Made by a program: the position numbers and the translations under genes. 64,000 bases of DNA. It comes from Allobosea sp. (GTDB lineage: Bacteria; Pseudomonadota; Alphaproteobacteria; Rhizobiales; Beijerinckiaceae). The notes beneath the pieces are model-generated. The model saw only the letters and a list, made by a program, of their open reading frames with translations, was not told where the DNA came from and did no database searches. Numbering within the stretch: the first letter of the stretch is position 1; each line of letters opens with the position of its first letter. Positions 1-64,000 of this stretch are shown one piece after another. The stretch covers positions 1-64,000 of the forward strand of contig NZ_JAFKFX010000042.1 in the NCBI RefSeq assembly GCF_017308075.1, read 5' to 3'.

Positions 1-87
1 GAAATCGCGAACCGCCGCGTAGACCTCCACAGCGAACATCCTCGCCGACCCCAAAGGGGCCAGCCTATCCAGTGGACGACTTTTACA
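1..87 (-). mobile_element. End of an IS21-family element with the start of istA (partial)
   Basis: On the minus strand an ATG at 37-39 opens a reading frame beginning MFAVEVYAAVRDF and leaving the window at position 1. This is the usual start of alphaproteobacterial IS21 IstA transposases. The sequence between this start and about position 87, read on the minus strand, begins TGTAAAAGTCGTCCACTGG, which has the look of an IS21 terminal sequence. Only 13 codons of istA are in the window, so the state of the element cannot be judged. It abuts the IS3/IS30 wreckage on its right. Confidence 0.55.
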
Positions 88-116
88 CCGCCCGCGCCCG
101 CACAAGCGCCGGCGCT

Positions 117-275
117 TCACTGGATGGTTTTCTCACCGCCGTGCACACATTCGAGCGTCGCGAAGAAGCTCTCGCACATGGCATTGTCGTAGGCATCGCC
201 GACCGAGCCGGTCGAGGGCCTGACGCCGGCGTCCTTGCAGCGATTGCCGAACGCCAGCGAGGTATATTGGGCGGA
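117..275 (-). pseudogene. IS3-family orfB fragment (C-terminal part of the DDE domain)
   Basis: The minus-strand reading frame contains QYTSLAFGNRC followed by GSVGDAYDNAMCESFFATLEC, a strongly conserved block around the last catalytic residues of IS3-family OrfB. Homology starts abruptly near 275, where the IS30 remnant ends, and breaks after ATLEC near 145, where an unrelated tail takes over. The normal C-terminus of about 50 residues is absent. It is a dead fragment, separated from its own 5' part by the IS30 insertion. Confidence 0.7.
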
Positions 276-276
276 T

Positions 277-862
277 TCAACCGGTCGTCGCAACACCGGC
301 ATCATACTGCTGAGCGAGGAACTGATTGAGCATTTCGATCGGTGTTTTCCATCCGAGCGTTTTGCGAGGCCGCGTGTTCATCGCGTAAGCGACGGCAGCC
401 AGCTCCCCGGTTGAGTGCCGGCTGAGATCGGTGCCTTTCGGGAAGTATTGGCGCAAAAGGCCGTTGGTGTTTTCGTTTGAGCCGCGCTGCCACGGGCTTT
501 GCGGATCGCAGAAGTAGACTTCCAGCCCGCTCTCGATGCGGAGCCGTGCATGCTGAGCCATCTCGGCTCCCTGGTCCCAGGTCAGCGATTGACGAAGCGT
601 CGCCGGCAGTTCGCTCATGGACTGGACGATCGCCGTGCGAACAGCTTCAGCACCGTGTCCGGCCAGTGGCGGGCCGTTCTTGACCCTCTGTCCCCGCTGA
701 TATCCCTCTTGGCGCGGCAGGTGCAGCAGCATCGTGAAGCGCGAGCTGCGTTCGACGAGCGTGCCGATCGCCGAGCTGTGCAGGCCCAGGATGAGATCAC
801 CTTCCCAATGCCCCGGTATCGCCCGGTCTTCGACCGCCGGTGGTCGTTCACTGATCATGATG
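277..862 (-). pseudogene. IS30-family transposase, N-terminally truncated
   Basis: About 193 residues on the minus strand match the catalytic half of IS30 transposases. VEDRAIPGHWEGDLILG carries the first Asp, LTWDQGAEMAQH the second, and SPWQRGSNENTNGLLRQYFPKG the Glu region. The C-terminus (RPRKTLGWKTPIEMLNQF ... ATTG) looks complete. The N-terminal helix-turn-helix half (about 140-200 residues) is missing, and upstream sequence switches to IS3 orfB at about 860. It is therefore a non-functional 3' remnant. Confidence 0.75.
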
Positions 863-974
863 GCGTCGCCCGCGCCGATGCGGGCCTGCCACGCCAGGCG
901 TAATAGCCTGACGCGGAGACCTTGAAGACGCGGGCCATGGTCTTGATCGGGAAGATGGCCTGATGCGCGCTCAT
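855..974 (-). pseudogene. IS3-family orfB fragment (N-terminal 39 codons)
   Basis: Starting at the ATG complementary to 972-974, the frame reads [20 protein letters not shown] followed by ASGYYAWRGRPASARAT, the standard N-terminus of IS3-family OrfB. It runs into a stop at 855 once the sequence becomes IS30. The start overlaps the end of orfA (971-1285) by a few bases, the usual arrangement for programmed frameshifting between the two IS3 frames. The catalytic domain is lost at this point and partly reappears at 117-275. Confidence 0.65.
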
Positions 975-1285
975 GAACCGGAAAACCCGTTCGGGTTCGC
1001 CTTGCTCTCCCGCGCGAACCAGGCCGCCGCCTTTGACAGGATATCGCGCTCCTGACGCAGGCGCTGGTTCTCGCGGCGGAGCCGGATCAACTCCTCTCGC
1101 TCGGCCGATGTGGGGCCGTCGGTTCGCTTGCCGGCATCGCGCTCGGCCTGACGGAACCAGTTCATGATGGATTGTGCTGTCGGCTCGAACTCGCGCGACA
1201 GCTCTTCAGGCGTTCGTCCTGATCGGACCAACTCGACCAGTTGCCGCCGGAACTCCGGCGGGTAGGCGCTTCGAAAACGCGGCAT
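971..1285 (-). CDS. IS3-family transposase OrfA (DNA-binding subunit)
   Basis: This is a 104-residue protein. An N-terminal helix-turn-helix ([26 protein letters not shown], about residues 9-35) is followed by a leucine-zipper-like segment ([31 protein letters not shown]). This is the canonical OrfA layout and length. It recognises the IS ends and normally acts through an OrfAB fusion made by -1 frameshifting. Its partner OrfB is destroyed, so the protein may still be made but cannot transpose the element alone. Confidence 0.8.
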
Positions 1286-1339
1286 GGGACACTCCAGAAA
1301 ATGACTTCAAGGGTGTCCACAAAACCGGGTCAACTCCAG

Positions 1340-1996
1340 GTCGGTTCGAATTCCAATGTCGGGGAGAACGGCATGACGGAGGAGGAACGCAGGGCGGCCG
1401 TCCTGGAGATCGATACGACGACGGGCGCGACGCAAGTCTTCGCTAGCGGCTTACGTAACCCGGTCGGCATCGACTGGAACCCAGTCACCAAGGAGCTTTG
1501 GGTCGCGGTCAACGAGCGCGATGAGATCGGCGACGACCTTGTTCCCGACTACATGACGTCGGTCAAACCCGGCGGCTTCTATGGCTGGCCCTATAGCTAT
1601 TTTGGCCAGATCGTCGATAAGCGCGTCGAGCCGCAAAAGCCGGATCTCGTCGCCAAGGCGATCAAGCCTGATTACGCCCTCGGGTCGCATACGGCATCGC
1701 TCGGAATGACATTGGTCAAGAGCGAGGGGCTCGGGCCGAGGTATCTGGGGGGTGCCTTTATTGGCCAGCACGGTTCCTGGAACCGCAAGAATCCAGTTGG
1801 CTATCGCGTGATCTTCGTCCCGTTCGCCAATGGCAAGCCTTCGGGCATGCCAATCCCTGTCCTGACCGGCTTTCTGAACGACAAGGGGCAGGCTCGGGGG
1901 CGTCCCGTCGGCGTAATCGTGGATCGCCGCAATGGCCTGCTCGTCGCCGATGATGTTGGAAATGTCATTTGGCGTCTAACCGTGCCCCCGACTTGA
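1340..1996 (+). pseudogene. PQQ-dependent sugar dehydrogenase (glucose/sorbosone dehydrogenase type), 5' truncated
   Basis: About 219 in-frame codons encode the C-terminal half of a soluble six-bladed beta-propeller quinoprotein dehydrogenase. Recognisable blocks are [66 protein letters not shown], and [20 protein letters not shown] near the PQQ/Ca region, then [17 protein letters not shown]. The first half, including the signal peptide and the first PQQ ligands, is missing: homology begins directly where the IS3 end stops. Family members run to about 400-450 residues. The insertion almost certainly killed the gene, and the remaining frame has no evident start of its own. Confidence 0.8.
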
Positions 1997-2150
1997 CTAT
2001 CACGCCGTCCGGCGAGACCTCGATCACTCCGAAGGCGGGCAAACACGACCTCGATGAAAGGGGCCGCGCGATAAATCGCGAAACCCTGTCATTTGCTATT
2101 GCGCGTTTCTCAGGGCATCGCCATGCACCCTTGGCCGCTGGGTTTTGTCG

Positions 2151-3653
2151 ATGCCTATCTCTCAATCGCAGTTTCTAAGATCCAACCTCATCCTGCTTGC
2201 AGGAGGGGCGCTGGTGCTGCTCGCGATTGTCTTCGCGTCCTTCTGGCTCACCCGGATTTCGGAGCGCCAGTTCGACGAGGTGGTCGCGGCGCGCGAGATC
2301 CGAAGTGCAGCCGCCGACCTGCTTTCGCTTGCCCAGGATGCCGAGACCGGCCAGCGCGGCTATCTGCTTTCGCGCGACGTTGCCTATCTTGGTCCCTATA
2401 CGAACGCAGTCTCCAGGTTCGACACGACCCTCCAGCGTTTGAAGGAAACGGCCGGCGCCACTGACGTTACGCGGGCAGAGTTCAACCGTCTCGAGGGTGC
2501 GTTGCGCAGCAAGCTGGCGGAACTTGCCCAGGTCGTCACCCTGGCTGAACGGGGCGGCTGGGAGGAGGCAATCGCTGCGGTTCGGCAAGGACCTGGCCGT
2601 AATCTGATGGACGAGGCACGCGCCGGACTCAGTGCAATTGTCTCGCAATCGGAGCAACGATTGCAGCACGCCATTGCAGGGCAGGAGGCGGCGTCGGCTC
2701 GATTGCGCTGGACCATCGCGGCCGGCGCGGTTGCCCTCATCCTTTTGGCTGCAGCGGCGTTCTGGACGATTGCACACTACACGCGCGAGATCAGTGCCGC
2801 CCGAAACGAGGTCGCCGCCCTCAATCTCGGGCTCGAACAGCGGGTCCAGCAGCGGACCGAGGCTCTCACCAGGGCCAATGAAGAGATCCAGCGCTTCGCC
2901 TATATCGTGACCCACGATCTGCGAGCGCCACTCGTGAACATCATGGGCTTTACGAGCGAACTCGAAGCGACAGCAGCTCCGATCAAGGCGTATTTCGAGG
3001 CCGGTTCGTCGGCGGCCCCGGCGGCGCTGGAGGAGGCCAGCACTGCGGTCAACGTCGATCTTCCGGAAGCGATCAGCTTCATTCGCTCCTCGACGCGCAA
3101 GATGGATGGGCTGATCAACGCGATCCTGAAGATATCGAGGGAAGGCAAGCGCGTCCTGCGTGCCGAGGCGATCGATCTACCAGCGACGCTGGAAGCCGCG
3201 GCAGCGGCCGTACATCACCAGGCGACCGAGAGTTCCGAGAGCGGTGGTGGCGTAATTGTCGAGTGCCAGCCGCTCAAGATCCGCACCGATCGTCTTTCCA
3301 TGGAGCAGGTGCTCGGAAACCTGCTCGACAATGCCATCAAGTATCGGTCATCGAGGCGACCGCTCAAGGTGGTCATGCGCGGCAAACGTGAGAAGTCGGG
3401 CTGGGTGGTTGTCGAGATCGAAGACAACGGCAGAGGTATTTCGCCTGCCGATCACGAACGGATTTTTGAGCTTTTTCGACGATCAGGGACGCAGGATATG
3501 CCGGGCGAGGGCATCGGTCTCGCACATGTCCGGACGATCGTTCGCAACCTCGGTGGCGATATCACCGTCAGCTCCGAGCTGGACGTCGGCACCACCTTCA
3601 CCATTCTATTGCCGCCCGACCTCGGCGCGGTTCAGCGGAGTTCCACGACGTGA
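2151..3653 (+). CDS. CHASE3-domain sensor histidine kinase
   Basis: This is a membrane-bound sensor kinase of 500 residues. A transmembrane helix (about 12-34) is followed by a periplasmic CHASE3 domain (about 36-180, with the typical AQDAETGQRGYLLS motif) and a second helix (about 187-208). A short coiled coil leads to a HisKA domain with the phospho-acceptor His in YIVTHDLRAPL. The HATPase domain has an N box (NLLDNAIKY), G1 (EDNGRGIS) and G2 (GEGIGLAHV). The ATG at 2151 is preferred to the in-frame TTG at 2145. The stop overlaps the GTG of the receiver gene by 4 bases, implying translational coupling. The ligand is unknown. CHASE3-HK plus an Rcp1-like receiver is a common proteobacterial pair. 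Confidence 0.85.
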   Translation: MPISQSQFLRSNLILLAGGALVLLAIVFASFWLTRISERQFDEVVAAREIRSAAADLLSLAQDAETGQRGYLLSRDVAYLGPYTNAVSRFDTTLQRLKETAGATDVTRAEFNRLEGALRSKLAELAQVVTLAERGGWEEAIAAVRQGPGRNLMDEARAGLSAIVSQSEQRLQHAIAGQEAASARLRWTIAAGAVALILLAAAAFWTIAHYTREISAARNEVAALNLGLEQRVQQRTEALTRANEEIQRFAYIVTHDLRAPLVNIMGFTSELEATAAPIKAYFEAGSSAAPAALEEASTAVNVDLPEAISFIRSSTRKMDGLINAILKISREGKRVLRAEAIDLPATLEAAAAAVHHQATESSESGGGVIVECQPLKIRTDRLSMEQVLGNLLDNAIKYRSSRRPLKVVMRGKREKSGWVVVEIEDNGRGISPADHERIFELFRRSGTQDMPGEGIGLAHVRTIVRNLGGDITVSSELDVGTTFTILLPPDLGAVQRSSTT

Positions 3654-4093
3654 GCAACGGGAAGCCGGTTTCGATCGTGATGATCGAGGATGACGAAGGT
3701 CATGCTCGTCTCATCGAGAAGAATATCCGCCGCGCGGGGGTCAACAACGATATCATCCCGTTCAGGAACGGCACCGACGCGCTGAGTTTCCTGCTCGGCG
3801 AGGACGGTACGGGCGAGGCCAGCTCGGGGAGGCAGTTGCTGATCCTGCTCGACCTCAACCTGCCGGACATGGCCGGCGTCGACATCCTGGAGAGGGTCAA
3901 GGCGAATCCGCATACCAAGCGCTCGCCGGTTATCGTCCTGACGACGACTGACGACAGCCGCGAGATCCAGCGCTGCTACGATCTTGGCGCCAATGTCTAC
4001 ATCACCAAGCCGGTCGACTATGACGGGTTCGCGAACGCCATCCGGCAGCTGGGACTGTTCTTCTCGGTGATGCAGGTCCCGGAAACCGAATGA
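3650..4093 (+). CDS. Single-domain response regulator (Rcp1/CheY-like)
   Basis: This 147-residue stand-alone receiver has the acidic pair in MIEDDEGHA, the phospho-accepting Asp in LLDLNLPDM (about D68), the conserved Thr in VLTTTDD, and the Lys in YITKPVD (K120). The extended loop between the acidic pair and the Asp, and the C-terminal FFSVMQVPE, resemble the Rcp1 subgroup that partners CHASE3 or phytochrome-type kinases. There is no output domain, so it should act by protein interaction or phosphorelay. It starts with GTG overlapping the kinase stop (GTGA) and lies 22 bp before the next kinase. Confidence 0.85.
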   Translation: MSNGKPVSIVMIEDDEGHARLIEKNIRRAGVNNDIIPFRNGTDALSFLLGEDGTGEASSGRQLLILLDLNLPDMAGVDILERVKANPHTKRSPVIVLTTTDDSREIQRCYDLGANVYITKPVDYDGFANAIRQLGLFFSVMQVPETE

Positions 4094-4115
4094 TGCAGTC
4101 GGCGAAGACGCGGTA

Positions 4116-5159
4116 ATGCCCAACCGCATAATCCAGGCTGTCTATATCGACGACGATGCCGCACTCGGGCGGCTCGTCCAGCGCATCCTCGGCCGCCGCG
4201 GTTACGAGGTCGAGCACGTCACGACCGCAGAATCCGGGCTCGCCCGTATTGCTGATGGCGATGTCGATGTCGTGATCCTCGATCATGACCTCGGAACGAG
4301 TTCCGGTGTCGCCGTTCTCGAAGCGCTCCGGGTACGAGAGCAAAGCCCACCGGTCGTTTACGTCACTGCCTCGACGGAACTCTCCATCGCCGTCCAGGCG
4401 CTGAAGGCGGGGGCCGTCGACTATGTCGTGAAAACGGTCGGAGATGATTTCGAAGTTCTGCTCGTTGCTGCACTGGAGCAGTCGGTCGAGCGCGCCCGGC
4501 TGATGCGGGCAAAGGAAGAAGCGGAGCGCCAGGTCCGGCAGGCAAAGGATCGGGCAGAGATGCTTCTTGCGGAGGTCAATCATCGCGTGGCCAACAGTCT
4601 GGCGCTCGTCGGCTCGCTCGTTCGGATGCAAGCGTCGGCCGTGGTCGATCCCGGTGCCAAGGCCGCTCTGGCGGAAACGCAGGCGCGGATAACCGCGATC
4701 GCGAACCTGCATCGCAGCCTCTACACATCGACGGATGTTCAGCAGGTCGATCTCGCCGCCTATCTGGAAACGCTGGTCGGCGAGTTGGGCAATTCCATCA
4801 CGGCTTCAGGCCGGACGCCTACGATCAAACTTCACGCCGAGCCGGTCTCGATCAAGACCGATCGCGCCGTGTCCGTGGGCATGATCGCGACCGAGCTCGT
4901 CACAAACGCTTTGAAGTATGCCTATCCCGTTGGCGAGGGCGAAGTTCGCGTTAGTCTGTCCCGAACTCCGCCCAATCAGGTTACCCTGAGCGTTAGTGAC
5001 GATGGCATCGGCTGGAACGGCAACGGGACGGCGAAAGGGAGTGGTCTCGGCAGCAAGATCATCGCTGCAATGTCGAAGAGCCTGGGTGCGCAGCTCGAGT
5101 ATCACGATCGGCCGATCGGTACGCTGGCTTCGATCACGTTCGACGAGATGGCAAGCTAG
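4116..5159 (+). CDS. Hybrid response regulator / HWE-type (HisKA_2) histidine kinase
   Basis: This is a soluble 347-residue protein. Residues about 5-120 form a receiver (acidic cluster YIDDDAAL, Asp in VVILDHDLG at D56, Lys at K106 in YVVKTVG). A coiled coil (about 120-150) leads into a HisKA_2/HWE phospho-acceptor region (AEVNHRVANSLALV, H156), then an HATPase domain (ELVTNALKYAYP, DDGIGWNG, GSGLGSKII). No transmembrane segment is seen, so it is cytoplasmic and likely receives phosphate or a signal from the upstream kinase. Kinases of this class feed the alphaproteobacterial general stress response (PhyR-NepR-EcfG). Given the EcfG promoters further downstream, such a role is plausible but is inference. 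Confidence 0.85.
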   Translation: MPNRIIQAVYIDDDAALGRLVQRILGRRGYEVEHVTTAESGLARIADGDVDVVILDHDLGTSSGVAVLEALRVREQSPPVVYVTASTELSIAVQALKAGAVDYVVKTVGDDFEVLLVAALEQSVERARLMRAKEEAERQVRQAKDRAEMLLAEVNHRVANSLALVGSLVRMQASAVVDPGAKAALAETQARITAIANLHRSLYTSTDVQQVDLAAYLETLVGELGNSITASGRTPTIKLHAEPVSIKTDRAVSVGMIATELVTNALKYAYPVGEGEVRVSLSRTPPNQVTLSVSDDGIGWNGNGTAKGSGLGSKIIAAMSKSLGAQLEYHDRPIGTLASITFDEMAS

Positions 5160-5521
5160 CGACGGTGCCGACCTCCGCTAACGGAGCTCGCGTGCCCCAT
5201 TCAGAGATTTATCGCCAGAGAGAGCGCGAGATTGAGGACCAGGGCAAGGAAGAGCCAGAATTCAACTGAAACGCCGTACCGCATCGAACAGTCCCTCGCT
5301 GGTCGCTTAGCAATTCGCAGTGAGGGCGATCGTTCCGATTTAGTTCAAATGCTGCCGACGATGGTTAACTGTCGGTTGCGCCCGGCCTCACTGCGCAACA
5401 AGCGCTTGGGATCCGCGTCTGATAGGGCGTGCAGGAACGGGAACCTAGGCGTCCTGGCGGGCAAAGAGGAAAGCGATGGATTGGATCCGCACGACCCAGA
5501 ACCTCATTCCGAAGAGGGCCG
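5160..5521 (+). other. Intergenic, 362 bp; one possible micro-ORF
   Basis: No established gene is seen. A GTG at 5192 with GGAG eight bases upstream opens a 25-codon, highly charged frame ending at 5269 (MPHSEIYRQREREIEDQGKE followed by EPEFN). It could be a small protein or chance. The rest shows no clear hairpin terminator or promoter motif and should contain the promoter of the Crp/Fnr gene. Confidence 0.3.
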
Positions 5522-6259
5522 ATGGATAAAGAACAATATCTGCAAGGACTGGTTCGGAAGCTCGAGACCAGCTCCCCCCTTCCGTTAGAAGAGCGCGAAC
5601 AGCTGCATCGCCTGCCGTTGACCCTGAAGCGTTTCGAGGGCGGCCAGGACATCGTCAGCGAAGGTGAGCGCACCAAGCAGTGCTGCCTCGTCTCGGAAGG
5701 CCTAGTCTGCCGCTACAAGATTGTCGGCGACGGACAGCGCCAGATCCTGTCTCTGCACCTTCCAGGCGACATTCCGGATATTCATTCTCTGCTCGTCGAG
5801 CAGATGGATCACAATCTGGGAACGTTAACTCCGGCGACCGTCGGCTTCATCCCGCATGAGGCGGTCAAGGCCTTGACGCGTTCCTATTACCGGATCGCCG
5901 AAGCATTCTGGCGCGAGACCCTTGTTGAGGCCTCCATCTATCGCGAGTGGATGGTCGGGATTGGCCGACGTTCTGCCCCGAGCCGTATCGCTCATCTATT
6001 TTGCGAGTTCATCACCAAGATGACCGCGATTGGACTATCTGACGGCGTCACATGCGAGCTGCCTCTCACACAGTCAGAAATTGCCGACGCGCTCGGACTG
6101 TCCACCGTCCACATGAACAAGAAACTGCGCGAAATCCGGCAGGCTGGGCTGGTTCGGGTCCGTTCAAGCCGACTGACCATTCTCGACTGGAATGGCCTGT
6201 GCGAACTGGCTGAATTCGATCCCGACTATCTGCACCTTCGACGCAGCTCCAAAATTTGA
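5522..6259 (+). CDS. Crp/Fnr-family transcriptional regulator
   Basis: This is a 245-residue regulator. It has an N-terminal cyclic-nucleotide-binding-like beta barrel (about 25-145, with LKRFEGGQDIVSEGERTKQC and LHLPGDIPD) and a C-terminal winged helix (about 165-235; LPLTQSEIADALGLSTVHMN is the recognition region). No Fnr-type N-terminal Cys cluster is present, so it does not look like an Fe-S oxygen sensor. Similar stand-alone Crp/Fnr proteins are frequent beside stress and two-component genes in Hyphomicrobiales. The ATG at 5522 was chosen because the in-frame upstream extension to 5429 has no family-like sequence. The target genes are unknown. Confidence 0.8.
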   Translation: MDKEQYLQGLVRKLETSSPLPLEEREQLHRLPLTLKRFEGGQDIVSEGERTKQCCLVSEGLVCRYKIVGDGQRQILSLHLPGDIPDIHSLLVEQMDHNLGTLTPATVGFIPHEAVKALTRSYYRIAEAFWRETLVEASIYREWMVGIGRRSAPSRIAHLFCEFITKMTAIGLSDGVTCELPLTQSEIADALGLSTVHMNKKLREIRQAGLVRVRSSRLTILDWNGLCELAEFDPDYLHLRRSSKI

Positions 6260-6301
6260 GATGGCGTCGGAACACCGGGCTGTGAATCGCATTTCACAAA
6301 C

Positions 6302-6529
6302 ATGCCCAAGTACTTCTTCCACACCCGAGACGGCGGACATGTCGAGCTGGACGACGAGGGCACTGACCTGCCCGACGATCAGGCCGCGAAGAACGCCGCC
6401 AAGGAACTCCTATCCGGGTTGAACCTCGAAAAGCTCCCGAACGGAGATCATATGGAACTAGCGGTCACCGTGAAAAACTCAGCCGGCGCGGAAGTGTATT
6501 CGGTGACCCTGAACCTTGATGGGCATTAG
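6302..6529 (+). CDS. DUF6894 family small protein
   Basis: This is a 75-residue protein beginning MPKYFFHTRDGGHVELDDEG, with DDQAAKNAAKELL in the middle. The layout (an YFFH start, a D-x-EG-x-DLPD block and an alanine-rich helix) is characteristic of the small DUF6894 proteins found in many copies in Hyphomicrobiales. The function is unknown. It sits 42 bp after the Crp/Fnr gene and converges with the YihY gene, whose stop is 29 bp away. A weak EcfG-like match upstream has an imperfect -10 (CATT) and is not counted. Confidence 0.7.
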   Translation: MPKYFFHTRDGGHVELDDEGTDLPDDQAAKNAAKELLSGLNLEKLPNGDHMELAVTVKNSAGAEVYSVTLNLDGH

Positions 6530-6557
6530 GGCGCCGCCCACTCGACAACCGTGTCGC

Positions 6558-7745
6558 TCAGTCCTTTCGGTCTGCGGCGTCGGCCCCGCGCAGGCCGATA
6601 GGCATTGCCGGCCCCTTCGTCGTGTCTCGATCTGTCTGCCGCTCGGCCTCGGAGTTCAATTCCGCTCCAATCAGCAGGATTGTCGCGGAGAGCCAGATCC
6701 ACGTCAGCAAGCCGATCACCGCGCCGATCGTGCCGTAAGTCTTGTTGTAGTCGGCGAAATTGGCGACGTACCAGGAAAATGCGATCGAGCCCGCGATCCA
6801 GGAAATTGCGGCGAAGAGGGCGCCTGGGCTGACCCAGCGCCATTGAGCATCGTCGCGGCTCGGGCCAAGCCGATAGAGGATGGCGAGAGCGGCCATGAGG
6901 ACAATGAATAGCACCGGCCAGCGCCCGACCGAGATCAGCCATTCGCTGAAGGTGCCGAGATAGAGATAGTCGAGAACCACGGGAATCACCGCGATCGCTC
7001 CCAGGGCCGTCAGGAGGAACAGCAGGATTCCGACGGTGAAGGCGAGCGAGATTGCATTGAGCTTGAAGAAGCCTCGCTTCTCATCTTCGCCATAGGCCAC
7101 GTTCAGTGCGTCGAACAAGGCCTTCACGCCGGCATTGGCGCTCCAGATCGCAACGGCGAGACTGATGAAGAATGCCACGCCAAGCGTTGCGCCGCCGCTG
7201 CCGCGAATTCGAGCAACCTCATCGCGGAGGAAGTCGAGAGCGCCCGCCGGCAGGAAGCCATCCAACAGGGCGAAGTGGCCGGCGATGGTTCCGGGATCGG
7301 CCGCGAGGCCATAGAGCGACACGAAAGCCGTCAGTGCCGGGAAAAGTGCCAAGAGGCCATAGAAGGTCACGCCAGCAGCGACAGCCAGGACGCGGTCGCG
7401 CCCGACTTCGAAGTAAGTGCGCCGAAAAATCTCCTTCCAGCCTGGGAAAGGTATTTCGGTGGGAGCGGACGCTTGGTTTCCCTGGTCGCTTCGCGAGACC
7501 GCCTTACCGTCATAATGCCGATCGCGTGCGCTTCGGGCTCCAACACCCGTCGCCAGGAGAAATGCGAGCAGCAGGCCGAGCGAGCCAGCCAGGGCAGCCA
7601 TCACGCTGGTTGAACCTCTATCGCGATCCGCCGGCACTGGATTGGTCGAGCGCTTCCGCCTGATCGACGCAATGGAGTGGGCGTTACGCCGATGCCGCTT
7701 GAAAGCACCTTGCCAGAGTGAGGTGAGATCAATCTGAGCGGCCAT
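6558..7745 (-). CDS. YihY/BrkB-family inner membrane protein
   Basis: This is a 395-residue polytopic membrane protein. The core (about residues 100-365) carries the family signatures FRRTYFEVGRDRVLAVAAGV, TFYGLLALFPALTA, WSANAGVKALFDALN and YNKTYGTIGAVIGLLTWIWL, with six predicted membrane spans. An N-terminal extension of about 95 residues contains one further hydrophobic segment (VMAALAGSLGLLLAFLLATG), and the C-terminus is short and charged. These proteins were once called ribonuclease BN but are not RNases, and their role remains unclear. Upstream at 7772-7796 is GGAAC-N16-TGTT, an imperfect EcfG-type promoter. Confidence 0.8.
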   Translation of the reverse strand: MAAQIDLTSLWQGAFKRHRRNAHSIASIRRKRSTNPVPADRDRGSTSVMAALAGSLGLLLAFLLATGVGARSARDRHYDGKAVSRSDQGNQASAPTEIPFPGWKEIFRRTYFEVGRDRVLAVAAGVTFYGLLALFPALTAFVSLYGLAADPGTIAGHFALLDGFLPAGALDFLRDEVARIRGSGGATLGVAFFISLAVAIWSANAGVKALFDALNVAYGEDEKRGFFKLNAISLAFTVGILLFLLTALGAIAVIPVVLDYLYLGTFSEWLISVGRWPVLFIVLMAALAILYRLGPSRDDAQWRWVSPGALFAAISWIAGSIAFSWYVANFADYNKTYGTIGAVIGLLTWIWLSATILLIGAELNSEAERQTDRDTTKGPAMPIGLRGADAADRKD

Positions 7746-8083
7746 GCTTGCTCCTGCGCTGCTTCATTCCCAACAGCGGGAGAACCGATGGGTTCCCACC
7801 GAGCAGATCGCGCGTGGCGACACTCGTTCCAACCGCTGGCAAAGGCGGGCCTGCGGTCTCTCACCCCGTGCGCGAAGTCGTCCAGGACGCGGACTGGCGG
7901 TGGTCGTCGCTGAAGTTGGACTGAGCCGCCGCCAAGGATGCTGCCGCTCTACTGCAATGGGACGCGATCGGATCGGGCGAGGAGAGAGATAGCAGGCTGG
8001 AAAAATGCGATTGTTCGGCAGTCGTGGCCAAGATCGGACTACGCCGGTACGACAACTGTGGCAGTGCTTGGATCCGGAAGACG
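7746..8083. other. Intergenic, 338 bp
   Basis: It holds the promoter side of the YihY gene, including the imperfect GGAAC-N16-TGTT at 7772-7796. A short plus-strand stretch near 7863-7922 reads HPVREVVQDADWRWSSLKLD and then stops. The DWRWSSL block resembles the C-terminus of REP-associated (IS200-like) transposases, so it may be a vestige. Nothing else is recognisable. Confidence 0.25.
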
Positions 8084-8341
8084 CTACGCTTCTGGCTCGC
8101 CGAGCGCCTCGATCTTCTCGATGACGAAGTCAAAAGACTTCGTTTCTTCCATCAACGCCATGTTGAGGTCGCCGCTTTTGAGGGCCGAAAGCAGCTTGGC
8201 CTTAAAATCGACGGCTGCCTGGGCCCCTTCATGTTTTGCGATATGTGTCATTGCGAAGGCGATGCATAGATAGAGCGTGTTCAAAACGATCTTGATCTGC
8301 TCCATGTCGGTTCCGTCGACACTTTCGGGTCCGTCCGCCAT
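8084..8341 (-). CDS. Small conserved hypothetical protein (stress-linked)
   Basis: This is an 85-residue protein predicted mostly helical (DMEQIKIVLNTLYLCIAFAM, then THIAKHEGAQAAVDFKAKLL). No domain is recognised. The coding call is supported by a clean start and by a perfect EcfG promoter 31-55 bp upstream (8372-8396). That placement suggests induction in the general stress response. It lies convergent to nothing and is flanked by low-information sequence. Confidence 0.6.
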   Translation of the reverse strand: MADGPESVDGTDMEQIKIVLNTLYLCIAFAMTHIAKHEGAQAAVDFKAKLLSALKSGDLNMALMEETKSFDFVIEKIEALGEPEA

Positions 8342-8371
8342 TTGCTCGGCTCCTTCCTTGGCTGCCCTCCT

Positions 8372-8396
8372 AACCCGCTATCGCTCTGACGGTTCC
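8372..8396 (-). promoter_or_regulatory. EcfG (general stress sigma) promoter
   Basis: Read on the minus strand: GGAAC, 16 bases, GGTT. The -10 element ends 30 bp before the start of the small gene at 8341. Confidence 0.75.
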
Positions 8397-8512
8397 TAGG
8401 TCGGCAACGGACGACGCGGCAAAGGCTCACGCTGGTGTCCGAAATGCGGCTCGTTCAACGGGCGGTGACATCCCGTGCGCACGGCAAGATCACGCGGAAT
8501 TGGGGGCGAAGC

Positions 8513-8714
8513 ATGAAGAAGCTGTCCACCGTGATGTGCTGCCTGCTGTTGGCGGGATGTGCGGGCATTAGCAGGGGCTCCGGGCGTGGATCCTATGCAA
8601 AGCGATGGGCACAGCTATGTGCCGGTCGGAGCAGGAACCTATGATCCGCCGCCCGATGAACATCGTCCTGTCAGTACCTGCACGATGAGAGGGCAGAACG
8701 TCGTTTGCCGCTGA
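8513..8714 (+). pseudogene. Small lipoprotein with an apparent frameshift
   Basis: The ATG at 8513 begins MKKLSTVMCCLLLAGCAG, a textbook lipoprotein signal with the lipobox LAGC. In this frame the protein soon becomes an implausible arginine-rich tail and stops at 8644. In the next frame, from about 8571, the sequence reads APGVDPMQSDGHSYVPVGAG then TYDPPPDEHRPVSTCTMRGQ and NVVCR, stopping at 8714. That has normal composition. One extra base around the GGGG run near 8571-8578 would explain this. It is either a real frameshift mutation or a sequencing error. Confidence 0.5.
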
Positions 8715-8910
8715 ACACATGTCTCCGACCGGATTGGTGCTTCTCACTGTCGCGAGCTGAGCTTCCTGCCACGCAGCTCGGAAAGTACGACGACCTGTGT
8801 GCGCCCGCTATTTGCGGCTGCTGGATGGAATGCAAGGACGGTGAAACTGCTGGCCGAGCAAGCGCGCACAGTTGACCAAAGTGACCTTCAGCGCGCCGCC
8901 GGGCCGGCGG

Positions 8911-9243
8911 TCATCGGCAGGCGTCGAGCAGCAGCGCTGCGAGGCCGGCCCAGCAGACGCCGATAAGGCTCAGACCGTCGAGTGCAAGCGCCGTCAACCG
9001 TATGAACCGTTCGGCCTCGCAGCTTCCGCTCGTGTCGGTATTTCGGACGGTTCTGTGGGCGTGCAACAGGATCGCGGCAATCGCGAAGAAGGTCGAACCG
9101 GCAACGATCGCATCATGGGCCGCCGGCTCACTCCAGCGGCAGGCCAGCGATTCCGAGGCATAGACCGCGAGAAAATGGGCGGCCCAGATGACCGGCCCGG
9201 TCAAGGCAAAGCCGGCCCGGCGCAAGGGGGCGGTGTTGCTCAT
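8911..9243 (-). CDS. Small membrane protein of the cytochrome oxidase operon
   Basis: This 110-residue protein has three predicted membrane segments (GFALTGPVIWAAHFLAVYAS, AIVAGSTFFAIAAILLHAH, LTALALDGLSLIGVCWAGLAALLL). Its start overlaps the stop of the subunit I+III gene by 4 bases (ATGA), so it is the last gene of the oxidase operon. The sequence is not a canonical subunit IV. Its position and topology suggest a small accessory subunit or assembly factor. The histidine-bearing first helix (WAAHF) is noted but not interpreted. Confidence 0.65.
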   Translation of the reverse strand: MSNTAPLRRAGFALTGPVIWAAHFLAVYASESLACRWSEPAAHDAIVAGSTFFAIAAILLHAHRTVRNTDTSGSCEAERFIRLTALALDGLSLIGVCWAGLAALLLDACR

Positions 9244-11792
9244 GTCTGCGCAACCAGCCGCGGGAAGCCATGGGTCAGCAGGAGCCCGAAAGCTGCCTGG
9301 CCGAGCGTGTAGAGCCAGAGGAGCATCAGGACATCGAAGACCGCCCGCCGGTTGCGGTCGAGCCGGTGGGCGAGAAGGCGTGCGACGGTGAACAGGGCCG
9401 TGACGAGGACGGCTGCTGCCATCTGCGCCTGCAGGGCGGCATTCGCGTAGACCATCGCGGTATAGCCGCTGGATTGCGGGCGAAGGCCGCTACGCCAATG
9501 GCTGGCGACATCGATGAAGAGCGCGCCGGCAAGCGCCGCTCCCCCGGCGATGAGAAGACTGGCTACGAGACCGGGGCGGGGTACATCACGACCAAGGACG
9601 AAACGGGTGCCGGCAAGAAGCGCTCCGCTGGCGCCCAGGGTCGCCAGGGACACCCATGCGCTGACTGCCGATGGCAGGTCGGTTTGCCGGGGCCATCCCT
9701 CGGGACCGACCGTCCAGAGGTAGAGGTAGCCGAACAGGTAGGAGAGATAGAGCGCCGCGGCGACCAGCAGCAGGATGATCGTCGCCCACCAGCTGTGTGA
9801 GATCGGCCCCGACGCATAGGTCGGGAGCATGATGCCGCCGCCGATATCGACATTCCCCGCCGACGGCGGATCACTGTTCCACATCCAGACCAGGATCGAC
9901 GCCACGGCGAGAACGCCGCAGGTCGCTGCGAGCATCACGGCCTTGACGGTCAGCAGCAGGAAGAAGGCGGCGGTGAACAATGCGGCGCATAGATGCGCGT
10001 AGCCGGGGCGGCTGAGGCGCATGACGTATTGCGGCTCAGCCTCGATCGGCGAGGTCACGATCGTCTCGCGCGCGCCGGTCGCCGTTCCCGGCAGGTAGTA
10101 TGCGCCGGCCTCCACATGTCCTGCGAGGTCGGGCTGCTGCCAGAGCGGCTCTCGACCGCGGACGCGCGGTATGCTGCGCGTGGCATAGGCGTGGTTCGGT
10201 AGCCATTCGAGCGTGCCCGCACGCCAGATGTCGCCAGCCCCGCGCTCGCCCGTCAGGCGCATGTTGCTGATGACGTCGATCAGGAAGACGAGGATGCCGG
10301 TGGCGAGGATGAAGGCGCCTATCGTCGAGACCAGGTTCAGCCCGTCCCAGCCCATCCCGGCCGGATAGGTGTAGACGCGCCGCGGCATGCCGATCAGCCC
10401 GGTCAGGTGCATCGGCAGGAAGGCGATATTGAATCCCGCGAATATCAGGCCGAAAGCCCAGCGGCCGAGCCGTTCGGACAGCGGCCGGGTACTGAAGGCC
10501 GGCGTCCAGTAGTAGATCGCGGCAAAGAGCGGGAAGACCATGCCGCCGAACAGCACATAGTGGAGATGGGCGACGACGAAATAGGTGTCGTGCGCCTGGC
10601 GATCGAACGGGACCATCGCGACCATGACCCCGGTCAGTCCTCCCAGCGTGAAGATCAGAAGGAAGCCGATCACGAAGAGCGACGCCACGGTCAGCCTGAG
10701 ACGTCCGGCGGCGATCGTCGCGATCCAGGCGAAGACCTGGATGCCGCTCGGGATCGCGACTGCCATGCTCGCCGCCGAGAAGAAACCGAGCGAGCGGGCC
10801 GGGATGCCCGTGGTGAACATGTGGTGGACCCAAAGGCCGAAGGAGAAGAAGCCGACGGCGATCAGCGCCACCACGATCAGCCGGTAACCGACCAGTGGCG
10901 TGCCGGCCATGGTCGGGACGATCATCGAGACCATGCCGGCCGCCGGCAGGAAGATGATGTAGACCTCCGGATGGCCGAAGAACCAGAACAAGTGTTGCCA
11001 GAGCAGGGGATCGCCGCCGCGCTCGGCGATGAAGAAGGGCCAGTCGAAGGCGCGCTCGAGTTCGAGCAGAATCGTCGCCAGGATCACCGCCGGGAAGGCG
11101 AAGACGATCATCCCGGCGAAAATCAGCATGGTCCAGGCAAAGATCGGCATGCGTGCGAGCGTCATGCCGGGAGCACGAGTACGCAGCACGCCGACGATGA
11201 TCTCGATCGCGCCCGCTATGGCCGAGATTTCGATAAAGCCGATTCCCAACAGCCACCAATCGGCGCCGACGCCGGGTGAGAAGCGGGCTCCGGTCAGCGG
11301 CGGGTACATGAACCAGCCGCCCGAGGGAGCGACCCCGAAGAACAGCGTGCAGAAGAACACCGACCCGCCGACGAAATAGGCCCAGAAGGCGAAGGCGCCG
11401 AGCCGCGGAAACGGCAGATCGCGGGCGCCGAGCATTTGCGGCAGCAGCAGGATGCCGACTGCCTCGACGGCAGGTACGGCGAACAGGAACATCATCACCG
11501 TGCCGTGCATGGTGAAAATCTGGTTGTAGGTCTCCTGAGAGAGGAAGTCGTTCCCGGGCGCCGCGAGCTGGAGGCGGATGAGCAGACCGAGCACGCCGGC
11601 GAGCAGAAAGAACAGGAACGCGGCGGCGATGTAGAAGTAGCCGATTATGGTGTTGTTGACTTCGCTGACGATGCGCCAGCCGCGCGGCCCCTTCCAGACC
11701 GCTTCCAATCTTTCGAGCTCGCCCTCCGGCCGCGGCAAGGTCGAGGGCAGCTCGGCCGCGGTTGCCGGGCCCATTTGCGGGCCGGCACTCAT
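9240..11792 (-). CDS. Cytochrome c oxidase subunits I and III fused (CoxN-like)
   Basis: This 850-residue catalytic subunit has about 12 spans of subunit I (residues about 45-560) followed by a subunit III-like domain (about 610-850). Haem and copper ligands are present: H96 (TMHGTVMM), the Cu-B centre with cross-linkable Tyr (GHPEVY, H274-Y278), H323/H324 (VHHMFTTG), and H409/H411 (VVAHLHYVL). The D-pathway Asp appears in ARDLPFPR, but the neighbouring asparagines are replaced. The K-pathway lysine motif TGIK is PSGIQ here. The enzyme reduces O2 with electrons from cytochrome c. The gene overlaps subunit II upstream and the small gene downstream by 4 bases each. It resembles the alternative oxidase encoded by coxMNOP in Bradyrhizobium. 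Confidence 0.85.
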   Translation of the reverse strand: MSAGPQMGPATAAELPSTLPRPEGELERLEAVWKGPRGWRIVSEVNNTIIGYFYIAAAFLFFLLAGVLGLLIRLQLAAPGNDFLSQETYNQIFTMHGTVMMFLFAVPAVEAVGILLLPQMLGARDLPFPRLGAFAFWAYFVGGSVFFCTLFFGVAPSGGWFMYPPLTGARFSPGVGADWWLLGIGFIEISAIAGAIEIIVGVLRTRAPGMTLARMPIFAWTMLIFAGMIVFAFPAVILATILLELERAFDWPFFIAERGGDPLLWQHLFWFFGHPEVYIIFLPAAGMVSMIVPTMAGTPLVGYRLIVVALIAVGFFSFGLWVHHMFTTGIPARSLGFFSAASMAVAIPSGIQVFAWIATIAAGRLRLTVASLFVIGFLLIFTLGGLTGVMVAMVPFDRQAHDTYFVVAHLHYVLFGGMVFPLFAAIYYWTPAFSTRPLSERLGRWAFGLIFAGFNIAFLPMHLTGLIGMPRRVYTYPAGMGWDGLNLVSTIGAFILATGILVFLIDVISNMRLTGERGAGDIWRAGTLEWLPNHAYATRSIPRVRGREPLWQQPDLAGHVEAGAYYLPGTATGARETIVTSPIEAEPQYVMRLSRPGYAHLCAALFTAAFFLLLTVKAVMLAATCGVLAVASILVWMWNSDPPSAGNVDIGGGIMLPTYASGPISHSWWATIILLLVAAALYLSYLFGYLYLWTVGPEGWPRQTDLPSAVSAWVSLATLGASGALLAGTRFVLGRDVPRPGLVASLLIAGGAALAGALFIDVASHWRSGLRPQSSGYTAMVYANAALQAQMAAAVLVTALFTVARLLAHRLDRNRRAVFDVLMLLWLYTLGQAAFGLLLTHGFPRLVAQT

Positions 11793-12772
11793 CGCAGGCT
11801 TCCGAGGTAGGCGGTCAAGGCGTCCATCTCCTCGCTCGTGAAGATCGCGAACGGCGGCATCAGCGCACCCGGCTTCGCGACCTGCGGATCGGTCATGAAG
11901 CCTGCAAGGTTCTCGGCGGTGTTGCGCAGGGTCGCGGCGGCGAGGAAGCGCCGGCCGCCGACCCGGCTGAGATCGGGGCCGACCATGCCTGCGGCCTGGG
12001 TGCCGCGAACCGCATGGCAGGCTCCGCAGCCGGTCGAGAGGAAGAGCTTTTCTCCCGCAGCGACCTTGGGTTCGGCCGGTTCGTTTCGAGCATCAGCAGC
12101 AGCCAGCCATGCCTGAAATTCGGCCTCTGGCACGGCGACGATCTCCAGGGCCATCAGTGCATGCGGTCCGCCGCAGTATTCGGCGCATTGGCCGCGATAG
12201 ATGCCGGGCCGCTCGGCTTTCAGGCGAAGCGTGTTGGTCCGGCCGGGGATCATGTCGAGCTTGCCGCCGAGGCTCGGCACCCAGAAGGAATGGATCACAT
12301 CGTTGGAGCGCAGCGCGAAATCGATCTCGCGGCCGACCGGAATCCTGATCTCGTTCGCCTCGCGAACGGGCGCGGCGCCGTCGCGCTGATAGTGGACGCG
12401 CCACCACCATTGTTCGCCGGTCACCGCGATACGAAGCGCCGGCGTCGTCTGCGCCGCTATGGTCTCGCGCATCAGCCAGAGGCCGTAGCCGAGCAACAGG
12501 GTCAGCACGACCGATGGAAAGACGATGCCGCCCCATCTGATCGCGCCTTCGCTGCCGATGACACGCCGCACGGGCTCCGCACCACGGATCGCTAGCGCCA
12601 GGGCGGCGATCACGATCAGCAGGATCGCCGTTGCCCCCACGAACAGGATCCAGCTCAGCAAAGCGATGCGCTCGGCCTCATCGCCGGCAGGAGAGAGGGC
12701 TGACTGCGGCGCCCAGCCGGGGAGGGCGGCCAGGATGAGGATCGCCGCCAGTCTGCGTCCGCGCACTGTCAT
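11789..12772 (-). CDS. Cytochrome c oxidase subunit II fused to a cytochrome c domain (CoxM-like)
   Basis: This is a 327-residue protein with a signal or anchor helix and a second helix (about 38-62 and 80-105). A periplasmic Cu-A cupredoxin domain follows (about 120-225): the first Cu-A His is in DVIHSFWVP, then GQCAEYCGGPHALM supplies the two Cys, the His and the Met. A C-terminal class I cytochrome c domain has haem motif CGACH and axial Met in GALMPPF. Such fusions (caa3-like) take electrons directly from donor cytochromes. It is coupled to subunit I by an ATGA overlap and to the upstream cytochrome gene in the same way. Confidence 0.85.
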   Translation of the reverse strand: MTVRGRRLAAILILAALPGWAPQSALSPAGDEAERIALLSWILFVGATAILLIVIAALALAIRGAEPVRRVIGSEGAIRWGGIVFPSVVLTLLLGYGLWLMRETIAAQTTPALRIAVTGEQWWWRVHYQRDGAAPVREANEIRIPVGREIDFALRSNDVIHSFWVPSLGGKLDMIPGRTNTLRLKAERPGIYRGQCAEYCGGPHALMALEIVAVPEAEFQAWLAAADARNEPAEPKVAAGEKLFLSTGCGACHAVRGTQAAGMVGPDLSRVGGRRFLAAATLRNTAENLAGFMTDPQVAKPGALMPPFAIFTSEEMDALTAYLGSLR

Positions 12773-13917
12773 CGGGGGGCCTCGCGGGGCGCAGCGAGGC
12801 TTGCGAAATAGGCTGCCAGATCACGCGACTGCGCCTCGCTGAGCCGGCGCGCGATCGGCGCCATGATCCGGCCCGTTGCACTGCGATCGTTGAGACCCTT
12901 TCGCCAGACCGCAAGCTGCCCTTCGAGGTAACGCGCCGGTTGGCCGGCGAGGTGGGGGTAGCCGGGAGCAGCGCTTTGCCCGTGGCAGCCGAGGCAGGAC
13001 GGCACGCCATGCGAGGGGACGCCGTCGCGCGCAATCGCCTCACCGCGTGCCGCCGCGGCTTGATCGCTTGTCTCGATGCTGGCTGGCGGGCGGGGCAATG
13101 AGGCGTAGTAGGCCGCGAGGTGCCTGACCGTGCTGTCCGGCAGGCCGATGGCTGCTGTCTGCATCACGCCGCTGTCGCGCTCGCCCTTGGCATAGGCGCG
13201 CAGAGCGTTTTCGAGCATGGCGGCGGGTTGACCGTGCAGGATCGGCACAAGCCGGCTCGGCGGTCCCTGCCGCGCGCCGTGGCAACGGGCACAGGCGCCG
13301 ATCGCATCCGGCTCGCTCTGCCCCGTGGCGACGTCCATGCCGCGCTGCGGCTCGGGTTCCACCTCGCCGAGCGCGAGGGCGCGATAGCCAGGGCGGTCCA
13401 GGCTCGGCAAGCGGCGCAGGAAGGCGATGACGGCCCAGATCTCGTCGTCGCGGTGCAGCGAGGGAAAGCCCGGCATGCCGGCATATTTCAGCCCGTGCTT
13501 GACGATCCAGAAAAGCTCTCCGTCGCTCCAACGGCCGACCCTTTCGGTGAGAATCGGTGGCGGCGGCAGCATGCTCGCGGCGACCGGACTGATCGGCGTC
13601 CCCGGTGAGCCATGGCAGTAGGCGCAGCCGGCATGGAAATGACCGGCGCCCAGGCGCACAAGGCTCTCGTCGATACCGGGCGGAAGGCTTGTCGAAGGAG
13701 CGCGCGCCCGAACCGAATTCTCCATGCCGAAGCGCAGGAAGTGGTCGACGACGCGGAAATGGCCGGTGCTCGCCGCGACATTGTAGACGCCGCTCCAGGC
13801 GAACAGCACGGCACCGGCCAATACCAACACCAGGGCCGAAATGGCCGCGACCAAAACGCGGGACGGCGCCGCAAGAAGCCACGCCGCTGTCCGCCTAGCG
13901 TGCGCGAGCGGTTGCAT
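12769..13917 (-). CDS. Membrane-anchored three-haem c-type cytochrome
   Basis: About 382 residues from the ATG at 13917 (an in-frame upstream start at 13950 is possible). One N-terminal anchor helix (VLVAAISALVLVLAGAVLF) is followed by three c-type haem motifs, CAYCH, CARCH and CLGCH, roughly 110 and 100 residues apart, each in a cytochrome c-like domain with candidate axial Met residues (YAGMPGFP, GVMQTAAIG, IMAPIA). The architecture resembles the cytochrome subunits of membrane dehydrogenases. Inside a cox operon it likely shuttles electrons to the CoxM cytochrome domain. It overlaps the CtaG-like gene upstream and the subunit II gene downstream. Confidence 0.8.
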   Translation of the reverse strand: MQPLAHARRTAAWLLAAPSRVLVAAISALVLVLAGAVLFAWSGVYNVAASTGHFRVVDHFLRFGMENSVRARAPSTSLPPGIDESLVRLGAGHFHAGCAYCHGSPGTPISPVAASMLPPPPILTERVGRWSDGELFWIVKHGLKYAGMPGFPSLHRDDEIWAVIAFLRRLPSLDRPGYRALALGEVEPEPQRGMDVATGQSEPDAIGACARCHGARQGPPSRLVPILHGQPAAMLENALRAYAKGERDSGVMQTAAIGLPDSTVRHLAAYYASLPRPPASIETSDQAAAARGEAIARDGVPSHGVPSCLGCHGQSAAPGYPHLAGQPARYLEGQLAVWRKGLNDRSATGRIMAPIARRLSEAQSRDLAAYFASLAAPREAPR

Positions 13918-14542
13918 CGTCGGATCTGGGATTGTCGTCGAGGCGACCAAGCAGCCTGGCAGCGAGCGCCACGCCCGTGACGAGATAACTCAGCGGACAG
14001 GCGGTGATCATCAGCAGGCCGGCGAGGTGCTGGTCGGCGATCGTCGAGGGCCCGGTCGCGCAAAGCGAGAGGGCAAGCCCCGGCAGTTCGTAGAGATCGC
14101 GCGGGGCAAAAACCATCAGTGCCCCCAGCAGGCAGGCAAGCTTGCCTGTCAGCAGCAAGGCGGCGAGGGCTCGCCAATCGGCAGCCGCGATCACGGCCGA
14201 CCAGAACCAGATGGCTGTGGCGCCCAGCGCTGCGATGAGAGCGAATTGCGCGAGCCCCGAACTCGCCGCCAGCTGCTGAATCATCGGGGCGTGCCACGCC
14301 CAAAGGGCAACTATTTGCGCAAGGCCTGCGGGAAGGATCGAGGTGCTGGCGTCGAAGCGATGGCGGAGCAGGACTGCGATGACGGGGGCGACGATGTTCA
14401 TCAACCCGAGATGCAGCATCATCTGCACGGATAGCGGACCGGGTTCGACCAGTGGCAGCGTCACCCCTCCGGCGACGAGCAATGCAGACGCCCCGGCCAG
14501 GACCGGAACGGTGCTCGAGCTTGGCCGATGGACGTGATGCAA
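13895..14542 (-). CDS. ctaG: CtaG-like cytochrome c oxidase assembly protein
   Basis: This is a 215-residue, seven-span membrane protein of the caa3-type CtaG family, as suggested by MMLHLGLMNIVAPVIAVLLR, IVALWAWHAPMIQQLA and TIADQHLAGLLMI (histidines probably binding copper). It starts with TTG at 14542, preceded by a strong GGGGGGAG ribosome binding site. The family takes part in maturation of the Cu centres of heme-copper oxidases, which fits its place ahead of the cytochrome and oxidase genes. This is not the Cox11-type protein that shares the name CtaG. Confidence 0.75.
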   Translation of the reverse strand: MHHVHRPSSSTVPVLAGASALLVAGGVTLPLVEPGPLSVQMMLHLGLMNIVAPVIAVLLRHRFDASTSILPAGLAQIVALWAWHAPMIQQLAASSGLAQFALIAALGATAIWFWSAVIAAADWRALAALLLTGKLACLLGALMVFAPRDLYELPGLALSLCATGPSTIADQHLAGLLMITACPLSYLVTGVALAARLLGRLDDNPRSDDATARAR

Positions 14543-14667
14543 GCGCTCTCCCCCCGGTATGACAACCGGTGGATGCGGTCTGGGTTCCCCGCCAATCGCT
14601 CAAAGAGGGCGCCGGCCGACTCCCTACTACGCGGTGGCGCACAGCCTTGGCGCGGCGATTATCATTC

Positions 14668-14913
14668 CTACCGGACCGCGTAGTGAAGGATCACCCAGGC
14701 CAGCCCGGCCAACAGAAGTCCCCCGATCAGAACAGCCAAAACGGGTCTGCCGAGGAAGCCTTGCCGGCTTTCAACGGGCGTCGCCACAGCAGGGTCTTCG
14801 CTGGAATGGTCGTCGGCGCGCATGGGTGCCACCACTGAACCGCCGGGAAACTCGCTCTGCCTCTCGGCGCGGGCGGTCGCCTGCTTGATGTCGCTGTCGT
14901 TTGCATTGCTCAT
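14668..14913 (-). CDS. Small single-span membrane protein
   Basis: This is an 81-residue protein with a hydrophilic N-terminal half (NANDSDIKQATARAERQSEF) and one C-terminal transmembrane helix (PVLAVLIGGLLLAGLAWVIL). No family is recognised. It lies 125 bp upstream of the oxidase operon on the same strand and may be its first gene. A GGAAC box lies upstream, but the -10 (GGTC) does not match EcfG. Confidence 0.5.
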   Translation of the reverse strand: MSNANDSDIKQATARAERQSEFPGGSVVAPMRADDHSSEDPAVATPVESRQGFLGRPVLAVLIGGLLLAGLAWVILHYAVR

Positions 14914-15093
14914 TGCACCACACCTCGATCAGGCCGCGCGTTTAGCCGTCGCAACCGATAGGGAGACCGTTGGGCTGCACGATTGTTCCACACGATGCTC
15001 TAGGCAGCACGCACACTGGCTCGTCGACTATCGGCGTTGCTTCTGACGGCGGTTCTGACGAAGTGCTGCCTGTTCTGACGCATCAAGGGGCAG

Positions 15094-15118
15094 GGAACAT
15101 CAGACACCGCGACGCGTT
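15094..15118 (+). promoter_or_regulatory. EcfG promoter
   Basis: GGAAC, 16 bases, CGTT, a perfect match. It lies about 104 bp upstream of the small gene at 15222. The 308-bp stretch 14914-15221 holds nothing else recognisable. Confidence 0.7.
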
Positions 15119-15221
15119 CTCCGCGTGCCGACGACAGGAGCCTTGTCCGCTGGCCGAGTGAGCCGCGGAGGTTCATGGCAACTGGGTTGCGGGTTTGAGT
15201 CTCGCGTGGGAGACACTGCCA

Positions 15222-15463
15222 TGGACGAATCCCGCGTCCGAGCGATCGCTAGGGCTCTTTGCCGATCCGCACGCGTCGATCCAGACTCCCTACTTTCAAC
15301 CGATGCGGCGTGTTCGTTGCCCGAGCCGTGCGTTTCGCCAATTGCGTCCACACCCGCTTGGGAACGCTTCCGCGCAGCAGCTCAAAAATACTGCGAAACG
15401 GCCACTGTCCAAACCGAGGTTTTGCCGGCACGATCCGCTTCCAGGTGCACGATGGCGGGATAG
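15222..15463 (+). CDS. Small hypothetical protein, stress promoter upstream
   Basis: An 80-residue frame begins MDESRVRAIARALCRSARVD PDSL and continues with AWERFRAAAQKYCETA. Small proteins with this start (helical, RAIARALC, followed by a DP-rich loop) are common and uncharacterised in Hyphomicrobiales. The C-terminal 20 residues look less natural, so the end could be altered. A perfect EcfG promoter upstream supports expression under stress. Confidence 0.4.
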
Positions 15464-15513
15464 CCGCTGAGGTACGATCCGGTTACAAGCTGTGGCGCGC
15501 TAAGAGGCCGAGG

Positions 15514-15768
15514 GTGCGGTTCTCATTTCCTCACAGTCACGCCTTCCCTGGCGCCCGTGTCATCGTTGCCGACGACGGTCTGGCCGAAGGAGAATGCCTG
15601 GTCGAGTTTGGGGATGGAGGTATGGTCCTTGCCTCGTTTCGAAGATGCGGTGGCGCGCTCCTTCTGAAAGTGCCGACCTATCGGACCGTCAGAGGCTCCG
15701 AAGTCGGAACGCGGCAATGGCTGATCGAGCTCCTGAACGGCGAGAGCTGGCGGGCGAGAGAGGCATAG
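15514..15768 (+). CDS. Small conserved hypothetical protein
   Basis: An 84-residue frame from a GTG at 15514 (AGAGG upstream) reads VRFSFPHSHAFPGARVIVAD, then GDGGMVLASFRRCGGALLLK, and ends RQWLIELLNGESWRAREA. Hydrophobic strands alternate with turns, suggesting a small beta protein. The open frame extends upstream to 15259, but that part is arginine- and cysteine-rich and overlaps the preceding gene, so the later start is chosen. No domain is recognised. Confidence 0.5.
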   Translation: MRFSFPHSHAFPGARVIVADDGLAEGECLVEFGDGGMVLASFRRCGGALLLKVPTYRTVRGSEVGTRQWLIELLNGESWRAREA

Positions 15769-15954
15769 CCGCGCTCTAAGCGGAACAATGCCTCCCGCCT
15801 GAACGGGCTCAGACGAGTGGGAGAGCAATCAGGGTCCCCAACCCCACCACGATAGCCGCCCTAATCCAGGCGCCACGAACGTCGGATGAAATAACGCGCC
15901 GCAACATGCCACATATCTCCGCCCTCCCTAGGCTGGGGAGGCCGAGGCATCGAG

Positions 15955-16248
15955 TCAAGTTGGATCAATCTTGTCGGCAACCGCGTCCTTTTTCTCCTGT
16001 GGTAGAAGCGTCATGGCCAGGATGAACAAGGCGAGCAGGAAGCAGACACTGTTTGTGAGGATCAGGGGCCACTCTCCGAGCCCAACTCCATACATGGTCC
16101 AGAGCAAGAAGCCTGAAACGGTGAAGCCATACGTCGTTGGAGAAATCGAGCTGGTATCTCTGCTCCTGACGATGCGCCAGGCTTGTGGAACGAAACTGAT
16201 CATTGAGCACATGGCGGCTAGCGCGCCAGCGACAGTGATCCAGTTCAC
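15955..16248 (-). CDS. SemiSWEET-family sugar transporter
   Basis: About 97 residues from a GTG at 16248. Three membrane helices make one SWEET triple-helix bundle: ITVAGALAAMCSMISFVPQA, TTYGFTVSGFLLWTMYGVGL, LTNSVCFLLALFILAMTLL. The PQ motif (SFVPQAWRIVRSRDTSSIS) is clear. SemiSWEETs dimerise to move small sugars along their gradient. The start is supported by a perfect EcfG promoter (16297-16321) ending about 49 bp upstream. Confidence 0.8.
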   Translation of the reverse strand: MNWITVAGALAAMCSMISFVPQAWRIVRSRDTSSISPTTYGFTVSGFLLWTMYGVGLGEWPLILTNSVCFLLALFILAMTLLPQEKKDAVADKIDPT

Positions 16249-16296
16249 GGACAAGCTCCCCCAGTAAATCGGCGGCCGTGCTGGCCTCACGCGGAG

Positions 16297-16321
16297 AACG
16301 ACCGACCTAATCTACGGTTCC
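16297..16321 (-). promoter_or_regulatory. EcfG promoter
   Basis: Minus strand: GGAAC, 16 bases, CGTT. It drives the SemiSWEET gene. Confidence 0.75.
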
Positions 16322-16416
16322 GTCGTTGGGTAGTTCATCGCACCAACGAGTTTCGTAAGGCATGAGGCGCTCATCATTGACGCCACATGCAGGACGAGTT
16401 CGTAGCGCGCAGCCGA

Positions 16417-17406
16417 TCACTCCACGAACCGAACGAGCGTCCTGGGCTTGACCATCTGCGCCAATTCCTCGGCATCCCAATTCGTCAGCCGGATGCAGCC
16501 ATGGGAAGATGCCTTGCTGATCCGCGACGGCTCGGGGGTGCCATGAATGCCGAAAGTGGGCTTCGAGAGTTCGATCCAGATCGTTCCAACGGGGTTGTTG
16601 GGTCCCTTTGGCAAAACCAGCCGGCGCTTGTTCTTCCCCTGCTGGAAATTTTTGCCCGGATCGTAATGGTATGTGGGGTTCTTCACCACGCGAACCACCT
16701 GATGCTCGCCTTCCGGCGATGGCGTATCTTCGCTGCCTATGGTCGCCGGGTAGCTAGCTATGACCTTTCCAGTAGCATCCAGAGCACTCAGCGTGCCGCG
16801 GGTCTTATCAGCCTGGATCAGCGTGACTTCATCGGTCGGTCGTGTGCGGTCGGACGCAACAACATAAAGGGTTTCGCCGCGGCGCCGAAGGCGTGCGTCC
16901 GGGCTAAGCGCGATAAATAGCTTCTCGCTCATGTGAAATCGTTCGGCGAACATTTCGACCGGCTTTTTGTAGGCAAGTCGCTTCATACGGGCCTGACGGG
17001 CGTAATCGTGCGGTATTCGTCTGACGTAGCTGTACCGTGCATCCTCCTTGGTGATGCTGTATTCGGTGATGATGTCGCTGCTGCTTGCTTCAAGCAGAGC
17101 CTGCCATGTTGCAGCGTCGATAACGTCGCCACTGCCGAGATTCGCACGGCTTCGGAAGTTCGCGACCGCTTTCCGATAATTCTCGCCATCGATGCCGTCG
17201 ATCTCGCCAGGTGAGATGCCTTGGCGCGCCAACAGCACCTGCGCTTTCACAATCGATGATGTGGGTCGGGTCACCTTGCTCCGTCCTGGAACGGGAGGCC
17301 CGGCCTTGTTGATCTCATCCAAGGTAAGGGCTTCGGCACTTCCGATCGCAAGCGCCAGGCAGTACATCCAGGCCGCTTGGCGTTTTAGAGTATTGAGGAT
17401 GCGCAT
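16417..17406 (-). CDS. L,D-transpeptidase (YkuD) with peptidoglycan-binding domain
   Basis: This 329-residue envelope enzyme has a signal peptide (about 1-27) and a PG_binding_1-like domain (about 50-110, IVKAQVLLARQGISPGEIDG). The central linker has a LysM-like feature (MSEKLFIALSPDARLRRRGE). The YkuD catalytic domain (about 195-329) has the signature HGTPEPSRISKASSHGCIRL, whose SHGC contains the catalytic Cys and His. It forms 3-3 peptidoglycan cross-links or attaches proteins to the wall. A perfect EcfG promoter with a 17-base spacer (17442-17467) suggests wall remodelling under stress. Confidence 0.85.
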   Translation of the reverse strand: MRILNTLKRQAAWMYCLALAIGSAEALTLDEINKAGPPVPGRSKVTRPTSSIVKAQVLLARQGISPGEIDGIDGENYRKAVANFRSRANLGSGDVIDAATWQALLEASSSDIITEYSITKEDARYSYVRRIPHDYARQARMKRLAYKKPVEMFAERFHMSEKLFIALSPDARLRRRGETLYVVASDRTRPTDEVTLIQADKTRGTLSALDATGKVIASYPATIGSEDTPSPEGEHQVVRVVKNPTYHYDPGKNFQQGKNKRRLVLPKGPNNPVGTIWIELSKPTFGIHGTPEPSRISKASSHGCIRLTNWDAEELAQMVKPRTLVRFVE

Positions 17407-17441
17407 AAGAAGGGACCGTTGCTGCGAAAATATCTGTCGCT

Positions 17442-17467
17442 AACGCTGCGCCGCAGCTGACAGTTCC
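17442..17467 (-). promoter_or_regulatory. EcfG promoter
   Basis: Minus strand: GGAAC, 17 bases, CGTT, 36 bp before the L,D-transpeptidase start. Confidence 0.7.
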
Positions 17468-17602
17468 CTCCTACTCATTGCTGGAGCTAGCGAGATTTCA
17501 GAATCCGATCGGCAGCTGCTGCCGAGCCGAGCTCGCGCATCCGGGGGAGAGGCAGGGGTAATGACCGCGATGGCGGTTCAAAGCGGTCATCCCCAGAAGT
17601 CG

Positions 17603-18163
17603 TCAGGCTGCCCGACGACTGTGCTTCCCTTCCTGAAGCTCCTCGATGATCTTGGCGATGAAGGCTGGCAGATCATCAGGCATGCGCGAGGTTATCACGC
17701 CGTTGTCGGTTACCACCGCGGCATCTTCCCATTGGGCGCCGGCGTTGATGAGATCCTGCTTGATCGTCTTATAGGACGTCACCTTTCGAGCCTTTGCGAT
17801 TCCCGTATCGATCAATAGCCACGGCGCATGGCAAACGGCCGCAACGACCTTGCCCTGATCAAAAAAGGCCTTGATCAACGCGAGAGCGTTTTCGTCGCCG
17901 CGCAACGTATCCGGATTCATCTGGCCGCCAGGAAGAACGAGAGCGTCGTAGGAGGCGACGTCGACCTCGTCCAGGGTCTTGTCGACATTCACGGCGCGCC
18001 CCCAGTTCTTGTTGTCCCAGCCCTTGATCCCTCCGGGCTCCAGCGAGGCGACGTGCACGTCCGCTCCCGCTTCCTTCAATCTCGTCTGCGGCAGCTCGAG
18101 CTCCGACTGCTCGAAGCCGTTCGTTGCGAGAATCAGAATGGCCTTGCCGTTCAGGGCGCTCAT
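17603..18163 (-). CDS. DJ-1/PfpI-family protein (YhbO/PfpI type)
   Basis: This 186-residue protein has the flavodoxin-like DJ-1/PfpI fold. The conserved acidic residue is in TNGFEQSELELP, and the nucleophile Cys is in VAAVCHAPW (followed by His), with SYKTIKQDLINAGAQWED and SRMPDDLPAF typical of the PfpI subgroup. Members act as deglycases or chaperones on glycated or damaged proteins, or as glyoxalases, and the exact activity here is not decided by sequence. The start at 18163 is favoured because upstream in-frame sequence is not family-like and a perfect EcfG promoter lies at 18196-18220. Confidence 0.85.
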   Translation of the reverse strand: MSALNGKAILILATNGFEQSELELPQTRLKEAGADVHVASLEPGGIKGWDNKNWGRAVNVDKTLDEVDVASYDALVLPGGQMNPDTLRGDENALALIKAFFDQGKVVAAVCHAPWLLIDTGIAKARKVTSYKTIKQDLINAGAQWEDAAVVTDNGVITSRMPDDLPAFIAKIIEELQEGKHSRRAA

Positions 18164-18195
18164 GGCGTGCTCCTCACTGATTGGGTTCGAAGACC

Positions 18196-18220
18196 AACCA
18201 AGGAAGCGATGAAGCGTTCC
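18196..18220 (-). promoter_or_regulatory. EcfG promoter
   Basis: Minus strand: GGAAC, 16 bases, GGTT, 33 bp before the DJ-1/PfpI start. It overlaps the intergenic gap after the cupin gene. Confidence 0.75.
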
Positions 18221-18235
18221 CACAAAGCTCGCCAA

Positions 18236-18748
18236 TCAAAATCCGTCCCACAGCTGGAGCATCGGACCATCCCGCCCAAAGACCGGGTCCATCAAAGGTC
18301 TGGCGAGCTTGCTGATAGCGGCTCGGATTTCTGCAGTGGGCGCGTCGCGCAGAATGTCGCCGCTTTGGCCTGGCGGGTAGGCGCCGACAACCAGCAAGTC
18401 CGCGGTGGCCGTCAGCCGTCGGTGACCTGTGCCGGCGGGGAGCAGGATCACGTCACCGACCGACACTTGGAGTTCTCGTCCTCCTGCGCCGCCAATCATC
18501 AACTCGGCCGAGCCGTGCGCAATGCCGAGGACCTCGTGGCCTTTGGAGTGATAATGGTGGAAGTCGTAGATGCCGTTACGCCAAGCTGGCGGCCAGCCGT
18601 TATGATCGAAGCGCTCTTCCATCAAGCTCGCGAGATCAGAGATATGGCGCCCGAATGCCGCCCGATAGACGAGTGCTGGGAAGCGCTGGTTGTTGGGGAT
18701 GCTGCCCCGCTCTTCGAAAGGCAGCGCCAGAATGGTTGGCGTCGACAT
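18236..18748 (-). CDS. Cupin-domain protein (YjlB-like)
   Basis: This 170-residue protein has a single cupin barrel. Motif 1 is GIYDFHHYHSKGHEVLGIAH (metal-binding His residues and Glu), and motif 2 is VGDVILLPAGTGHRRL (His). The N-terminal region (PFEERGSIPNNQRFPALVYR) and the length match the YjlB group of unknown function. It probably binds a divalent metal, perhaps acting on a small sugar or acid. It is on the same strand as the DJ-1 gene, 73 bp upstream of it. Confidence 0.75.
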   Translation of the reverse strand: MSTPTILALPFEERGSIPNNQRFPALVYRAAFGRHISDLASLMEERFDHNGWPPAWRNGIYDFHHYHSKGHEVLGIAHGSAELMIGGAGGRELQVSVGDVILLPAGTGHRRLTATADLLVVGAYPPGQSGDILRDAPTAEIRAAISKLARPLMDPVFGRDGPMLQLWDGF

Positions 18749-18815
18749 CGCTTCGCCTTTCATTCGCGCCCTGCCAGGCTGGAGCCGGGTAGGGCTTTCA
18801 ATCCATTATTCGCGG

Positions 18816-19352
18816 TCAGATACCTGGCCTGACATAGGGCGTCGCATTGGCATCGAACTGAGTCCAGCCTTCGCGCTCATAGTCGGCTCGGCGCACCGCC
18901 ATGTCGATCGGTGTCGCGCGATCCATGATCGCCTCCGCTTCTGGCGCTCGCTCCTCAGCAGTGCGAAGCGAAACTACGGATCCGCCGCGCCGGACGCTCT
19001 CGGCGTAGACGTGCGCGTCCCGCTCGTCGACGCCGGCGCTTGTCATGGCACCGATGATGCCTCCTGCAGCCGCCCCGGCCGCCGCCCCGGCGGCTGTTGC
19101 CGCGAGCCATCCTGCCGCCACGACTGGTCCGATCCCGGGGATGGCAATCATGCCCAGGCCTGCGAGAAGCCCGGCCGCTCCGTCGACGCCTGCTCCGATG
19201 CCTGCACCTTCCCCGGCATTGCTGTCCTCGTGATCCTCGCGGTGCCCGATGACGCTAATGTCGCTGTCCGAGAAGCCAGCATTTCCCAGCTCCTCCACGA
19301 CCGCGGCCGCAGTGGCGTAGTCCTCATACGATCGGGTAATTGTGAGGGGCAT
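18816..19352 (-). CDS. Glycine-zipper stress protein (general stress protein 17M-like)
   Basis: This 178-residue protein has an N-terminal domain like that of GspM/YflT proteins (SYEDYATAAAVVEELGNAGF, DSDISVIGHRED). A strongly amphipathic glycine/alanine zipper follows (about 55-105, GPVVAAGWLAATAAGAAAGA continuing to GIIGAMTSAGV). The last third is GVDERDAHVYAESVRRGGS with a C-terminal WTQFD. Such proteins are typical EcfG-regulon members in alphaproteobacteria and may associate with membranes through the zipper. It follows the PepSY-like gene by 26 bp and probably shares its EcfG promoter. Confidence 0.75.
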   Translation of the reverse strand: MPLTITRSYEDYATAAAVVEELGNAGFSDSDISVIGHREDHEDSNAGEGAGIGAGVDGAAGLLAGLGMIAIPGIGPVVAAGWLAATAAGAAAGAAAGGIIGAMTSAGVDERDAHVYAESVRRGGSVVSLRTAEERAPEAEAIMDRATPIDMAVRRADYEREGWTQFDANATPYVRPGI

Positions 19353-19378
19353 TTCAAATCTCCTTTCAGCGACCTTGG

Positions 19379-19663
19379 TCAGTGACGGGTAATGTTGCCG
19401 CGATAGTCCACGCTTACGGTGACCGGCTGACCGCCATGCGTGGCAGTGCCCTTCCAGACGCCATTGTCATCCTTCTTGAGCTCGCCGATGGCGGTATAGC
19501 CGTTGGCCTCAAGGCGGCTCTTGGCCTGGCCTTCGGTGAAGCTGTTCGCTCCCGGAAGCGGAGCATTCGCATCCGCCGGAGCAGGCGACGTCGTCGACGT
19601 CTGTGCAAACGCCCCTAGCGACGTGAACGACGCGACTATCGCGGTGATGACGAGCTTTTTCAT
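19379..19663 (-). CDS. Periplasmic PepSY-like small protein
   Basis: This 94-residue protein has a signal peptide (MKKLVITAIVASFTSLGAFA, cleavage after AFA). The mature part has GANSFTEGQAKSRLEANGYT and WKGTATHGGQPVTVSVDYRG NITRH. The layout (SRLEA-x-GYT, then two beta strands) matches single-copy PepSY/YpeB-like periplasmic proteins, thought to inhibit or bind partners rather than catalyse. A perfect EcfG promoter is at 19708-19732. Confidence 0.7.
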   Translation of the reverse strand: MKKLVITAIVASFTSLGAFAQTSTTSPAPADANAPLPGANSFTEGQAKSRLEANGYTAIGELKKDDNGVWKGTATHGGQPVTVSVDYRGNITRH

Positions 19664-19707
19664 GTGTTCCTCCCGAGAACGCAGGCCTGAAGGCCGATGC
19701 CGCAGAG

Positions 19708-19732
19708 AACGGGGGCAGCCAAAATTAGTTCC
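19708..19732 (-). promoter_or_regulatory. EcfG promoter
   Basis: Minus strand: GGAAC, 16 bases, CGTT, 45 bp before the PepSY-like gene. It probably also serves the glycine-zipper gene downstream. Confidence 0.75.
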
Positions 19733-19937
19733 AGTTCGGAGGTGGTTTAGACGCCGTCGGACGACGCGGAGGAAACGCTTTCCGGAGGCTTTGACGCGAT
19801 CGCGTCTTCAAGGGCCTTGCCAAATCCCGATGTCTGGAATGCCACGGAACAATTGCGACCAGGCAGGATTGGATCACTGCCAGATCACGGTGGCCGCCCA
19901 GGGCTCCTGGGTGCAAATCGAACTCTCGAGGTTTCCC

Positions 19938-20333
19938 ATGCGCATGACCGTTGCAACCCTTGGCCTGTCGCTGCTGACGAGCGCCGCTTTTGCGCAGTCG
20001 GCGCCGACATTGGCTCAGCCGCCCATGTTCACGGAGGTTAATCAGGCTTCAGCGCTTGGGAGCAGTCTCAAGGGCCTGAACGTGAAGAATGCCGGCGACG
20101 AAACCGTAGGCGAGATCGAGGATCTCGTTGTCGTCGGCAACACGCTCGCGTCGTACATTCTTTCCGTCGGCGGTTTCCTCGGAATGGGAACCCACTATGT
20201 CGCGGTCAGCCCGAACTCCATCGCCATTACGTGGAATGAAGCCGACAAAAAGTGGAATGCCCGGATCAACGCAACGAAGGATCAGCTGAAGGCTGCGCCC
20301 CAGTTCAAATACGAAGGCCGCTTCGCCAGATAG
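19938..20333 (+). CDS. Secreted PRC-barrel domain protein
   Basis: This 131-residue protein has a signal peptide (MRMTVATLGLSLLTSAAFA) and a PRC-barrel domain (about 45-115: GSSLKGLNVKNAGDETVGEI, EDLVVVGNTLASYILSVGGF). A basic C-terminal NATKDQLKAAPQFKYEGRF completes it. Periplasmic PRC-barrel proteins of this size are widespread in Hyphomicrobiales, often in stress clusters, with unknown function. A second in-frame ATG two codons later is equally possible. A rho-independent terminator follows at 20357-20390. Confidence 0.75.
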   Translation: MRMTVATLGLSLLTSAAFAQSAPTLAQPPMFTEVNQASALGSSLKGLNVKNAGDETVGEIEDLVVVGNTLASYILSVGGFLGMGTHYVAVSPNSIAITWNEADKKWNARINATKDQLKAAPQFKYEGRFAR

Positions 20334-20356
20334 CGCTCTGCTAGTTGCTCATCATG

Positions 20357-20390
20357 GCCCCGCTGACTCCGGTTGGCGGGGCTCTCTCTT
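20357..20390 (+). terminator. Rho-independent terminator
   Basis: The stem GCCCCGC (20357-20363) pairs with GCGGGGC (20376-20382) around a 12-base loop, followed by TCTCTCTT. It ends the PRC-barrel transcription unit 24 bp after the stop. Confidence 0.65.
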
Positions 20391-20648
20391 CGGCTCGCCA
20401 CGGGCCAAAGCCCGCAGTCGATCGCGTCGGATTAATACCGGGAAGGTGTGCCACCCAGGGTGGCCGTCACGGATCACATTAGACAGAAGAGAGCCCGTTC
20501 GGCAGCGATCGCCCAGAGGGCGTCGTGAGACCGTCGCAGCAAAAGCCCTAGGTCGGCGGTATTCGGGCCAAGGGACGGGCGTCGGGGAGGAACTGGCCTG
20601 TTTCACTGGGAGCGCTGAACGAAGGCGGAGCGTCGATTAGACGCCCCG

Positions 20649-20673
20649 GGAACGGCAGGCGTCGCGCAGCGTT
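20649..20673 (+). promoter_or_regulatory. EcfG promoter
   Basis: GGAAC, 16 bases, CGTT, 68 bp before the catalase start. The rest of the 407-bp gap 20334-20740 holds only the terminator above. Confidence 0.75.
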
Positions 20674-20740
20674 GAATTGGCCAATGAGCGCGGTGCCGCT
20701 TCTGGCGCCGCCGAGCCGGGCAATTCAGGGAGATTGGCTG

Positions 20741-22816
20741 ATGAAGGGGACCAAGCAATCCAAACCGGGAAATGCCGGTGAAACACATCAGACCGCAACG
20801 GGGCGAGAACAGCGGATCACGACGAACCATGGCGTACCGGTCAGCGACAACCAGAACTCGCTCCGGGCCGGCTCACGAGGTCCTAGCCTCCTTGAAGACT
20901 TTGTGCTGCGCGAAAAAATCCAGCACTTCGATCACGAGCGCATCCCCGAGAGGATCGTGCACGCACGGGGTTCGGCGGCCCATGGGTTTTTCGAGCTCAC
21001 GGATTCGCTTGAGGAATTCACTCGCGCCAGGATCCTGACCGAAGTCGGAGCGAAGACCGAGGTTTTCACCCGCTTTTCGACCGTGGCGGGTGGCGCCGGA
21101 TCGGTCGACACCCCACGAGACGTTCGGGGTTTCGCGGTCAAATTCTATACGAAGGAAGGCAACTGGGACCTCGTTGGCAACAACATCCCGGTGTTCTTCA
21201 TCCAGGACGCGATCAAATTCCCTGACCTAATTCACGCGGTCAAAATGGAAGCCGATCGGGGCTATCCGCAGGCCGCGAGCGCCCATGACACTTTCTGGGA
21301 TTTCGTCAGCCTCATGCCTGAAGCAACGCACATGATCATGTGGGCGATGTCGGACCGCGCGATCCCCCGATCCTACCGCATGATGGAGGGTTTCGGGGTC
21401 AACACCTTCCGCCTGCTGAACGACCGTGACGAAGCTACGTTCGTCAAGTTCCATTGGCGTCCCAAGCTTGGGACGCAATCGACCTGCTGGGATGAGGCAG
21501 TCAAGATTGCAGGTGCCGACCCCGACTATCATCGTCGCGATCTATATGAAGCGATCGCTGCGGGCGACTTCCCTGAATGGGAATTCGGGGTCCAGCTCCT
21601 AAGTCAGAAGGATGCTGATGCATTGCCCTTCGACATCCTGGACGCAACGAAGCTGATCCCGGAAGAGCTCGTGCCAGTCCGGATGGTGGGCCGAATGGTT
21701 CTCAATCGGAACCCCGAAAACTTCTTCGCCGAAACCGAGCAAGCCGCATTTCTTCCGACCAATATGCCGCCCGGCATCGACGTTTCGGAGGACCCCTTGC
21801 TGCAGGGGAGGTTGTTTTCCTATCAGGACACGCAGCTATCGCGTTTGGGTACGGTGAATTTCCACCAGATCCCGATCAATCGGGCGAAGGGGTGCCCTTT
21901 CCAGAACCTCCAGCGCGATGGCCAGATGCAGACGCAGGTCTTCGCCGGCCGCGCCAACTACGAGCCTAACAGCCTGAATGAAGCGGGCGAGGAGGGCGGG
22001 CCTCGTGAAGACCCACGCGGTGGCTTTCGAACGTTTGCCAAGGATCTCGATGGAGCGAAGGTTCGGCTCCGCGCCGAGAGCTTCGCCGACCACTATTCAC
22101 AAGCTCGGCTATTTTTCCGCTCACAGACGGAGATTGAACAGGCCCACATCGCCAGCGCTCTGGCTTTCGAGTTGTCGAAGGTCGCTCTGGAGCACGTCCG
22201 AGTGTGCATGCTTTCCAATTTGCGGAATGTCGACGAAACCCTGGCCAAGCGAGTTGCCGACGCTTTGGGCATGCCGCTGCCGACGGCTTCTCAACCCGCT
22301 CTCGCCCCGCAGGACATGGAGGCGTCGCCGGCCCTTCGTATCATCGGAAAGTATCCGCAGACCCTGGAGGGCCGAACCATCGGCATCCTGGTTACCGATG
22401 GCGCCGATGGCGAGATGATCAATGCTCTCAAGACAGCAGTCGAAACGGAGGGTGGCAAGACTAAGATCGTCGCGCCCAGGATAGGCGGCGTTTCGTTGAA
22501 GAAGGGCGGGAAGCTGAAGGCAGATGGTCAACTGGCCGGGAGCCCTTCGGTGATTTTCGACGCAGTCGCGCTCGTCCTGTCCGAAGAAGGCTGTATCGGC
22601 CTGCTTGATGATGCCGCCGCGGTCGACTTCACCAAGGACGCCTTCGGTCATCTCAAAGCGATGGGCTTTAGCCCCCAAGCAAGGCCGCTGCTGCAAAAGG
22701 CTGGTGTATTCGTCGATGCAGGTATCGTTGCGTTGAGTGATGACCCAGCTGCCTTTGTGGAAGCTGCTCGCACGCGGCAATGGGACCGAGAAGCCCAAGT
22801 TCGCTCACTCGCCTGA
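20741..22816 (+). CDS. katE: Large-subunit catalase (HPII type)
   Basis: This 691-residue monofunctional catalase decomposes H2O2. The distal His is in [15 protein letters not shown], the distal Asn region is [14 protein letters not shown], and the proximal haem Tyr motif is [15 protein letters not shown]. The C-terminal 150 residues form the extra flavodoxin-like domain that defines large catalases ([45 protein letters not shown]). The start at 20741 was chosen over an upstream in-frame ATG at 20672, because the latter overlaps the -10 of the perfect EcfG promoter. Control by the general stress sigma factor parallels RpoS control of katE in enterics. Confidence 0.9.
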
Positions 22817-22926
22817 AGCAGTGAGCCGGCGACTGCGATGAGCTTGCTCTCGGCCATCGCCTCTAAGCTTCCTCCTCGAGGCGCTTGGTTTTTGTCCCTG
22901 CTGCGCTTCGCCGCCGCAGCCGAACA

Positions 22927-22951
22927 GGAACCAGCGCTCTGGCAGCCGGTT
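22927..22951 (+). promoter_or_regulatory. EcfG promoter
   Basis: GGAAC, 16 bases, GGTT, ending 28 bp before the small gene at 22980. Confidence 0.75.
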
Positions 22952-22979
22952 ATGTCGCCGTGAAGTCGGAGTTTGCACC

Positions 22980-23234
22980 ATGACCACAGATGCGGCTTTC
23001 GAAACGCTTCGACGGTTCGGCCAAGCGCCATCCACCGCACAGTTCTGGATGTCATCGACCCCGGCGAGAAATTTCAGCACCCTGAATGAATGCCTGCTGT
23101 TTCTCGCCGATGCGACTGAAGGCGAGCCCCTTCCGGATGTGCGCGTCCACTCTGAAACTGGCGACATCGCCTTAAACGGCCCAGAGCTGGAAAAGCTGAT
23201 CTCAGCTGCCAGGCTGCTCCGCTCTCCCGCGTAG
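22980..23234 (+). CDS. Small hypothetical protein under stress promoter
   Basis: An 84-residue protein (MTTDAAFETLRRFGQAPSTA, NFSTLNECLLFLADATEGEP, ELEKLISAARLLRSPA). It is mostly helical with no membrane segment or recognisable domain. The perfect EcfG promoter at a normal distance supports the coding call. It lies 163 bp after the catalase gene. Confidence 0.6.
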   Translation: MTTDAAFETLRRFGQAPSTAQFWMSSTPARNFSTLNECLLFLADATEGEPLPDVRVHSETGDIALNGPELEKLISAARLLRSPA

Positions 23235-23281
23235 GGTCTTTAATCGACAATTACCGGCTGGCCGTCGGGGAGTAGCTTTGG

Positions 23282-23500
23282 ATGCCGTCTATAACTGGAA
23301 AGCCCATTATTGAGATCCCGGTCGTGAATGTCTCGGAGGTCGTCGTCACTACGGATATGGGGGAAGGCGCGATGATCAAGCTAGAGACGGAAGCCGACGC
23401 AGATCTTTGGCTTGTCCTCTCGCCGACGGTGCTTGTCCAATTGGAAGTCATGCTCGCGCGCGCAGCGCAGGAGCAGGCCAAAAAAGTGCCAAGGCAGTAG
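23282..23500 (+). CDS. Small hypothetical protein
   Basis: A 72-residue protein with alternating beta strands (GKPIIEIPVVNVSEVVVTTD, ADLWLVLSPTVLVQLEVMLA) and a charged tail. No domain is recognised. It starts 48 bp after the preceding small gene with no promoter motif of its own, so it probably shares that gene's EcfG promoter. Confidence 0.5.
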   Translation: MPSITGKPIIEIPVVNVSEVVVTTDMGEGAMIKLETEADADLWLVLSPTVLVQLEVMLARAAQEQAKKVPRQ

Positions 23501-23588
23501 TCTAACCGTGCCGAGGACGGCACTGGCCCGCTGCAAGCTCAGCCGCAAGCGGAGCACCATCTGGGATCGCGCGCGCAGTGACCTGAAA

Positions 23589-23613
23589 GGAACCTGCTGC
23601 GGGTTGGGCGGTT
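23589..23613 (+). promoter_or_regulatory. EcfG promoter
   Basis: GGAAC, 16 bases, GGTT. Its closeness to the next gene favours the ATG at 23641 (preceded by GGAGGA) over the ATG at 23629 as start. Confidence 0.7.
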
Positions 23614-23640
23614 GCTCCGTGGGGGGCGATGGAGGAACCC

Positions 23641-23829
23641 ATGCGTGACGGTCACGGCAACAAGCTCTCGCCCGAAGAGCAAGAGCGGGCAAAGTCGATC
23701 CAGGGTGCCCCTGACAAGGACTCCTTGAACAAGGTTTCGATCGATCCGCACGCCGACAAGGATACTGGCGAAGCGGACAAGCCCGATGTGAAATCGGAAG
23801 ACAAGCCGGCCGCCGGGCCAGGTGAATAA
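23641..23829 (+). CDS. Small hydrophilic, disordered stress protein
   Basis: A 62-residue, almost entirely charged and polar protein (MRDGHGNKLSPEEQERAKSI, DKDSLNKVSIDPHADKDTGE, DKPAAGPGE) with no hydrophobic core. It resembles hydrophilin-like proteins that protect against desiccation or osmotic stress, but no named family is claimed. The ribosome binding site GGAGGA lies 4 bases before the ATG, and the EcfG promoter is directly upstream. Confidence 0.6.
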   Translation: MRDGHGNKLSPEEQERAKSIQGAPDKDSLNKVSIDPHADKDTGEADKPDVKSEDKPAAGPGE

Positions 23830-24046
23830 GGTGGGCCATCGGTTGGGCATCAATTGCTTGAGGGGTCAGGCCGGCTTTGAAGCAAGGAACGGAATTGGCT
23901 GAGCGAGCAAGGCAGCCGGGAGCTTGCTTTCTTCTCCGCGATCGGCCGCCATTTCCCGAAGATCGATGAGCCGGCCAGGACTACGACCCGCTAGCTCCGC
24001 GTTTCCGCTTGCCCGGATTGTCGGAGACCACCGCAGAACTGTGTCT

Positions 24047-24823
24047 TCAGATCGCTTTAGCCAAGATGACCTGGCGTATCAGTTGGCAGGGCTTGTCGGT
24101 CGTCAGGAATGCAAGGTCTGCGGCATCTCGCCCGTGCACGATACGGACCAGCCCCTCGATCGGAGCGAGCCTGGTCGGATCGACGAGCCACCATCGATTA
24201 TCCAGAAAGACCTCCATGACCGCGTGAAAGTCAGGCGGTTGCAGGTCGACTGCGTAGGCACTGACCGCTCGTGATGGAATGGACAGCGCCCGGCAAAGCG
24301 TAATGCCTAGGTGGGTGAAATCTCTGCAAACGCCGGCGCGAACCGTGAATGTGTGCGCGGCGTCGGTCTCGGCGGTGCTGACGCCGGACACATAATCTAC
24401 GTTTCGATTTATCCATTCCATGATCGACATGACCCGAGCGACCCCGTCCTCCGCCTGACCAAACTCGCGCAATGCGAAGCGCTGGAACTGGTCGCTGGGG
24501 CAAAAGCGGCTTGGAAGCAGATAGGGCAGAACGTCGGCTGGAAGTTCGCTCCAGAGGTGCTGCCGGGCGGCCGAGGGCAGGAGCGCGCGCGTGCCGTTGT
24601 CGACCACGGCGTCGTAGGAGATTGTCACTTCCCCGGACAGACAGGCCCGGAAGCCCCGCTCGCCGTCGGGACCGGTATCGCATGCCAGTTCTGTCGAGGG
24701 CATCGCCGAGAGTGCTTCGGACAGCACCGTTTGATCCGAGGACCGGGCTGCCTCGATCTTGCCAATCACCTGGGTTGGAAAGGCAAAGCCGTAGACCAGG
24801 GTTGTAGTCGTTCGGACTTGCAT
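24047..24823 (-). CDS. Transglutaminase-like cysteine peptidase family protein
   Basis: This 258-residue protein has an N-terminal bacterial transglutaminase-like domain (about 1-110) and a core (about 140-235) with the catalytic triad: Cys in AGVCRDFTHL, His in PPDFHAVMEVFL, Asp in WWLVDPTRL. YVSGVSTAETDAAHTFTVRA is the usual lead-in to the Cys. There is no signal peptide, so it is cytoplasmic. Such proteins are common and uncharacterised in alphaproteobacteria and are usually assigned to peptide or protein cleavage or cross-linking. No EcfG promoter was found upstream. Confidence 0.8.
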   Translation of the reverse strand: MQVRTTTTLVYGFAFPTQVIGKIEAARSSDQTVLSEALSAMPSTELACDTGPDGERGFRACLSGEVTISYDAVVDNGTRALLPSAARQHLWSELPADVLPYLLPSRFCPSDQFQRFALREFGQAEDGVARVMSIMEWINRNVDYVSGVSTAETDAAHTFTVRAGVCRDFTHLGITLCRALSIPSRAVSAYAVDLQPPDFHAVMEVFLDNRWWLVDPTRLAPIEGLVRIVHGRDAADLAFLTTDKPCQLIRQVILAKAI

Positions 24824-24981
24824 TCTGTCGCCTCGAATAGTGTCGCGCGATCAATCGTGACCGCCGACCAGCGTTCAATCGGTATTGGCTCGATGAGGAT
24901 TTTGTCGCGCGTGCGGATTTCAGCGTCGCTGCAAATCACTGGCTCCGACCGCTGCCTCTCTCGAAAAGGAGGTCGCTCCCG

Positions 24982-25257
24982 TCATGTAGAGCGCTTCTTC
25001 CTACGGGCGTGCGATGAGGTTGGCGTCGCGGCCGACTTCGATCGCCGTTTGGGCGTGACGTCCTTCGCTCGTCGGGCTCGGGCCTCGATATTCAAGCGAT
25101 AGACCCCATAAGCTATAGTACCGGCAACGAGAACGGGTGTCGGCAGACGAGATGCGAGCAACGTCAATGGCACTGCCATGTTCTCAGGGATTTCGCCGTG
25201 AGCAACATCGTGCGCTATCCACGCACCCGCTAGGCTAGAGAACGAAGCTTTGATCAT
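24982..25257 (-). CDS. Hypothetical protein with one hydrophobic segment and basic tail
   Basis: A 91-residue protein. IKASFSSLAGAWIAHDVAHG is followed by a hydrophobic stretch (PTPVLVAGTIAYGVYRLNIE) and a lysine/arginine-rich C-terminus (RRAKDVTPKRRSKSAATPTS). The start overlaps the stop of the next upstream gene by 4 bases (ATGA), so the two form an operon driven by the EcfG promoter at 25474-25498. Its function is not recognised. Confidence 0.55.
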   Translation of the reverse strand: MIKASFSSLAGAWIAHDVAHGEIPENMAVPLTLLASRLPTPVLVAGTIAYGVYRLNIEARARRAKDVTPKRRSKSAATPTSSHARRKKRST

Positions 25258-25439
25258 TGCTTATCCTCTGTGCCGCCTGGTATGACGGGAACCTGTTCGG
25301 CAACCGGGTCGCTCGCTGGAAAGGTGTCCTTCAAAGCCTTCTCCAGCTTTTGGTCGACCGTCATTTCGCGTTCTTCCTTGCGCTGAGCCTTCTGTTCCTG
25401 CTCGAGGCTTTTCACCGCGGGACTCTTCTTTTCGGTCAC
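25254..25439 (-). CDS. Small hydrophilic protein with FPASDP motif
   Basis: A 61-residue charged helical protein from a GTG at 25439 (TEKKSPAVKSLEQEQKAQRK, then LEKALKDTFPASDPVAEQVP). The D-x-FPASDP block is a recurrent signature of small alphaproteobacterial stress proteins of unknown function. A perfect EcfG promoter lies 35 bp upstream and the stop overlaps the next gene. Confidence 0.65.
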   Translation of the reverse strand: MTEKKSPAVKSLEQEQKAQRKEEREMTVDQKLEKALKDTFPASDPVAEQVPVIPGGTEDKQ

Positions 25440-25473
25440 GTCGCCCTCCTGGGTGCTCGATCTTAGAGGTAGC

Positions 25474-25498
25474 AACGCGAGGCGCGCGTCTGCGTTCC
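25474..25498 (-). promoter_or_regulatory. EcfG promoter
   Basis: Minus strand: GGAAC, 16 bases, CGTT. It serves the two-gene operon 25439 to 24982. Confidence 0.75.
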
Positions 25499-25741
25499 CG
25501 CGCCGGCCGATCGATAAACTGCTCCAGGGCGGCAGCTAGCGACGTAGATTGGGTGCCCGCATTGCCGGAGTCACGAGCTTCTGGCCGTCCCGAGGCGGCT
25601 GAGCTGGCGCGTTGCGATCGGCTGGCCCGGCTGCTGGCCGGGGAAGAGCCAGCCGAGGGGCCGCTTCACCCGCCACCACTGCCGCAGGAGGCGAGCATGA
25701 CATAGCGGTCCTTGCGGCCCTTGCGGCGCCCAGCCCGCCTC

Positions 25742-25834
25742 GATCTAGCGGCCTATCCGCACCTGCCGAAGACGGCAGTGAAGACGACCTCGGCCGCCGA
25801 TTATGCCGTTCTCCTGCCTGGAGCGGCGGCATGA
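25742..25834 (+). pseudogene. istA 3' remnant
   Basis: Thirty codons read DLAAYPHLPKTAVKTTSAAD YAVLLPGAAA and stop at 25834, overlapping the istB ATG by 4 bases (ATGA). This is the normal spacing between istA and istB. Upstream frames are interrupted, so the transposase gene is gone. Confidence 0.5.
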
Positions 25835-26694
25835 CGGGCCCGGCGAAGGAGGTGATGCCGGCGGGCACCACCGCGGGAACGCCGCAGGTGCTGCTGGCCC
25901 ATCACCTCAAGCATCTGAAGCTGCCGACGGTCCTGCGCGAATACGACAAGGTCGCGCGGGAATGCGCCCGGGACGGCGTCGATCATCCCCGCTACCTGCT
26001 GCGGCTGGTCGAGCTCGAACTGATCGACCGGGAACGGCGCATGGTCGAGCGGCGGATCCGGGCGGCGCGGGTCCCGGCGGTGAAGAGCTTCGACACCTTC
26101 GACTTCACGGCGATCCCGAGCATCAACAAGATGCTCGTGCTGGAACTGGCGCGCTGCGGCTACATCCTGCGCCAGGAGAACATCATCGCGCTCGGCAACA
26201 GCGGCACGGGCAAGACCCATGTCGCGATCGCGCTCGGGCTGGCCGCCTGCCAGAAGGGCTTCTCCGTCGCCTTCACCACGGCGGCTTCGCTGGTCAGCCA
26301 GCTCCTCGAGGCCCGCGACGAGAAGCGCCTGCTCAGCCTCCAGCGCGAGTTGCAGGCGGTCAAGCTGCTGATCGTTGACGAGCTCGGCTATGTGCCGCTG
26401 TCGCCGACCGGCGCCGAGCTTCTGTTCGAGGTCTTCTCGCAGCGCTACGAGCGCGGCTCGACCATCGTCACCTCGAACCTGCCCTTCGAGGACTGGACCT
26501 CGGTCCTCGGGTCCGAGCGGCTGACCGGTGCGCTTCTCGACCGGCTGACCCACCACGTCAGCATCCTGGCCGTGAACGGCAACAGCTACCGCCTCAGGCA
26601 ATCCGCCGGCCGTCGCCGCGCCACCGCCGCGGCGGAGCAAAACCAGGCCACCGCCGACGAAGCCGATCCCGAAACCGGCGAGATCATCGCCTGA
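25831..26694 (+). CDS. istB: IS21-family helper ATPase IstB
   Basis: This 287-residue AAA+ ATPase has an N-terminal helical region (LLAHHLKHLKLPTVLREYDK), Walker A GNSGTGKTH, Walker B LLIVDELGYVP, sensor-1 TIVTSNLPFEDW, and Arg residues in GSERLTGALLDRLTHH. IstB assists IstA in target capture and transposition. The C-terminal 30 residues (RRRATAAAEQNQATADEADP ETGEI) are an ordinary variable tail. The ATG at 25831 overlaps the istA stop. Without IstA it cannot move this copy but could act on related elements. Confidence 0.85.
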   Translation: MTGPAKEVMPAGTTAGTPQVLLAHHLKHLKLPTVLREYDKVARECARDGVDHPRYLLRLVELELIDRERRMVERRIRAARVPAVKSFDTFDFTAIPSINKMLVLELARCGYILRQENIIALGNSGTGKTHVAIALGLAACQKGFSVAFTTAASLVSQLLEARDEKRLLSLQRELQAVKLLIVDELGYVPLSPTGAELLFEVFSQRYERGSTIVTSNLPFEDWTSVLGSERLTGALLDRLTHHVSILAVNGNSYRLRQSAGRRRATAAAEQNQATADEADPETGEIIA

Positions 26695-26712
26695 GCAATC
26701 CCGGCAGCGCGA

Positions 26713-26746
26713 TATGGCGAGGGCCCCGATCGGGGCCCTCGCCATA
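26713..26746. repeat. 34-bp perfect palindrome
   Basis: Two 17-bp arms, TATGGCGAGGGCCCCGA and its exact reverse complement, with no loop. It lies 19 bp after the istB stop inside the IS21 element. It can form a very stable hairpin and may end istB transcription or limit read-through into the element. Confidence 0.75.
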
Positions 26747-26836
26747 GCCGCCGCACGCTGGCCTGGAATCCGACCGTCGTTGACACAGTGGCCTTTGATC
26801 GGAGAACGTTCAACGCCCCAAAAACAAGTAGCTACC

Positions 26837-26872
26837 TTATGGTATGAATTATGGTAGGAATGATGGTATGAA
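26837..26872. repeat. Three tandem 12-bp repeats
   Basis: Units TTATGGTATGAA, TTATGGTAGGAA and TGATGGTATGAA lie head to tail between the IS21 end and the integrase stop. They are AT-rich in a GC-rich setting and could be arm-type integrase binding sites or simply a low-complexity tract. Confidence 0.6.
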
Positions 26873-26904
26873 TTGAAATCAGATGGCATTGTAAATATTT
26901 GATT

Positions 26905-28056
26905 TTATTTACTTATTGTCGTTATAGGTGCGTATCCCCTAGGGAGCGCCATTGCGGCCAAATGAGCCTGTTTTGTAAGGCTTTTTTCCTCCTCTTGTCC
27001 CACCTCGGAATCCGGTGGGACAATGATAGATCCAGCCTGAAGCTTCATCATCGCTGAATCCGCCATCTGCGGTTTGCGTGCTGCTCGGGTGTAGCGTTCC
27101 ACCTCCTCAAGGGTCCTGTGGCCGGTAACGGACATCAGCTCGTGGGCGGTCGCCTGGCTCTCTGCCAGCCTTGCCGCGATTGCCTTGCGCAGGCCGTGGG
27201 CGCGGCCAGGAACGCCGGCATCCTTGCATCGCTCGCGGAACCAATTGCCGAAGCCATTCGGTGTGAACGGCTCGCCATACTGCGTCTCTAGGAACGTTTC
27301 CTCACCGCACGGGCCGGCGGCGATAGCCTCGAGCAAGTGAGGATCTGCTGGGATATCGATATCTACCGGCGAGCGGTGCTCGTTCTTCGCCTGTGTGAAG
27401 CGAAGCCGGCCGTTCTGAATGTGCGAAGGTCCGAGCCGCACAGCATCCTCTCGGCGGCCTGCAGAGAAGTAGATCAACATCATTGCGAGCCGCGGCTTTG
27501 TGCCTAGCGGCCAACGCTTCTCAAAGCGCAAGACCTCCTCGACGGTCCACGAGTGATGGCCATTCGTCTTGTACTTCACAAGCTTTACGTCGCGGGCCGG
27601 ATTGGCGGCGGCCTCCTCAGCTTCGACGGCCCAGCTGAAAAGTGCCTTGAGTGCTTTCAGGCGCTGATTGGCCGCCCCCTTCTCGAGTTCGTCGCGCAGA
27701 CGCCTGACGTGCTTGGATTCCATGCGATCGACGGGGAGGCTGCCCTTAGTCTCGCAGACGAGATCCAGCGCCCGCTTGCGCCAAGCCCGAGTACTGGCAT
27801 CTAAGGCCTTGAATTCCGGGCTGGCGTAGTACTTCCCGCAAAGCTCGTGAAAGCTGCCCTTCACGGCCTTTTCAGTCGCGGAAGCCCTGCTTGGTGACTT
27901 GCCGGCGAGGGTGTCGCGGTACGCTTCCCAGAACGCGTCGGAGCCGTACTCATGTGCCAACCGAACCTTCGGTTTCCCAGGCACGCGGACATACCACCGC
28001 ACATTGCCGTGCCGGTCCACATCCTTGCTGAGCCGAGGAGGGTTTGGACGGGGCAT
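26905..28056 (-). CDS. Tyrosine recombinase (phage/island integrase)
   Basis: This 383-residue integrase has an N-terminal arm-binding region (HGNVRWYVRVPGKPKVRL) and a SAM-like core-binding domain (about 95-165). In the catalytic domain (about 170-345) the first Arg is in YFSAGRREDAVRL, a Lys in TQAKNEHRS, His-x-x-Arg in AHGLRKAIAARL, His in VTGHRTLEEV, and the nucleophile Tyr in ERYTRAARK. The start overlaps the excisionase stop (TAATG), showing co-expression. A 17-bp sequence inside its last codons is repeated at 37644, so the gene end may contain one attachment core. Confidence 0.85.
   Translation of the reverse strand: MPRPNPPRLSKDVDRHGNVRWYVRVPGKPKVRLAHEYGSDAFWEAYRDTLAGKSPSRASATEKAVKGSFHELCGKYYASPEFKALDASTRAWRKRALDLVCETKGSLPVDRMESKHVRRLRDELEKGAANQRLKALKALFSWAVEAEEAAANPARDVKLVKYKTNGHHSWTVEEVLRFEKRWPLGTKPRLAMMLIYFSAGRREDAVRLGPSHIQNGRLRFTQAKNEHRSPVDIDIPADPHLLEAIAAGPCGEETFLETQYGEPFTPNGFGNWFRERCKDAGVPGRAHGLRKAIAARLAESQATAHELMSVTGHRTLEEVERYTRAARKPQMADSAMMKLQAGSIIVPPDSEVGQEEEKSLTKQAHLAAMALPRGYAPITTISK
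26935..26951 (+). repeat. Putative attachment-site core, copy 1
   Basis: TCCCCTAGGGAGCGCCA, identical and in the same orientation to 37644-37660. It ends in CCA and can be read as the last 17 bases of a tRNA (T-stem CCCCT, acceptor AGGGAGC, discriminator G, CCA), but no tRNA body precedes it. It lies inside the 3' end of the integrase gene. Confidence 0.55.
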
Positions 28057-28307
28057 TAGGCGACATCATCCCATGGGTTAGTGTCAGGCGGAGCGCTCCG
28101 GTAGGGCAGGCATTCAAACGCGGCGTCCAAGTCGCGCGCGTCCCAAATCGTGCGCTTGTTGATCACGCGAGGAGAGGGCGCGCGGCCATCGCGCACAAGT
28201 TCGTCGAAGAGGGACGCTGAGATGCCGAAGTAGAACGCCGCTTCCACGCGCGAGAGCCCCCGCGGCATGAAGCCGTGACTGCGTCGATTGTCATTGGCTG
28301 GCTGCAT
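28056..28307 (-). CDS. AlpA/excisionase-like DNA-binding protein
   Basis: About 83 residues from the ATG at 28307. A MerR/AlpA-type winged helix-turn-helix (GLSRVEAAFYFGISASLFDE LVRDGR) is followed by a wing (SPRVINKRTIWDARDLDAAF). Proteins of this type, placed directly before and overlapping an integrase gene, usually act as excisionase or integrase regulator. The open frame extends to 28409, but that part is not family-like and overlaps the upstream region of the DUF1236 gene. Confidence 0.75.
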   Translation of the reverse strand: MQPANDNRRSHGFMPRGLSRVEAAFYFGISASLFDELVRDGRAPSPRVINKRTIWDARDLDAAFECLPYRSAPPDTNPWDDVA

Positions 28308-28463
28308 TCGAGGTTCCACGGCGGGCGAATGCCCTCTAAAGGGGGAGTGGTTACATGGCGAAGTCAAGCGCTGGCTGCCTATGACCCGGTTCACACAATT
28401 GATTGTCAAGCAGCAGCAGTATCTGCCGCTCGGATTTTGCGCGCCGCCTATCCCGGTCTCGCC

Positions 28464-28488
28464 GGAACCTCATCGCCGCATCCAAGTT
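28464..28488 (+). promoter_or_regulatory. Imperfect EcfG-type promoter
   Basis: GGAAC, 16 bases, AGTT, 34 bp before the DUF1236 gene. The -10 differs from [CG]GTT by one base. Confidence 0.35.
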
Positions 28489-28521
28489 GCTTCATCGAGC
28501 ACGCAACTTGGGAGATCGGTC

Positions 28522-28917
28522 ATGAAAAAACTCGCTTTCGCGTTTGCGTTAGTCGCACTGCCCGCCATGGCGTTCGCACAGAATTCCGGTGTCGTCGTCC
28601 GTGATCCAACTGGCGGCTCAACGCGCGATCCAGCGCTCGGCGTCGGCACTGTTGAGGCTCCCCTGAGGCGCGATCCAGCGGGCGGGGTGATGATCGACGA
28701 CACGCCGCGATTCCGAGCCTACATAGTTGAGCAGCGCGTCCCGTCCTACACGTACGCCGAGCCGATGGCGGTCGGCGCCGTGCTGCCGCAGCAGGGCGTA
28801 GTCTATCGCGACTTACCTGCCGAGTTCGGCCCGCAGGGTTATAGCTACACGGTGGTGAACGGCCGCACCGTTCTGGTGGAGCCTGGCACCCGGCGCATCG
28901 TCCAGATCATCAACTGA
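28522..28917 (+). CDS. Secreted DUF1236-type protein
   Basis: This 131-residue protein has a signal peptide (MKKLAFAFALVALPAMAFA). A repeat-containing middle follows (VRDPTGGSTRDPALGVGT, EAPLRRDPAGGVM) and a C-terminal DUF1236-like segment (PQQGVVYRDLPAEFGPQGYS YTVVNGRTVLVEPGTRRIV). Such periplasmic proteins are very common in Hyphomicrobiales and of unknown function. It is an unusual passenger next to the integrase and may be cargo of the integrative element. Confidence 0.75.
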   Translation: MKKLAFAFALVALPAMAFAQNSGVVVRDPTGGSTRDPALGVGTVEAPLRRDPAGGVMIDDTPRFRAYIVEQRVPSYTYAEPMAVGAVLPQQGVVYRDLPAEFGPQGYSYTVVNGRTVLVEPGTRRIVQIIN

Positions 28918-29195
28918 TCCCGCTCCGGCGTTACAGGGGGCGGACGGGGCGGCCGAGCACAATCCTCGCTTTGTTCGCTCCGTCCACGCTAGGCAGGCGC
29001 CATTGCTAACCCACCTTGCGATGACGGGCGTTCGCGGCACTGCGGCAATGGTGTTCGAACGGACGCTGGCCGCGAATCTCAGGCGGCGCCGCAATTCAGC
29101 CGGAATCGGGGAGCCCGCTAGCGGGCGCCACAGTGATGCGGCAGCGGACGCCGGGTCGTGCAAGTGCCCCCAGCCCCCATGCGACCCGGCGTCTA

Positions 29196-29615
29196 TCAAG
29201 CCGCAGCCGGCTTGTCGTCCCGCTCGAATAGGTACTGTTTGACGACGTTCCGCGGCTCGCCAATGGCCTTGTGGGCCTGCACCCCGATCTTCACGCGGAA
29301 CGGCTTGAAATGGAGGTCCGTGCTCCACTCCGGCGCCAGCACGCCCGTCGCGCGTCGCAAGCCCGCGAAATCGCGCTGGCCGATCTCCTGCGCCGTCTCG
29401 TTCTGGTTCTCCAGATTGTAGTTCAGATAGTAGGGCTGCCCGTCGTACTCGCCGCCAACGAACTGAGCCTTGCAGGCTAGAAGCATGCCGGTGCCATTAG
29501 CGTTCGGCCGGTAATCGCTCTCTACGATCTCGAGGGTGTATTCACCTGCCGGAAGCGGCATGTAGCCGCTGCTGGGGACGGCGTTGGGGTTGAAGCTGTA
29601 TGCGATGCTGGCCAT
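29196..29615 (-). CDS. DUF669-family phage protein
   Basis: A 139-residue protein (MASIAYSFNPNAVPSSGYMP, LPAGEYTLEIVESDYRPNAN, GEYDGQPYYLNYNLENQNET AQEIGQRDF). This matches the DUF669 family, found in phage and island replication modules and probably binding single-stranded DNA or replication proteins. The ATG at 29615 is chosen by homology to the family start. It is transcribed divergently from the XRE repressor across the 115-bp region with three candidate operator repeats. Confidence 0.75.
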   Translation of the reverse strand: MASIAYSFNPNAVPSSGYMPLPAGEYTLEIVESDYRPNANGTGMLLACKAQFVGGEYDGQPYYLNYNLENQNETAQEIGQRDFAGLRRATGVLAPEWSTDLHFKPFRVKIGVQAHKAIGEPRNVVKQYLFERDDKPAAA

Positions 29616-29635
29616 GGCGGCGCTCCTTGAGTGAA

Positions 29636-29700
29636 CCAAATGCGTTCGCCTGAGCAAAATGAATTCACCATGGTCCCATGTCAACCAAAATAGTTCGCCT
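29636..29700. promoter_or_regulatory. Three similar half-sites between DUF669 and XRE genes (candidate operators)
   Basis: CCAAATGCGTTCGCCT (TTC at 29645), GCAAAATGAATTCACC (29664) and CCAAAATAGTTCGCCT (29694) share the pattern CAAAAT-N-GTTCGCC in the same orientation, 19 and 30 bp apart. Placement in the divergent promoter region fits binding by the XRE protein. Confidence 0.5.
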
Positions 29701-29730
29701 TGTTTGATTCAGTTCTGCTATAAACGCGGC

Positions 29731-30159
29731 ATGATCACGAGAGAGCAATGTCGGGCCGCGCGCGGCCTCCTTGATTGGTCGCAAAGCCGGCTCGCAGAGG
29801 CGGCCAGCGTAGGCCTGTCGACCATCAGACAGTTTGAGGGCGGAACCCGTCAGCCGATCCCAAACAACCTCGCCGCCATTCGAGCCGCTATTGAGGCCGC
29901 AGGCGTCCAGTTCCTGGCTGGCGGCCAAGCGGCTACGGGCAACGGAGTCGCTCTGCGCACATCCCCACGACACGTGGCCACCCAAGGCGAAATGCAGGCC
30001 AGCGCGGACCATGCCCGATTTCAGGCTGCAGAGGCCGTAGACGAAGCTCTAATCGGCTCGGACGCCACCGCGGAACAGAAGGCCGAGCGCCGTGGAGCGC
30101 TTACGGACGAGTCCGAGATGATCGGGCAGGCTCGCGGCAAGCCCAGCTCCGACAAATAG
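29731..30159 (+). CDS. XRE-family helix-turn-helix regulator
   Basis: A 142-residue protein. An N-terminal HTH (MITREQCRAARGLLDWSQSR LAEAASVGLSTIRQFEGGTR) is followed by an island-typical extension (AAIRAAIEAAGVQFLAGG) and a charged C-terminal tail with RGALTDESEM. This is the common prophage/ICE repressor form and likely controls the divergent DUF669 operon. The start is the ATG at 29731, where homology begins. Confidence 0.8.
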   Translation: MITREQCRAARGLLDWSQSRLAEAASVGLSTIRQFEGGTRQPIPNNLAAIRAAIEAAGVQFLAGGQAATGNGVALRTSPRHVATQGEMQASADHARFQAAEAVDEALIGSDATAEQKAERRGALTDESEMIGQARGKPSSDK

Positions 30160-30281
30160 TGAGGATTGATGGAGGCTACTTGGGCTTTAGCAGGCGGTTG
30201 AACATCTCGGTAATCGGGTTGTGAGGGCTTCGGGGACGGGCGGAGAGTTCGGCCTGCCCGGCCAATCAATCTGCGCCTCGC

Positions 30282-30611
30282 CTATAACCCGCTCCCGGTC
30301 GTCCATGCCGCGAACTCGATATTGCGGATCACGCCTGCTGTTTTCAGCTGGTTTAAGATGCCGGTGTACGTGTCCGCGTACCTCCGAATGTCGTTCAGCG
30401 CCGAGCCGACAGCTACGCCGGCGAAAACGCCTGCGACGCGTTTGCCAAGCGCGCTGAGCGAGCCGCCGACGGACTTTTCCATCGCCGAAGCGCGATCTTC
30501 TAATTGTTTAAAGAGGCGAAACGCCTGGGAGTTTTGCTTCTTGAGGGCGTTGCTGAACTGGGTAGCCTGGACCTCTAAGAGGAGGCTCAATTTTTCTACG
30601 TCGACTGCCAT
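30282..30611 (-). pseudogene. Phage tail tape-measure protein, N-terminal fragment
   Basis: About 109 residues start MAVDVEKLSLLLEVQATQFS and continue KKQNSQAFRLFKQLEDRASA, GKRVAGVFAGVAVGSALNDI RRYADTYTGILNQLKTAG. This is the usual N-terminus of tape-measure proteins, which run to many hundreds of residues. The frame ends after 109 residues and no continuation is seen, so the gene is truncated. It is the only structural phage gene trace in the element. Confidence 0.6.
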
Positions 30612-30785
30612 GAATTTTCCCGCGCCGCGGCGCTAATCAAGACCGATCGGCGCCCGGCCGGCGGGCCTTCCGGTTGCAGTGCCAGGCTGCGGGCCAGATC
30701 TTGAGGCCTAAAGGCCAATAAAGGTTGTTAACCAATGAGTTTATCGATAGCATAAAGGCTCCCGCGTTCAGTACAGGAGAGCCAG

Positions 30786-30989
30786 ATGCATCCGATTTTA
30801 GTGAAATGTCCCCAGACGGGACGTTCGGTCGAGACCGGCCTCCGCACGACAAAAGCCAGCTTCGACGCACTCAGCATTCGACGAGTACTGACATGCCCGG
30901 ACTGTGGGCGCGATCATGCTTGGTCATGTGAGGAAGCATTTCTTGGCGAGGAGGAGTTGCGAGGACGCGGAGCCCTGAAGGCGGCTTAG
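30786..30989 (+). CDS. Small zinc-ribbon-like protein
   Basis: A 67-residue protein (MHPILVKCPQTGRSVETGLR, RVLTCPDCGRDHAWSCEEAF). Cys in KCP, paired Cys in TCPDCG and a downstream Cys/His could bind one zinc ion. Small proteins of this form are frequent in Hyphomicrobiales genomes and unassigned. A strong rho-independent terminator 14 bp after the stop supports the gene. Confidence 0.6.
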   Translation: MHPILVKCPQTGRSVETGLRTTKASFDALSIRRVLTCPDCGRDHAWSCEEAFLGEEELRGRGALKAA

Positions 30990-31002
30990 TTCCCGCGCGG
31001 CT

Positions 31003-31039
31003 AAGCCGGCGCGGCTGTCTTGGAACGCGCCGGCTTTTT
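31003..31039 (+). terminator. Rho-independent terminator
   Basis: A 9-bp GC stem (GCCGGCGCG, 31005-31013, with CGCGCCGGC, 31026-31034) and a 12-base loop, followed by TTTTT. It ends the zinc-ribbon gene on the plus strand. Confidence 0.85.
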
Positions 31040-31283
31040 ATCGAAACGTCGCCTCTTGCCACGGCTCGGGCAGTCCGAGCCGGCTGGCTTCAGCCAGCGC
31101 CCATAGGCGGTGACGAAGCCAGAATTCGCGCCGGTCCTCGAAGCGCTGATCTCCGCCGATCCAGCCGGCCTCGGCGCAATGGCCGAGCAGGCCCCAGAAA
31201 CTGGGCTCGCCGCGCAACCAGCGCCGGGCCAATTGTGACAGTTCGGCACCCCTGCGGCGCGTTCGCCGTGCTCTCACCGGCAT
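31038..31283 (-). CDS. Hypothetical phage-type protein
   Basis: An 81-residue, Arg/Trp-rich protein (MPVRARRTRRRGAELSQLAR, PSFWGLLGHCAEAGWIGGDQ, REFWLRHRLWALAEASRLGL PEPW). It overlaps the upstream gene by 10 bp on the same strand, like packed phage genes. No domain is recognised. Confidence 0.4.
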   Translation of the reverse strand: MPVRARRTRRRGAELSQLARRWLRGEPSFWGLLGHCAEAGWIGGDQRFEDRREFWLRHRLWALAEASRLGLPEPWQEATFR

Positions 31284-31552
31284 CGCCTGCGCCTCCCAAC
31301 AGCAGGTCCGAACTCACGTTCTGCCCAGATGGGACGCTCGGGTGGCGCGAATCCGCGATGGACCGAGTCGATGTGCGCGATCACCGCCTCGCCGATCTCG
31401 CGCCAAACTTGCGCAGCGATGGGTGCTGCCGTCTCTTCCGTCAGGCCGATGGCAGCCAGTTCATCGAAATAGTCAGCCCCGCATTGGAAATAGTCGGACC
31501 AAGCCGCAACGTCGCTGGCCCTAGCCTTTGATCTGCGCCTACGTACCGGCAT
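31274..31552 (-). CDS. Hypothetical phage-type protein
   Basis: A 92-residue protein with a helical, acidic core (AAWSDYFQCGADYFDELAAI, EETAAPIAAQVWREIGEAVI AHID) and basic ends. Its start touches the stop of the small-terminase-like gene (1-bp overlap), so it belongs to the same minus-strand operon. Its function is not recognised. Confidence 0.45.
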   Translation of the reverse strand: MPVRRRRSKARASDVAAWSDYFQCGADYFDELAAIGLTEETAAPIAAQVWREIGEAVIAHIDSVHRGFAPPERPIWAEREFGPAVGRRRRCR

Positions 31553-31905
31553 CAGCGCCTCCCGCCGTAATCTGCCGTCCGCGCCATGCGGGGGGCTTCG
31601 GGGGCATCCACGCCGTCCAAACTGATCTCTCTCAAGAGCCTCGCTAGAACGATCTTATGGTCACGCTCGATCGCGATTTCCGGCCGTGCTTTCGGCTGGT
31701 CAAATCGATCAAGGTACGTCATTCCCTGCGCATCGATGATCTCACGCGCCGCGCACACTCGGTCCCAGCTTTCTGCCGCCAAAACCAGCAATTTAAAGTG
31801 ATGTTCTTCGAGATCGAAGTCTTTCAGAACGGATTTTACCCATGTTTGAGTGGGCTTTCGCAGGTGTTTTGGCACCCGGAACGCCGGTGAATCCTTGTCT
31901 GACAA
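31552..31905 (-). CDS. P27-like phage terminase small subunit
   Basis: A 117-residue protein (FRVPKHLRKPTQTWVKSVLK, DFDLEEHHFKLLVLAAESWD RV, then AIERDHKIVLARLLREISLD). The mixed helical pattern, with two helices flanking a linker and an E-x-x-H-x-K-x-x-L-L-x-E-L-D-like C-terminal helix, matches the P27 family of small terminases, which recognise phage pac/cos DNA. No large terminase follows, which is a hallmark of a satellite or of decay. Confidence 0.65.
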   Translation of the reverse strand: MSDKDSPAFRVPKHLRKPTQTWVKSVLKDFDLEEHHFKLLVLAAESWDRVCAAREIIDAQGMTYLDRFDQPKARPEIAIERDHKIVLARLLREISLDGVDAPEAPRMARTADYGGRR

Positions 31906-32014
31906 GGGTTACTCCAGATTTTTATTTGAACCGGGGCAGAGCGGTTGCGCGTTGTGGAGCCCGACCGTTCCAAGGACCGGTCGGGCTGAGACTTCGGAGG
32001 CACCCCCGCCCCGG

Positions 32015-32269
32015 TCACCCGAGCACCCGGCGGGCCTCCGCCTGCTCCACCGTCAGTGCGCGGAGGTTCCGGGCAGACGTGCGTCCGTCGCGGTCCGTCA
32101 TCACGTCGTACACGAACTCATCACCCAGCATCGGCTCGCGCCGGTCAGGCATGTTGTTCAGGTGGACAAAGTTTCCGCGACACTCTCGGTTCGCGTGATC
32201 AGAAATGCGGCCAAAGCCACGCTGATAGTTCCAATATGTAATCTGGCCAGTTGCCACTAAGTACCTCAA
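32015..32269 (-). CDS. Cold-shock-domain-like protein
   Basis: An 84-residue protein. QITYWNYQRGFGRISDHANR corresponds to the RNP1 region of CspA-like OB folds (KGFGFI is RGFGRI here). FVHLNNM matches RNP2, and GDEFVYDVMTDRDGRTSARN LRAL matches the last strands. It has a short insertion and a C-terminal extension compared with CspA. It probably binds single-stranded nucleic acid in the element's own program. Confidence 0.65.
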   Translation of the reverse strand: MRYLVATGQITYWNYQRGFGRISDHANRECRGNFVHLNNMPDRREPMLGDEFVYDVMTDRDGRTSARNLRALTVEQAEARRVLG

Positions 32270-32415
32270 TTCAAATGCATAACCGCCGCCACTGCATGCC
32301 GAAGCACGGGGTCTCAGCGGCGGCGGGCTCAGCGGTCGCGTCGGCTAACAGGAGCCAGGGGGCACCGACGCGACCTTGTCCGACTGAGCTAGCCGGTCTT
32401 TCACGCCCCCAAACT

Positions 32416-32438
32416 GTAGGGGCGCCCGAAGGCGCCCC
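32416..32438 (-). terminator. Hairpin terminator with UUCG tetraloop
   Basis: Read on the minus strand: GGGGCGCC, loop TTCG, GGCGCCCC (32438-32419), starting 6 bp after the stop of the gene at 32445. The loop is exceptionally stable, although the following T tract is weak. Confidence 0.6.
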
Positions 32439-32444
32439 ATTGCG

Positions 32445-32984
32445 TCAGGCCACCAGATCGCCATGAATAAAGGCGTCGGGCCGGAACACAGCGAGGGCCA
32501 GCCGCTCTTCGATCCGGATCACGTAGCGGGCCGGTTGGGTGCCCAGCAGGTCCGCGAAGTGCGCGTTGCTGACCGCCACGTCCTCATCCGTCATATCCGA
32601 GCCGCCCAGCGCGACGTCGGTTTCCTCTCGCGTGCCGAGCATCGCACCGGCTCGCATGCGGCGCCGATATACCTCGACCTTCGTGGTGCTGCCGGGCTGG
32701 AGGCGCTGAGTCCATTCCGTCTGCGTTCCGTCCGAGAAGCGCAGCTTGCCGATGCGGACGATCTGGCCTTTGGCGTTGCGCTCGACGTCGTCCGCCTCAA
32801 CCTGCTCCATCATGTACTTGACGGACGGCGTGACGAGGACCTTCCGCTCGTGGCGCAGCGCTCTGACCTCGTCGGTATTGGCGTTCGTATTCGCGGCTAT
32901 GGTCGTCCAGTTCGATCCAACAGGCTGATACGGCCCTTCCGGGCGATTGCGATACGCCCAAAGCGCCTTGAAATTGGTGTTCAT
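32445..32984 (-). CDS. Hypothetical element protein
   Basis: A 179-residue soluble protein from the ATG at 32984 (MNTNFKALWAYRNRPEGPYQ, RALRHERKVLVTPSVKYMME, RFSDGTQTEWTQRLQPGSTT, then TDEDVAVSNAHFADLLGTQP). No family is recognised. It is flanked by a clear terminator and lies in the phage-like gene set. The longer frame starting at 33041 adds 19 residues without support. Confidence 0.5.
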   Translation of the reverse strand: MNTNFKALWAYRNRPEGPYQPVGSNWTTIAANTNANTDEVRALRHERKVLVTPSVKYMMEQVEADDVERNAKGQIVRIGKLRFSDGTQTEWTQRLQPGSTTKVEVYRRRMRAGAMLGTREETDVALGGSDMTDEDVAVSNAHFADLLGTQPARYVIRIEERLALAVFRPDAFIHGDLVA

Positions 32985-33566
32985 GTCGTTCCCTAAGCAG
33001 ATTAAAGACGGCGCTTGCTGCGCTCTTGGTATTGAATGCATTTTCTCGGCCCAGAGCGGGCCGCTGGCGGCTATTTGGAAGTATTTGGTAGGCAGATAGC
33101 CAAACTAGGCAGAAGCCGCACAGCGGCTTGCTAAGCCCTGATGTCAGAAGGGTGCGTTTCGATGCCCTGCGGCCGTCTTACAAAATTTAGTCCCGCGGAG
33201 CGGAGAGCGTCAAGGATTGGTGTATGCGCCTGACCGCAGCACGACATCTGGTAGGTAGATGTGGCTTTCGTAGGGAATTTTCACGCGATCCGGCAAACTT
33301 ATTTCTACTGTCGCTGCATTGCCACAGAGGCCTTCCCCGCGATCGAATTCAAAAAATCAAAGCCACGAATTTAGTTGCGCGTGCGAACAGGGCAGGTTCG
33401 GCGGTTTGGCCGTTGAGCTAGCGATGATCGACGCCCCCGCCCGGCTGCCCTACGAATATCCTTGCTATTCGCCATGAAAGGGCGCCTCCTATAAAGGCAG
33501 TTGTCTCCTTGCTTATGGATATGACCGCGTGCGGCATCAGTTGATGTCGCCAAGCGGAGACACTTA
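32985..33566. other. Intergenic, 582 bp
   Basis: No convincing gene on either strand. Short frames here have skewed composition. It presumably holds the promoters of the divergent genes at 32984 and 33567. No inverted repeat or sigma motif stands out. Confidence 0.3.
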
Positions 33567-33830
33567 ATGATCACCGGAAATGGCTACTTAAACCTGCCTG
33601 ATGGGCGCGGCGCTGATGTATCTTATCAGTTCTCCAGCGAATACGACGATCAACGAGCCGGTTATTTGTTTTTTGAGACAGAAGAATTTGACGACGGCCT
33701 GTTTGGCCATCGAATGAGACTGGACTGCGATGACGGCACTACCGTCCTTGTTGTCGTGGTCAGCCGAAGCGATCGGCATCTGGCCGTCGCGGGACGCATG
33801 ATACCTGCAGAGGAAGCTCTGGCGGCCTAG
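33567..33830 (+). CDS. Small acidic hypothetical protein
   Basis: An 87-residue beta-rich, acidic protein (MITGNGYLNLPDGRGADVSY QFSSEYDDQRAGYLFFETEE FDDGLFGHRMRLDCDDGT). Its composition is natural for a real protein and unlike the shadow frames around it. No family is recognised. Confidence 0.5.
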   Translation: MITGNGYLNLPDGRGADVSYQFSSEYDDQRAGYLFFETEEFDDGLFGHRMRLDCDDGTTVLVVVVSRSDRHLAVAGRMIPAEEALAA

Positions 33831-34371
33831 TCTGACTGCGCCTGCATTCTCCAAAAGCCAGTATTGGCAACGAGGGTATGATGTTCAAACGTGTGGATAG
33901 ATTACGATATCTCAGTATTAGGGCGCGTGCGGATGAAAGGCGAAAGCGAGCAAAGAGAGACGCTCGTGATCTGGTGCTTCAGAATGCGAAGATCGTTCTT
34001 GCCGCAGAGAACGATAATGCGCCTGCGACGCCTCCACTCCGAACGCTTATTTGACATTTCGGAAGTCAGTCAACGCCCCGACATCGCACTGCGGTCCGGA
34101 GATGGTGGCAACGACAACGTTTGGGGCGTCGACGGTGTGCAATGTTGTGCGCCGTTGCCGCTGACTCGTTGGGTACCTCCGGTCCGGTTCGGAATTTTAC
34201 GAACGAGCTTTCTTACTACCGGGCCGGTGCGGCCGTGTGAGGGCGGGAACCCGAGGGTTACTCCTGTTGGGTATGTCATTTGACGGTCCAGCGGCGCTAT
34301 TTTTGCGCTTCCCTGATTTGCTTTGCCTATGCCGTGTCGTTCCGAAACGCTGTGTATCGCGCGGGGCCAAC
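33831..34371. other. Intergenic, 541 bp
   Basis: Open frames exist on both strands but have implausible composition and no ribosome binding sites. No repeat or promoter motif was recognised. Confidence 0.3.
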
Positions 34372-34575
34372 ATGCCGACGAGAGGCCGACCCACTTCAAA
34401 TCATGCTGAGGCGACAGTTCACTTGCTATCGGCTTTTTTCTGCCTGGATGGTCAAACCCGGCAGGGTCAGCGACTTCGGGCAGCTATCGAAGGCCTGCTA
34501 GCAGAGCTTGCGTATGCTGAGCAGCCGGCGCCCCCCTCGAATGTCATTCCGTTCTGCCGGCGAGTATCTGAATAG
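34372..34575 (+). CDS. Small hypothetical protein
   Basis: A 67-residue helical protein (MPTRGRPTSNHAEATVHLLS AFFCLDGQTRQGQRLRAAIE GLLAELAYA) ending SNVIPFCRRVSE. The PSNVIPF-type C-terminus recurs in small alphaproteobacterial regulators and island proteins. The upstream in-frame extension to 34237 is not credible. No domain is assigned. Confidence 0.4.
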   Translation: MPTRGRPTSNHAEATVHLLSAFFCLDGQTRQGQRLRAAIEGLLAELAYAEQPAPPSNVIPFCRRVSE

Positions 34576-34629
34576 TTCGGGCTGGAACCAATTGATCCGC
34601 CGCGCGTAGGCTGCCCGGGAGGGGCAGCT

Positions 34630-34728
34630 ATGCTTATAACTGAACGCGTGTGGGGCGTCCTGCTCAGGGTCGCGATCGTTGCTGTACTGGGTGTTGGCGT
34701 TCTCCTGCCATTGGTGTTTTTGCGGTAG
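34630..34728 (+). CDS. Single-span membrane miniprotein (32 aa)
   Basis: The ATG at 34630, preceded by GGGAGGGG, opens 32 codons: MLITERVWGVLLRVAIVAVL followed by GVGVLLPLVFLR. It would be a one-helix membrane miniprotein. The good ribosome binding site and clean hydrophobicity argue for a real gene, but 99 bp is short enough for chance. Confidence 0.35.
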   Translation: MLITERVWGVLLRVAIVAVLGVGVLLPLVFLR

Positions 34729-34957
34729 CCCTCGCGCGCTGTGCGTGATCGCGCGCGTGAGACGCAATTTCCCATGTTAGCGCAAAAGCTCGTATACGCG
34801 GCCGTTCCTGCGGGCGAGCGCTCCATGCCCTGACTCACCCCCAGCCGCGCAGTTGCGCAAGATCAAAGCTCCCGCCCCGCAGGTGCGCTTTATTTTAGGC
34901 GTTATGCCTGCGCCTGCCGATCTGAAGCACATTGTGTCGAATTGAACGGGGCTTGGG

Positions 34958-35167
34958 ATGTCAAGAAGAGCAATGCGACCGCGCTTCGCGGTGCTATTGG
35001 AACGTGCCAGAGCCCGGCGCCGGAGGGCAAAGCCGGCCACTGTGCAGGTGTTGCAGCAGCAAGAACCTGACGAAAGCCCCAACGATGACCTGAACGGAGG
35101 CCAGTTGACTGAAGCTGACTCCCTCGCGCGCTTGCGCGCGCATGAGGAAAAACTGTATTTGGACTAG
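34958..35167 (+). CDS. Small basic-acidic hypothetical protein
   Basis: A 69-residue protein with an Arg-rich N-terminal helix (MSRRAMRPRFAVLLERARAR RRRAKPATVQVLQQQ) and an acidic tail (DDLNGGQLTEADSLARLRAH EEKLYLD). It might bind nucleic acid. It is not a known family. Confidence 0.35.
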   Translation: MSRRAMRPRFAVLLERARARRRRAKPATVQVLQQQEPDESPNDDLNGGQLTEADSLARLRAHEEKLYLD

Positions 35168-35228
35168 TGCTCGATTACGCGACCGTTCCTGTGGTGGGCG
35201 GGCGGGAGAGATAGAGGCGCCCCCTCTG

Positions 35229-35253
35229 GGAACCACCTCGTGCTACCCGCGTT
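35229..35253 (+). promoter_or_regulatory. EcfG promoter inside the integrative element
   Basis: GGAAC, 16 bases, CGTT, a perfect match, 33 bp before the lipocalin start. It links a gene within the mobile region to the host stress regulon. Confidence 0.7.
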
Positions 35254-35285
35254 GCAGAATCGCATTTCGCCACGCGGGATTTCAG

Positions 35286-35825
35286 ATGCGCTACAGCTCG
35301 ATCATTGCCCTCACCACTGGCCTGCTCCTCGGAGCCTGCAATCCCCTCGACAATGCACCTGTCGGCAACGCCCGCGTACCTGAGCCTGCCAAGTCGGTCG
35401 AACTCGAGCGCTACCTGGGTAAGTGGTATGAACTGGCCAGGTACGAGGCCAGCTTTCAGCGCGGCTGTGAAGCGGTGACCGCGAAATACTCGCTCCGGCC
35501 CGACGGTGACGTGAGAGTCATCAACACCTGCCGTCAGGATTCGCCTAAAGGTCCTGCGCGATCTGCTGAGGCTGTGGCCAAGCCGGTTGAAGGATCCAAC
35601 GGGGCCAAACTCAGGGTCTCGTTCTTCCAACCAATATACGGCGACTACTGGGTCCTGGACCGCGCTAATGACTACTCGTGGGCGATCGTCGGCGAGCCGT
35701 CTGGCAAGAACTTGTGGATCCTGTCACGCACTCCGAACGTCTCCGAGAGGCAATATCAGCGCCTCGTTCAGCGGGCAGCAGGGCTTGGCTACGACGTGTC
35801 CATGCTTCGCCGGACAAAGTTCTAG
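35286..35825 (+). CDS. Outer-membrane lipocalin (Blc-like lipoprotein)
   Basis: This 179-residue lipoprotein has a signal with lipobox LLGAC (MRYSSIIALTTGLLLGACNP) and a lipocalin barrel. The N-terminal signature is RYLGKWYELARYEASFQRGC, the second DYWVLDRANDYSWAIVGEPS, and the third ILSRTPNVSE. Bacterial lipocalins bind lysophospholipids or fatty acids at the outer membrane and are stress-induced: E. coli blc is under RpoS. The perfect EcfG promoter here is the alphaproteobacterial equivalent. The start at 35286 follows from the lipoprotein signal. Confidence 0.85.
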   Translation: MRYSSIIALTTGLLLGACNPLDNAPVGNARVPEPAKSVELERYLGKWYELARYEASFQRGCEAVTAKYSLRPDGDVRVINTCRQDSPKGPARSAEAVAKPVEGSNGAKLRVSFFQPIYGDYWVLDRANDYSWAIVGEPSGKNLWILSRTPNVSERQYQRLVQRAAGLGYDVSMLRRTKF

Positions 35826-35955
35826 AGCGGCATTGGAAGCGCCAACCGGTTCCAACCGGTGCCAGGTGCTTCCAACTGGCGGGGGGTTATAGGGGGTATA
35901 CACACACACGGCGTTGGAAGCCTTGGAAGCCAGTTGGAAGGCCAGTTGGAAGCTG
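35826..35955. repeat. Cluster of TTGGAAG / CTTCCAA repeats
   Basis: The motif TTGGAAG or its complement occurs in at least six copies in 130 bp, several extended as AGTTGGAAGC or CTTGGAAGCC, with related AACCGGTTCCAACCGG and a short CACACACAC tract. They lie between the convergent lipocalin and helicase genes. Iteron-like binding for replication initiation or a regulator is possible. Confidence 0.6.
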
Positions 35956-35966
35956 GTGAGTTTAGC

Positions 35967-37235
35967 TCATTCGAACACGACCAGGCGGCTTCGTTTGCGC
36001 GAGGCTGAGCCCTCCGTGACCATCCGGATCCGGCCCTCGTCCATGAGCCGACGCATGGCATCGACGAGGTTGTCCCGCTTCAGCCCCTTGGCTTCAGAAT
36101 GTTTCAGGAAGACTGTCGGCGCATATGTTGAGCACGGCGTCGCAGTGACGTTGACGCCCTGATCGGTGAGCTTCTGCAGGAGTGCCAGGAAGATCTCCTC
36201 ATGGCGTTTCTCGACGAACGCCAGTGCCTCGGGAGGCAACCCATCGTCCAGAACGAAAGCACCGGCGCGCCAGCGCAGCTTCATCTCATCGCCGGCGGCG
36301 CCATAATTGGCCTTCATCGTCTTCAAAACACGAATGTCAGGATCGACGTCCTTCCCCTCGGGTCGCGTCAGATAGATCCGACTCCGCACCGAGTTATTCC
36401 AGGCCGTAGAGCCGGACGTGCCCGAACCGGTTTGCATGCCGGACACCGACGGGTGCGAGAGCAGGAGCACAGCGCAGTTCCATTTGATGGCCAGGCCGCG
36501 AAGCATCGCGACGAACTGCCGGACCTGGCCACGCTTGATCTCGTCGCCGCCAAACAAGTCGGCGCTCGTATCGAGTACGACCAACCCTGGCTGGTGGCGG
36601 GCAACATGATTGTCGAGGCTGAAGAAGTTACTGGTCGGCTGCATGACGCCCTTGGGATCAGGCGTCGCAAGTAGCGCGTCACGATCGGCCAGAGGAATAA
36701 GCCGGAAGTCGGCTAGATCGGCGAGCGTCCGGTCATGCGCCGCGACGATGTCAGCAAGCCTGCGGTGGAACTCGTCTGCCTCATCTTCCGCGCCCAGATA
36801 GACAACCCGGCACGGGGCTGGGGTGAGCCCTAGCGTCTCGACGCCGAGGCAGGCTGCAGCGGCAATCTGAACGCCAAGCAAGCTCTTACCGACGCCGCCA
36901 TCCCCGGCGAGGATTGTCACCTGACGGGTTGGGATAAGGCCTTCAATAAACCACTCGCGCTGCGGAACCGGCACGCCGTGCCAGTCGGCCGGATTGACGA
37001 AGGGAAGTGGTGCGCCCTTTGGGCCTGAAGGGTCGTTGTCGTTGTCGGCTTTCGGGCGGGCCGCCAGTGCCGCCTCACGGGTTTCGAACTCAAGTTCGAG
37101 TTCTTCGCGCTCATCTCGGAGGATGGCGGTGCGCACTGCCACGTACTCGGCGACGATGGCCTCAATTTGCTCCGGCGTCTCGTCTCCACCAAAAATCAGG
37201 CGAGGACGGTCGGTTTCAGGCGCAGTTTCGGTCAA
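35967..37235 (-). CDS. RepA-like RecA-fold helicase/ATPase (AAA_25)
   Basis: About 422 residues from a TTG at 37235 (a longer frame begins at 37322 but overlaps the upstream gene by 107 bp). The RecA-type ATPase core has Walker A LAGDGGVGKSLLGVQI, the acidic residue in YLGAEDEADEFHRR, Walker B LVVLDTSADLFGGDE, and VLLLSHPSVSGM with GSGTSGSTAWNNSVRSRIYL. This is the RSF1010 RepA/phage replicative helicase family. A C-terminal winged-helix-like region follows (LLQKLTDQGVNV, LKRDNLVDAMRRLMDEGRIR). It probably replicates the element after excision. Confidence 0.75.
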   Translation of the reverse strand: MTETAPETDRPRLIFGGDETPEQIEAIVAEYVAVRTAILRDEREELELEFETREAALAARPKADNDNDPSGPKGAPLPFVNPADWHGVPVPQREWFIEGLIPTRQVTILAGDGGVGKSLLGVQIAAAACLGVETLGLTPAPCRVVYLGAEDEADEFHRRLADIVAAHDRTLADLADFRLIPLADRDALLATPDPKGVMQPTSNFFSLDNHVARHQPGLVVLDTSADLFGGDEIKRGQVRQFVAMLRGLAIKWNCAVLLLSHPSVSGMQTGSGTSGSTAWNNSVRSRIYLTRPEGKDVDPDIRVLKTMKANYGAAGDEMKLRWRAGAFVLDDGLPPEALAFVEKRHEEIFLALLQKLTDQGVNVTATPCSTYAPTVFLKHSEAKGLKRDNLVDAMRRLMDEGRIRMVTEGSASRKRSRLVVFE

Positions 37236-37479
37236 GGGCGTGAAGCCTCCGGTAGGCCGCTTCAGCGGCGTTGTTGATTTTGGCGAAGAGGTCCGGCGAG
37301 AAGTTCGCGACTCGCTGGCCAAAAGCTGCCGGCGGCGCGGCGATGAACGTGCCGTTGGGGCGCAGCCGAAGGCGAAAGCCCGAGAGCTTCATGTCGTCGA
37401 ACGATATTGAGAAGCGCGCGACAGTGCGCGCCGTGCTGCCACCTGGATCAGGCAGCGGCACGAAGTCGATGATCTGCAT
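37216..37479 (-). CDS. Small hypothetical protein before the helicase
   Basis: An 87-residue protein (MQIIDFVPLPDPGGSTARTV, SISFDDMKLSGFRLRLRPNG, AFGQRVANFSPDLFAKINNA AEAAYRRL). The fold looks like the small SpoVG-like proteins that recur in alphaproteobacterial prophage replication modules, without certain assignment. It overlaps the TTG start of the helicase by 20 bp, implying co-translation. Confidence 0.5.
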   Translation of the reverse strand: MQIIDFVPLPDPGGSTARTVARFSISFDDMKLSGFRLRLRPNGTFIAAPPAAFGQRVANFSPDLFAKINNAAEAAYRRLHALDRNCA

Positions 37480-37643
37480 CTAGCAGTCTCCGATGTGTGG
37501 AATGACCCGCCGGCGAACGCGGGCGGGGTAGGGGAGTTGTCCAAAAATCAGTGGGACAGTGACGAAAGAAAACGTAGCGATTACATGGGAAGAAATTTCG
37601 TCCCACTTTCCGCTAACTACTTGTCATCACTTGGCTCTTTGGC

Positions 37644-37660
37644 TCCCCTAGGGAGCGCCA
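37644..37660 (+). repeat. Putative attachment-site core, copy 2
   Basis: Identical to 26935-26951, same orientation, 10.7 kb away. It marks a likely right boundary of the integrative element. GGCTCCC-CTA-GGGAGCGCC can also form a short hairpin here. Confidence 0.55.
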
Positions 37661-37690
37661 GCAAAATCAGCGACTTAGCGTCGATTTTGC
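37661..37690. repeat. Inverted repeat beside attachment core
   Basis: GCAAAAT ... ATTTTGC outer arms with inner CGAC/GTCG and loop TTAGC, directly after the 17-bp repeat. It may be a terminator or a recombinase-binding structure. Confidence 0.45.
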
Positions 37691-37838
37691 TTCGGCTGTT
37701 GAATATTCATCAAATAGCCTAGTCCAGTTCAAAATGCGCGGTGACGCGCATTAACGCCTCTGCTTGATTGGCGTGAGCAGGCGAGCGTGCTCTCGTTTGT
37801 TCGGTGCCACGTCCACAGGGCGGGTAAGCGAGGGTGGG

Positions 37839-38291
37839 ATGATTGTTCACGTCTCGATCGCTGCTGCGTTATTCGCGTGCTTCGCATGCGTGCCCGGCAT
37901 GGCCCGGGCAAAAGATACTGATGGCTGGACCGACGTCTACGCGTGCGGCGCATCGACCGGCCATAGCTTTATGATGAATGGGGATGGATGGTCCTCTGAC
38001 GGCATCAGCAAAGGCGTCATCGTTCTGCGCAAGCGAAACGCTGATTACGATCTCCTCATCGGCGATGCGACCGGAGCGAAATTCTCGGCTTTAGAAGATG
38101 GCGCCACGATCGCTTCCAGAGAACAAGAGGGGGTCCTTCAGGTACTGGTCGTCTATCCAACTTTGACCATCGAAACGTTTCTCTTCGCCGCCCCAGAGCG
38201 CGGTCGGACGACCGTTGCCTGGACTAGCAGTAAGCGCGCCGGTGTGGCGGACCGGGTTTCAGCCTTCGTTAGCTCTTGCATCGTGCGCTAA
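37839..38291 (+). CDS. Secreted hypothetical protein
   Basis: A 150-residue protein with a signal peptide (MIVHVSIAAALFACFACVPG MARA) and a beta-rich mature domain (DTDGWTDVYACGASTGHSFM, DYDLLIGDATGAKFSALEDG, VLQVLVVYPTLTIETFLFAA). Two Cys (YACG, SSCIV) could form a disulfide. No family is recognised. The start at 37839 is set by the signal peptide. It lies just outside the putative right att repeat and so may be core genome. Confidence 0.55.
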   Translation: MIVHVSIAAALFACFACVPGMARAKDTDGWTDVYACGASTGHSFMMNGDGWSSDGISKGVIVLRKRNADYDLLIGDATGAKFSALEDGATIASREQEGVLQVLVVYPTLTIETFLFAAPERGRTTVAWTSSKRAGVADRVSAFVSSCIVR

Positions 38292-38839
38292 GACGCCTGC
38301 CATGAAGAATGTTGCGATTGTCATCGTGGGAGAAATAGTAATATTATTTTAAAAATAACACTTTAATACAGTATATTTATTATATTTCTTATCTAACAAA
38401 TCTTTAACATCATAAGCTCTCTGCGTGCTCTGCTTGGTCAGGAACAGTCCAAGACGCCTGATTTGGAGCGCATCATGATGGATCAGAGATATCGCTCTGT
38501 AATTCAAAATTTTGCGTCAAATCATCTTTCTAGGCCGCGAGATGACAATGACGGAAGGTATCGCCATTCTCATCGAATGGATTTATATAGTCCGGACCAT
38601 GTTTTACGGGTTTCTGCTCGTGAGCTGTTTGGTGGCAGGGCTGCGCGTAGGGCTATAGCGATCGTCTCGCGCGTTAAAGAAACTGTGTCCGGACTATCGC
38701 GAGCCTACGCGACCGGTCCGCGCCGGTGGGGCTGGGGCTTCCCGATGCCTCGCTCCATCCCGATGAACATCGACCGACGGTCTTGTTCACCTCCCGTTGA
38801 CCTGTGCCGGCGTCCAATGCCGGGAGAGAAGGAGAAGTC
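38292..38839. other. Intergenic, 548 bp, with an AT-rich core
   Basis: 38330-38405 is strikingly AT-rich for this genome. It includes, on the minus strand, TAATAAATATACTGTA (38382-38367), a relative of the AAATATAC motif seen upstream of sulfur genes. A frame from 38463 shows no convincing protein. Promoter DNA for the Gly/Tyr-rich gene is expected here. Confidence 0.3.
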
Positions 38840-39181
38840 ATGCATAAACTTTTCGCGCTGGCGGCCTTTACGGTCGGCGCTGCCTTTATCACCCCCATTC
38901 AGGCTTCCGAGGCGATTTCTCAGAGTCTGGCGCAACGGCTGGACGGCACCGCGGCCGCGTACAGCATGACCGAGGCCAAGCGGCGCCGGCTCTACATGAT
39001 GGATCAGGCCAATCGGCAGCAGCGCTATGGTCGCGGTGGGCCAGGGTATAATCGTGGTTACGGGCCGCCGCCGCGCTATGGATACGGCCCGGGGTACGGC
39101 TACGGCCCGCGTCCGGGTTATGGTCGTGGTCCGGGCTATTATGGTCCCCGTCCGGGATATCGTCCGCCTCCGCGGTGGTGA
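38840..39181 (+). CDS. Secreted Gly/Tyr/Pro-rich repeat protein
   Basis: A 113-residue protein with a signal peptide (MHKLFALAAFTVGAAFITPI QA), a short helical part (AISQSLAQRLDGTAAAYSMT EAKRRRLYMMDQANRQQR), and a C-terminal half of GYGPG/RPGYG repeats (GYGPPPRYGYGPGYGYGPRP). Such low-complexity tails occur in adhesive or matrix proteins, but no function is assigned. A strong terminator follows. Confidence 0.65.
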   Translation: MHKLFALAAFTVGAAFITPIQASEAISQSLAQRLDGTAAAYSMTEAKRRRLYMMDQANRQQRYGRGGPGYNRGYGPPPRYGYGPGYGYGPRPGYGRGPGYYGPRPGYRPPPRW

Positions 39182-39187
39182 TGTTGG

Positions 39188-39218
39188 AGAGCGACGGGCA
39201 ACCGTCGCTCTTTTCTTT
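39188..39218 (+). terminator. Rho-independent terminator
   Basis: The stem GAGCGACGG (39189-39197) pairs with CCGTCGCTC (39102+100 frame, i.e. 39202-39210) around GCAA, followed by TTTTCTTT. It ends the Gly/Tyr-rich gene. Confidence 0.85.
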
Positions 39219-39634
39219 GCGCGCTGGTTCATGAGAGCGCTCCGCTCCCGACGCGGACGGCCTGGACCTCGGCTACGCCAATATTCTCCAAACACCTAAG
39301 GTGTGCATACGGTTGCTCTCCGGGCTCTGCCGGTGGGCTGGGAGGCGACTCGTCCTCCGTCTCGGGCCTCAGGGGCGCGGTAAAGCATCTCGCCCGGACG
39401 CCCTCCGGACTCGTCAGCCGATATCCGCCGCCGTTTCCCAGTCGGAATAATTTCATCTCCGAGCAGACCTGCGTCGAGCATAGTAAGTGCTGACAGTGCG
39501 GGATTTTGAATAAATATACTTATTCTCCCGATGCTATTGATCAAGCATTCGATCCAGGTACGAATATCGATGACGACCGCCTGCCGAAGTCGGAGTGCAG
39601 TCATAGCTGCCTCAAATCTTATCGAGAGCGTATC
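39219..39634 (+). promoter_or_regulatory. Upstream region of the cysteine-synthase-like gene with AAATATACTT motif
   Basis: No gene is seen in these 416 bp. An AT-rich block at 39503-39540 contains AATAAATATACTTATT (39509-39524), 110 bp before the start. It shares AAATATAC[GT]T with sites before the LLM operon, the first acetyltransferase and the flavin reductase. It could be bound by the CysB-like regulator. Confidence 0.4.
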
Positions 39635-40639
39635 ATGGCATCTGGACACGATCATTTCGCGGCGCTGGTCGGCGATACGCCGCTGCTCGAACTCAACCGC
39701 TTCGCCGAGGGACTTAAGCTCGGCGCGCGGATCCTTGCCAAGATCGAGTATCTGAATCCTGCCGGCAGCATCAAGGACCGGACGGCCTGGGGCCTCATTC
39801 GCGACGCCGAGGAAAGCGGCCAGCTGAAGGCGGGCCAGCGTATCGTCGACCTCACCAGCGGGAATACGGGGATCGGGCTCGCCGCGCTGGCAGCCGCGCG
39901 CGGCTATCCCTCGAAGTTCTATCTGCGCAACACGATCAGCGACGACAAGCTCAAGCTGCTCCAGCATTATGGCGCCGAGATCGTTCTGATCGACAACAGC
40001 GTCTTCCTCGAACCGGGCGCCATTCACGCGATCATCGACCGGGTCCGTCGCGAGAACCCGGATGCCTACTACACCAATCAACGGGCGAACCCTGCCAATC
40101 CGCGTATCCATTTCGAAACGACCGGCCCCGAGATCTGGCGCGGGACGGAAGGCCAGATCGACATTTTCGTGGCAGCGGTCGGAACCGGAGGCACGATCTC
40201 CGGCACGGGGCGCTTCCTGAAGGCGCATAATCCCGAGGTGAAGGTCGTCGTCGTCGAGCCCGGGCCGGCCTCCGTGCCCTCGCTCGAAACCCCTTATCCG
40301 GACGCCATCGAGGGCGTTCACAAGGTCACGGATGTCGAACCCGGCTACTTGCCGGAGAATTTCGACGCATCCGTCGTCGACGAGGTGATCGTGACGGAGA
40401 CGGCGCAGGCGCGGGAGTTCGTCCGGATTCTGGCGCAGCGGGAAGGTATCCTGGCCGGAACCTCGTCCGGCGCGGTGCTGTTCGCCGCCTCTGCGCTCGC
40501 GCGGCGGCCCGAGAACGCCGGCAAGACCATCGTCGCCATCGTCGCCGACAGCGGCGAGCGCTATCTCAGCCCGCCAAAGCTCGGCCCCGCTCTTGCCGAG
40601 AAGTCAGCGCGAGCGCCCTTTTCGGACGCTCCTGCGTAG
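39635..40639 (+). CDS. Cysteine synthase family PLP enzyme (CysK-like, divergent)
   Basis: This 334-residue fold-type II PLP enzyme has the PLP Lys in NPAGSIKDRTAWG, substrate loop TSGNTGIGLAALAAARG, phosphate loop GTGGTISGTGRFLKAH, and AGTSSGA near the C-terminus. CysK joins O-acetylserine and sulfide to make cysteine. Two regions differ from ordinary CysK. The usual TMPETMS-type segment is LRNTISDDKLKLLQHYGAEI, and the loop before GPHKIQGIG is longer (LETPYPDAIEGVHKVTDVEP). It could therefore use another acceptor or donor (cystathionine beta-synthase-like or a thiol-transfer role). The start at 39635 is at the family N-terminus. Confidence 0.8.
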   Translation: MASGHDHFAALVGDTPLLELNRFAEGLKLGARILAKIEYLNPAGSIKDRTAWGLIRDAEESGQLKAGQRIVDLTSGNTGIGLAALAAARGYPSKFYLRNTISDDKLKLLQHYGAEIVLIDNSVFLEPGAIHAIIDRVRRENPDAYYTNQRANPANPRIHFETTGPEIWRGTEGQIDIFVAAVGTGGTISGTGRFLKAHNPEVKVVVVEPGPASVPSLETPYPDAIEGVHKVTDVEPGYLPENFDASVVDEVIVTETAQAREFVRILAQREGILAGTSSGAVLFAASALARRPENAGKTIVAIVADSGERYLSPPKLGPALAEKSARAPFSDAPA

Positions 40640-41108
40640 CCGAGAAGCAGGGCCATCGCCGTGCAGCGACCAATCGTCTCGCGTTCCGGTCGCTCAGAAA
40701 CAAATCCTCGCCTCATCTGAGGAAAAACGCATGTTTTGTTTCATTGCAATAAATAATAATCCAAGCAACAATCCTAAATGCGTTGATGCTTCGAACGTCT
40801 TCGCCGCGGGATTTGCTGGAGCAGCTTGCGCCGCGTCAACAACGCTAAAAGCACCACGATGTCTCGTGGGCTCCTTCTATTTTGGAGGCGCGAATGTCTA
40901 TGACGTTCAGTACAGCAAAATCGGCCATGGGCTCGGTCTTCCATCGAAGGCCCTGACCTTCTGAGCCGTCGCCAGGAGCGGCTCGGGCCGCGATCCTGCA
41001 CTCCCTTCGATTCAGTCACAGCCCTGGATCGGCGCAGTCCCATGCGGGCCGCAAGCGCGGCTGCGCAATCGAACCCGCGCGTCCATCCAGTCCAGACAGG
41101 CCGCTTCC
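40640..41108. other. Intergenic, 469 bp
   Basis: No convincing gene. 40728-40780 is AT-rich (ATGTTTTGTTTCATTGCAAT and following) and probably contains the promoter of the OsmC/transporter operon. The AAATATAC motif is absent. Confidence 0.3.
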
Positions 41109-41645
41109 ATGTCCGATCTCAAGGAATATCTCGCCCAGAAGCGCGACGCCGTGCTGCGGCGCAGGGCTCATGCCCGCTCGGAAGGCGCGCACCCGCTGCG
41201 CCTGCAGGCGCAAGCTCAGGCAGAAGGGCGCAGCGGCGTCCGGCGTATCCGCATCCGTGACTTCCAGGTGATCAGCGACAGCCTGCCGGATTTCGCCGGC
41301 TACGATCTCGGGCCGAGCTCGCCGGAGCTGCTGCTCGGCGCGCTGTCGAGCTGCTTGACCCACACCTATCTCATCCAGGCCGCCGACCTGCAGATCGCGC
41401 TGGAGGATGTTTCGGTCGAGGTTCTCGGTCAGCTCGATCCGCGTGCCGGAGCGCCCGGCCACGAGACCACGCCGATCTATCCGCACGATCTGTCCTACAC
41501 GGTGAGGCTGACGACGGATGTGACCGAGCTCGCTGCCCTCCACGCCGCCGTCGAGCGCTTCTGCCCGATCCTCAACCTGCTTCGGCAGGGCGTCGCTGTA
41601 CGCGGCACCGTCGAGCGCATTCCCGCCAGCCGCGCCGCGGCCTGA
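41109..41645 (+). CDS. OsmC-family protein
   Basis: This 178-residue protein has the OsmC/Ohr fold. The mid-region LGPSSPELLLGALSSCLTHT holds the first redox Cys, and VERFCPILNLLRQGVAVRG holds the second. These Cys pairs reduce hydroperoxides. The N-terminal part (SDLKEYLAQKRDAVLRRRAH) is longer than in OsmC proper and resembles the family members that accompany sulfur transport genes. It precedes the sulfonate-type ABC transporter by 49 bp and likely shares its operon. Confidence 0.8.
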   Translation: MSDLKEYLAQKRDAVLRRRAHARSEGAHPLRLQAQAQAEGRSGVRRIRIRDFQVISDSLPDFAGYDLGPSSPELLLGALSSCLTHTYLIQAADLQIALEDVSVEVLGQLDPRAGAPGHETTPIYPHDLSYTVRLTTDVTELAALHAAVERFCPILNLLRQGVAVRGTVERIPASRAAA

Positions 41646-41694
41646 CCTTTCCCGACCCAGCATGCCGCCGCGACCGGAGCGGCAAGGAGCGACC

Positions 41695-42714
41695 ATGACC
41701 CAGACCAGCTTCCCCTCCCGCCGTACCCTGCTGCGCGGTGCCGCCGCGCTGGCTGCCGCGCCGCTCGCCGGACTGGCCGGGCACCACGCCTTCGCCCAGG
41801 TCACGCCGCTGAAGCAGCGCCAGACGATCAAGCTCGCCTGGGGCCAGACCGCCGTCTGCCAGTCGCCGATCTCGGTCGCGCTGAAGCAGGGGTTGTTCGA
41901 GAAGTACAATCTCGCGGTGGAACCGGTGAATTTCAGCGGCCCGACCGACGCCCTGCTGCAGGCGATCGCGACCGGCCATGCCGATGGCGGCATCGGTATG
42001 GCGCTACGCTGGCTGAAACCGCTGGAGCAGGGTTTCGATGTCGGCCTCACGGTCGGCACGCATGGCGGCTGCATGCGCCTGCTGGTGCCGGAGGCCGCCA
42101 ATATCCGCAGCCTCAAGGACCTCAAGGGCAAGGCGGTCGCCGTCACCGACCCGGCGAGCCCGGTGCGCAACTTCTTCGCCATCCGGCTGGCCCAGATCGG
42201 ACTCGACCCCGAAAAGGACGTCAGCTGGGTGCAGTATCCGCAGGACCTGTTCGGCGAGGCGCTGAAGAAGGGCGAGGTCCAGGCACTGGCCGGCGACGAT
42301 CCGCATCTCTACCTGATCCGCGAGCGCGACAAGCTCGTCGAGCTCGCCACCAATCTCGAAGGCGAGTACGCGAAATCCACGTGCTGCGTGCTGGGTTTGC
42401 GCGGCGCCCTGATCCGCGACCAGCCTGAGGTCGCCGGCGCTATCTCCCGTGCGATCGTCGAGGCGCAGGCCTGGACTGCCGCCAACCCCGACAAGACGGC
42501 CGAGATCTTCGCGCCCTTCGTCCCGGCCAAGGTCACGCCCGAGACGGTGGCCGCGATCCTGCGCAGCCATACCCATGACCACCATTCCACCGGCGCGGCC
42601 CTGCGCGACGACGTCGCGCTGTTCACCGAGCAGCTCAAGCTCGTCAACGTGATCCGCAAGAACACCGACGCCAAGGCCTTCGCGCAGAAGATCGTGCCCC
42701 ATGTCCCCGTTTGA
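41695..42714 (+). CDS. Sulfonate/taurine-type ABC transporter binding protein (SsuA-like)
   Basis: This 339-residue periplasmic protein has a twin-arginine-type signal (SRRTLLRGAAALAAAPLAGL, AFA cleavage) and an NMT1/SsuA-like domain (IKLAWGQTAVCQSPISVALK QGLFEKYNLAVEPVNFSG; AVAVTDPASPVRNFFAIRLA). The family binds sulfonates, taurine, nitrate or related organic compounds, and the sulfur setting suggests an organosulfur ligand. The gene overlaps the permease start by 14 bp. Confidence 0.8.
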   Translation: MTQTSFPSRRTLLRGAAALAAAPLAGLAGHHAFAQVTPLKQRQTIKLAWGQTAVCQSPISVALKQGLFEKYNLAVEPVNFSGPTDALLQAIATGHADGGIGMALRWLKPLEQGFDVGLTVGTHGGCMRLLVPEAANIRSLKDLKGKAVAVTDPASPVRNFFAIRLAQIGLDPEKDVSWVQYPQDLFGEALKKGEVQALAGDDPHLYLIRERDKLVELATNLEGEYAKSTCCVLGLRGALIRDQPEVAGAISRAIVEAQAWTAANPDKTAEIFAPFVPAKVTPETVAAILRSHTHDHHSTGAALRDDVALFTEQLKLVNVIRKNTDAKAFAQKIVPHVPV

Positions 42715-43720
42715 ACAGACCGGCGCCGTATCGGCCTTCGCCCAGCCGCGCCTACAGGTCGATGGCTCGGTACTGGCGCGGGGCGCGCTGGCCACGGCGG
42801 CGTGGACCGCGGTCGCGGCCTCCGTCACCCTGCTCGCGAACAGGAAGGTCGGCTTTGCCGACCCTCTCTATGTCGCCGAAACCAACGCCGGCTTTGTCGG
42901 CTGGGCCGTCGCCCTGGCTTTGGCGACGGTCGTGGGCGCGCTCTGGCCTCCGCTGGGCCAGCGCCTTGGCCGGGCGGCGCCCTGGCTCGTCGTCCTCGCG
43001 CTCCTCGTCGGGGTCTGGGATCTGCTGACGGCCAAGCTCGGCCTGCTGCCCGTGCCCTTCTTCGCCCCGCCATCCTCGCTGGTCGAGGTCTATGCCGAGG
43101 ATTGGCCACGGCTGGGCGAAAGCGTGCTGCATTCGCTGCGCCTCCTGGCGCTCGGCTTCCTGTTCGGGACGGTCTCCGGCTTCGTCACCGGCGTCGCGAT
43201 CGGCTGGTCGCGGGGGCTCGGCTACTGGGTCCATCCGGTGCTGCGCTTCCTCGGCCCGATCCCCTCGACCGCACTGCTGCCGATGGCGTTCTTCTTCTTC
43301 CCGTCGAGTTTCTCGGCGGCGATCTTCCTGATCGCGCTCGCCACATGGTTCCCGGTCACGGTGCTGACCTGGTCCGGCGTCGCCAGCGTCGACAAGGCCT
43401 ATTACGACGTCGCCCGGACGCTGGGTGCCGGCCGCGCCTTCCTGATCTTCAAGGTCGCGATCCCTGCTGCGCTGCCGCATGTCTTCGTCGGGTTGTTCAT
43501 GGGGCTCGGCGCCTCGTTCTCGGTGCTCGTCGCGGCCGAGATGATGGGCGTCAAGTCAGGCCTGGGCTATTATCTGCAATGGGCACAGGGCTGGGCGGCC
43601 TATTCCAACATGTATGGCGCGCTGATCGTGATGGCGCTGATCTTCTCGAGCCTGATCACGCTGCTCTTCACGCTGCGCGACCGCCTCCTCGGCTGGCAGA
43701 AGGATGTGGTGAAATGGTAG
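42701..43720 (+). CDS. ABC transporter permease (SsuC-like)
   Basis: A 339-residue membrane protein with an N-terminal extension carrying extra helices (about 25-105). The BPD_transp_1 permease domain (about 125-335) has the EAA-type loop DVARTLGAGRAFLIFKVAIPAAL. LRFLGPIPSTALLPMAFFFF and AAEMMGVKSGLGYYLQWAQG are typical of SsuC/TauC permeases. It overlaps both the binding protein (14 bp) and the ATPase gene (7 bp). Confidence 0.85.
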   Translation: MSPFEQTGAVSAFAQPRLQVDGSVLARGALATAAWTAVAASVTLLANRKVGFADPLYVAETNAGFVGWAVALALATVVGALWPPLGQRLGRAAPWLVVLALLVGVWDLLTAKLGLLPVPFFAPPSSLVEVYAEDWPRLGESVLHSLRLLALGFLFGTVSGFVTGVAIGWSRGLGYWVHPVLRFLGPIPSTALLPMAFFFFPSSFSAAIFLIALATWFPVTVLTWSGVASVDKAYYDVARTLGAGRAFLIFKVAIPAALPHVFVGLFMGLGASFSVLVAAEMMGVKSGLGYYLQWAQGWAAYSNMYGALIVMALIFSSLITLLFTLRDRLLGWQKDVVKW

Positions 43721-44520
43721 CGGCCCAGTTCGCCCTCTCGCCGCAGCCCGGCGCGCCCGCGTCCAGCGGCGCCGAGCTCACGATCGCCGGGGTCTCGCAT
43801 GCCTTCGATCTCGAAGGCCGCCCGCTACCGGTGCTCGACGACATCGATCTCGACATCAAGGCCGGCGAGTTCGTCGCTCTGCTCGGGCCGAGCGGTTGCG
43901 GCAAGTCGACCCTGCTCAGGCTGGTCGCCGGTCTCGAACAGCCCTCGCAGGGCCGGATCGCGGCGGCGGGCGAAGAGATCACCGCGCCCGATCCGTCCCG
44001 CGTCGTCGTCTTCCAGGATCCGACGCTCTATCCTTGGCGCACGGTCTGGAAGAATGTCGCGCTTGGGCTCGAGGCGCGGGGCCTGCTGGGCAGCCAGAAG
44101 GGCCGTGTCGACGAGGCGCTCAAGACCGTCGGCCTCGCCGGTTTCGAGCGAGCCTTCCCGCGCCAGCTGTCCGGCGGGATGGCCCAGCGCGCGGCGCTGG
44201 CCCGCGCCCTCGTCAACGATCCCAGCGTGCTCATCCTCGACGAGCCGCTCGGCAAGCTGGATTCGCTGACGCGGATCGCCATGCAGGCCGAGCTCGCCGA
44301 GCTCTGGCGCCAGCGCGGCTTCACCACCCTTCTCGTCACCCACGATGTCGAGGAGGCGCTGTTCCTGGCCCAGCGCGTCATCGTGCTGAGCGAGCGCCCG
44401 GCCCGGATCAAGGCCGAGATCGTCAACGACCTGCCCTATCCGCGCCATCGCGGCGACCCGCGCCTGGCGGAACTGCGCGGACAGGCGCTCGCCCATCTCG
44501 GTCTCGGCGCGAGCTGGTGA
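43714..44520 (+). CDS. ABC transporter ATPase (SsuB-like)
   Basis: A 268-residue nucleotide-binding subunit: Walker A LGPSGCGKSTLL, Q-loop FQDPTLYPWRTVWKN, signature LSGGMAQRAALARAL, Walker B VLILDEPLGKLDSLT, H-loop LLVTHDVEEALFLA. It energises the SsuAC-like importer. The ATG at 43714 overlaps the permease stop, and a 29-residue leader precedes the domain. Confidence 0.9.
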   Translation: MVAAQFALSPQPGAPASSGAELTIAGVSHAFDLEGRPLPVLDDIDLDIKAGEFVALLGPSGCGKSTLLRLVAGLEQPSQGRIAAAGEEITAPDPSRVVVFQDPTLYPWRTVWKNVALGLEARGLLGSQKGRVDEALKTVGLAGFERAFPRQLSGGMAQRAALARALVNDPSVLILDEPLGKLDSLTRIAMQAELAELWRQRGFTTLLVTHDVEEALFLAQRVIVLSERPARIKAEIVNDLPYPRHRGDPRLAELRGQALAHLGLGASW

Positions 44521-44557
44521 GCAAAACCCTTCCTTCTCTCCTCACAGGATGATCTCC

Positions 44558-44911
44558 ATGTCTCGCCGTTTCGGGCTGGCGCTTGCCTTCGCCCTCGTTG
44601 CTTCGCAGGCTTTCGCGCATGCTCATCTCAAGACCGCATCTCCCGCCGACGGTGCGACGGTGGCTCCTCCGGGCGAGATCATTCTCGGCTTCACGGAGGA
44701 ACTGGAGGTCAAGCTGAGCAGCATCACCGTCAAGGATGCGCGCGGCGCGACCGTCAGTCTGGCGCCGGTCGAGGCGGTGCCCGGAGACCGCAAGGCTCTG
44801 AAGGTTCGGCTGAAGCCGGTTTCGGCTGGCGCTTACAGCGTTGAATGGGCTGCGACTTCGGTCGATACCCACCGCGTCACCGGGCAGTATCGCTTCAACG
44901 TCAGGCCCTGA
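44558..44911 (+). CDS. copC: CopC-family copper-binding periplasmic protein
   Basis: A 117-residue protein with a signal peptide (SRRFGLALAFALVASQAFA) and a cupredoxin-like CopC domain. The N-terminal His pair is in AHAHLKTASPADGATV, immediately at the mature end, and SVEWAATSVDTHRVTGQYRF gives the second His motif. It binds Cu(II). The ATG at 44558 is better spaced from the ribosome binding site than the one at 44549. The stop directly precedes the CopD-type gene, whose GTG lies 2 bp away. Confidence 0.85.
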   Translation: MSRRFGLALAFALVASQAFAHAHLKTASPADGATVAPPGEIILGFTEELEVKLSSITVKDARGATVSLAPVEAVPGDRKALKVRLKPVSAGAYSVEWAATSVDTHRVTGQYRFNVRP

Positions 44912-44912
44912 T

Positions 44913-46688
44913 GTGGACGCGCTGATCGGGCCGGCTCTGCCGGCTGTCCGCTTGCTCCACCTCCTCGCCCTGTTGTCAGGGCTCGGCATCGAGGCCTTTC
45001 GTCTCCTGTCGCATCGCCTGCTCGCCAGCACGCCGGAAGGCCGGAAGCTTCTGCGCGGGTTCGCCGCCTGCAGCCGCCTGATGGTCATCCTGGCGCTCGC
45101 CAGCGGCGCGGTCTGGTTCTGGCTGCAGGGCAGCGCCATGCTGGGCCGGCCGCTGGGCAGCATCGAGGCGGGCGCAGTGGTGGCGGGGACCCGTTTCGGC
45201 GAGGCTCTGCTGCTGCGTGCCGGCCTTCTCTTGCTGGCGGTCCTGCTTCTGCGCGGCAAGGAGTCTATGCGGGCGGCGGGGCTGATCCTGTTGGCGGCTG
45301 CGGCCTTGCTGCAAGGTCAGCTGGGACATGGCGCCGCGGTCGATCTCTGGACGGCGGTCGCTCTCGGCCTGCATGTCCTGGCGGCCGGCCTTTGGCTAGG
45401 AGCCTTGCCGCCGCTCCTGGCCGTCTGTCTTCGTCGGCCTGTGCAAGCCCCCGCGATCGCCCGGCGCTTCACGCCGCTCGGCTTCGGCTGCGTCGTCGTG
45501 CTCGCCGCGACCTCCGTCCTTCAGGTGCAGACTCTGGTCGGCGGGCTGCCGGCGCTGCTCGGCACCGATTATGGCAAGCTTGCACTCGCGAAGCTCGCCA
45601 TCTTCGGCGGGCTCCTCTTGCTGGCGCTCGCAAACCGCTTCCGCTTCGTGCCCTCGGCCGAAACCGGCGGCTCGGTGCGGAGCCTTGCCCTGTCGATCGC
45701 CACGGAGACCGGGCTGGGTCTGGCGATCGTGGCAGTCGCGGCCGCGCTCGCCAGCGAACCGCCCGCGATCCACGTGCCGCCGGCCTGGCCTTTCGCCCTG
45801 AGGCCGGTTCCGGCGTTTTGGGAGGATGCCTATCTGCGCGACGGGCTCCGGCGCCTGCTGAGCCCGGTTGCCATCGCCATCGCTCTCTTCGCCCTGGCCA
45901 TGGCAGTTCGCAGGCTGCGTTGGCCGGCCTTTCTCGCCGGAGCCGTCAGCCTGGCTTTCGTCCAGCTCCCGCCCTGGCGCCCCTATGTCGTGGCTGCGGT
46001 GCCGACGAGTTTCCAGCCATCCCCGACCGGTTATGGCGCGCGCTCGATCGCGAACGGTCGGGACCTGTTCCAGCGTGGCTGCGCGAGCTGCCATGGTGGG
46101 GATGCGCGTGGCCGCGGAGCCCTTGCGATCGCCCAGTCCGTCTGGCCGCCGGATCTCTCCGCGCCCCTGATCGCAGGGCGGCCGGGCGGCGAATTGTTCT
46201 GGTCGATCAGGCACGGCATCGGTGCGATGCCGCCGGCGGCAAGACTCGACGATGCGGCGATCTGGTCCCTGGTCGATTTCATCCGGCTGCGTGCCGGTGC
46301 GCGCATCTTCTCCCCTGACGAGATGCGCTGGTCCGGTGCCGCGCGTATGCCGGGCTTCGTCGCGCGCTGCGCCGACGGTGCCATCGTCGCGCCCGGAAAT
46401 GGCAGGCCGCTGCGGATCTGGACAGGGCGCGATGAACATGGCGCGAGCGGGCGGGTCCAGGTCGATGGCCTTGGCGAGCGTTGCGTGATCGAGGATGCCG
46501 AGCCGTTGGCGGCGGCTTTGGCCGAGCTGGCGGGTGCTTCCGTGCCGCCGGCGCAAATCCTCGTCGACGCCAATGGCTGGCTGCGGCGCGCCTTCGGTAC
46601 GGACGGCGATGCTTCGCAAGACACCGTCGCATCGGATCTCGCGCTCATCCGCGAACGCCCCCTCGACGGCGCAGCGCGACATCACTGA
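44913..46688 (+). CDS. CopD-family copper protein fused to cytochrome c and a C-terminal domain
   Basis: About 591 residues from a GTG. Multiple membrane helices form a CopD domain (about 1-320: PAVRLLHLLALLSGLGIEAF, LGHGAAVDLWTAVALGLHVL AAGLWLGALPPLLAV), which imports copper with CopC. A single cytochrome c domain follows (about 370-465; haem motif CASCH in FQRGCASCHGGDARGRGALA, possible axial Met in GIGAMPPAA). A last 115-residue domain (RIWTGRDEHGASGRVQVDGL; ILVDANGWLRRAF) resembles thioredoxin-like folds only loosely. The fusion suggests electron transfer coupled to copper handling, perhaps for oxidase Cu loading. Confidence 0.75.
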   Translation: MDALIGPALPAVRLLHLLALLSGLGIEAFRLLSHRLLASTPEGRKLLRGFAACSRLMVILALASGAVWFWLQGSAMLGRPLGSIEAGAVVAGTRFGEALLLRAGLLLLAVLLLRGKESMRAAGLILLAAAALLQGQLGHGAAVDLWTAVALGLHVLAAGLWLGALPPLLAVCLRRPVQAPAIARRFTPLGFGCVVVLAATSVLQVQTLVGGLPALLGTDYGKLALAKLAIFGGLLLLALANRFRFVPSAETGGSVRSLALSIATETGLGLAIVAVAAALASEPPAIHVPPAWPFALRPVPAFWEDAYLRDGLRRLLSPVAIAIALFALAMAVRRLRWPAFLAGAVSLAFVQLPPWRPYVVAAVPTSFQPSPTGYGARSIANGRDLFQRGCASCHGGDARGRGALAIAQSVWPPDLSAPLIAGRPGGELFWSIRHGIGAMPPAARLDDAAIWSLVDFIRLRAGARIFSPDEMRWSGAARMPGFVARCADGAIVAPGNGRPLRIWTGRDEHGASGRVQVDGLGERCVIEDAEPLAAALAELAGASVPPAQILVDANGWLRRAFGTDGDASQDTVASDLALIRERPLDGAARHH

Positions 46689-46945
46689 TCGCCTCTCTGG
46701 CTTCGCCGCAGGTCATCGGGGAGAGGTGCTGGCGATGACGCTGACCTGCAAGGCTTGAAGCGATACGGCAAGGCTTGGCCGCCTCCAACGGCATCCCGCG
46801 CTAGCGGCCGGCCTACCAAGGTCTGCAGTCGCCATGAAGCCGCCGATCCGCGCTGAGCGGCCCGAACGGGAATGCTCTCGGCCGATCGCAGCCAAGCTAG
46901 GAACGACAGGCTCGCTCCGGCGCGTGTCGCCCTTCCGATCGGTGC

Positions 46946-47572
46946 TCAGGCGGCAAGGACGCCATGGGCGGCCAGCCGCGCCAGGATCAGGGCTTCCTGC
47001 TGATGCTTCAGCGCGGTGACGCGCGCCGTCGCAGCTTCGAGGGATGCGGCCGGTTCGTAGATCGGCGAGGTCCCGGATTGCCCGGTCTCGGCGCCGATGC
47101 GCTTTTCGAATGGCAGCGAGCGGTAGAGCGCCGGATCGGCGGTCACGTCGAATAGCGGCCGATAGCCCAGCTTGATATAGAGCGCCGTCGCCTCGGGCTG
47201 GCGGAAGCCCGTCGTGAGATAGGCCCGCCTGTAGCCCTGTGCGGCGGCCCGCGCTTCCAATTCGGCGACGATGCGCTCTGCCAGCCCCTGACGGCGAAAT
47301 CCGTCATCCGTCCAGATGCGCTTGAATTCGGCCGTCTCGTCGTCATGGCTCATGAAGGCGCCGCCGGCGATGGTCCGGCCGGACCGCTGCAGCAGGATGA
47401 AGTCGCCTAGCGGTGGCGAAAAGGCTTCGGCCGGATAGCGGAACAGCTCCGAGCGCGCCCCGCCGGGCCGGCTGTTCGCGCCATAGCGCCCGTCATATTC
47501 GAGGATGAGCCCTTCGACGAGCGGCCGCGCCGCCTCGCAATGATGCGACGATCTGAGGATGACGTCGCTCAT
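46946..47572 (-). CDS. GNAT-family N-acetyltransferase (SnaA/SnaB-like, paralogue 1)
   Basis: A 208-residue GNAT protein: LVEGLILEYDGRYGANSRPG, FILLQRSGRTIAGGAFMSHD, motif A RRQGLAERIVAELEARA, motif B YLTTGFRQPEATALYIKLGY RPL. It resembles the acetyltransferase at 52835 along its whole length (shared EYDGRYG, IAGGAFM and RRQGLA blocks), indicating duplication. The partner genes suggest acetylation of the amino group of an S-modified cysteine. The extended C-terminal 45 residues are absent in the paralogue. Confidence 0.8.
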   Translation of the reverse strand: MSDVILRSSHHCEAARPLVEGLILEYDGRYGANSRPGGARSELFRYPAEAFSPPLGDFILLQRSGRTIAGGAFMSHDDETAEFKRIWTDDGFRRQGLAERIVAELEARAAAQGYRRAYLTTGFRQPEATALYIKLGYRPLFDVTADPALYRSLPFEKRIGAETGQSGTSPIYEPAASLEAATARVTALKHQQEALILARLAAHGVLAA

Positions 47573-47925
47573 GGAAGCAGCCTCTCGGCCGGGCCATTCG
47601 ATGAGAGCCACCCGTCCGGGGCGACGGCAGATGCAGGAGGCAATGTCGGCATGGTGCTCGGCTTCCGACCTGGCGCATCGGCTGGAGAAGCCGGGTCAAG
47701 CCTTGAAAATGCAGTAAATCGGGCTCTCTAAGCCGTTTGGCTGCTATGAATAAGGCAATTCTTTCGTGTTGGGTCAAATTAAATGATCGAATAAGCTTTT
47801 TCGTCAATCGAATATTGAGTTTGCGTAAGAAGTATATTTTTCGTGCGCAGATTATAATTGAGCTTCGTTTTATTTTTTATCGATAGATTGGATTTTCTAT
47901 ATTCAGGAATGGCGTATGCCGGGCT
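47573..47925 (-). promoter_or_regulatory. AT-rich regulatory region before the first acetyltransferase
   Basis: 353 bp between the acetyltransferase start and the CysB-like stop. 47745-47910 is AT-rich. On the minus strand 47841-47826 reads AAAAATATACTTCTTA, matching the motif at 39509. No gene is seen. Confidence 0.45.
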
Positions 47926-48852
47926 TCAGGTCGGCACTGTGCCGATGGCTCTGCTCACGATGCCCGCCTCGAGCTCCGGCCTGCACAGTTCGATGAAGCG
48001 ATGGGCGTAGCCGGGCAGGAAGCGCCCGCGCGGCGCTGCGATATAGGATGTCGCTATTGGGAAAAGGCCGTCGGCGATCTTGACCAGGCCAGGATCGCAT
48101 TCCGGATCAAAGGCGACCTCGGCGACGATGCCCAAGCCCAGCCCCAATGCGACATAGGACTTGATCACGTCGGAATCGATGGCAGAGACGACGATATCGG
48201 GCCTCAACCCGCGATCATGGAACGCCGCATCGATCAGCGGGCGCCCGGTGAAGCCCTGGCCGTAAGTTACGATCGGCCGCTCCGCGATCTCGGACAGGCC
48301 GACATCGCTGCGGCTGGCGAGCGAGTCGTTCCGGCCGGCGATGACGATGTGGCGCCAGCTGTAGTAGGGGAAGGCGACCAGATCCGCCGCCTGGGCAAGG
48401 CTTTCGGTGGCTATGCCGATATGGGCGCTTCCTTCGCGCAAGCGGGCAACGATCTCGGTGGGCTCGCTCTGCCGGATCGAGAGACGCACGCGGGGAAACT
48501 CGTCCCGGAATTGCTTGATGATGCGAGGCAGCGCATAGCGCGCTTGGGTGTGCGTCGTGGCGATCACGAATTCACCGGAAGCGGGATCGCGCAACTGGTC
48601 AGTGACGCGCTTGATGCTCATCGCGTCGGCAAGGATGCGCTCGACATAGCTGATGACGGAGCGGCCCGCTTCGGTGAGGCCGATCATGCGTTTGCCGCGT
48701 CGCTCGAACAGCTCGACGCCGAGTTCCAGCTCAAGGTCCCGGATGTGCTTCGACACGCCGGATTGCGAGGTATTCAGCGCCGCCGCAGCCTCGGTGAAGT
48801 TGTAGCCGCTGCGGACGGCTTCCTGGAGAATGCGAAACTGCTGCAGATTCAT
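47926..48852 (-). CDS. LysR-type regulator, CysB-like
   Basis: A 308-residue LysR protein: winged HTH (MNLQQFRILQEAVRSGYNFT EAAAALNTSQSGVSKHIRDL), then a CysB/Cbl-type effector domain (ATTHTQARYALPRIIKQFRD, PIVTYGQGFTGRPLIDAAFH, GLGLGIVAEVAFDPECD). The TTHTQARYALP block defines CysB and Cbl, which bind acetylserine or adenylylsulfate and activate sulfur genes when cysteine is scarce. It is divergent from the LLM operon and next to an acetyltransferase gene, so it should regulate both. Confidence 0.85.
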   Translation of the reverse strand: MNLQQFRILQEAVRSGYNFTEAAAALNTSQSGVSKHIRDLELELGVELFERRGKRMIGLTEAGRSVISYVERILADAMSIKRVTDQLRDPASGEFVIATTHTQARYALPRIIKQFRDEFPRVRLSIRQSEPTEIVARLREGSAHIGIATESLAQAADLVAFPYYSWRHIVIAGRNDSLASRSDVGLSEIAERPIVTYGQGFTGRPLIDAAFHDRGLRPDIVVSAIDSDVIKSYVALGLGLGIVAEVAFDPECDPGLVKIADGLFPIATSYIAAPRGRFLPGYAHRFIELCRPELEAGIVSRAIGTVPT

Positions 48853-49291
48853 CTGGTTGGCGGCGTTTGTCCGGGCCTGGTGGCTCTTCGGCCATGATAG
48901 GGCCCGCCCGCGAGTGGGTCTTTGCGAAATCGGCCGCTTCCGGAGAACGAAACGACGCTGTCACGGCCTGACACGCATGGGTTTTTCCAGGCGCGGCATC
49001 GAAGCGGCAATCCGGCCGGAACCGGCTCTGCAAAGAGCAGCATCGCCCCGGCGTTTGGCCCCATCGGTTCCGGCACCGTTCAGGCCCGGGGCGGCAGCTT
49101 ATTCATCGCAAAGTTTGCGAGAAACGGAGAATAGCCTTGCCGCTGGAAAGCGGGTGAAGGGAATATACGTATTGTTTCTTCGCCTTATGATCTATTTCGA
49201 TAAGTAAAGATGAAATACTTGTTTCACTCCGCCTGCCGGTCGACGCGTAATTTATCGCATGTCGCTTTCCACGGCGCCGGCGGAGCCGAAC
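48853..49291 (+). promoter_or_regulatory. Divergent promoter region between CysB-like gene and the sulfur operon
   Basis: The last 130 bp (49135-49230) are AT-rich and include GAATATACGTATTG (49161-49174) with the palindrome ATACGTAT. The motif AATATACGT recurs before the flavin reductase gene (60517-60525). This is the expected place for CysB-type binding and the operon promoter. No gene is seen. Confidence 0.5.
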
Positions 49292-50263
49292 ATGACCTAT
49301 TTTCTGAGCCTTCTCGACAAGAGCCCGATTCCCGGGGGCTCCAACCCTGAACGTGCCCTGGCCGATACCGTCGCCTATGCACGCCATGCGGAGAAGCTCG
49401 GCTATCATCGCTTCTGGCTGGCCGAGCATCATGGCAGCGCGGAGGTCGCCGGCGTGGCGCCGGAAATCCTGGCCGCGTGGGTTCTGGCATCGACGGAACG
49501 TATTCGCGTCGGATCCGGCGGCGTCATGCTGCAGCATTACAGCCCCTTCAAGGTCGCCGAGACCTTCAGGCTTCTGGCTGCGCTCGCGCCCGATCGGGTC
49601 GACCTCGGGATCGGCAGGGCGCCCGGCGGATTGCCGCAGACCACCCAGGCGCTTCAAGCCCGCCTCGACAAGTCGGCTCCGCCCGATTTCGCCGCTCTGG
49701 CCGAGGAGCTGGACGGACATCTGAACGGCGAACTCGCACGCCCGCTGCCGCGCGTCGCGCCGCGGCGGGTTCTGCTCGGCGGCTCCCCGGACAGCGGTGC
49801 GCTTGCCGCCCGACTCGGCTGGGATTTCGTCTTCGCCGGCCATTTCAATGGCGATGCGGCTTTGATCGAGGCCAGCCTCGGCGCTTATCGCACCGGCGGC
49901 GGCCGCGCACCGGCGCTGGCCGTACATGCCTTCGCGGCAACTTCGGCAGCTTCGGCGCGGGACGCGGTGCGCGAAACGCGCATCTTTCGCGTCACGCTGT
50001 CGGATGGACGTGCGCTCAATCTGCGCAGCCGCGAGCAGGCCGAGAGCTTCGCGCGGCAGGCGGGCGACAGCGGTTTCACCATCCGCGAGACGCAGCCCCA
50101 CGTCATCGCCGGCTCGGGCGAGGATGTGCGCGCCGCACTCGATGCGCTCGCGGAGCGCTTCGACGTGAACGAACTCGTGCTCGACAACCCGGTTCCCGAT
50201 GGTGCCGCGCGCCGGCTCTCCATCGAGTTGATCGCCACCGGCACCCGCCGCGCCGCGGCCTGA
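49292..50263 (+). CDS. LLM-class flavin-dependent monooxygenase (CmoO-like)
   Basis: About 323 residues (an upstream start at 49259 adds 11). A luciferase-like barrel: [77 protein letters not shown]-type motif ([13 protein letters not shown]). The SLLDKSPI start and AEHHG motif belong to the MsnO8/YtmO-like group, which includes Bacillus CmoO of S-alkylcysteine salvage. It uses FMNH2 and O2. It is the first gene of the long plus-strand operon. GGCGGAG lies before the chosen ATG. Confidence 0.8.
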
Positions 50264-50292
50264 CCGCTGACCTGAAAGGAATGAGGCGCCCC

Positions 50293-51645
50293 ATGACCGC
50301 GACCGACAAGAAGCCCGTGAAGTTCGGCATCATGCTGCATGGTGCGGGCGGGCACATGAATTCCTGGCGCCATCCCTCCGGCCGGGCCGATGCCAGCGTC
50401 AATCTCGACTTCTACATCGACACGGCACGGAAGGCCGAGGCGGCAGGCGTTACCTTCGCCTTCGTGGCAGACGGCCTCTACATCAACGAGAAGTCGATCC
50501 CGCATTTCCTCAACCGTTTCGAGCCGCTGACGATCCTGTCGGCGCTGGCGGTCGCGACGACGAAGATCGGTCTCGCAGGCACGGTCTCGACCTCCTATTC
50601 CGATCCTTTCACGATCGCCCGGCAGTTCGCCTCGCTCGACCTCATCTCCAAGGGACGGGCCGGCTGGAACGTCGTCACCACGCCGCTCGAGGGCTCGGCC
50701 AACAACTACAGCCGCCAGCATCCCGAGCATGCGCTGCGCTACGAGATCGCCGACGAATATCTCGAGGTCACGCAGGGCCTCTGGGATTCATGGGATGACG
50801 ACGCAGTCTTGCGCGACCGCGCGACCGGCCGCTTCTTCGATCCCGCCAAGCTGCATCGGCTCGATCACAAGGGGCGCTTCTTCCAGGTCGAAGGTCCGCT
50901 GAACATCGGCCGTTCGAAGCAGGGCCAGCCGGTGATCTTCCAGGCCGGCTCATCGGAGGCCGGCATCAAGCTGGCCGGCAAATACGCAGATGCCGTCTTC
51001 ACCCATTCGCCCTCCGTCGCCGAGACGAAGACCTTCCGTGATCAGGTGCGCGCGGCGGCCGTCGCGCATGGACGACGCGCCGACGACGTGAAGATCTTCC
51101 CCGGCATCGGCCCGATCGTCGGCCGCACGGCGCAAGAGGCGCAGGCGAAGTACGAGGTCATCCGGAACCTCTTGTCGATCGACGACGCGCTGGCCTATCT
51201 CGGCCGCTATTTCGACCATCACGACTTCACGCAGTACCCGCTCGACGCGCCATTCCCGGAACTGGGCGAGATCGGCAGGAACAGCTTCCGCTCGACCACG
51301 GACCGCATCAAGAAGAACGCACGGGAAAAAGGCCAGACGCTGCGCGAGGTCGCGCTCGAGGCCGCGACGCCCAAGCCGAACTTCATCGGCACCGGCGCGC
51401 ATGTGGCGGATGAGATCATCCGCTGGATCGATGCGGGCGCAGCCGACGGCTTCATTCTCGGCTTCTCGGTGACGGCTGAGGGGCTGGACGACTTCGTCGA
51501 GCTGGTGATCCCCGAACTCGAGTCGCGCGGGCGCTACAGCCGCGATCTTTCCGGCGAAACCCTGCGGGACCATCTCGGCCTGCCCTTCAAGCCGAGCCGC
51601 TACGCCGAGAACGAGGCGCCTGCGCTGCGGGCGACGGCGCGATGA
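50293..51645 (+). CDS. NtaA/SnaA/DszA-family FMNH2-dependent monooxygenase (CmoJ/YxeK-like)
   Basis: A 450-residue protein: [26 protein letters not shown]-type loop ([20 protein letters not shown]), [31 protein letters not shown], and [15 protein letters not shown] are signatures of the two-component monooxygenases that include NtaA, DszA, SnaA and Bacillus YxeK/CmoJ. They need an external flavin reductase, and one is encoded at 59728-60306. Predicted role: oxidising the S-substituent carbon of N-acetyl-S-alkylcysteine so that the C-S bond breaks. The ATG at 50293 is better spaced than the one at 50281. The stop overlaps the next gene by 4 bp. Confidence 0.85.
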
Positions 51646-52820
51646 ACGCTCCGTTTCGAGCCCCGCCGCTCACCACGCGGGAAGTCGCGGCGGAGCTCGA
51701 CCGCTTCGTCGCGCTGCGGCGCCATTTCCACCAGAATCCGGAGCTTTCGACCAAGGAGCGGCAGACGGCGGGGCGGATCGCGGAGCTGCTCGTCGAATGG
51801 GGCTACGAGGTCGAGACGGGCATTGGCGGAGAGGGCGTCGTCGCCTCCCTGCGCAATGGGGCCGGCCAGCGCGCCATTGGCATCCGTGCCGATTTCGACG
51901 CGCTGCCCATCGCCGAGGCGACGGGCCTGCCCTATGCGAGCCGGAGCGCGGGCGTGATGCATGCCTGTGGTCATGACGGGCATACCACGATCCTGCTGGC
52001 GGCCGCCCGTGCGCTCGCCCTGAGAAAGTCCTTCGACGGCACGCTGCGGCTGATCTTCCAGCCGGCCGAGGAAATCAGTGCCGGCGCCCGGGCGATGATC
52101 CGTGACGGGCTGTTCGAGCGCTTCCCCGTGGATGGGATCTTCGGCCTGCATAACTGGCCCGGCGTGCCCGAGGGCGTCTTCGGCTTCGTCGACGGGCCGG
52201 CCATGGCGGCGGTCGACAAGGCGGTCATCACGGTGGCCGGCAAGGGCGGGCATGGCGCCGCGCCGCACGAGACCGTCGATCCGGTGCTGGCAGCCGCCCA
52301 TCTGGTCACGGCGCTGCAGAGCCTCGTTTCGCGCAATATCGATCCGCTGGACGCGGCCGTCGTCACGGTGGGCTCGATCCATGGCGGCACGGCGTCGAAT
52401 GTCATCCCGGATTCGGTCGAGCTTCAGGCGACGATCCGCAGCTTCACGCCCGAGGTCCGCGCGTTGCTGGCCGAGCGGCTGCCGGCGCTGGCGCAAGCCC
52501 AGGCCGCCGCCTTCGGCGCGAAGGCCGACGTCGATTACCGGCTCGGCATGCCGGCCGTGGTCAACCACGCCGCCGAAACCCGCTTCGCGCGGGAGGCCGC
52601 GCTGTCCACCTTCGGCGCAGCCGGGGTGATCGAGCATCTGCGGCCACGCTCGGCGAGCGAGGATTTCGCTTATTTCCTGGAGCAACGCCCCGGCGCCTTC
52701 CTCTTCATCGGGGCTGGGGAGGGCCCGCCGCTCCATTCTCCCCGATACGATTTCAACGACGCGCTGATCGCGCCGGGCGCGACCTATTGGACGCGTCTCG
52801 CCGAGCGATTTCTGGCCTGA
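51642..52820 (+). CDS. M20-family amidohydrolase (SndA/SndB-like deacetylase)
   Basis: A 392-residue M20D (hippuricase/amidohydrolase) protein: [41 protein letters not shown] (metal His residues and Cys), [14 protein letters not shown] (catalytic Glu pair), [26 protein letters not shown], and [22 protein letters not shown]. It removes acyl groups from N-acylated amino acids. In the Bacillus ytm and yxe pathways the equivalent enzyme deacetylates the product so that free cysteine is recovered. It overlaps the monooxygenase gene and is followed 14 bp later by the acetyltransferase. Confidence 0.85.
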
Positions 52821-52834
52821 GCGAGGGAGATCCG

Positions 52835-53362
52835 ATGGCCGATCAGTTCTTTTCGACCAGCCCGGCCGATCCGCTGGCGCAACCGTTGATCCAGGACCTC
52901 ATCCGTGAATATGACGGCCGCTATGGTGACATTCCCGGTCGCGACCCGGCGGTCGTCGAGCTGCACCGCTATCCGCCCGAGCTCTTCCTGCCGCCCCGCG
53001 GCCGCTTCCTGCTCGTGCTGCGTGCCGGCGAGGCGATCGCCGGTGGCGCCTTCATGCCGCATGCCGAGGAGGCGACGGCCGAGGTCAAGCGGGTCTGGGC
53101 GCGGCCCGATCTGAGGCGGCAGGGGCTCGCGGCGCGAGTCGTCATGGAACTCGAACGGCTCGCGCGGCTGCAGGGCTACACGGACCTCTACCTGACGACC
53201 GGCAGCCGCCAGCCGGAAGCCGTGCGGCTCTACCGGTCGCTCGCCTACGAGCCGCAATTCGACCTGAACGTCGATGCCACGAAGTTCAGCCTTCTGTCGT
53301 TCCGCAAGCGGCTCGCCACGCCCTTGAGCGCGCTGGCCGATGCGGCCGCCCTCCCGGCCTGA
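52835..53362 (+). CDS. GNAT-family N-acetyltransferase (SnaA/SnaB-like, paralogue 2)
   Basis: A 175-residue GNAT enzyme: LIQDLIREYDGRYGDIPGRD, FLLVLRAGEAIAGGAFMPHA, motif A RRQGLAARVVMELERLAR, motif B YLTTGSRQPEAVRLYRSLAY. It is close to paralogue 1 (46946-47572). In the pathway it would acetylate the imported S-alkylcysteine, protecting it for the monooxygenases. The start at 52835 has GAGGGAG upstream, while a longer frame from 52787 overlaps the amidohydrolase. Confidence 0.8.
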   Translation: MADQFFSTSPADPLAQPLIQDLIREYDGRYGDIPGRDPAVVELHRYPPELFLPPRGRFLLVLRAGEAIAGGAFMPHAEEATAEVKRVWARPDLRRQGLAARVVMELERLARLQGYTDLYLTTGSRQPEAVRLYRSLAYEPQFDLNVDATKFSLLSFRKRLATPLSALADAAALPA

Positions 53363-53388
53363 GCCCAAATCCCGAAGAGGAACCTGAC

Positions 53389-55158
53389 ATGTCTCTCGCC
53401 GTCGACGGCTCTGCGGCCGCCGTACCCCTGTCCCAGCCGCGCCTCGACGCGGCCGGCCTGCGCATCGTGCCGGCCCGTCATCCCTGGCGCTTCGTCGGCG
53501 GAGCCTTCGCGCTCGTCCTCGTCTTCTCGGTCGTGAACTCCGTGCTCGGCAATCCGCGCTGGGGCTGGGACGTCTTTGCCGAATGGTTCTTCTCCGAGCC
53601 GGTGATCGCTGGGCTCGGCCGCACCTTGCTGCTGACGCTGCTTGGTGCGCTCTTCGGCTTCTCCATCGGGGCTCTCCTGGCGCTGGCACGGCTATCCGGC
53701 TCGGTGCCTCTGGCCGCGGTGTCCTGGACCTTCGTATGGCTGTTCCGTTCAATCCCGCTGATCGTGCTCCTGCTGATCCTCAATAATCTCGGCTATCTCT
53801 ACGAGACGGTTTCGCTCGGCGTGCCCTTCACGGGTTGGAACTTCTTTTCCTATCCCACCACGCAGCTCATCAGCCCCTTCATGGCGGCAGTGCTGGGCCT
53901 CACGTTGAACCAGGCCGCCTTTTCGGCCGAGTTCATCCGCGGCGGGCTGCTCTCCGTCGACCAGGGCCAGCATGAGGCCGCCGCGGCCCTCGGCCTACCG
54001 CGGCAGCGGCAATTCTTCCGCATCGTGCTGCCGCAGGCGATGCGTTCGATCATCCCGACGGCCTTCAACGACATTATCGGCCTCGCGAAGGGCACCTCCA
54101 ACGTCTACATCCTGGCGTTGCCGGAACTGTTCTACACCGTACAGGTGATCTACCGCCGCAACCTGGAGGTGATCCCGCTGCTGATGGTGGCGACGGTCTG
54201 GTATCTCGTCATCCTGACCGTGCTCTCCGTGGTCCAGGCGCAGATCGAGCGCTACTATGCCCGCGGCGCGCTCCGGCATCTCCCGCCCTCGATCTTCGAT
54301 CCGTTGCTGCGCCGTCTCGCGCGCAGGGCCGCGCCCGCCGTGCCGCCGGCCGCCGCCTCCGCCGCGCCGGTGGTTCCCGCTCCGCTGGTCTGGCGTCGCG
54401 GGGGCGAGATCACCATCCGCAACGTCTCGAAAAGCTTCGGCGAGCTGAAGGTCCTGGACGACGTCTCGCTCACCTTGCCGTCCGGATCGGTCACCGCGAT
54501 CATCGGCCCCTCCGGGTCCGGCAAGTCGACGCTGCTGCGTTCGATCAACCATCTCGAACGCCTCGACCGCGGCGTGATCACGCTGGACGGCCAGCTCATC
54601 GGCTATCGGCAGGAGGGCGAGCTCCTCTACGAGCTGAAGGAGAGAGAGGTGCTCCGCCGGCGCGTCGATGTCGGCATGGTGTTCCAGAACTTCAACCTGT
54701 TCCCGCATCTGACGGCGCTCGAGAACATCGTCGAGGCGCCGGTCAATGCGCGCGGCGTCGCCCGCGCCGAAGCGGAAGCCGCCGCAAGCGAACTGCTTGC
54801 CCGCGTCGGCCTCTTCGACAAGGTGAACGCCTATCCGCGCCAGCTCTCGGGCGGCCAGCAGCAGCGCGTCGCGATTGCCCGCGCCCTGGCGCTGAAGCCC
54901 AAGGCGCTGCTTTTCGACGAGCCGACATCCGCGCTCGATCCGGAACTGGTCGGCGAAGTGCTCGCCGTCATCAAGGAACTCGCCCGCTCCGGCGCGACGC
55001 TGGTCATCGTCACCCATGAGATCGGTTTCGCCCGCGAAGTCGCCGACACGGTCGTCTTCATGGATGCCGGCCGGATCGTCGAGGTCGGCGCGCCCGAAAA
55101 GGTGCTCGGCGCACCCGAGCATCCGCGTACGGCGGAATTCCTCGCGAAGGTCCTTTGA
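53389..55158 (+). CDS. Amino-acid ABC transporter, permease and ATPase fused
   Basis: A 589-residue fusion. Residues about 40-300 are a HisM/TcyL-type permease (GLGRTLLLTLLGALFGFSIG, RSIPLIVLLLIL, EAAAALGLPRQRQFFRIVLP QAMRSIIP, GLAKGTSNVYILALPE). A Pro/Ala linker (about 310-335) joins it to a GlnQ/TcyN-type ATPase (about 340-589: Walker [12 protein letters not shown], signature [15 protein letters not shown], Walker [13 protein letters not shown]-loop VTHE). Fusing permease and ATPase fixes their pairing. It lies between enzymes and binding proteins of the sulfur operon, so it probably imports an S-alkylcysteine or cystine-like amino acid. Confidence 0.85.
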   Translation: MSLAVDGSAAAVPLSQPRLDAAGLRIVPARHPWRFVGGAFALVLVFSVVNSVLGNPRWGWDVFAEWFFSEPVIAGLGRTLLLTLLGALFGFSIGALLALARLSGSVPLAAVSWTFVWLFRSIPLIVLLLILNNLGYLYETVSLGVPFTGWNFFSYPTTQLISPFMAAVLGLTLNQAAFSAEFIRGGLLSVDQGQHEAAAALGLPRQRQFFRIVLPQAMRSIIPTAFNDIIGLAKGTSNVYILALPELFYTVQVIYRRNLEVIPLLMVATVWYLVILTVLSVVQAQIERYYARGALRHLPPSIFDPLLRRLARRAAPAVPPAAASAAPVVPAPLVWRRGGEITIRNVSKSFGELKVLDDVSLTLPSGSVTAIIGPSGSGKSTLLRSINHLERLDRGVITLDGQLIGYRQEGELLYELKEREVLRRRVDVGMVFQNFNLFPHLTALENIVEAPVNARGVARAEAEAAASELLARVGLFDKVNAYPRQLSGGQQQRVAIARALALKPKALLFDEPTSALDPELVGEVLAVIKELARSGATLVIVTHEIGFAREVADTVVFMDAGRIVEVGAPEKVLGAPEHPRTAEFLAKVL

Positions 55159-55205
55159 TCCCCTTCCAACACGCGTTCTCTCCGAAGATTGAAAGGCTGA
55201 TGCTC

Positions 55206-56150
55206 ATGACGCATTCCCTCGCCATGCCGCGCCGCGTTGCGCTCGGCTTCGTTGCGCTTGTCGCGCTCGCCCCCTCGCTGGCTTTCGCCCAGCAGCAGTT
55301 CGATCTGACCTCCGTGCAGAAGGCGCAGCCGCGCGCCGAGGTCGTGCCGGAAGCGGTGAAGTTGCTCGGCAAGGACGTGAAGCTCGCCAAGCCCGGCACC
55401 TTCACCATCGCGACGACCGGACAGCGCCTGCCGTTCGGCATCAATGCGACCGACAATCAGAGGATCATCGTCGGGTCCGAGCCCGATATCGGGCGGCTGA
55501 TCGCCGACGGGCTGGGTCTCGAACTGGAGGTGGTGCAGGTGGCCTGGGCCGACTGGCCGTTGGGTGTCACCTCGGGCAAGTATGACGCGGCGATCTCTAA
55601 CGTCACCGTCACCGAACAGCGCAAGGAGCGGTTCGACTTCTCGACCTACCGCAAGGACCAACTCGGCTTCTATGTCGGCAGCAAGAGCGCGATCAAGGAG
55701 ATCGCCAAGCCGGAGGACGTCGCCGGCCTCAAGGTCATCGTCGGCTCCGGCACCAATCAGGAGCAGATCCTGCTGCGCTGGATCAAGGCCAACGAGGCCA
55801 AGGGCCTCAAGACCACCGAAGTGCAGTATTTCGACGATGACGTCGTGCTCTATCTGGCCTTGGAATCCGGCCGTGCGGACGCTTATTTCGGTCCCAATGG
55901 CACGCTCGGCTTCAAATCCGCGCAGACCGGGACCACGCGCCTCGTCGGCTCCTTCTCGGGGGGGTGGCCAGAGATCGCCGAGATCGCGGTGACGACGAAG
56001 AAGGGCGCCGGTCTCGCCGAAGCGATCACCGCCGTGCTCAACGCGCAGATCAAGAACGGCAACTACCAGAAGTCGCTGGCGCGCTGGGGGCTCGCGCCGG
56101 AGGCAATCGAGGTCTCGCGCACCAACCCGCCAGGGCTCCCCAGGAGCTAA
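55206..56150 (+). CDS. Amino-acid ABC binding protein, paralogue A
   Basis: A 314-residue family 3 binding protein with a signal peptide (LAMPRRVALGFVALVALAPS LAFA) and a periplasmic domain (KPGTFTIATTGQRLPFGINA, EPDIGRLIADGLGLELEVVQ VAWADWPLGVTSGKYDAAIS NVTVTEQRKERFDFSTYR). The final NPPGLPRS recurs as NPRGLPKY in the next gene. The ATG at 55206 is better spaced from AAAGG than 55200. It probably delivers the sulfur amino acid to the fused transporter. Confidence 0.85.
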   Translation: MTHSLAMPRRVALGFVALVALAPSLAFAQQQFDLTSVQKAQPRAEVVPEAVKLLGKDVKLAKPGTFTIATTGQRLPFGINATDNQRIIVGSEPDIGRLIADGLGLELEVVQVAWADWPLGVTSGKYDAAISNVTVTEQRKERFDFSTYRKDQLGFYVGSKSAIKEIAKPEDVAGLKVIVGSGTNQEQILLRWIKANEAKGLKTTEVQYFDDDVVLYLALESGRADAYFGPNGTLGFKSAQTGTTRLVGSFSGGWPEIAEIAVTTKKGAGLAEAITAVLNAQIKNGNYQKSLARWGLAPEAIEVSRTNPPGLPRS

Positions 56151-56217
56151 CGCGAACCGCGAAACCGCGATGCGGGACGCCGAAAGCCGGCGGCCCGCTC
56201 CTTTCAGGAGCAAACCA

Positions 56218-57141
56218 ATGTTCATCCGCAAGGCGGCCCTTGCCGCCGCCGCCATGGTTGCGTTCGCCACGCTCGCCTCGGCGCAGAGCGTCTATGATCT
56301 GAGCCCGCAACAGCCTGGCCGGCCTCGTACGCAGCCCAATCCCGCGGCGATCGCCGCCATCGCCGGCGACGCCAGGCTCGTCGAGCCCGGCGTCCTGACC
56401 GTGGCGACCAATGCGAGCACGCCGCCGCTGGCGACCTATGCGACGGATTCCGCGACCCTTGTCGGCGCCGATCCCGATGTCGCGCAGCTCATCGCCGACA
56501 GCCTCGGCCTCAGGCTCAAGCTCATTCCCACGCCCTGGGCAGACTGGCCGCTGGGAGTCGCATCCAGAAAATACGATGCGGCGATCTCCAACATCGGCGT
56601 CACGGAGCAGCGCAAGGAGAAGTTCGATTTCTCGAGCTATCGCGCGGGCTTGCACGGTTTCTTCGTCAAGGCGGACAGCAAGGTCGGGAAGATCGCCGAG
56701 CCAAAGGACGTCGCGGGGCTGCGCGTCGTGCTGGGTGGCGGCACCAATCAGGAGCGCATCCTGCTCGAATGGAGCAAGCAGAACCTCGCGGCGGGGCTGA
56801 AGCCGATCGAGCTCATCACCTTCGACGACGAGGCCAATCGCCTGTTGGCGTTGTCTTCGGGCCGCGCCGACGTGATCGTGCAGCCGCATGCGCAGCTGCT
56901 CTTCATCCAACAGCGCGACCGGAACATCAGGCGCGTGGGCGTGCTGAGCGCGGGCTGGCCGGAAAGGTCGGACGTCGCCGTGGCGACGCGCAAGGGCGCG
57001 GGGCTGGCCCAGGCGATCACGCTCGCCCTGGAAGGCGCCTATCGGGACGGCACCTTCGATGCGGCGCTCAGGCGCTGGGGTGTCGAGGAGGAGCGCCTCG
57101 AAAAGCCCGAGACAAATCCCCGCGGCCTGCCGAAATATTGA
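56218..57141 (+). CDS. Amino-acid ABC binding protein, paralogue B
   Basis: A 307-residue protein with a signal peptide (MFIRKAALAAAAMVAFATLA SA) and the same architecture as paralogue A (EPGVLTVATNASTPPLATYA, ADWPLGVASRKYDAAISNIG VTEQRKEKFDFSSYR, KGAGLAQAITLALEGAYRDG). The two genes are tandem and clearly duplicated but diverged in the ligand-facing N-lobe. They may give the transporter two substrate ranges. GGAGC precedes the ATG. Confidence 0.85.
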   Translation: MFIRKAALAAAAMVAFATLASAQSVYDLSPQQPGRPRTQPNPAAIAAIAGDARLVEPGVLTVATNASTPPLATYATDSATLVGADPDVAQLIADSLGLRLKLIPTPWADWPLGVASRKYDAAISNIGVTEQRKEKFDFSSYRAGLHGFFVKADSKVGKIAEPKDVAGLRVVLGGGTNQERILLEWSKQNLAAGLKPIELITFDDEANRLLALSSGRADVIVQPHAQLLFIQQRDRNIRRVGVLSAGWPERSDVAVATRKGAGLAQAITLALEGAYRDGTFDAALRRWGVEEERLEKPETNPRGLPKY

Positions 57142-57151
57142 GGGCGCGATC

Positions 57152-58336
57152 ATGAGCTCTCAAATGGCGGACATCGTCGTCCTCGGCCTCGGCGCCATGG
57201 GGTCGGCCGCCCTGTTTCAGCTTGCATCGCGCGGCGCCGACGTCCTCGGGGTCGATCAGTTCCATCCGCCGCACGAGAACGGCTCGAGCCATGGCGAGAC
57301 GCGCGTCACGCGCCTCGGCGTGGCCGAAGGCACGGCACTGGCGCCACTGGTGAAGCGCTCGCATGAGATCTGGAAGGAGCTGGAGGGCCGGACTGGCGAA
57401 AGCCTGTTCGGGCAGGTCGGCTTCCTGGCGATATCGAGCGAGCCTTTGCAGCACGGTGCGGCCGATTATGTCGAGCGTACGCTCGCCGTCGCCCGGCGCA
57501 GCGGCACACGACACGAGCTGATCGCCCCCGACGAGGCGCGCCGCCGCTATCCCTGGCTGAACGTCGCCGACGGAGACCGGGTCTATTTCGAGCCGGAAGG
57601 CGGATATCTGCGTCCCGAGCGCTGCGTCGCGGCGCAGCTTCGGCTCGCCGCCGCAGCCGGCGCGCGGCTGGTGCTCGACACGCGGGTCGAGGCGATCGTC
57701 CCGCACGCCGGTCATGTCGAGATCAGGACCGGCAAGGGCAGGATCCTCGCGGGCCGCGTCGTGGTCAGCGCCGGCGCCTGGGCTGGCCGGCTGCTGGGGC
57801 CGCAGGTCTCCGGGCTGCTGCGCCCCACGCGCGAAATCCTGCACTGGTATGCGCTCGAGCCGTCTGCTCCGGCCGGATGGGGCGAGGCGCCGGTCTATAT
57901 CTGGTCCTACGGGCACGGCGTGGAAGAGGGCTTTTACGGCTTTCCCGCCTTCGACGGCTCGGTGAAGCTGGCCCATGGCGAGAAGACCCGCAGCGTCGAC
58001 CCGGATGGTTTTGATCGATCGAGCGAGGAGGAGGAGTCGCGTGACTTCTATGCGCGTTCCATCGCCGGGCGGCTGAAAGGCCTGCGCGTCGACCAATCGC
58101 GCCGCAAGACCTGCCTCTACACGGTTTCTCCGGATAACGGCTTCATCATCGACCAATGGCCGCAATGTGAGCGTGTGCTCGTCGTCTCGCCCTGCTCGGG
58201 GCATGGCTTCAAGCACTCGGCTGCGATCGGTGAGGCCGTCAGCCAGCGGCTTCTGGATGGCGCAAGCCGCATCGATCTCGCGGCTTTCGGACTGGCGCGG
58301 TTCGGCCATGCGCCGCTTCCTGACGTTGCTGCCTAG
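57152..58336 (+). CDS. FAD-dependent amino acid oxidase (SolA / monomeric sarcosine oxidase family)
   Basis: A 394-residue DAO-fold oxidase: FAD-binding VVLGLGAMGSAALFQLASRG, HPPHENGSSHGETRVTR (site of the covalent-flavin family's arginine/His region), RRRYPWLNVADGDRVYFEPE GGYLRPERC, CLYTVSPDNGFIIDQWP and the Cys in SPCSGHGFKHSAAIGE, which attaches FAD in MSOX and SolA. It oxidises N-methyl or secondary amino acids to release H2O2 and aldehyde. In this operon it may act on an N- or S-substituted amino acid. The exact substrate is unknown. Confidence 0.8.
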   Translation: MSSQMADIVVLGLGAMGSAALFQLASRGADVLGVDQFHPPHENGSSHGETRVTRLGVAEGTALAPLVKRSHEIWKELEGRTGESLFGQVGFLAISSEPLQHGAADYVERTLAVARRSGTRHELIAPDEARRRYPWLNVADGDRVYFEPEGGYLRPERCVAAQLRLAAAAGARLVLDTRVEAIVPHAGHVEIRTGKGRILAGRVVVSAGAWAGRLLGPQVSGLLRPTREILHWYALEPSAPAGWGEAPVYIWSYGHGVEEGFYGFPAFDGSVKLAHGEKTRSVDPDGFDRSSEEEESRDFYARSIAGRLKGLRVDQSRRKTCLYTVSPDNGFIIDQWPQCERVLVVSPCSGHGFKHSAAIGEAVSQRLLDGASRIDLAAFGLARFGHAPLPDVAA

Positions 58337-58442
58337 CCGACATATCGCCGAGCCGAGGCCGGAAGAGCATCCGGCCTGGTGCTCGATCACGATAGGCAGA
58401 GCCTCGCGGCCTTCGCCCGGTCCAGGGTGCCGGAGATAGAGC

Positions 58443-59639
58443 ATGGCCGGCCGCCGCCAACCTTTCACAGAGAGCATCGATCCCGTGTACGACTTCGACC
58501 TCGCGCCAGACCGCCTCGAGACCGGCAGTACGAAATGGAGCCGCTATCCGGCCGACGTCCTGCCCATGTGGATCGCCGACATGGATTTCGCCGTCGCTCC
58601 TGAAATCGTCTCGGCGCTGAAGCGGCGGCTCGACCATCCGGTATTCGGCTATGCCGTCGCCAAATCCCAGCTTCGCGAGCAGATCGTGGCCGATCTCGAC
58701 AGGCGGTTCGGATGGCGGATCGCGCCCGATGACATCGTGTTCCTGCCGGGTATCGAGCCCGGCTTCAACATGGCCCTGAAGGCGAGCCTCTCGCCCGGCG
58801 AAAAGATCCTGATCCAGACGCCGATGTACAAGCCCATCCTGGATGCGCCGAGCCATTGGGGCCTCGAGGCGCTTCATGTGCCGCTCGTCCGTGGCGAGAA
58901 GGGCTACGGGCTGGATCGCGGCGCGCTGGCGGAAAAGCTGGCCGGGGCTGGCGCGTTCCTCCTGTGCAACCCGCACAACCCGACGGGCCATGTCTACGCG
59001 CGGGACGATCTCGCCTTCATCGCCGCGGCCTGCGAGGCCGGGGACACATTGATCATCTCCGACGAAATCCATTGCGATCTCGTCTTCGACGGCCGGTCGC
59101 ATGTTCCGATCGCGAGCCTCGCTCCGGAGATCGCGAAGCGGACCATCACGCTCATGTCCGCCAGCAAGACCTACAACATCCCGGGACTCAAGACCGGCTT
59201 TGCCATCATCACCGACCGCGAGCTCCGCGATGCCTTCAACGCGGCCCGCAGCGGCATGGTCGACAGTGTCAATCTGATGGGGCTCGAAGCCACATTGGCG
59301 GCTTATCGCGACGCCGGCCCGTGGCGCGCGGCGCTTCTCGACTATCTGCAGGAGAACCGCGATCACCTGGGCCGCGCGCTTTGGCGGCTGATCCCGGACA
59401 TCCGCTACCATCCTCCCGAGGCCTCTTTCCTGGCCTGGCTCGACTGCAGCGCGCTGGGCCTGAAGCAGAGGCCGCATCTCTTCTTTCTCGAGGAAGCGAA
59501 GCTCGGGCTCTATGCCGGGGAGGTTTTCGGGACGGGATACGAGCAGTTCGTCCGCCTGAATTTCGGCTGCACGCGAGCAACGCTGACGCAGGCGGTCGAG
59601 CGCATGGCTGCTGCCCTCTCGCGGAATGCCGGGAACTGA
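58443..59639 (+). CDS. patB: PatB/MalY-type cystathionine beta-lyase (C-S lyase)
   Basis: A 398-residue class I/II aminotransferase-fold PLP enzyme: TGSTKWSRYPADVLPMWIAD MDFAV start, LLCNPHNPTGHVY, IISDEIHCDLVFDGRSHVPI ASL, and the PLP Lys in LMSASKTYNIPGLKTGF are those of PatB/MalY C-S beta-lyases. They split cystathionine or S-alkylcysteines into pyruvate, ammonia and thiol. It offers a second route to free sulfur from imported S-modified cysteine, beside the monooxygenase route. It is the last gene of the operon, 106 bp after the oxidase. Confidence 0.85.
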   Translation: MAGRRQPFTESIDPVYDFDLAPDRLETGSTKWSRYPADVLPMWIADMDFAVAPEIVSALKRRLDHPVFGYAVAKSQLREQIVADLDRRFGWRIAPDDIVFLPGIEPGFNMALKASLSPGEKILIQTPMYKPILDAPSHWGLEALHVPLVRGEKGYGLDRGALAEKLAGAGAFLLCNPHNPTGHVYARDDLAFIAAACEAGDTLIISDEIHCDLVFDGRSHVPIASLAPEIAKRTITLMSASKTYNIPGLKTGFAIITDRELRDAFNAARSGMVDSVNLMGLEATLAAYRDAGPWRAALLDYLQENRDHLGRALWRLIPDIRYHPPEASFLAWLDCSALGLKQRPHLFFLEEAKLGLYAGEVFGTGYEQFVRLNFGCTRATLTQAVERMAAALSRNAGN

Positions 59640-59727
59640 GTTCCCTCACGGCGGGGCGGCGGTATTCCGGCCGCCTCCGATCTTGCGGCTGCGCGGCGGC
59701 CTTAAGCCGGCGCTTGGCTGGCGAATA

Positions 59728-60306
59728 TCAGTCGGAACGCAGGCCGAGCGCGGCCGAGGCCTCCTCCGGCAACCAGCCCAGCCGCTCGTAATTGCCGCGC
59801 CAATAGGCCAGCGCGGCGTTTTCGCCGCCGAGCCGGATCTCGCGGACGCGGCCGATGACGATCGCATGGGAGTGCCGCTCGATCAGATCCTCCACCTCGC
59901 AGTCGAGAGCGGCCAGCGCACCGACGAGGAGCGGAGCTCCGGTCGGGCCTTCGCTCCACTCCACCCCGGCATAGCGGGCCGCGCCCTTTTCGCCGCCACG
60001 GCCAGCGAAGCGATCCGCGACCTTGGCCTGGGCTGCGGTCAGGAAGTTGACGCCGAAGGCGCGGTGTCGGCCGAGCAAGGGAAAGCTCGACGATGCGAGG
60101 TTGAGCCCGAACATCACCGTCGGCGGTTCGGCCGAAAGGGACGACACCGAGGTTGCGGTCAGGCCGGTGCGGTCCTCGCCACGCCCGACGGTGACGACGC
60201 TGACGCCACCGACGAGCCGACGCAGCGCCGTGCGAAACGTGGCGGTATCGGGCGAGGCAGGTTGCTGCCGGAGAGCTGCCCTGGTGTGGAGCGGGATGAT
60301 GGTCAA
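59728..60306 (-). CDS. FMN reductase of the flavin reductase-like family
   Basis: A 192-residue protein: FRTALRRLVGGVSVVTVGRG, TGLTATSVSSLSAEPPTVMF GLNLASSSFPLL, RAFGVNFLTAAQAKVADRFA, HAIVIGRVREIRLG. This is the NAD(P)H:FMN reductase family (HpaC/NtaB/DszD-like) that feeds FMNH2 to two-component monooxygenases. It lies opposite the end of the sulfur operon, and its promoter region carries the AATATACGT motif, so it is probably co-regulated with the monooxygenases at 49292 and 50293. Confidence 0.8.
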   Translation of the reverse strand: MTIIPLHTRAALRQQPASPDTATFRTALRRLVGGVSVVTVGRGEDRTGLTATSVSSLSAEPPTVMFGLNLASSSFPLLGRHRAFGVNFLTAAQAKVADRFAGRGGEKGAARYAGVEWSEGPTGAPLLVGALAALDCEVEDLIERHSHAIVIGRVREIRLGGENAALAYWRGNYERLGWLPEEASAALGLRSD

Positions 60307-60862
60307 AAGGCTAGCTCCGTTTCAGCGCGCCATGCCGAATGCCGACGGCGCGCTTGATCGAGTAATCGACCGGCGGAAGGCCACGCCGTTTCTGGCTGGC
60401 GTCTCGTCAAAGTCGGTAAAAAACTCGCTCAGACAAGTTATAACGTCAACAAGAATGTTCTTTTTAAAGAATCAAATGTCGAAACAATGTATTCTACTGA
60501 TTGGGATTACGGTAGAAAATATACGTTTGCGCTGGTGTTGAATGGCGATATGCCTGATTGGCAGGAATTATGGTTCTATAAAGAAAACAACTTGTCGTTC
60601 TCTGCGTGTCGTTCCAAGCGCGCAATGGGCATCAACCGGACGGGCGCTCCTGCAGCGCGCCGTCGAGCGGTCGATCTTCAAGGCCAGGCACGCCCGACGC
60701 GGCTTGCCGCATGCACCGTGCAGGCAGGAGCCACCGCCTTCCGCCTTCGTCTAGTCCGCCTCCTTGATTGACGGCCTCGGCTCAAATCCGGAGGCAAATC
60801 AGGGTCTCGGCTCAGCGACAATCTCCCGAGAGTCCCGGGTCGTCTTCTCGCCGCCATGAACC
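60307..60862 (-). promoter_or_regulatory. AT-rich region before the flavin reductase gene
   Basis: 60430-60610 is AT-rich. AAAATATACGTTTG (60516-60529) matches the motif seen before the LLM operon, though it sits about 210 bp from the reductase start. Frames here (from 60487) have poor composition. No gene is called. Confidence 0.35.
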
Positions 60863-61561
60863 CTACGAGCTTGCCACGATCTTGTCGGCCAGCAGGCGAA
60901 TGCGGATGGGATCTCGAGCCGCCCATGGATGGATCTGATGGGGAGCGTCGGGAAGATCGAGGTGATCGAGCATGGCCGAGGGGATGGCTCGGCGATAGGC
61001 TTCGATCACGCTAGCGGGAATTACGTGATCCTGCCCGGCGGTGACGAGGAGCACTTTTCCACGGAATGTGCGGAGGAGTGGGAGAGGGCGGGCATTCGCG
61101 AAATCCCGGCTCTGCCGCAGAACCTCAGTGAAATGATGATCGAAGTGCACATCGAATGCCTCCGCCACGTAAAGGGCAGGGCAGGAGAGCACCAGCGAAC
61201 GCGGCTGCAGGAACGCGAGCAACTCGGCTGCCACATAGCCGCCCATGCTGTTGCCCATGACGATGCTGGGCTCGCTTTCGCCCATGAACGCAGCCGCGGC
61301 ACGCGCCTGGTCGAGCCGCAGCCTGAGGCTGGACCCGGAGAGTTGTCCGGAACTCTCGCCATGGCCGGAGAAGTCGAAGGCGAAGGTCGAGACGCCCCGC
61401 TCCGCCAAGGCCCGGGCAAGATAGCCGATACGCTTGCGGTTCCCCGAGCCGCCGCCGTGCAGATACAGCATGTGCCCGGTCGCGCTGCCGCTGGGCGCTA
61501 CCCAGGTGTAGCGCAGCGTCTCGCCCGTGGCCTCGAAGCTGCCGTCCTGGCAGCGGATCAA
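60863..61561 (-). CDS. Alpha/beta hydrolase
   Basis: About 232 residues from a TTG at 61561, chosen because GGGGAGG lies just upstream and the longer frame to 61717 runs over the ABC ATPase gene. GHMLYLHGGGSGNRKRIGYL provides the oxyanion region, DFSGHGESSG follows, the nucleophile Ser is in MGNSMGGYVA, Asp in VTAGQDHVIP and His in APHQIHPW. It is a serine hydrolase or thioesterase of unknown substrate. It lies 20 bp after the ATPase in a minus-strand operon. Confidence 0.75.
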   Translation of the reverse strand: MIRCQDGSFEATGETLRYTWVAPSGSATGHMLYLHGGGSGNRKRIGYLARALAERGVSTFAFDFSGHGESSGQLSGSSLRLRLDQARAAAAFMGESEPSIVMGNSMGGYVAAELLAFLQPRSLVLSCPALYVAEAFDVHFDHHFTEVLRQSRDFANARPLPLLRTFRGKVLLVTAGQDHVIPASVIEAYRRAIPSAMLDHLDLPDAPHQIHPWAARDPIRIRLLADKIVASS

Positions 61562-61580
61562 GCGAGCCTCCCCAGGCTGG

Positions 61581-62348
61581 CTAGCGATGGAGGATTTGCC
61601 CGAGGAAGGCCTTCGTCCTCTCGTTTCGCGGATTGGTGAAGAACGCTTCCGGAGGCGCCTCTTCGACGATCTCCCCCTTGTCCATGAACAGGATGCGGTC
61701 GGCGACGGTGCGCGCAAAAGCCATCTCGTGGGTGACGCAGACCATGGTCATGCCCTGACCGGCGAGCTCGACGATCACGTCGAGGACCTCCTTGATCATT
61801 TCCGGGTCGAGGGCCGAGGTCGGCTCGTCGAACAACATGGCCGTCGGCTTCATGCACAGCGCCCGTGCGATCGCCACGCGCTGCTGCTGTCCGCCGGAGA
61901 GTTCGCCAGGGTATTTGTGCGCCTGCTCTCCAATGCGGACACGCAGCAGGTATTCGCGCGCCGTCGCCTCCGCTTCGTCCTTGCTGACGCCCTTGATCTT
62001 CATGGGCGCGATCATGAGGTTTTGCAGGACGGTGAGGTGCGGGAAGAGATTGAATTGCTGGAACACCATGCCGACGTCCTGCCGGACGGCGGCAACACTG
62101 CGCATGCTGTGGTCCAGGGTGACGCCGTTGACGAGGATCTCACCGTCGCGATGGTCCTCGAGCCGGTTGATACAACGGATCAGGGTCGATTTTCCTGATC
62201 CGGACGGCCCGCAGATCACCACGCGCTCGCCGCGCGCGACCTCGAAGTCGATTTTCTTCAGAACCTGAAAGTCGCCATACCATTTGCTCACGCCGCGGAG
62301 GCGGATCATCGGAGCGGTGTCGGCTGCCGCCAGCGTCGATGTCGTCAT
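61581..62348 (-). CDS. Polar amino-acid ABC transporter ATPase (GlnQ-like)
   Basis: A 255-residue ATPase: [20 protein letters not shown], Walker [13 protein letters not shown]-loop [16 protein letters not shown], signature [15 protein letters not shown], Walker [13 protein letters not shown]-loop [11 protein letters not shown]. It is a stand-alone subunit whose permease and binding protein must lie outside the window or elsewhere. It follows the SDR gene on the minus strand and is distinct from the fused transporter of the sulfur operon. Confidence 0.85.
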
Positions 62349-62367
62349 CGTTTCGTTCCTTAGAAGC

Positions 62368-63141
62368 CTAGCTCGCCATCCAGCCGCCGTCGACGAGGAG
62401 ATTCTCCCCGGTGATGAAGTTCGCCTCGTCCGAGGCCAGGAACAGCGCGGCGCTCGCAACATCGTCCGGCCTGCCGAAGCGCGGCCAGGGCGTCCGGTTG
62501 CGGGAGTATTCGAGCCAGCGCTCTTCGACTGCACGGCCGGTCTTGCCCGTCAGGATCTTGCCGGGAGCCACGGCGTTGCAGATGATGCCGTGTCTGGCAT
62601 AGTCGGCGGCGATCTGCCGGGTCATGTAGACGACCCCGGATTTCGAGGTTCCGTAGGCGATATCCTCCGGAGCGGCGATCATGCCGTGCTGCGAGGAAAT
62701 ATTGACGATCCGGCCGCGAGCCTCGTTGCGGATCTCCTGGGTCATCATCTGCCTGACGGCGGCGCGCGCCATCAGGAACGGCCCCGTCAGATTGACCGCC
62801 AGAACCCTGTTCCATTCGGCGAGGCTGGTCTCGACGAGCGGCTTGCCGACGCCGATCGCGGCATTGTTCACGAGGACGTCGAGCCGGCCGAAACGGCGGG
62901 TCGCTTCGTCGACCACCCTTTCGACATCCTCTTCGTTGGCGACATCGGCCTTCAGAAAGGCAATGTCGTGTCCTTCGCGGCGAAGCACCGTTTCGATCGG
63001 CTCGCCACCCTCGCGGACCTCTTCCGTCCGATCGACGAGCACGAGACGTGCGCCTTCCGATGCGAAGCGCAGGGCGATGGCCCGCCCGATGCCGGATGAA
63101 GCCCCGGTGATGATCGTCACCTTGCCCGAAAGCCTGGTCAT
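62368..63141 (-). CDS. SDR-family oxidoreductase
   Basis: A 257-residue short-chain dehydrogenase: cofactor motif [19 protein letters not shown] at the second beta strand (NAD preference), [12 protein letters not shown], catalytic Ser in VNISSQHG, Tyr-x-x-x-Lys in AYGTSKSG, and a C-terminal [15 protein letters not shown]. The 3-oxoacyl-ACP reductase/sugar dehydrogenase type is likely, but the substrate is unknown. The ATG overlaps the epimerase stop (ATGA), tying both genes into one operon. Confidence 0.85.
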
Positions 63142-64000
63142 GGCCGTGCCTCCCCGAGCGCCGCAAGCCGGCGCGTCCAGTCGAGATATTCGCTCGCCGC
63201 CGCAGCGAGCTCGCGCCGGGCGGAGAACCCGGTGTCGGCCGCGAGGGCGGCGGTGCTCAGGGCAGGGCGATCCTGCTTGAGATTGTAGGCGACGCTCGCC
63301 GGCTCGCCGGCCTCCGCGAGGCGGTAGCGAAGGCCCGTGTGCCGGGCGATATGGCTGCACCATTCGAGCAGGTCGGTCGTGCTGCCTGCGCCGAGATTGT
63401 AGATCCGCCGCTGCAAGCTCTGGCCGAAGAGAACCGTGACGATGCCGGAGGCCGCATCGCGCGAGTAGATCCAATCCGCGGCCATCGGGCGCGGCAGCAC
63501 GACCTCTTGCCCGGCAAGAGCCTGATCGAGGATCTGCAGATGCGGGCTCATCGCGTCGCGCGCGCCAGAGCGATGTTCCCAAGGACCAAAGACGGGCCCC
63601 AGGCGCACCACCCGGACATCGATGTCATACAGGCCGCCGAGATGCAGGGCAGCCTGTTCGGAAGCGAGCTTGGTGATGCCGTACAGCGAAGCGGGCGAAG
63701 GGCAGGAGCTTTGCTCCTCATAGCTGCCCGACGGGCCCGGAGCGGAGGAGCCGTAGACGGCGACGGAGCTGAGCATCGTCAGGCGCCGTATCCCGCCGTG
63801 CTCGTGCGCCTGCTCCAGAACGTTCAGAGTCCCGTTCAGGTTGACGTCGACGATGCTGCGCGCGTCGGTCCTTTCCCTTTGCGGCCCGGCGGTGATCGCC
63901 GCCGTATGCACGATGCGGTCTATCGAGCAGCCGGCAAGCGCCCGACGGATATCGTCGGCGCAGGTCACGTCTCCAACTACGGGCCTTGCCGCCTGCCCGA
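63138..64000 (-). CDS. NAD-dependent epimerase/dehydratase (partial, runs off right edge)
   Basis: At least 287 residues are inside the window, with the N-terminal Rossmann glycine motif beyond 64000. Present are IVHTAAITAGPQ, LSSVAVYGSSA, Tyr-x-x-x-Lys in LYGITKLASEQ, VVRLGPVFGPWEHRSG and YNLGAGSTTDLLEW, all typical extended-SDR sugar-epimerase blocks. The frame stays open to 64000 (GQAARPVVGDVTCADD). It is the upstream member of the SDR-ATPase-hydrolase operon. Confidence 0.8.
   Translation of the reverse strand, partial: GQAARPVVGDVTCADDIRRALAGCSIDRIVHTAAITAGPQRERTDARSIVDVNLNGTLNVLEQAHEHGGIRRLTMLSSVAVYGSSAPGPSGSYEEQSSCPSPASLYGITKLASEQAALHLGGLYDIDVRVVRLGPVFGPWEHRSGARDAMSPHLQILDQALAGQEVVLPRPMAADWIYSRDAASGIVTVLFGQSLQRRIYNLGAGSTTDLLEWCSHIARHTGLRYRLAEAGEPASVAYNLKQDRPALSTAALAADTGFSARRELAAAASEYLDWTRRLAALGEARP

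Follow-up and report, generated by a model that had tools for sequence, protein, structure and literature searches.

S-Alkylcysteines originate from the glutathione-based detoxification, and the route by which Bacillus leads them back to cysteine makes use of an unusual flavin chemistry. In the CmoO/CmoJ pathway of Bacillus subtilis the S-alkylcysteine is acetylated, sulfoxidised, cleaved at the C-S bond and deacetylated (PMC10863075, PMC12757645). The enzyme CmoJ has been termed a YxeK homologue (PMC10863075), and acetylation as well as M20 deacetylation are common to the S-alkylcysteine and the 2-succinocysteine routes (PMC9706529, PMC12757645). The yxe locus was described with a monooxygenase, an acetyltransferase, an importer, a deacetylase and YxeQ, but without CmoO (PMC9706529).

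The window, i.e. the whole stretch of 64,000 nucleotides of Allobosea sp. DNA analysed here, contains a tightly packed operon of the composition cmoO-cmoJ-M20-GNAT2-permease/ATPase-SBP1-SBP2-solA, as judged from the open reading frames of this Bosea genome. From cmoO to solA neighbouring genes overlap by 4 bp or are at most 29 bp apart, and a gap of 106 bp separates solA from patB. Divergently orientated are the CysB-like regulator and, beyond it, a second acetyltransferase, GNAT1. All gene families named in the sequence-only reading were found as open frames with agreeing family-model matches (Table 1). This includes the flavin reductase, but its gene is located on the minus strand and runs convergent with the operon. 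A scan for promoters and terminators revealed nothing above shuffled sequences (promoter-like 1 versus a mean of 1.5, terminator-like 3 versus a mean of 8.9). We consider it likely that the cluster represents a Pseudomonadota-type operon for S-alkylcysteine salvage, the substrate and enzymatic steps of which we infer from the comparisons below.

Table 1. Features of the cluster, with positions in the window
Feature	Position	Strand	Basis
GNAT1, second acetyltransferase	46946..47611	-	Pfam Acetyltransf_1 42.5 bits; likely start 47572, 208 aa
CysB-like LysR regulator	47926..48852	-	PRK12684 CysB family 370 bits, cut-off 402
Palindrome CTTAT-N11-ATAAG, candidate operator	49184..49204		regulator/cmoO gap, 87 bp before cmoO ATG
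cmoO-like LLM monooxygenase (MsnO8 family)	49292..50263	+	TIGR03558 301 bits, above cut-off
cmoJ-like FMNH2-dependent C-S monooxygenase (NtaA/DmoA family)	50293..51645	+	TIGR03860 526 bits, above cut-off
M20 deacetylase	51642..52820	+	TIGR01891 357 bits, above cut-off
GNAT2, operon acetyltransferase	52835..53362	+	Pfam 47 bits
Fused permease-ATPase, polar amino-acid importer	53389..55158	+	TcyN/EhuA/GlnQ-like ATPase part 297-308 bits
SBP1, receptor	55155..56150	+	amino-acid receptor models; alignment
SBP2, receptor	56170..57141	+	cystine receptor model 81 bits, under cut-off; structure model and fold search
SolA-like FAD amine oxidase	57152..58336	+	NF008425 396 bits, cut-off 257
PatB C-S lyase	58443..59639	+	TIGR04350 409 bits, cut-off 340
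Flavin reductase, convergent	59728..60306	-	Pfam PF01613 131 bits

The comparison with the ytm/ytn system of B. subtilis was made through the loci of Paenibacillus and Niallia and through B. subtilis YtnJ itself. The Paenibacillus locus carries in a row LysR, a GNAT, an amino-acid receptor, permeases, an ATPase, CmoO, an M20 protein, CmoJ and again an M20 protein. The cluster in the window and ytm/ytn are alike in the CmoO-like, CmoJ-like, GNAT and M20 proteins, the polar amino-acid importer and the LysR regulator. However, in the window permease and ATPase are fused, two related receptors are present, the CysB-like regulator shares only 24-25% identity with the LysR proteins of the Bacillota and the GNATs seem to belong to a very different lineage. 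Furthermore, SolA is part of the operon, and no redoxin gene was recognised among the annotated genes of the cluster. With the scm (yxe) pathway for 2-succinocysteine the cluster would have in common acetylation, cleavage by an FMN-dependent monooxygenase, deacetylation and an importer in the cluster (PMC9706529). It differs by having CmoO, and its CmoJ is related to YxeK at the family level. Very probably the gene set takes up cysteine that bears a group on its sulfur and removes this group to regain cysteine. The pathway is known from Bacillus, and the cluster in the window would be its Gram-negative form, in which some components differ.

The start of cmoO was picked by conservation, the longest frame beginning at 49259. 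The MsnO8-family gene adjoins cmoJ, as expected of a CmoO-type sulfoxidase, and its product shared 43% identity with the CmoO-like proteins encoded in both Bacillota loci. The CmoJ-like protein scored 540 bits against B. subtilis YtnJ, which is also the protein of structure 6ask (MoxC) as judged by its letters. In a tree of 50 rows, drawn open and with a midpoint root only, it was grouped with YtnJ and the Bacillota copies (92/92).

Both acetyltransferases, 50% identical to each other, matched Pfam models and no specific NCBIfam model. The predicted structure of GNAT2 has a GNAT fold, with identities of 24% or less among the 50 matches listed. Compared pairwise with one Bacillota GNAT, GNAT2 and GNAT1 gave E values of 0.16 and 0.67, respectively, and neither matched the other one; further members of the same lineage reached 1.7e-4 at best. 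Profile comparison (E values of 8e-6 and 0.066) reaches as far as a common superfamily. Since pairwise matches to the two Bacillota GNATs were lacking, the acetylation step is deduced from the location of the genes and their superfamily membership. Among solved structures, YxeP of B. subtilis (1ysj, 270 bits) came closest to the M20 protein encoded in the operon, which is probably an N-acetylcysteine deacetylase. With regard to the importer, SBP2 resembled arginine, glutamine, octopine and cystine receptors equally, and the amino-acid receptor motif showed no variation across all 25 aligned receptors.

The distribution of the core was analysed in the 80 closest named CmoJ loci. Of these, 79 also had CmoO, 78 a GNAT of the window lineage, 77 the fused importer, 74 a receptor and 46 the M20 protein, and because of this recurrence the gene association is far beyond chance. 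The remaining 34 loci lacked the M20 gene, as did two of the four Bosea clusters closest to that of the window. The core was also kept in most of 40 further loci; a pathway unique to the genome of the window was thereby ruled out. Likewise, the order, which had been regarded as different in the sequence-only reading, turned out to be the common one in Pseudomonadota: cmoO-cmoJ-(M20)-GNAT-permease/ATPase-SBP-(SBP) was found in many loci of Rhizobium, Ensifer, Terrarubrum, Variovorax, Burkholderia, Stenotrophomonas and others, with GNAT and one SBP located 5' of cmoO in the Burkholderia loci. The arm of CysB-like regulator and GNAT1 was missing from these other cores with the exception of Bosea sp. 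Root381; GNAT1 adjoined the core in four Bosea. In contrast to the Bacillota loci, 42 of the 80 carried a third LLM oxygenase, positioned directly 3' of an SBP in 38; in the window this place is taken by SolA. The pathway as described in PMC10863075 gives such a third oxygenase no role.

The regulator scored under the cut-offs of two more models, Cbl (343 bits, cut-off 491) and CysB (305 bits, cut-off 436). Being under all three curated cut-offs it is regarded as a CysB-like relative, neither CysB nor Cbl itself. At E <= 1e-70 it was found only in four of the 67 Bosea searched, those with the core of the window type. The palindrome CTTAT-N11-ATAAG in front of cmoO was retained in all four orthologous gaps of these Bosea. 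It occurred once in the whole genome of the window and, among 212 loci, only in 7, all from the same four genomes. Rarity alone was dropped as evidence, since by our estimate a site with ten fixed bases is expected by chance in about every second genome of this G+C, and with one mismatch allowed 22 of 100 shuffled versions of the window contained a match. The case for a candidate operator therefore rests on its conservation in four of four gaps.

The presence of SolA and PatB had been taken as a sign of a distinct or broader pathway, which the wider comparison hardly favours. PatB was found near the core in none of the 80 named loci and was down-weighted as a pathway step for this reason. Relatives occur elsewhere, 57% identical in a Terrarubrum locus and, in another Bosea (G531), 82% identical close to a pair of SBP1 and SolA, and PatB is probably accessory or a bystander. 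SolA adjoins the core only in four Bosea (67 searched) and would likewise be accessory. Its score passed the curated cut-off for N-methyl-L-tryptophan oxidase (SolA), but among solved structures monomeric sarcosine oxidase (219 bits) was nearer than N-methyl-tryptophan oxidase (138 bits), so N-methyl-tryptophan need not be its substrate. The flavin reductase is the probable supplier of FMNH2; its relatives (72-80%) are located immediately upstream of cmoO in all eight second-type Bosea loci read.

Three other explanations were weighed. The cluster could serve 2-succinocysteine in the manner of scm/yxe: the GNAT would acetylate 2-succinocysteine, the CmoJ-like enzyme would act as YxeK and yield oxaloacetate and N-acetylcysteine, the M20 enzyme would deacetylate, and CmoO would serve something else. 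In favour of this, YxeK and the CmoJ-like enzyme are members of one monooxygenase family, and the homologue naming and common steps mentioned at the outset fit as well. However, CmoO goes along with CmoJ in nearly all named loci, other than in yxe; with both enzymes present the S-alkylcysteine-sulfoxide route is favoured, and we regard 2-succinocysteine as an improbable substrate. The CmoJ-like enzyme might also be an aminopolycarboxylate monooxygenase of the nitrilotriacetate/EDTA type within a cluster for chelator breakdown, given that its best solved relative, 3sdo (624 bits), was deposited as nitrilotriacetate monooxygenase. Yet EDTA monooxygenase reached merely 199 bits, while 3sdo itself falls with the CmoJ of the window and its cmo-cluster relatives into one clade of 40 rows, so that its name may be annotation only. 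Amino-acid importer, deacetylase and CysB-like regulator suit sulfur amino acids, and chelator breakdown is highly improbable.

Rather unlikely is the import of plant S-alkylcysteine sulfoxides as such, with CmoJ as the essential cleavage enzyme, CmoO only widening the range to thioethers and PatB providing a parallel PLP-dependent route to H2S. The gene set would be identical, many of the relatives are located on plasmids of plant-associated Rhizobium and Pantoea, and the PatB-type C-S lyase adjoins the operon in the window. Against it, CmoO is conserved as strongly as CmoJ, and PatB is missing from all the named loci.

The S-alkylcysteine reading is supported because both flavoenzymes of the published pathway adjoin each other (chemistry in PMC10863075), the core is conserved across loci, the Paenibacillus locus is similar and the M20 protein is closest to YxeP, and also by the invariant receptor motif and the CysB-like regulator with its conserved palindrome. 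It is weakened by the unmatched GNATs, the frequent lack of M20, the deposition of 3sdo, the best solved relative of CmoJ, as nitrilotriacetate monooxygenase and the fact that no redoxin gene was recognised in the cluster. The series of steps already proposed in the sequence-only reading, from import through N-acetylation and flavin-dependent cleavage of the C-S bond to deacetylation, is well supported by homology (YtnJ, YxeP) and conserved synteny. Accordingly worded as a model, the two receptors and the fused permease-ATPase would import an S-substituted cysteine or its sulfoxide, which GNAT2 would N-acetylate, GNAT1 perhaps acting on other conjugates. CmoO would form the sulfoxide with FMNH2 and O2, and CmoJ, with the same cosubstrates, would cleave its C-S bond, which gives an aldehyde together with N-acetylcysteine sulfenic acid. 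The latter would be reduced by cellular thiols, and the M20 enzyme would convert N-acetylcysteine to cysteine. Through binding at the palindrome the CysB-like regulator probably ties expression to a shortage of cysteine or sulfate.

Thioproline, the ring formed by formaldehyde and cysteine, is expected upon demethylation of S-methylcysteine. It is conceivable, though improbable, that the Pseudomonadota form acquired its acetyltransferase from another GNAT lineage than the Bacillus form and that in Bosea a SolA-type amine oxidase has taken over the slot 3' of the second receptor, which roughly half of the relatives fill with the third LLM. The oxidase would handle a by-product or a further class of cysteine adducts, e.g. 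thioproline. In G011 third LLM and SolA are consecutive, which would then represent an intermediate step. Literature searches on thioproline with sarcosine oxidase and on Bosea with sulfur starvation found no paper.

Among titles and the starts of abstracts, no description of the Gram-negative cluster was recognised; an earlier description is possible. Because a Gram-negative operon of this kind has another acetyltransferase lineage and two receptors, along with a CysB-like regulator of its own and a candidate operator, it would open the question of S-alkylcysteine salvage to soil- and plant-associated Pseudomonadota, and the cluster comparison draws attention to the conserved third LLM oxygenase.

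The open reading frames of the cluster match the gene families named for it in the sequence-only reading. In this 5.55 Mb genome the plus strand carries, in order, the genes for a CmoO-like and a CmoJ-like flavin-dependent (LLM) monooxygenase, M20, the acetyltransferase GNAT2, a fused permease-ATPase, the receptors SBP1 and SBP2, a SolA-like amine oxidase and the C-S lyase PatB. Neighbouring genes from cmoO to solA overlap by 4 bp or are spaced by at most 29 bp, and 106 bp separate solA from patB. GNAT1, the CysB-like LysR regulator and the flavin reductase, the last gene of the cluster, are located on the minus strand.

The CmoJ-like protein exceeded the cut-off of the NtaA/DmoA model with 526 bits. 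Its matches to solved structures were 3sdo, deposited as nitrilotriacetate monooxygenase (624 bits), B. subtilis YtnJ (540 bits; the letters of 6ask, MoxC, equal those of YtnJ across the aligned stretch), dimethyl-sulfide monooxygenase (228 bits) and EDTA monooxygenase (199 bits). A tree was built on 65 rows, reduced from 146, and rooted by midpoint only. The window protein grouped there with other Pseudomonadota proteins and 3sdo (40 rows, 100/100), and a wider set of 50 rows (92/92) added YtnJ and the Bacillota copies. The CmoO-like protein scored 301 bits against the MsnO8 model and shared 43% identity with CmoO-like proteins of one Paenibacillus and one Niallia locus.

SBP1 and SBP2 were 47% identical. 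The residues T145, E146, R148, D219 and D220 (SBP2 numbering), which presumably hold the amino-acid backbone in this receptor class, were kept in 25/25 aligned receptors, and the predicted SBP2 model (pLDDT 90) resembled arginine, glutamine, octopine and cystine receptors.

GNAT1 and GNAT2 shared 50% identity, and two Bacillota GNATs 41% with each other. Pairwise comparison between these two pairs gave no significant match (best E 0.16 for GNAT2 and 0.67 for GNAT1), while other GNATs of the window lineage reached a best E of 1.7e-4. A profile of 109 relatives and the window pair matched one Bacillota GNAT with E 8e-6 and the other with 0.066, values consistent with a shared superfamily. The predicted GNAT2 model (pLDDT 90) had a GNAT fold with at most 24% identity across the 50 solved structures listed. 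Given these distant matches, the N-acetylation step was assigned from gene position. In three Bosea loci two genes for LLM monooxygenases (331-336 and 420-430 aa) come after that for a GNAT1 relative, and L088 has a flavin reductase behind them as well; this run is possibly a separate acetylate-and-oxidise module.

Coordinates of features in the window and in compared loci
Feature	Sequence	Position	Strand	Remark
Salvage cluster	window	46946-60306
Candidate operator CTTAT-N11-ATAAG	window	49184-49204		palindrome, 87 bp before cmoO ATG
PALP-to-CopD gene run	window	39506-46688
Region of many short frames	window	1-39000
Phage-integrase-family gene	window	26905-28056	-
GNAT1-LLM-LLM run	L088	15050-18647
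GNAT1-LLM-LLM run	L089	7540-10544
GNAT1-LLM-LLM run	L093	9862-12867
Third LLM after SBP	L127	15841-16902
Third LLM after SBP	L128	15995-17026
SBP_bac_5 importer	L129	13328-18842
SBP_bac_5 importer	L130	13350-19014
SBP_bac_5 importer	L225	9293-14456

The CmoJ scan of named genomes returned at least 579 relatives; the best 80 loci were analyzed, so that the counts over these 80 refer to close relatives (at least 70% identity). Within the available flanks (less than 20 kb for 10 of the 80) and by identity thresholds, these best 80 contained CmoO (79/80), a GNAT of the window lineage (78/80), the fused importer (77/80), SBP (74/80) and M20 (46/80). A flavin reductase related to that of the window was present in 8/80, SolA and the CysB-like regulator in 1/80 each, both in Bosea sp. 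Root381, and PatB in 0/80 of the flanks scanned. A third LLM protein (at least 45%) occurred in 42/80, lying at most 600 bp downstream of a same-strand SBP in 38/80; this protein is weakly TIGR04027-like, below the cut-off. Annotated plasmids of Terrarubrum and Ensifer carried, in this order, cmoO, cmoJ, M20, GNAT, permease/ATPase, two SBPs and the third LLM; Burkholderia loci had GNAT and one SBP upstream of cmoO instead. Among 40 loci picked via their GNAT, most contained the core, and GNAT1 stood without it in L089-L091, L093, L094, L100 and L125. One record titled Bacillus subtilis strain SK7B5 (L199) had the layout and identities of Stenotrophomonas loci, which probably reflects a wrong title or a contaminated assembly.

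Across 67 Bosea genomes, CmoJ (E <= 1e-150) was found as one copy each in 30, with identities of 90-100% in four and of 69-73% in 26. The four (G000, G148, G579 and G011) were also the only ones in which the CysB-like regulator was detected (E <= 1e-70, at most 34 candidates scored per genome). GNAT1 and SolA adjoin the core in all four Bosea (window and L086-L088). In G148 and G579 M20 was absent between cmoJ and GNAT2, and both carried other M20 genes of 35-50% identity. The palindrome CTTAT-N11-ATAAG was kept in the regulator-cmoO gap of 4/4 Bosea orthologues; its exact form occurred once in the window genome and in 7/212 loci, all from these same four genomes. For the CysB-like protein, this palindrome is the strongest operator candidate.

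The reading of the core as import, acetylation, C-S cleavage and deacetylation is backed by homology and synteny. PMC10863075 describes the two flavoenzymes that serve S-alkylcysteine salvage: CmoO, which forms the sulfoxide, and CmoJ, which cleaves a sulfoxide C-S bond to give a sulfenic acid and an aldehyde. The best supported reading is an S-alkylcysteine route: the substrate would be imported, N-acetylated and sulfoxidised by CmoO, CmoJ would cleave the C-S bond, the sulfenic acid would be reduced, and M20 would yield cysteine by deacetylation. Two further papers describe N-acetylcysteine deacetylation by B. subtilis M20 enzymes (PMC12757645) and a related 2-succinocysteine pathway (PMC9706529); the alkylcysteine branch is favoured over the latter because CmoO is present.

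SolA relatives of at least 71% were found in three further Bosea genomes (G531, G563 and, partial, G533), and of just 36-38% in fifteen others. Aligned with monomeric sarcosine oxidase, SolA kept one Lys and one Cys, which we take to be the oxygen-activating and FAD-linking residues. The third LLM of G011 is flanked by SBP2 and SolA. SolA of G531 stands behind an SBP1 relative (84%) and close to both an importer of the oligopeptide type and a PatB of 82%, and CmoJ is on a different contig. PatB could act directly on cysteine conjugates; its tie to the operon is adjacency and little more. Oligopeptide-type importer genes (SBP_bac_5) are also neighbours of CmoJ in loci of Niallia and Paenibacillus, which would fit an uptake of peptide or glutathione conjugates as well. 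In 8/8 second-type Bosea loci (L092, L095-L099, L101 and L210), all lacking M20 as read, a 72-80% relative of the flavin reductase directly precedes cmoO, which makes the window enzyme a plausible pathway partner despite its convergent orientation.

Next to the cluster, genes for a cysteine-synthase-like PALP, OsmC, an SsuA-like receptor, an ABC importer, CopC and CopD-cytochrome c stand in a row. Another Bosea (L125) has the same run next to a GNAT1 relative of 71%, so these genes may form a second sulfur island with a link to GNAT1. Mobile DNA may be present in the window's left part, where an integrase gene and many short frames of mostly reduced third-position G+C occur.

PMC10863075 terms the pathway widely distributed among soil bacteria, so that its kind was already known. 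The proposal of a distinct pathway found no support; the cluster is a Pseudomonadota form of a known pathway, with accessories confined to its lineage.
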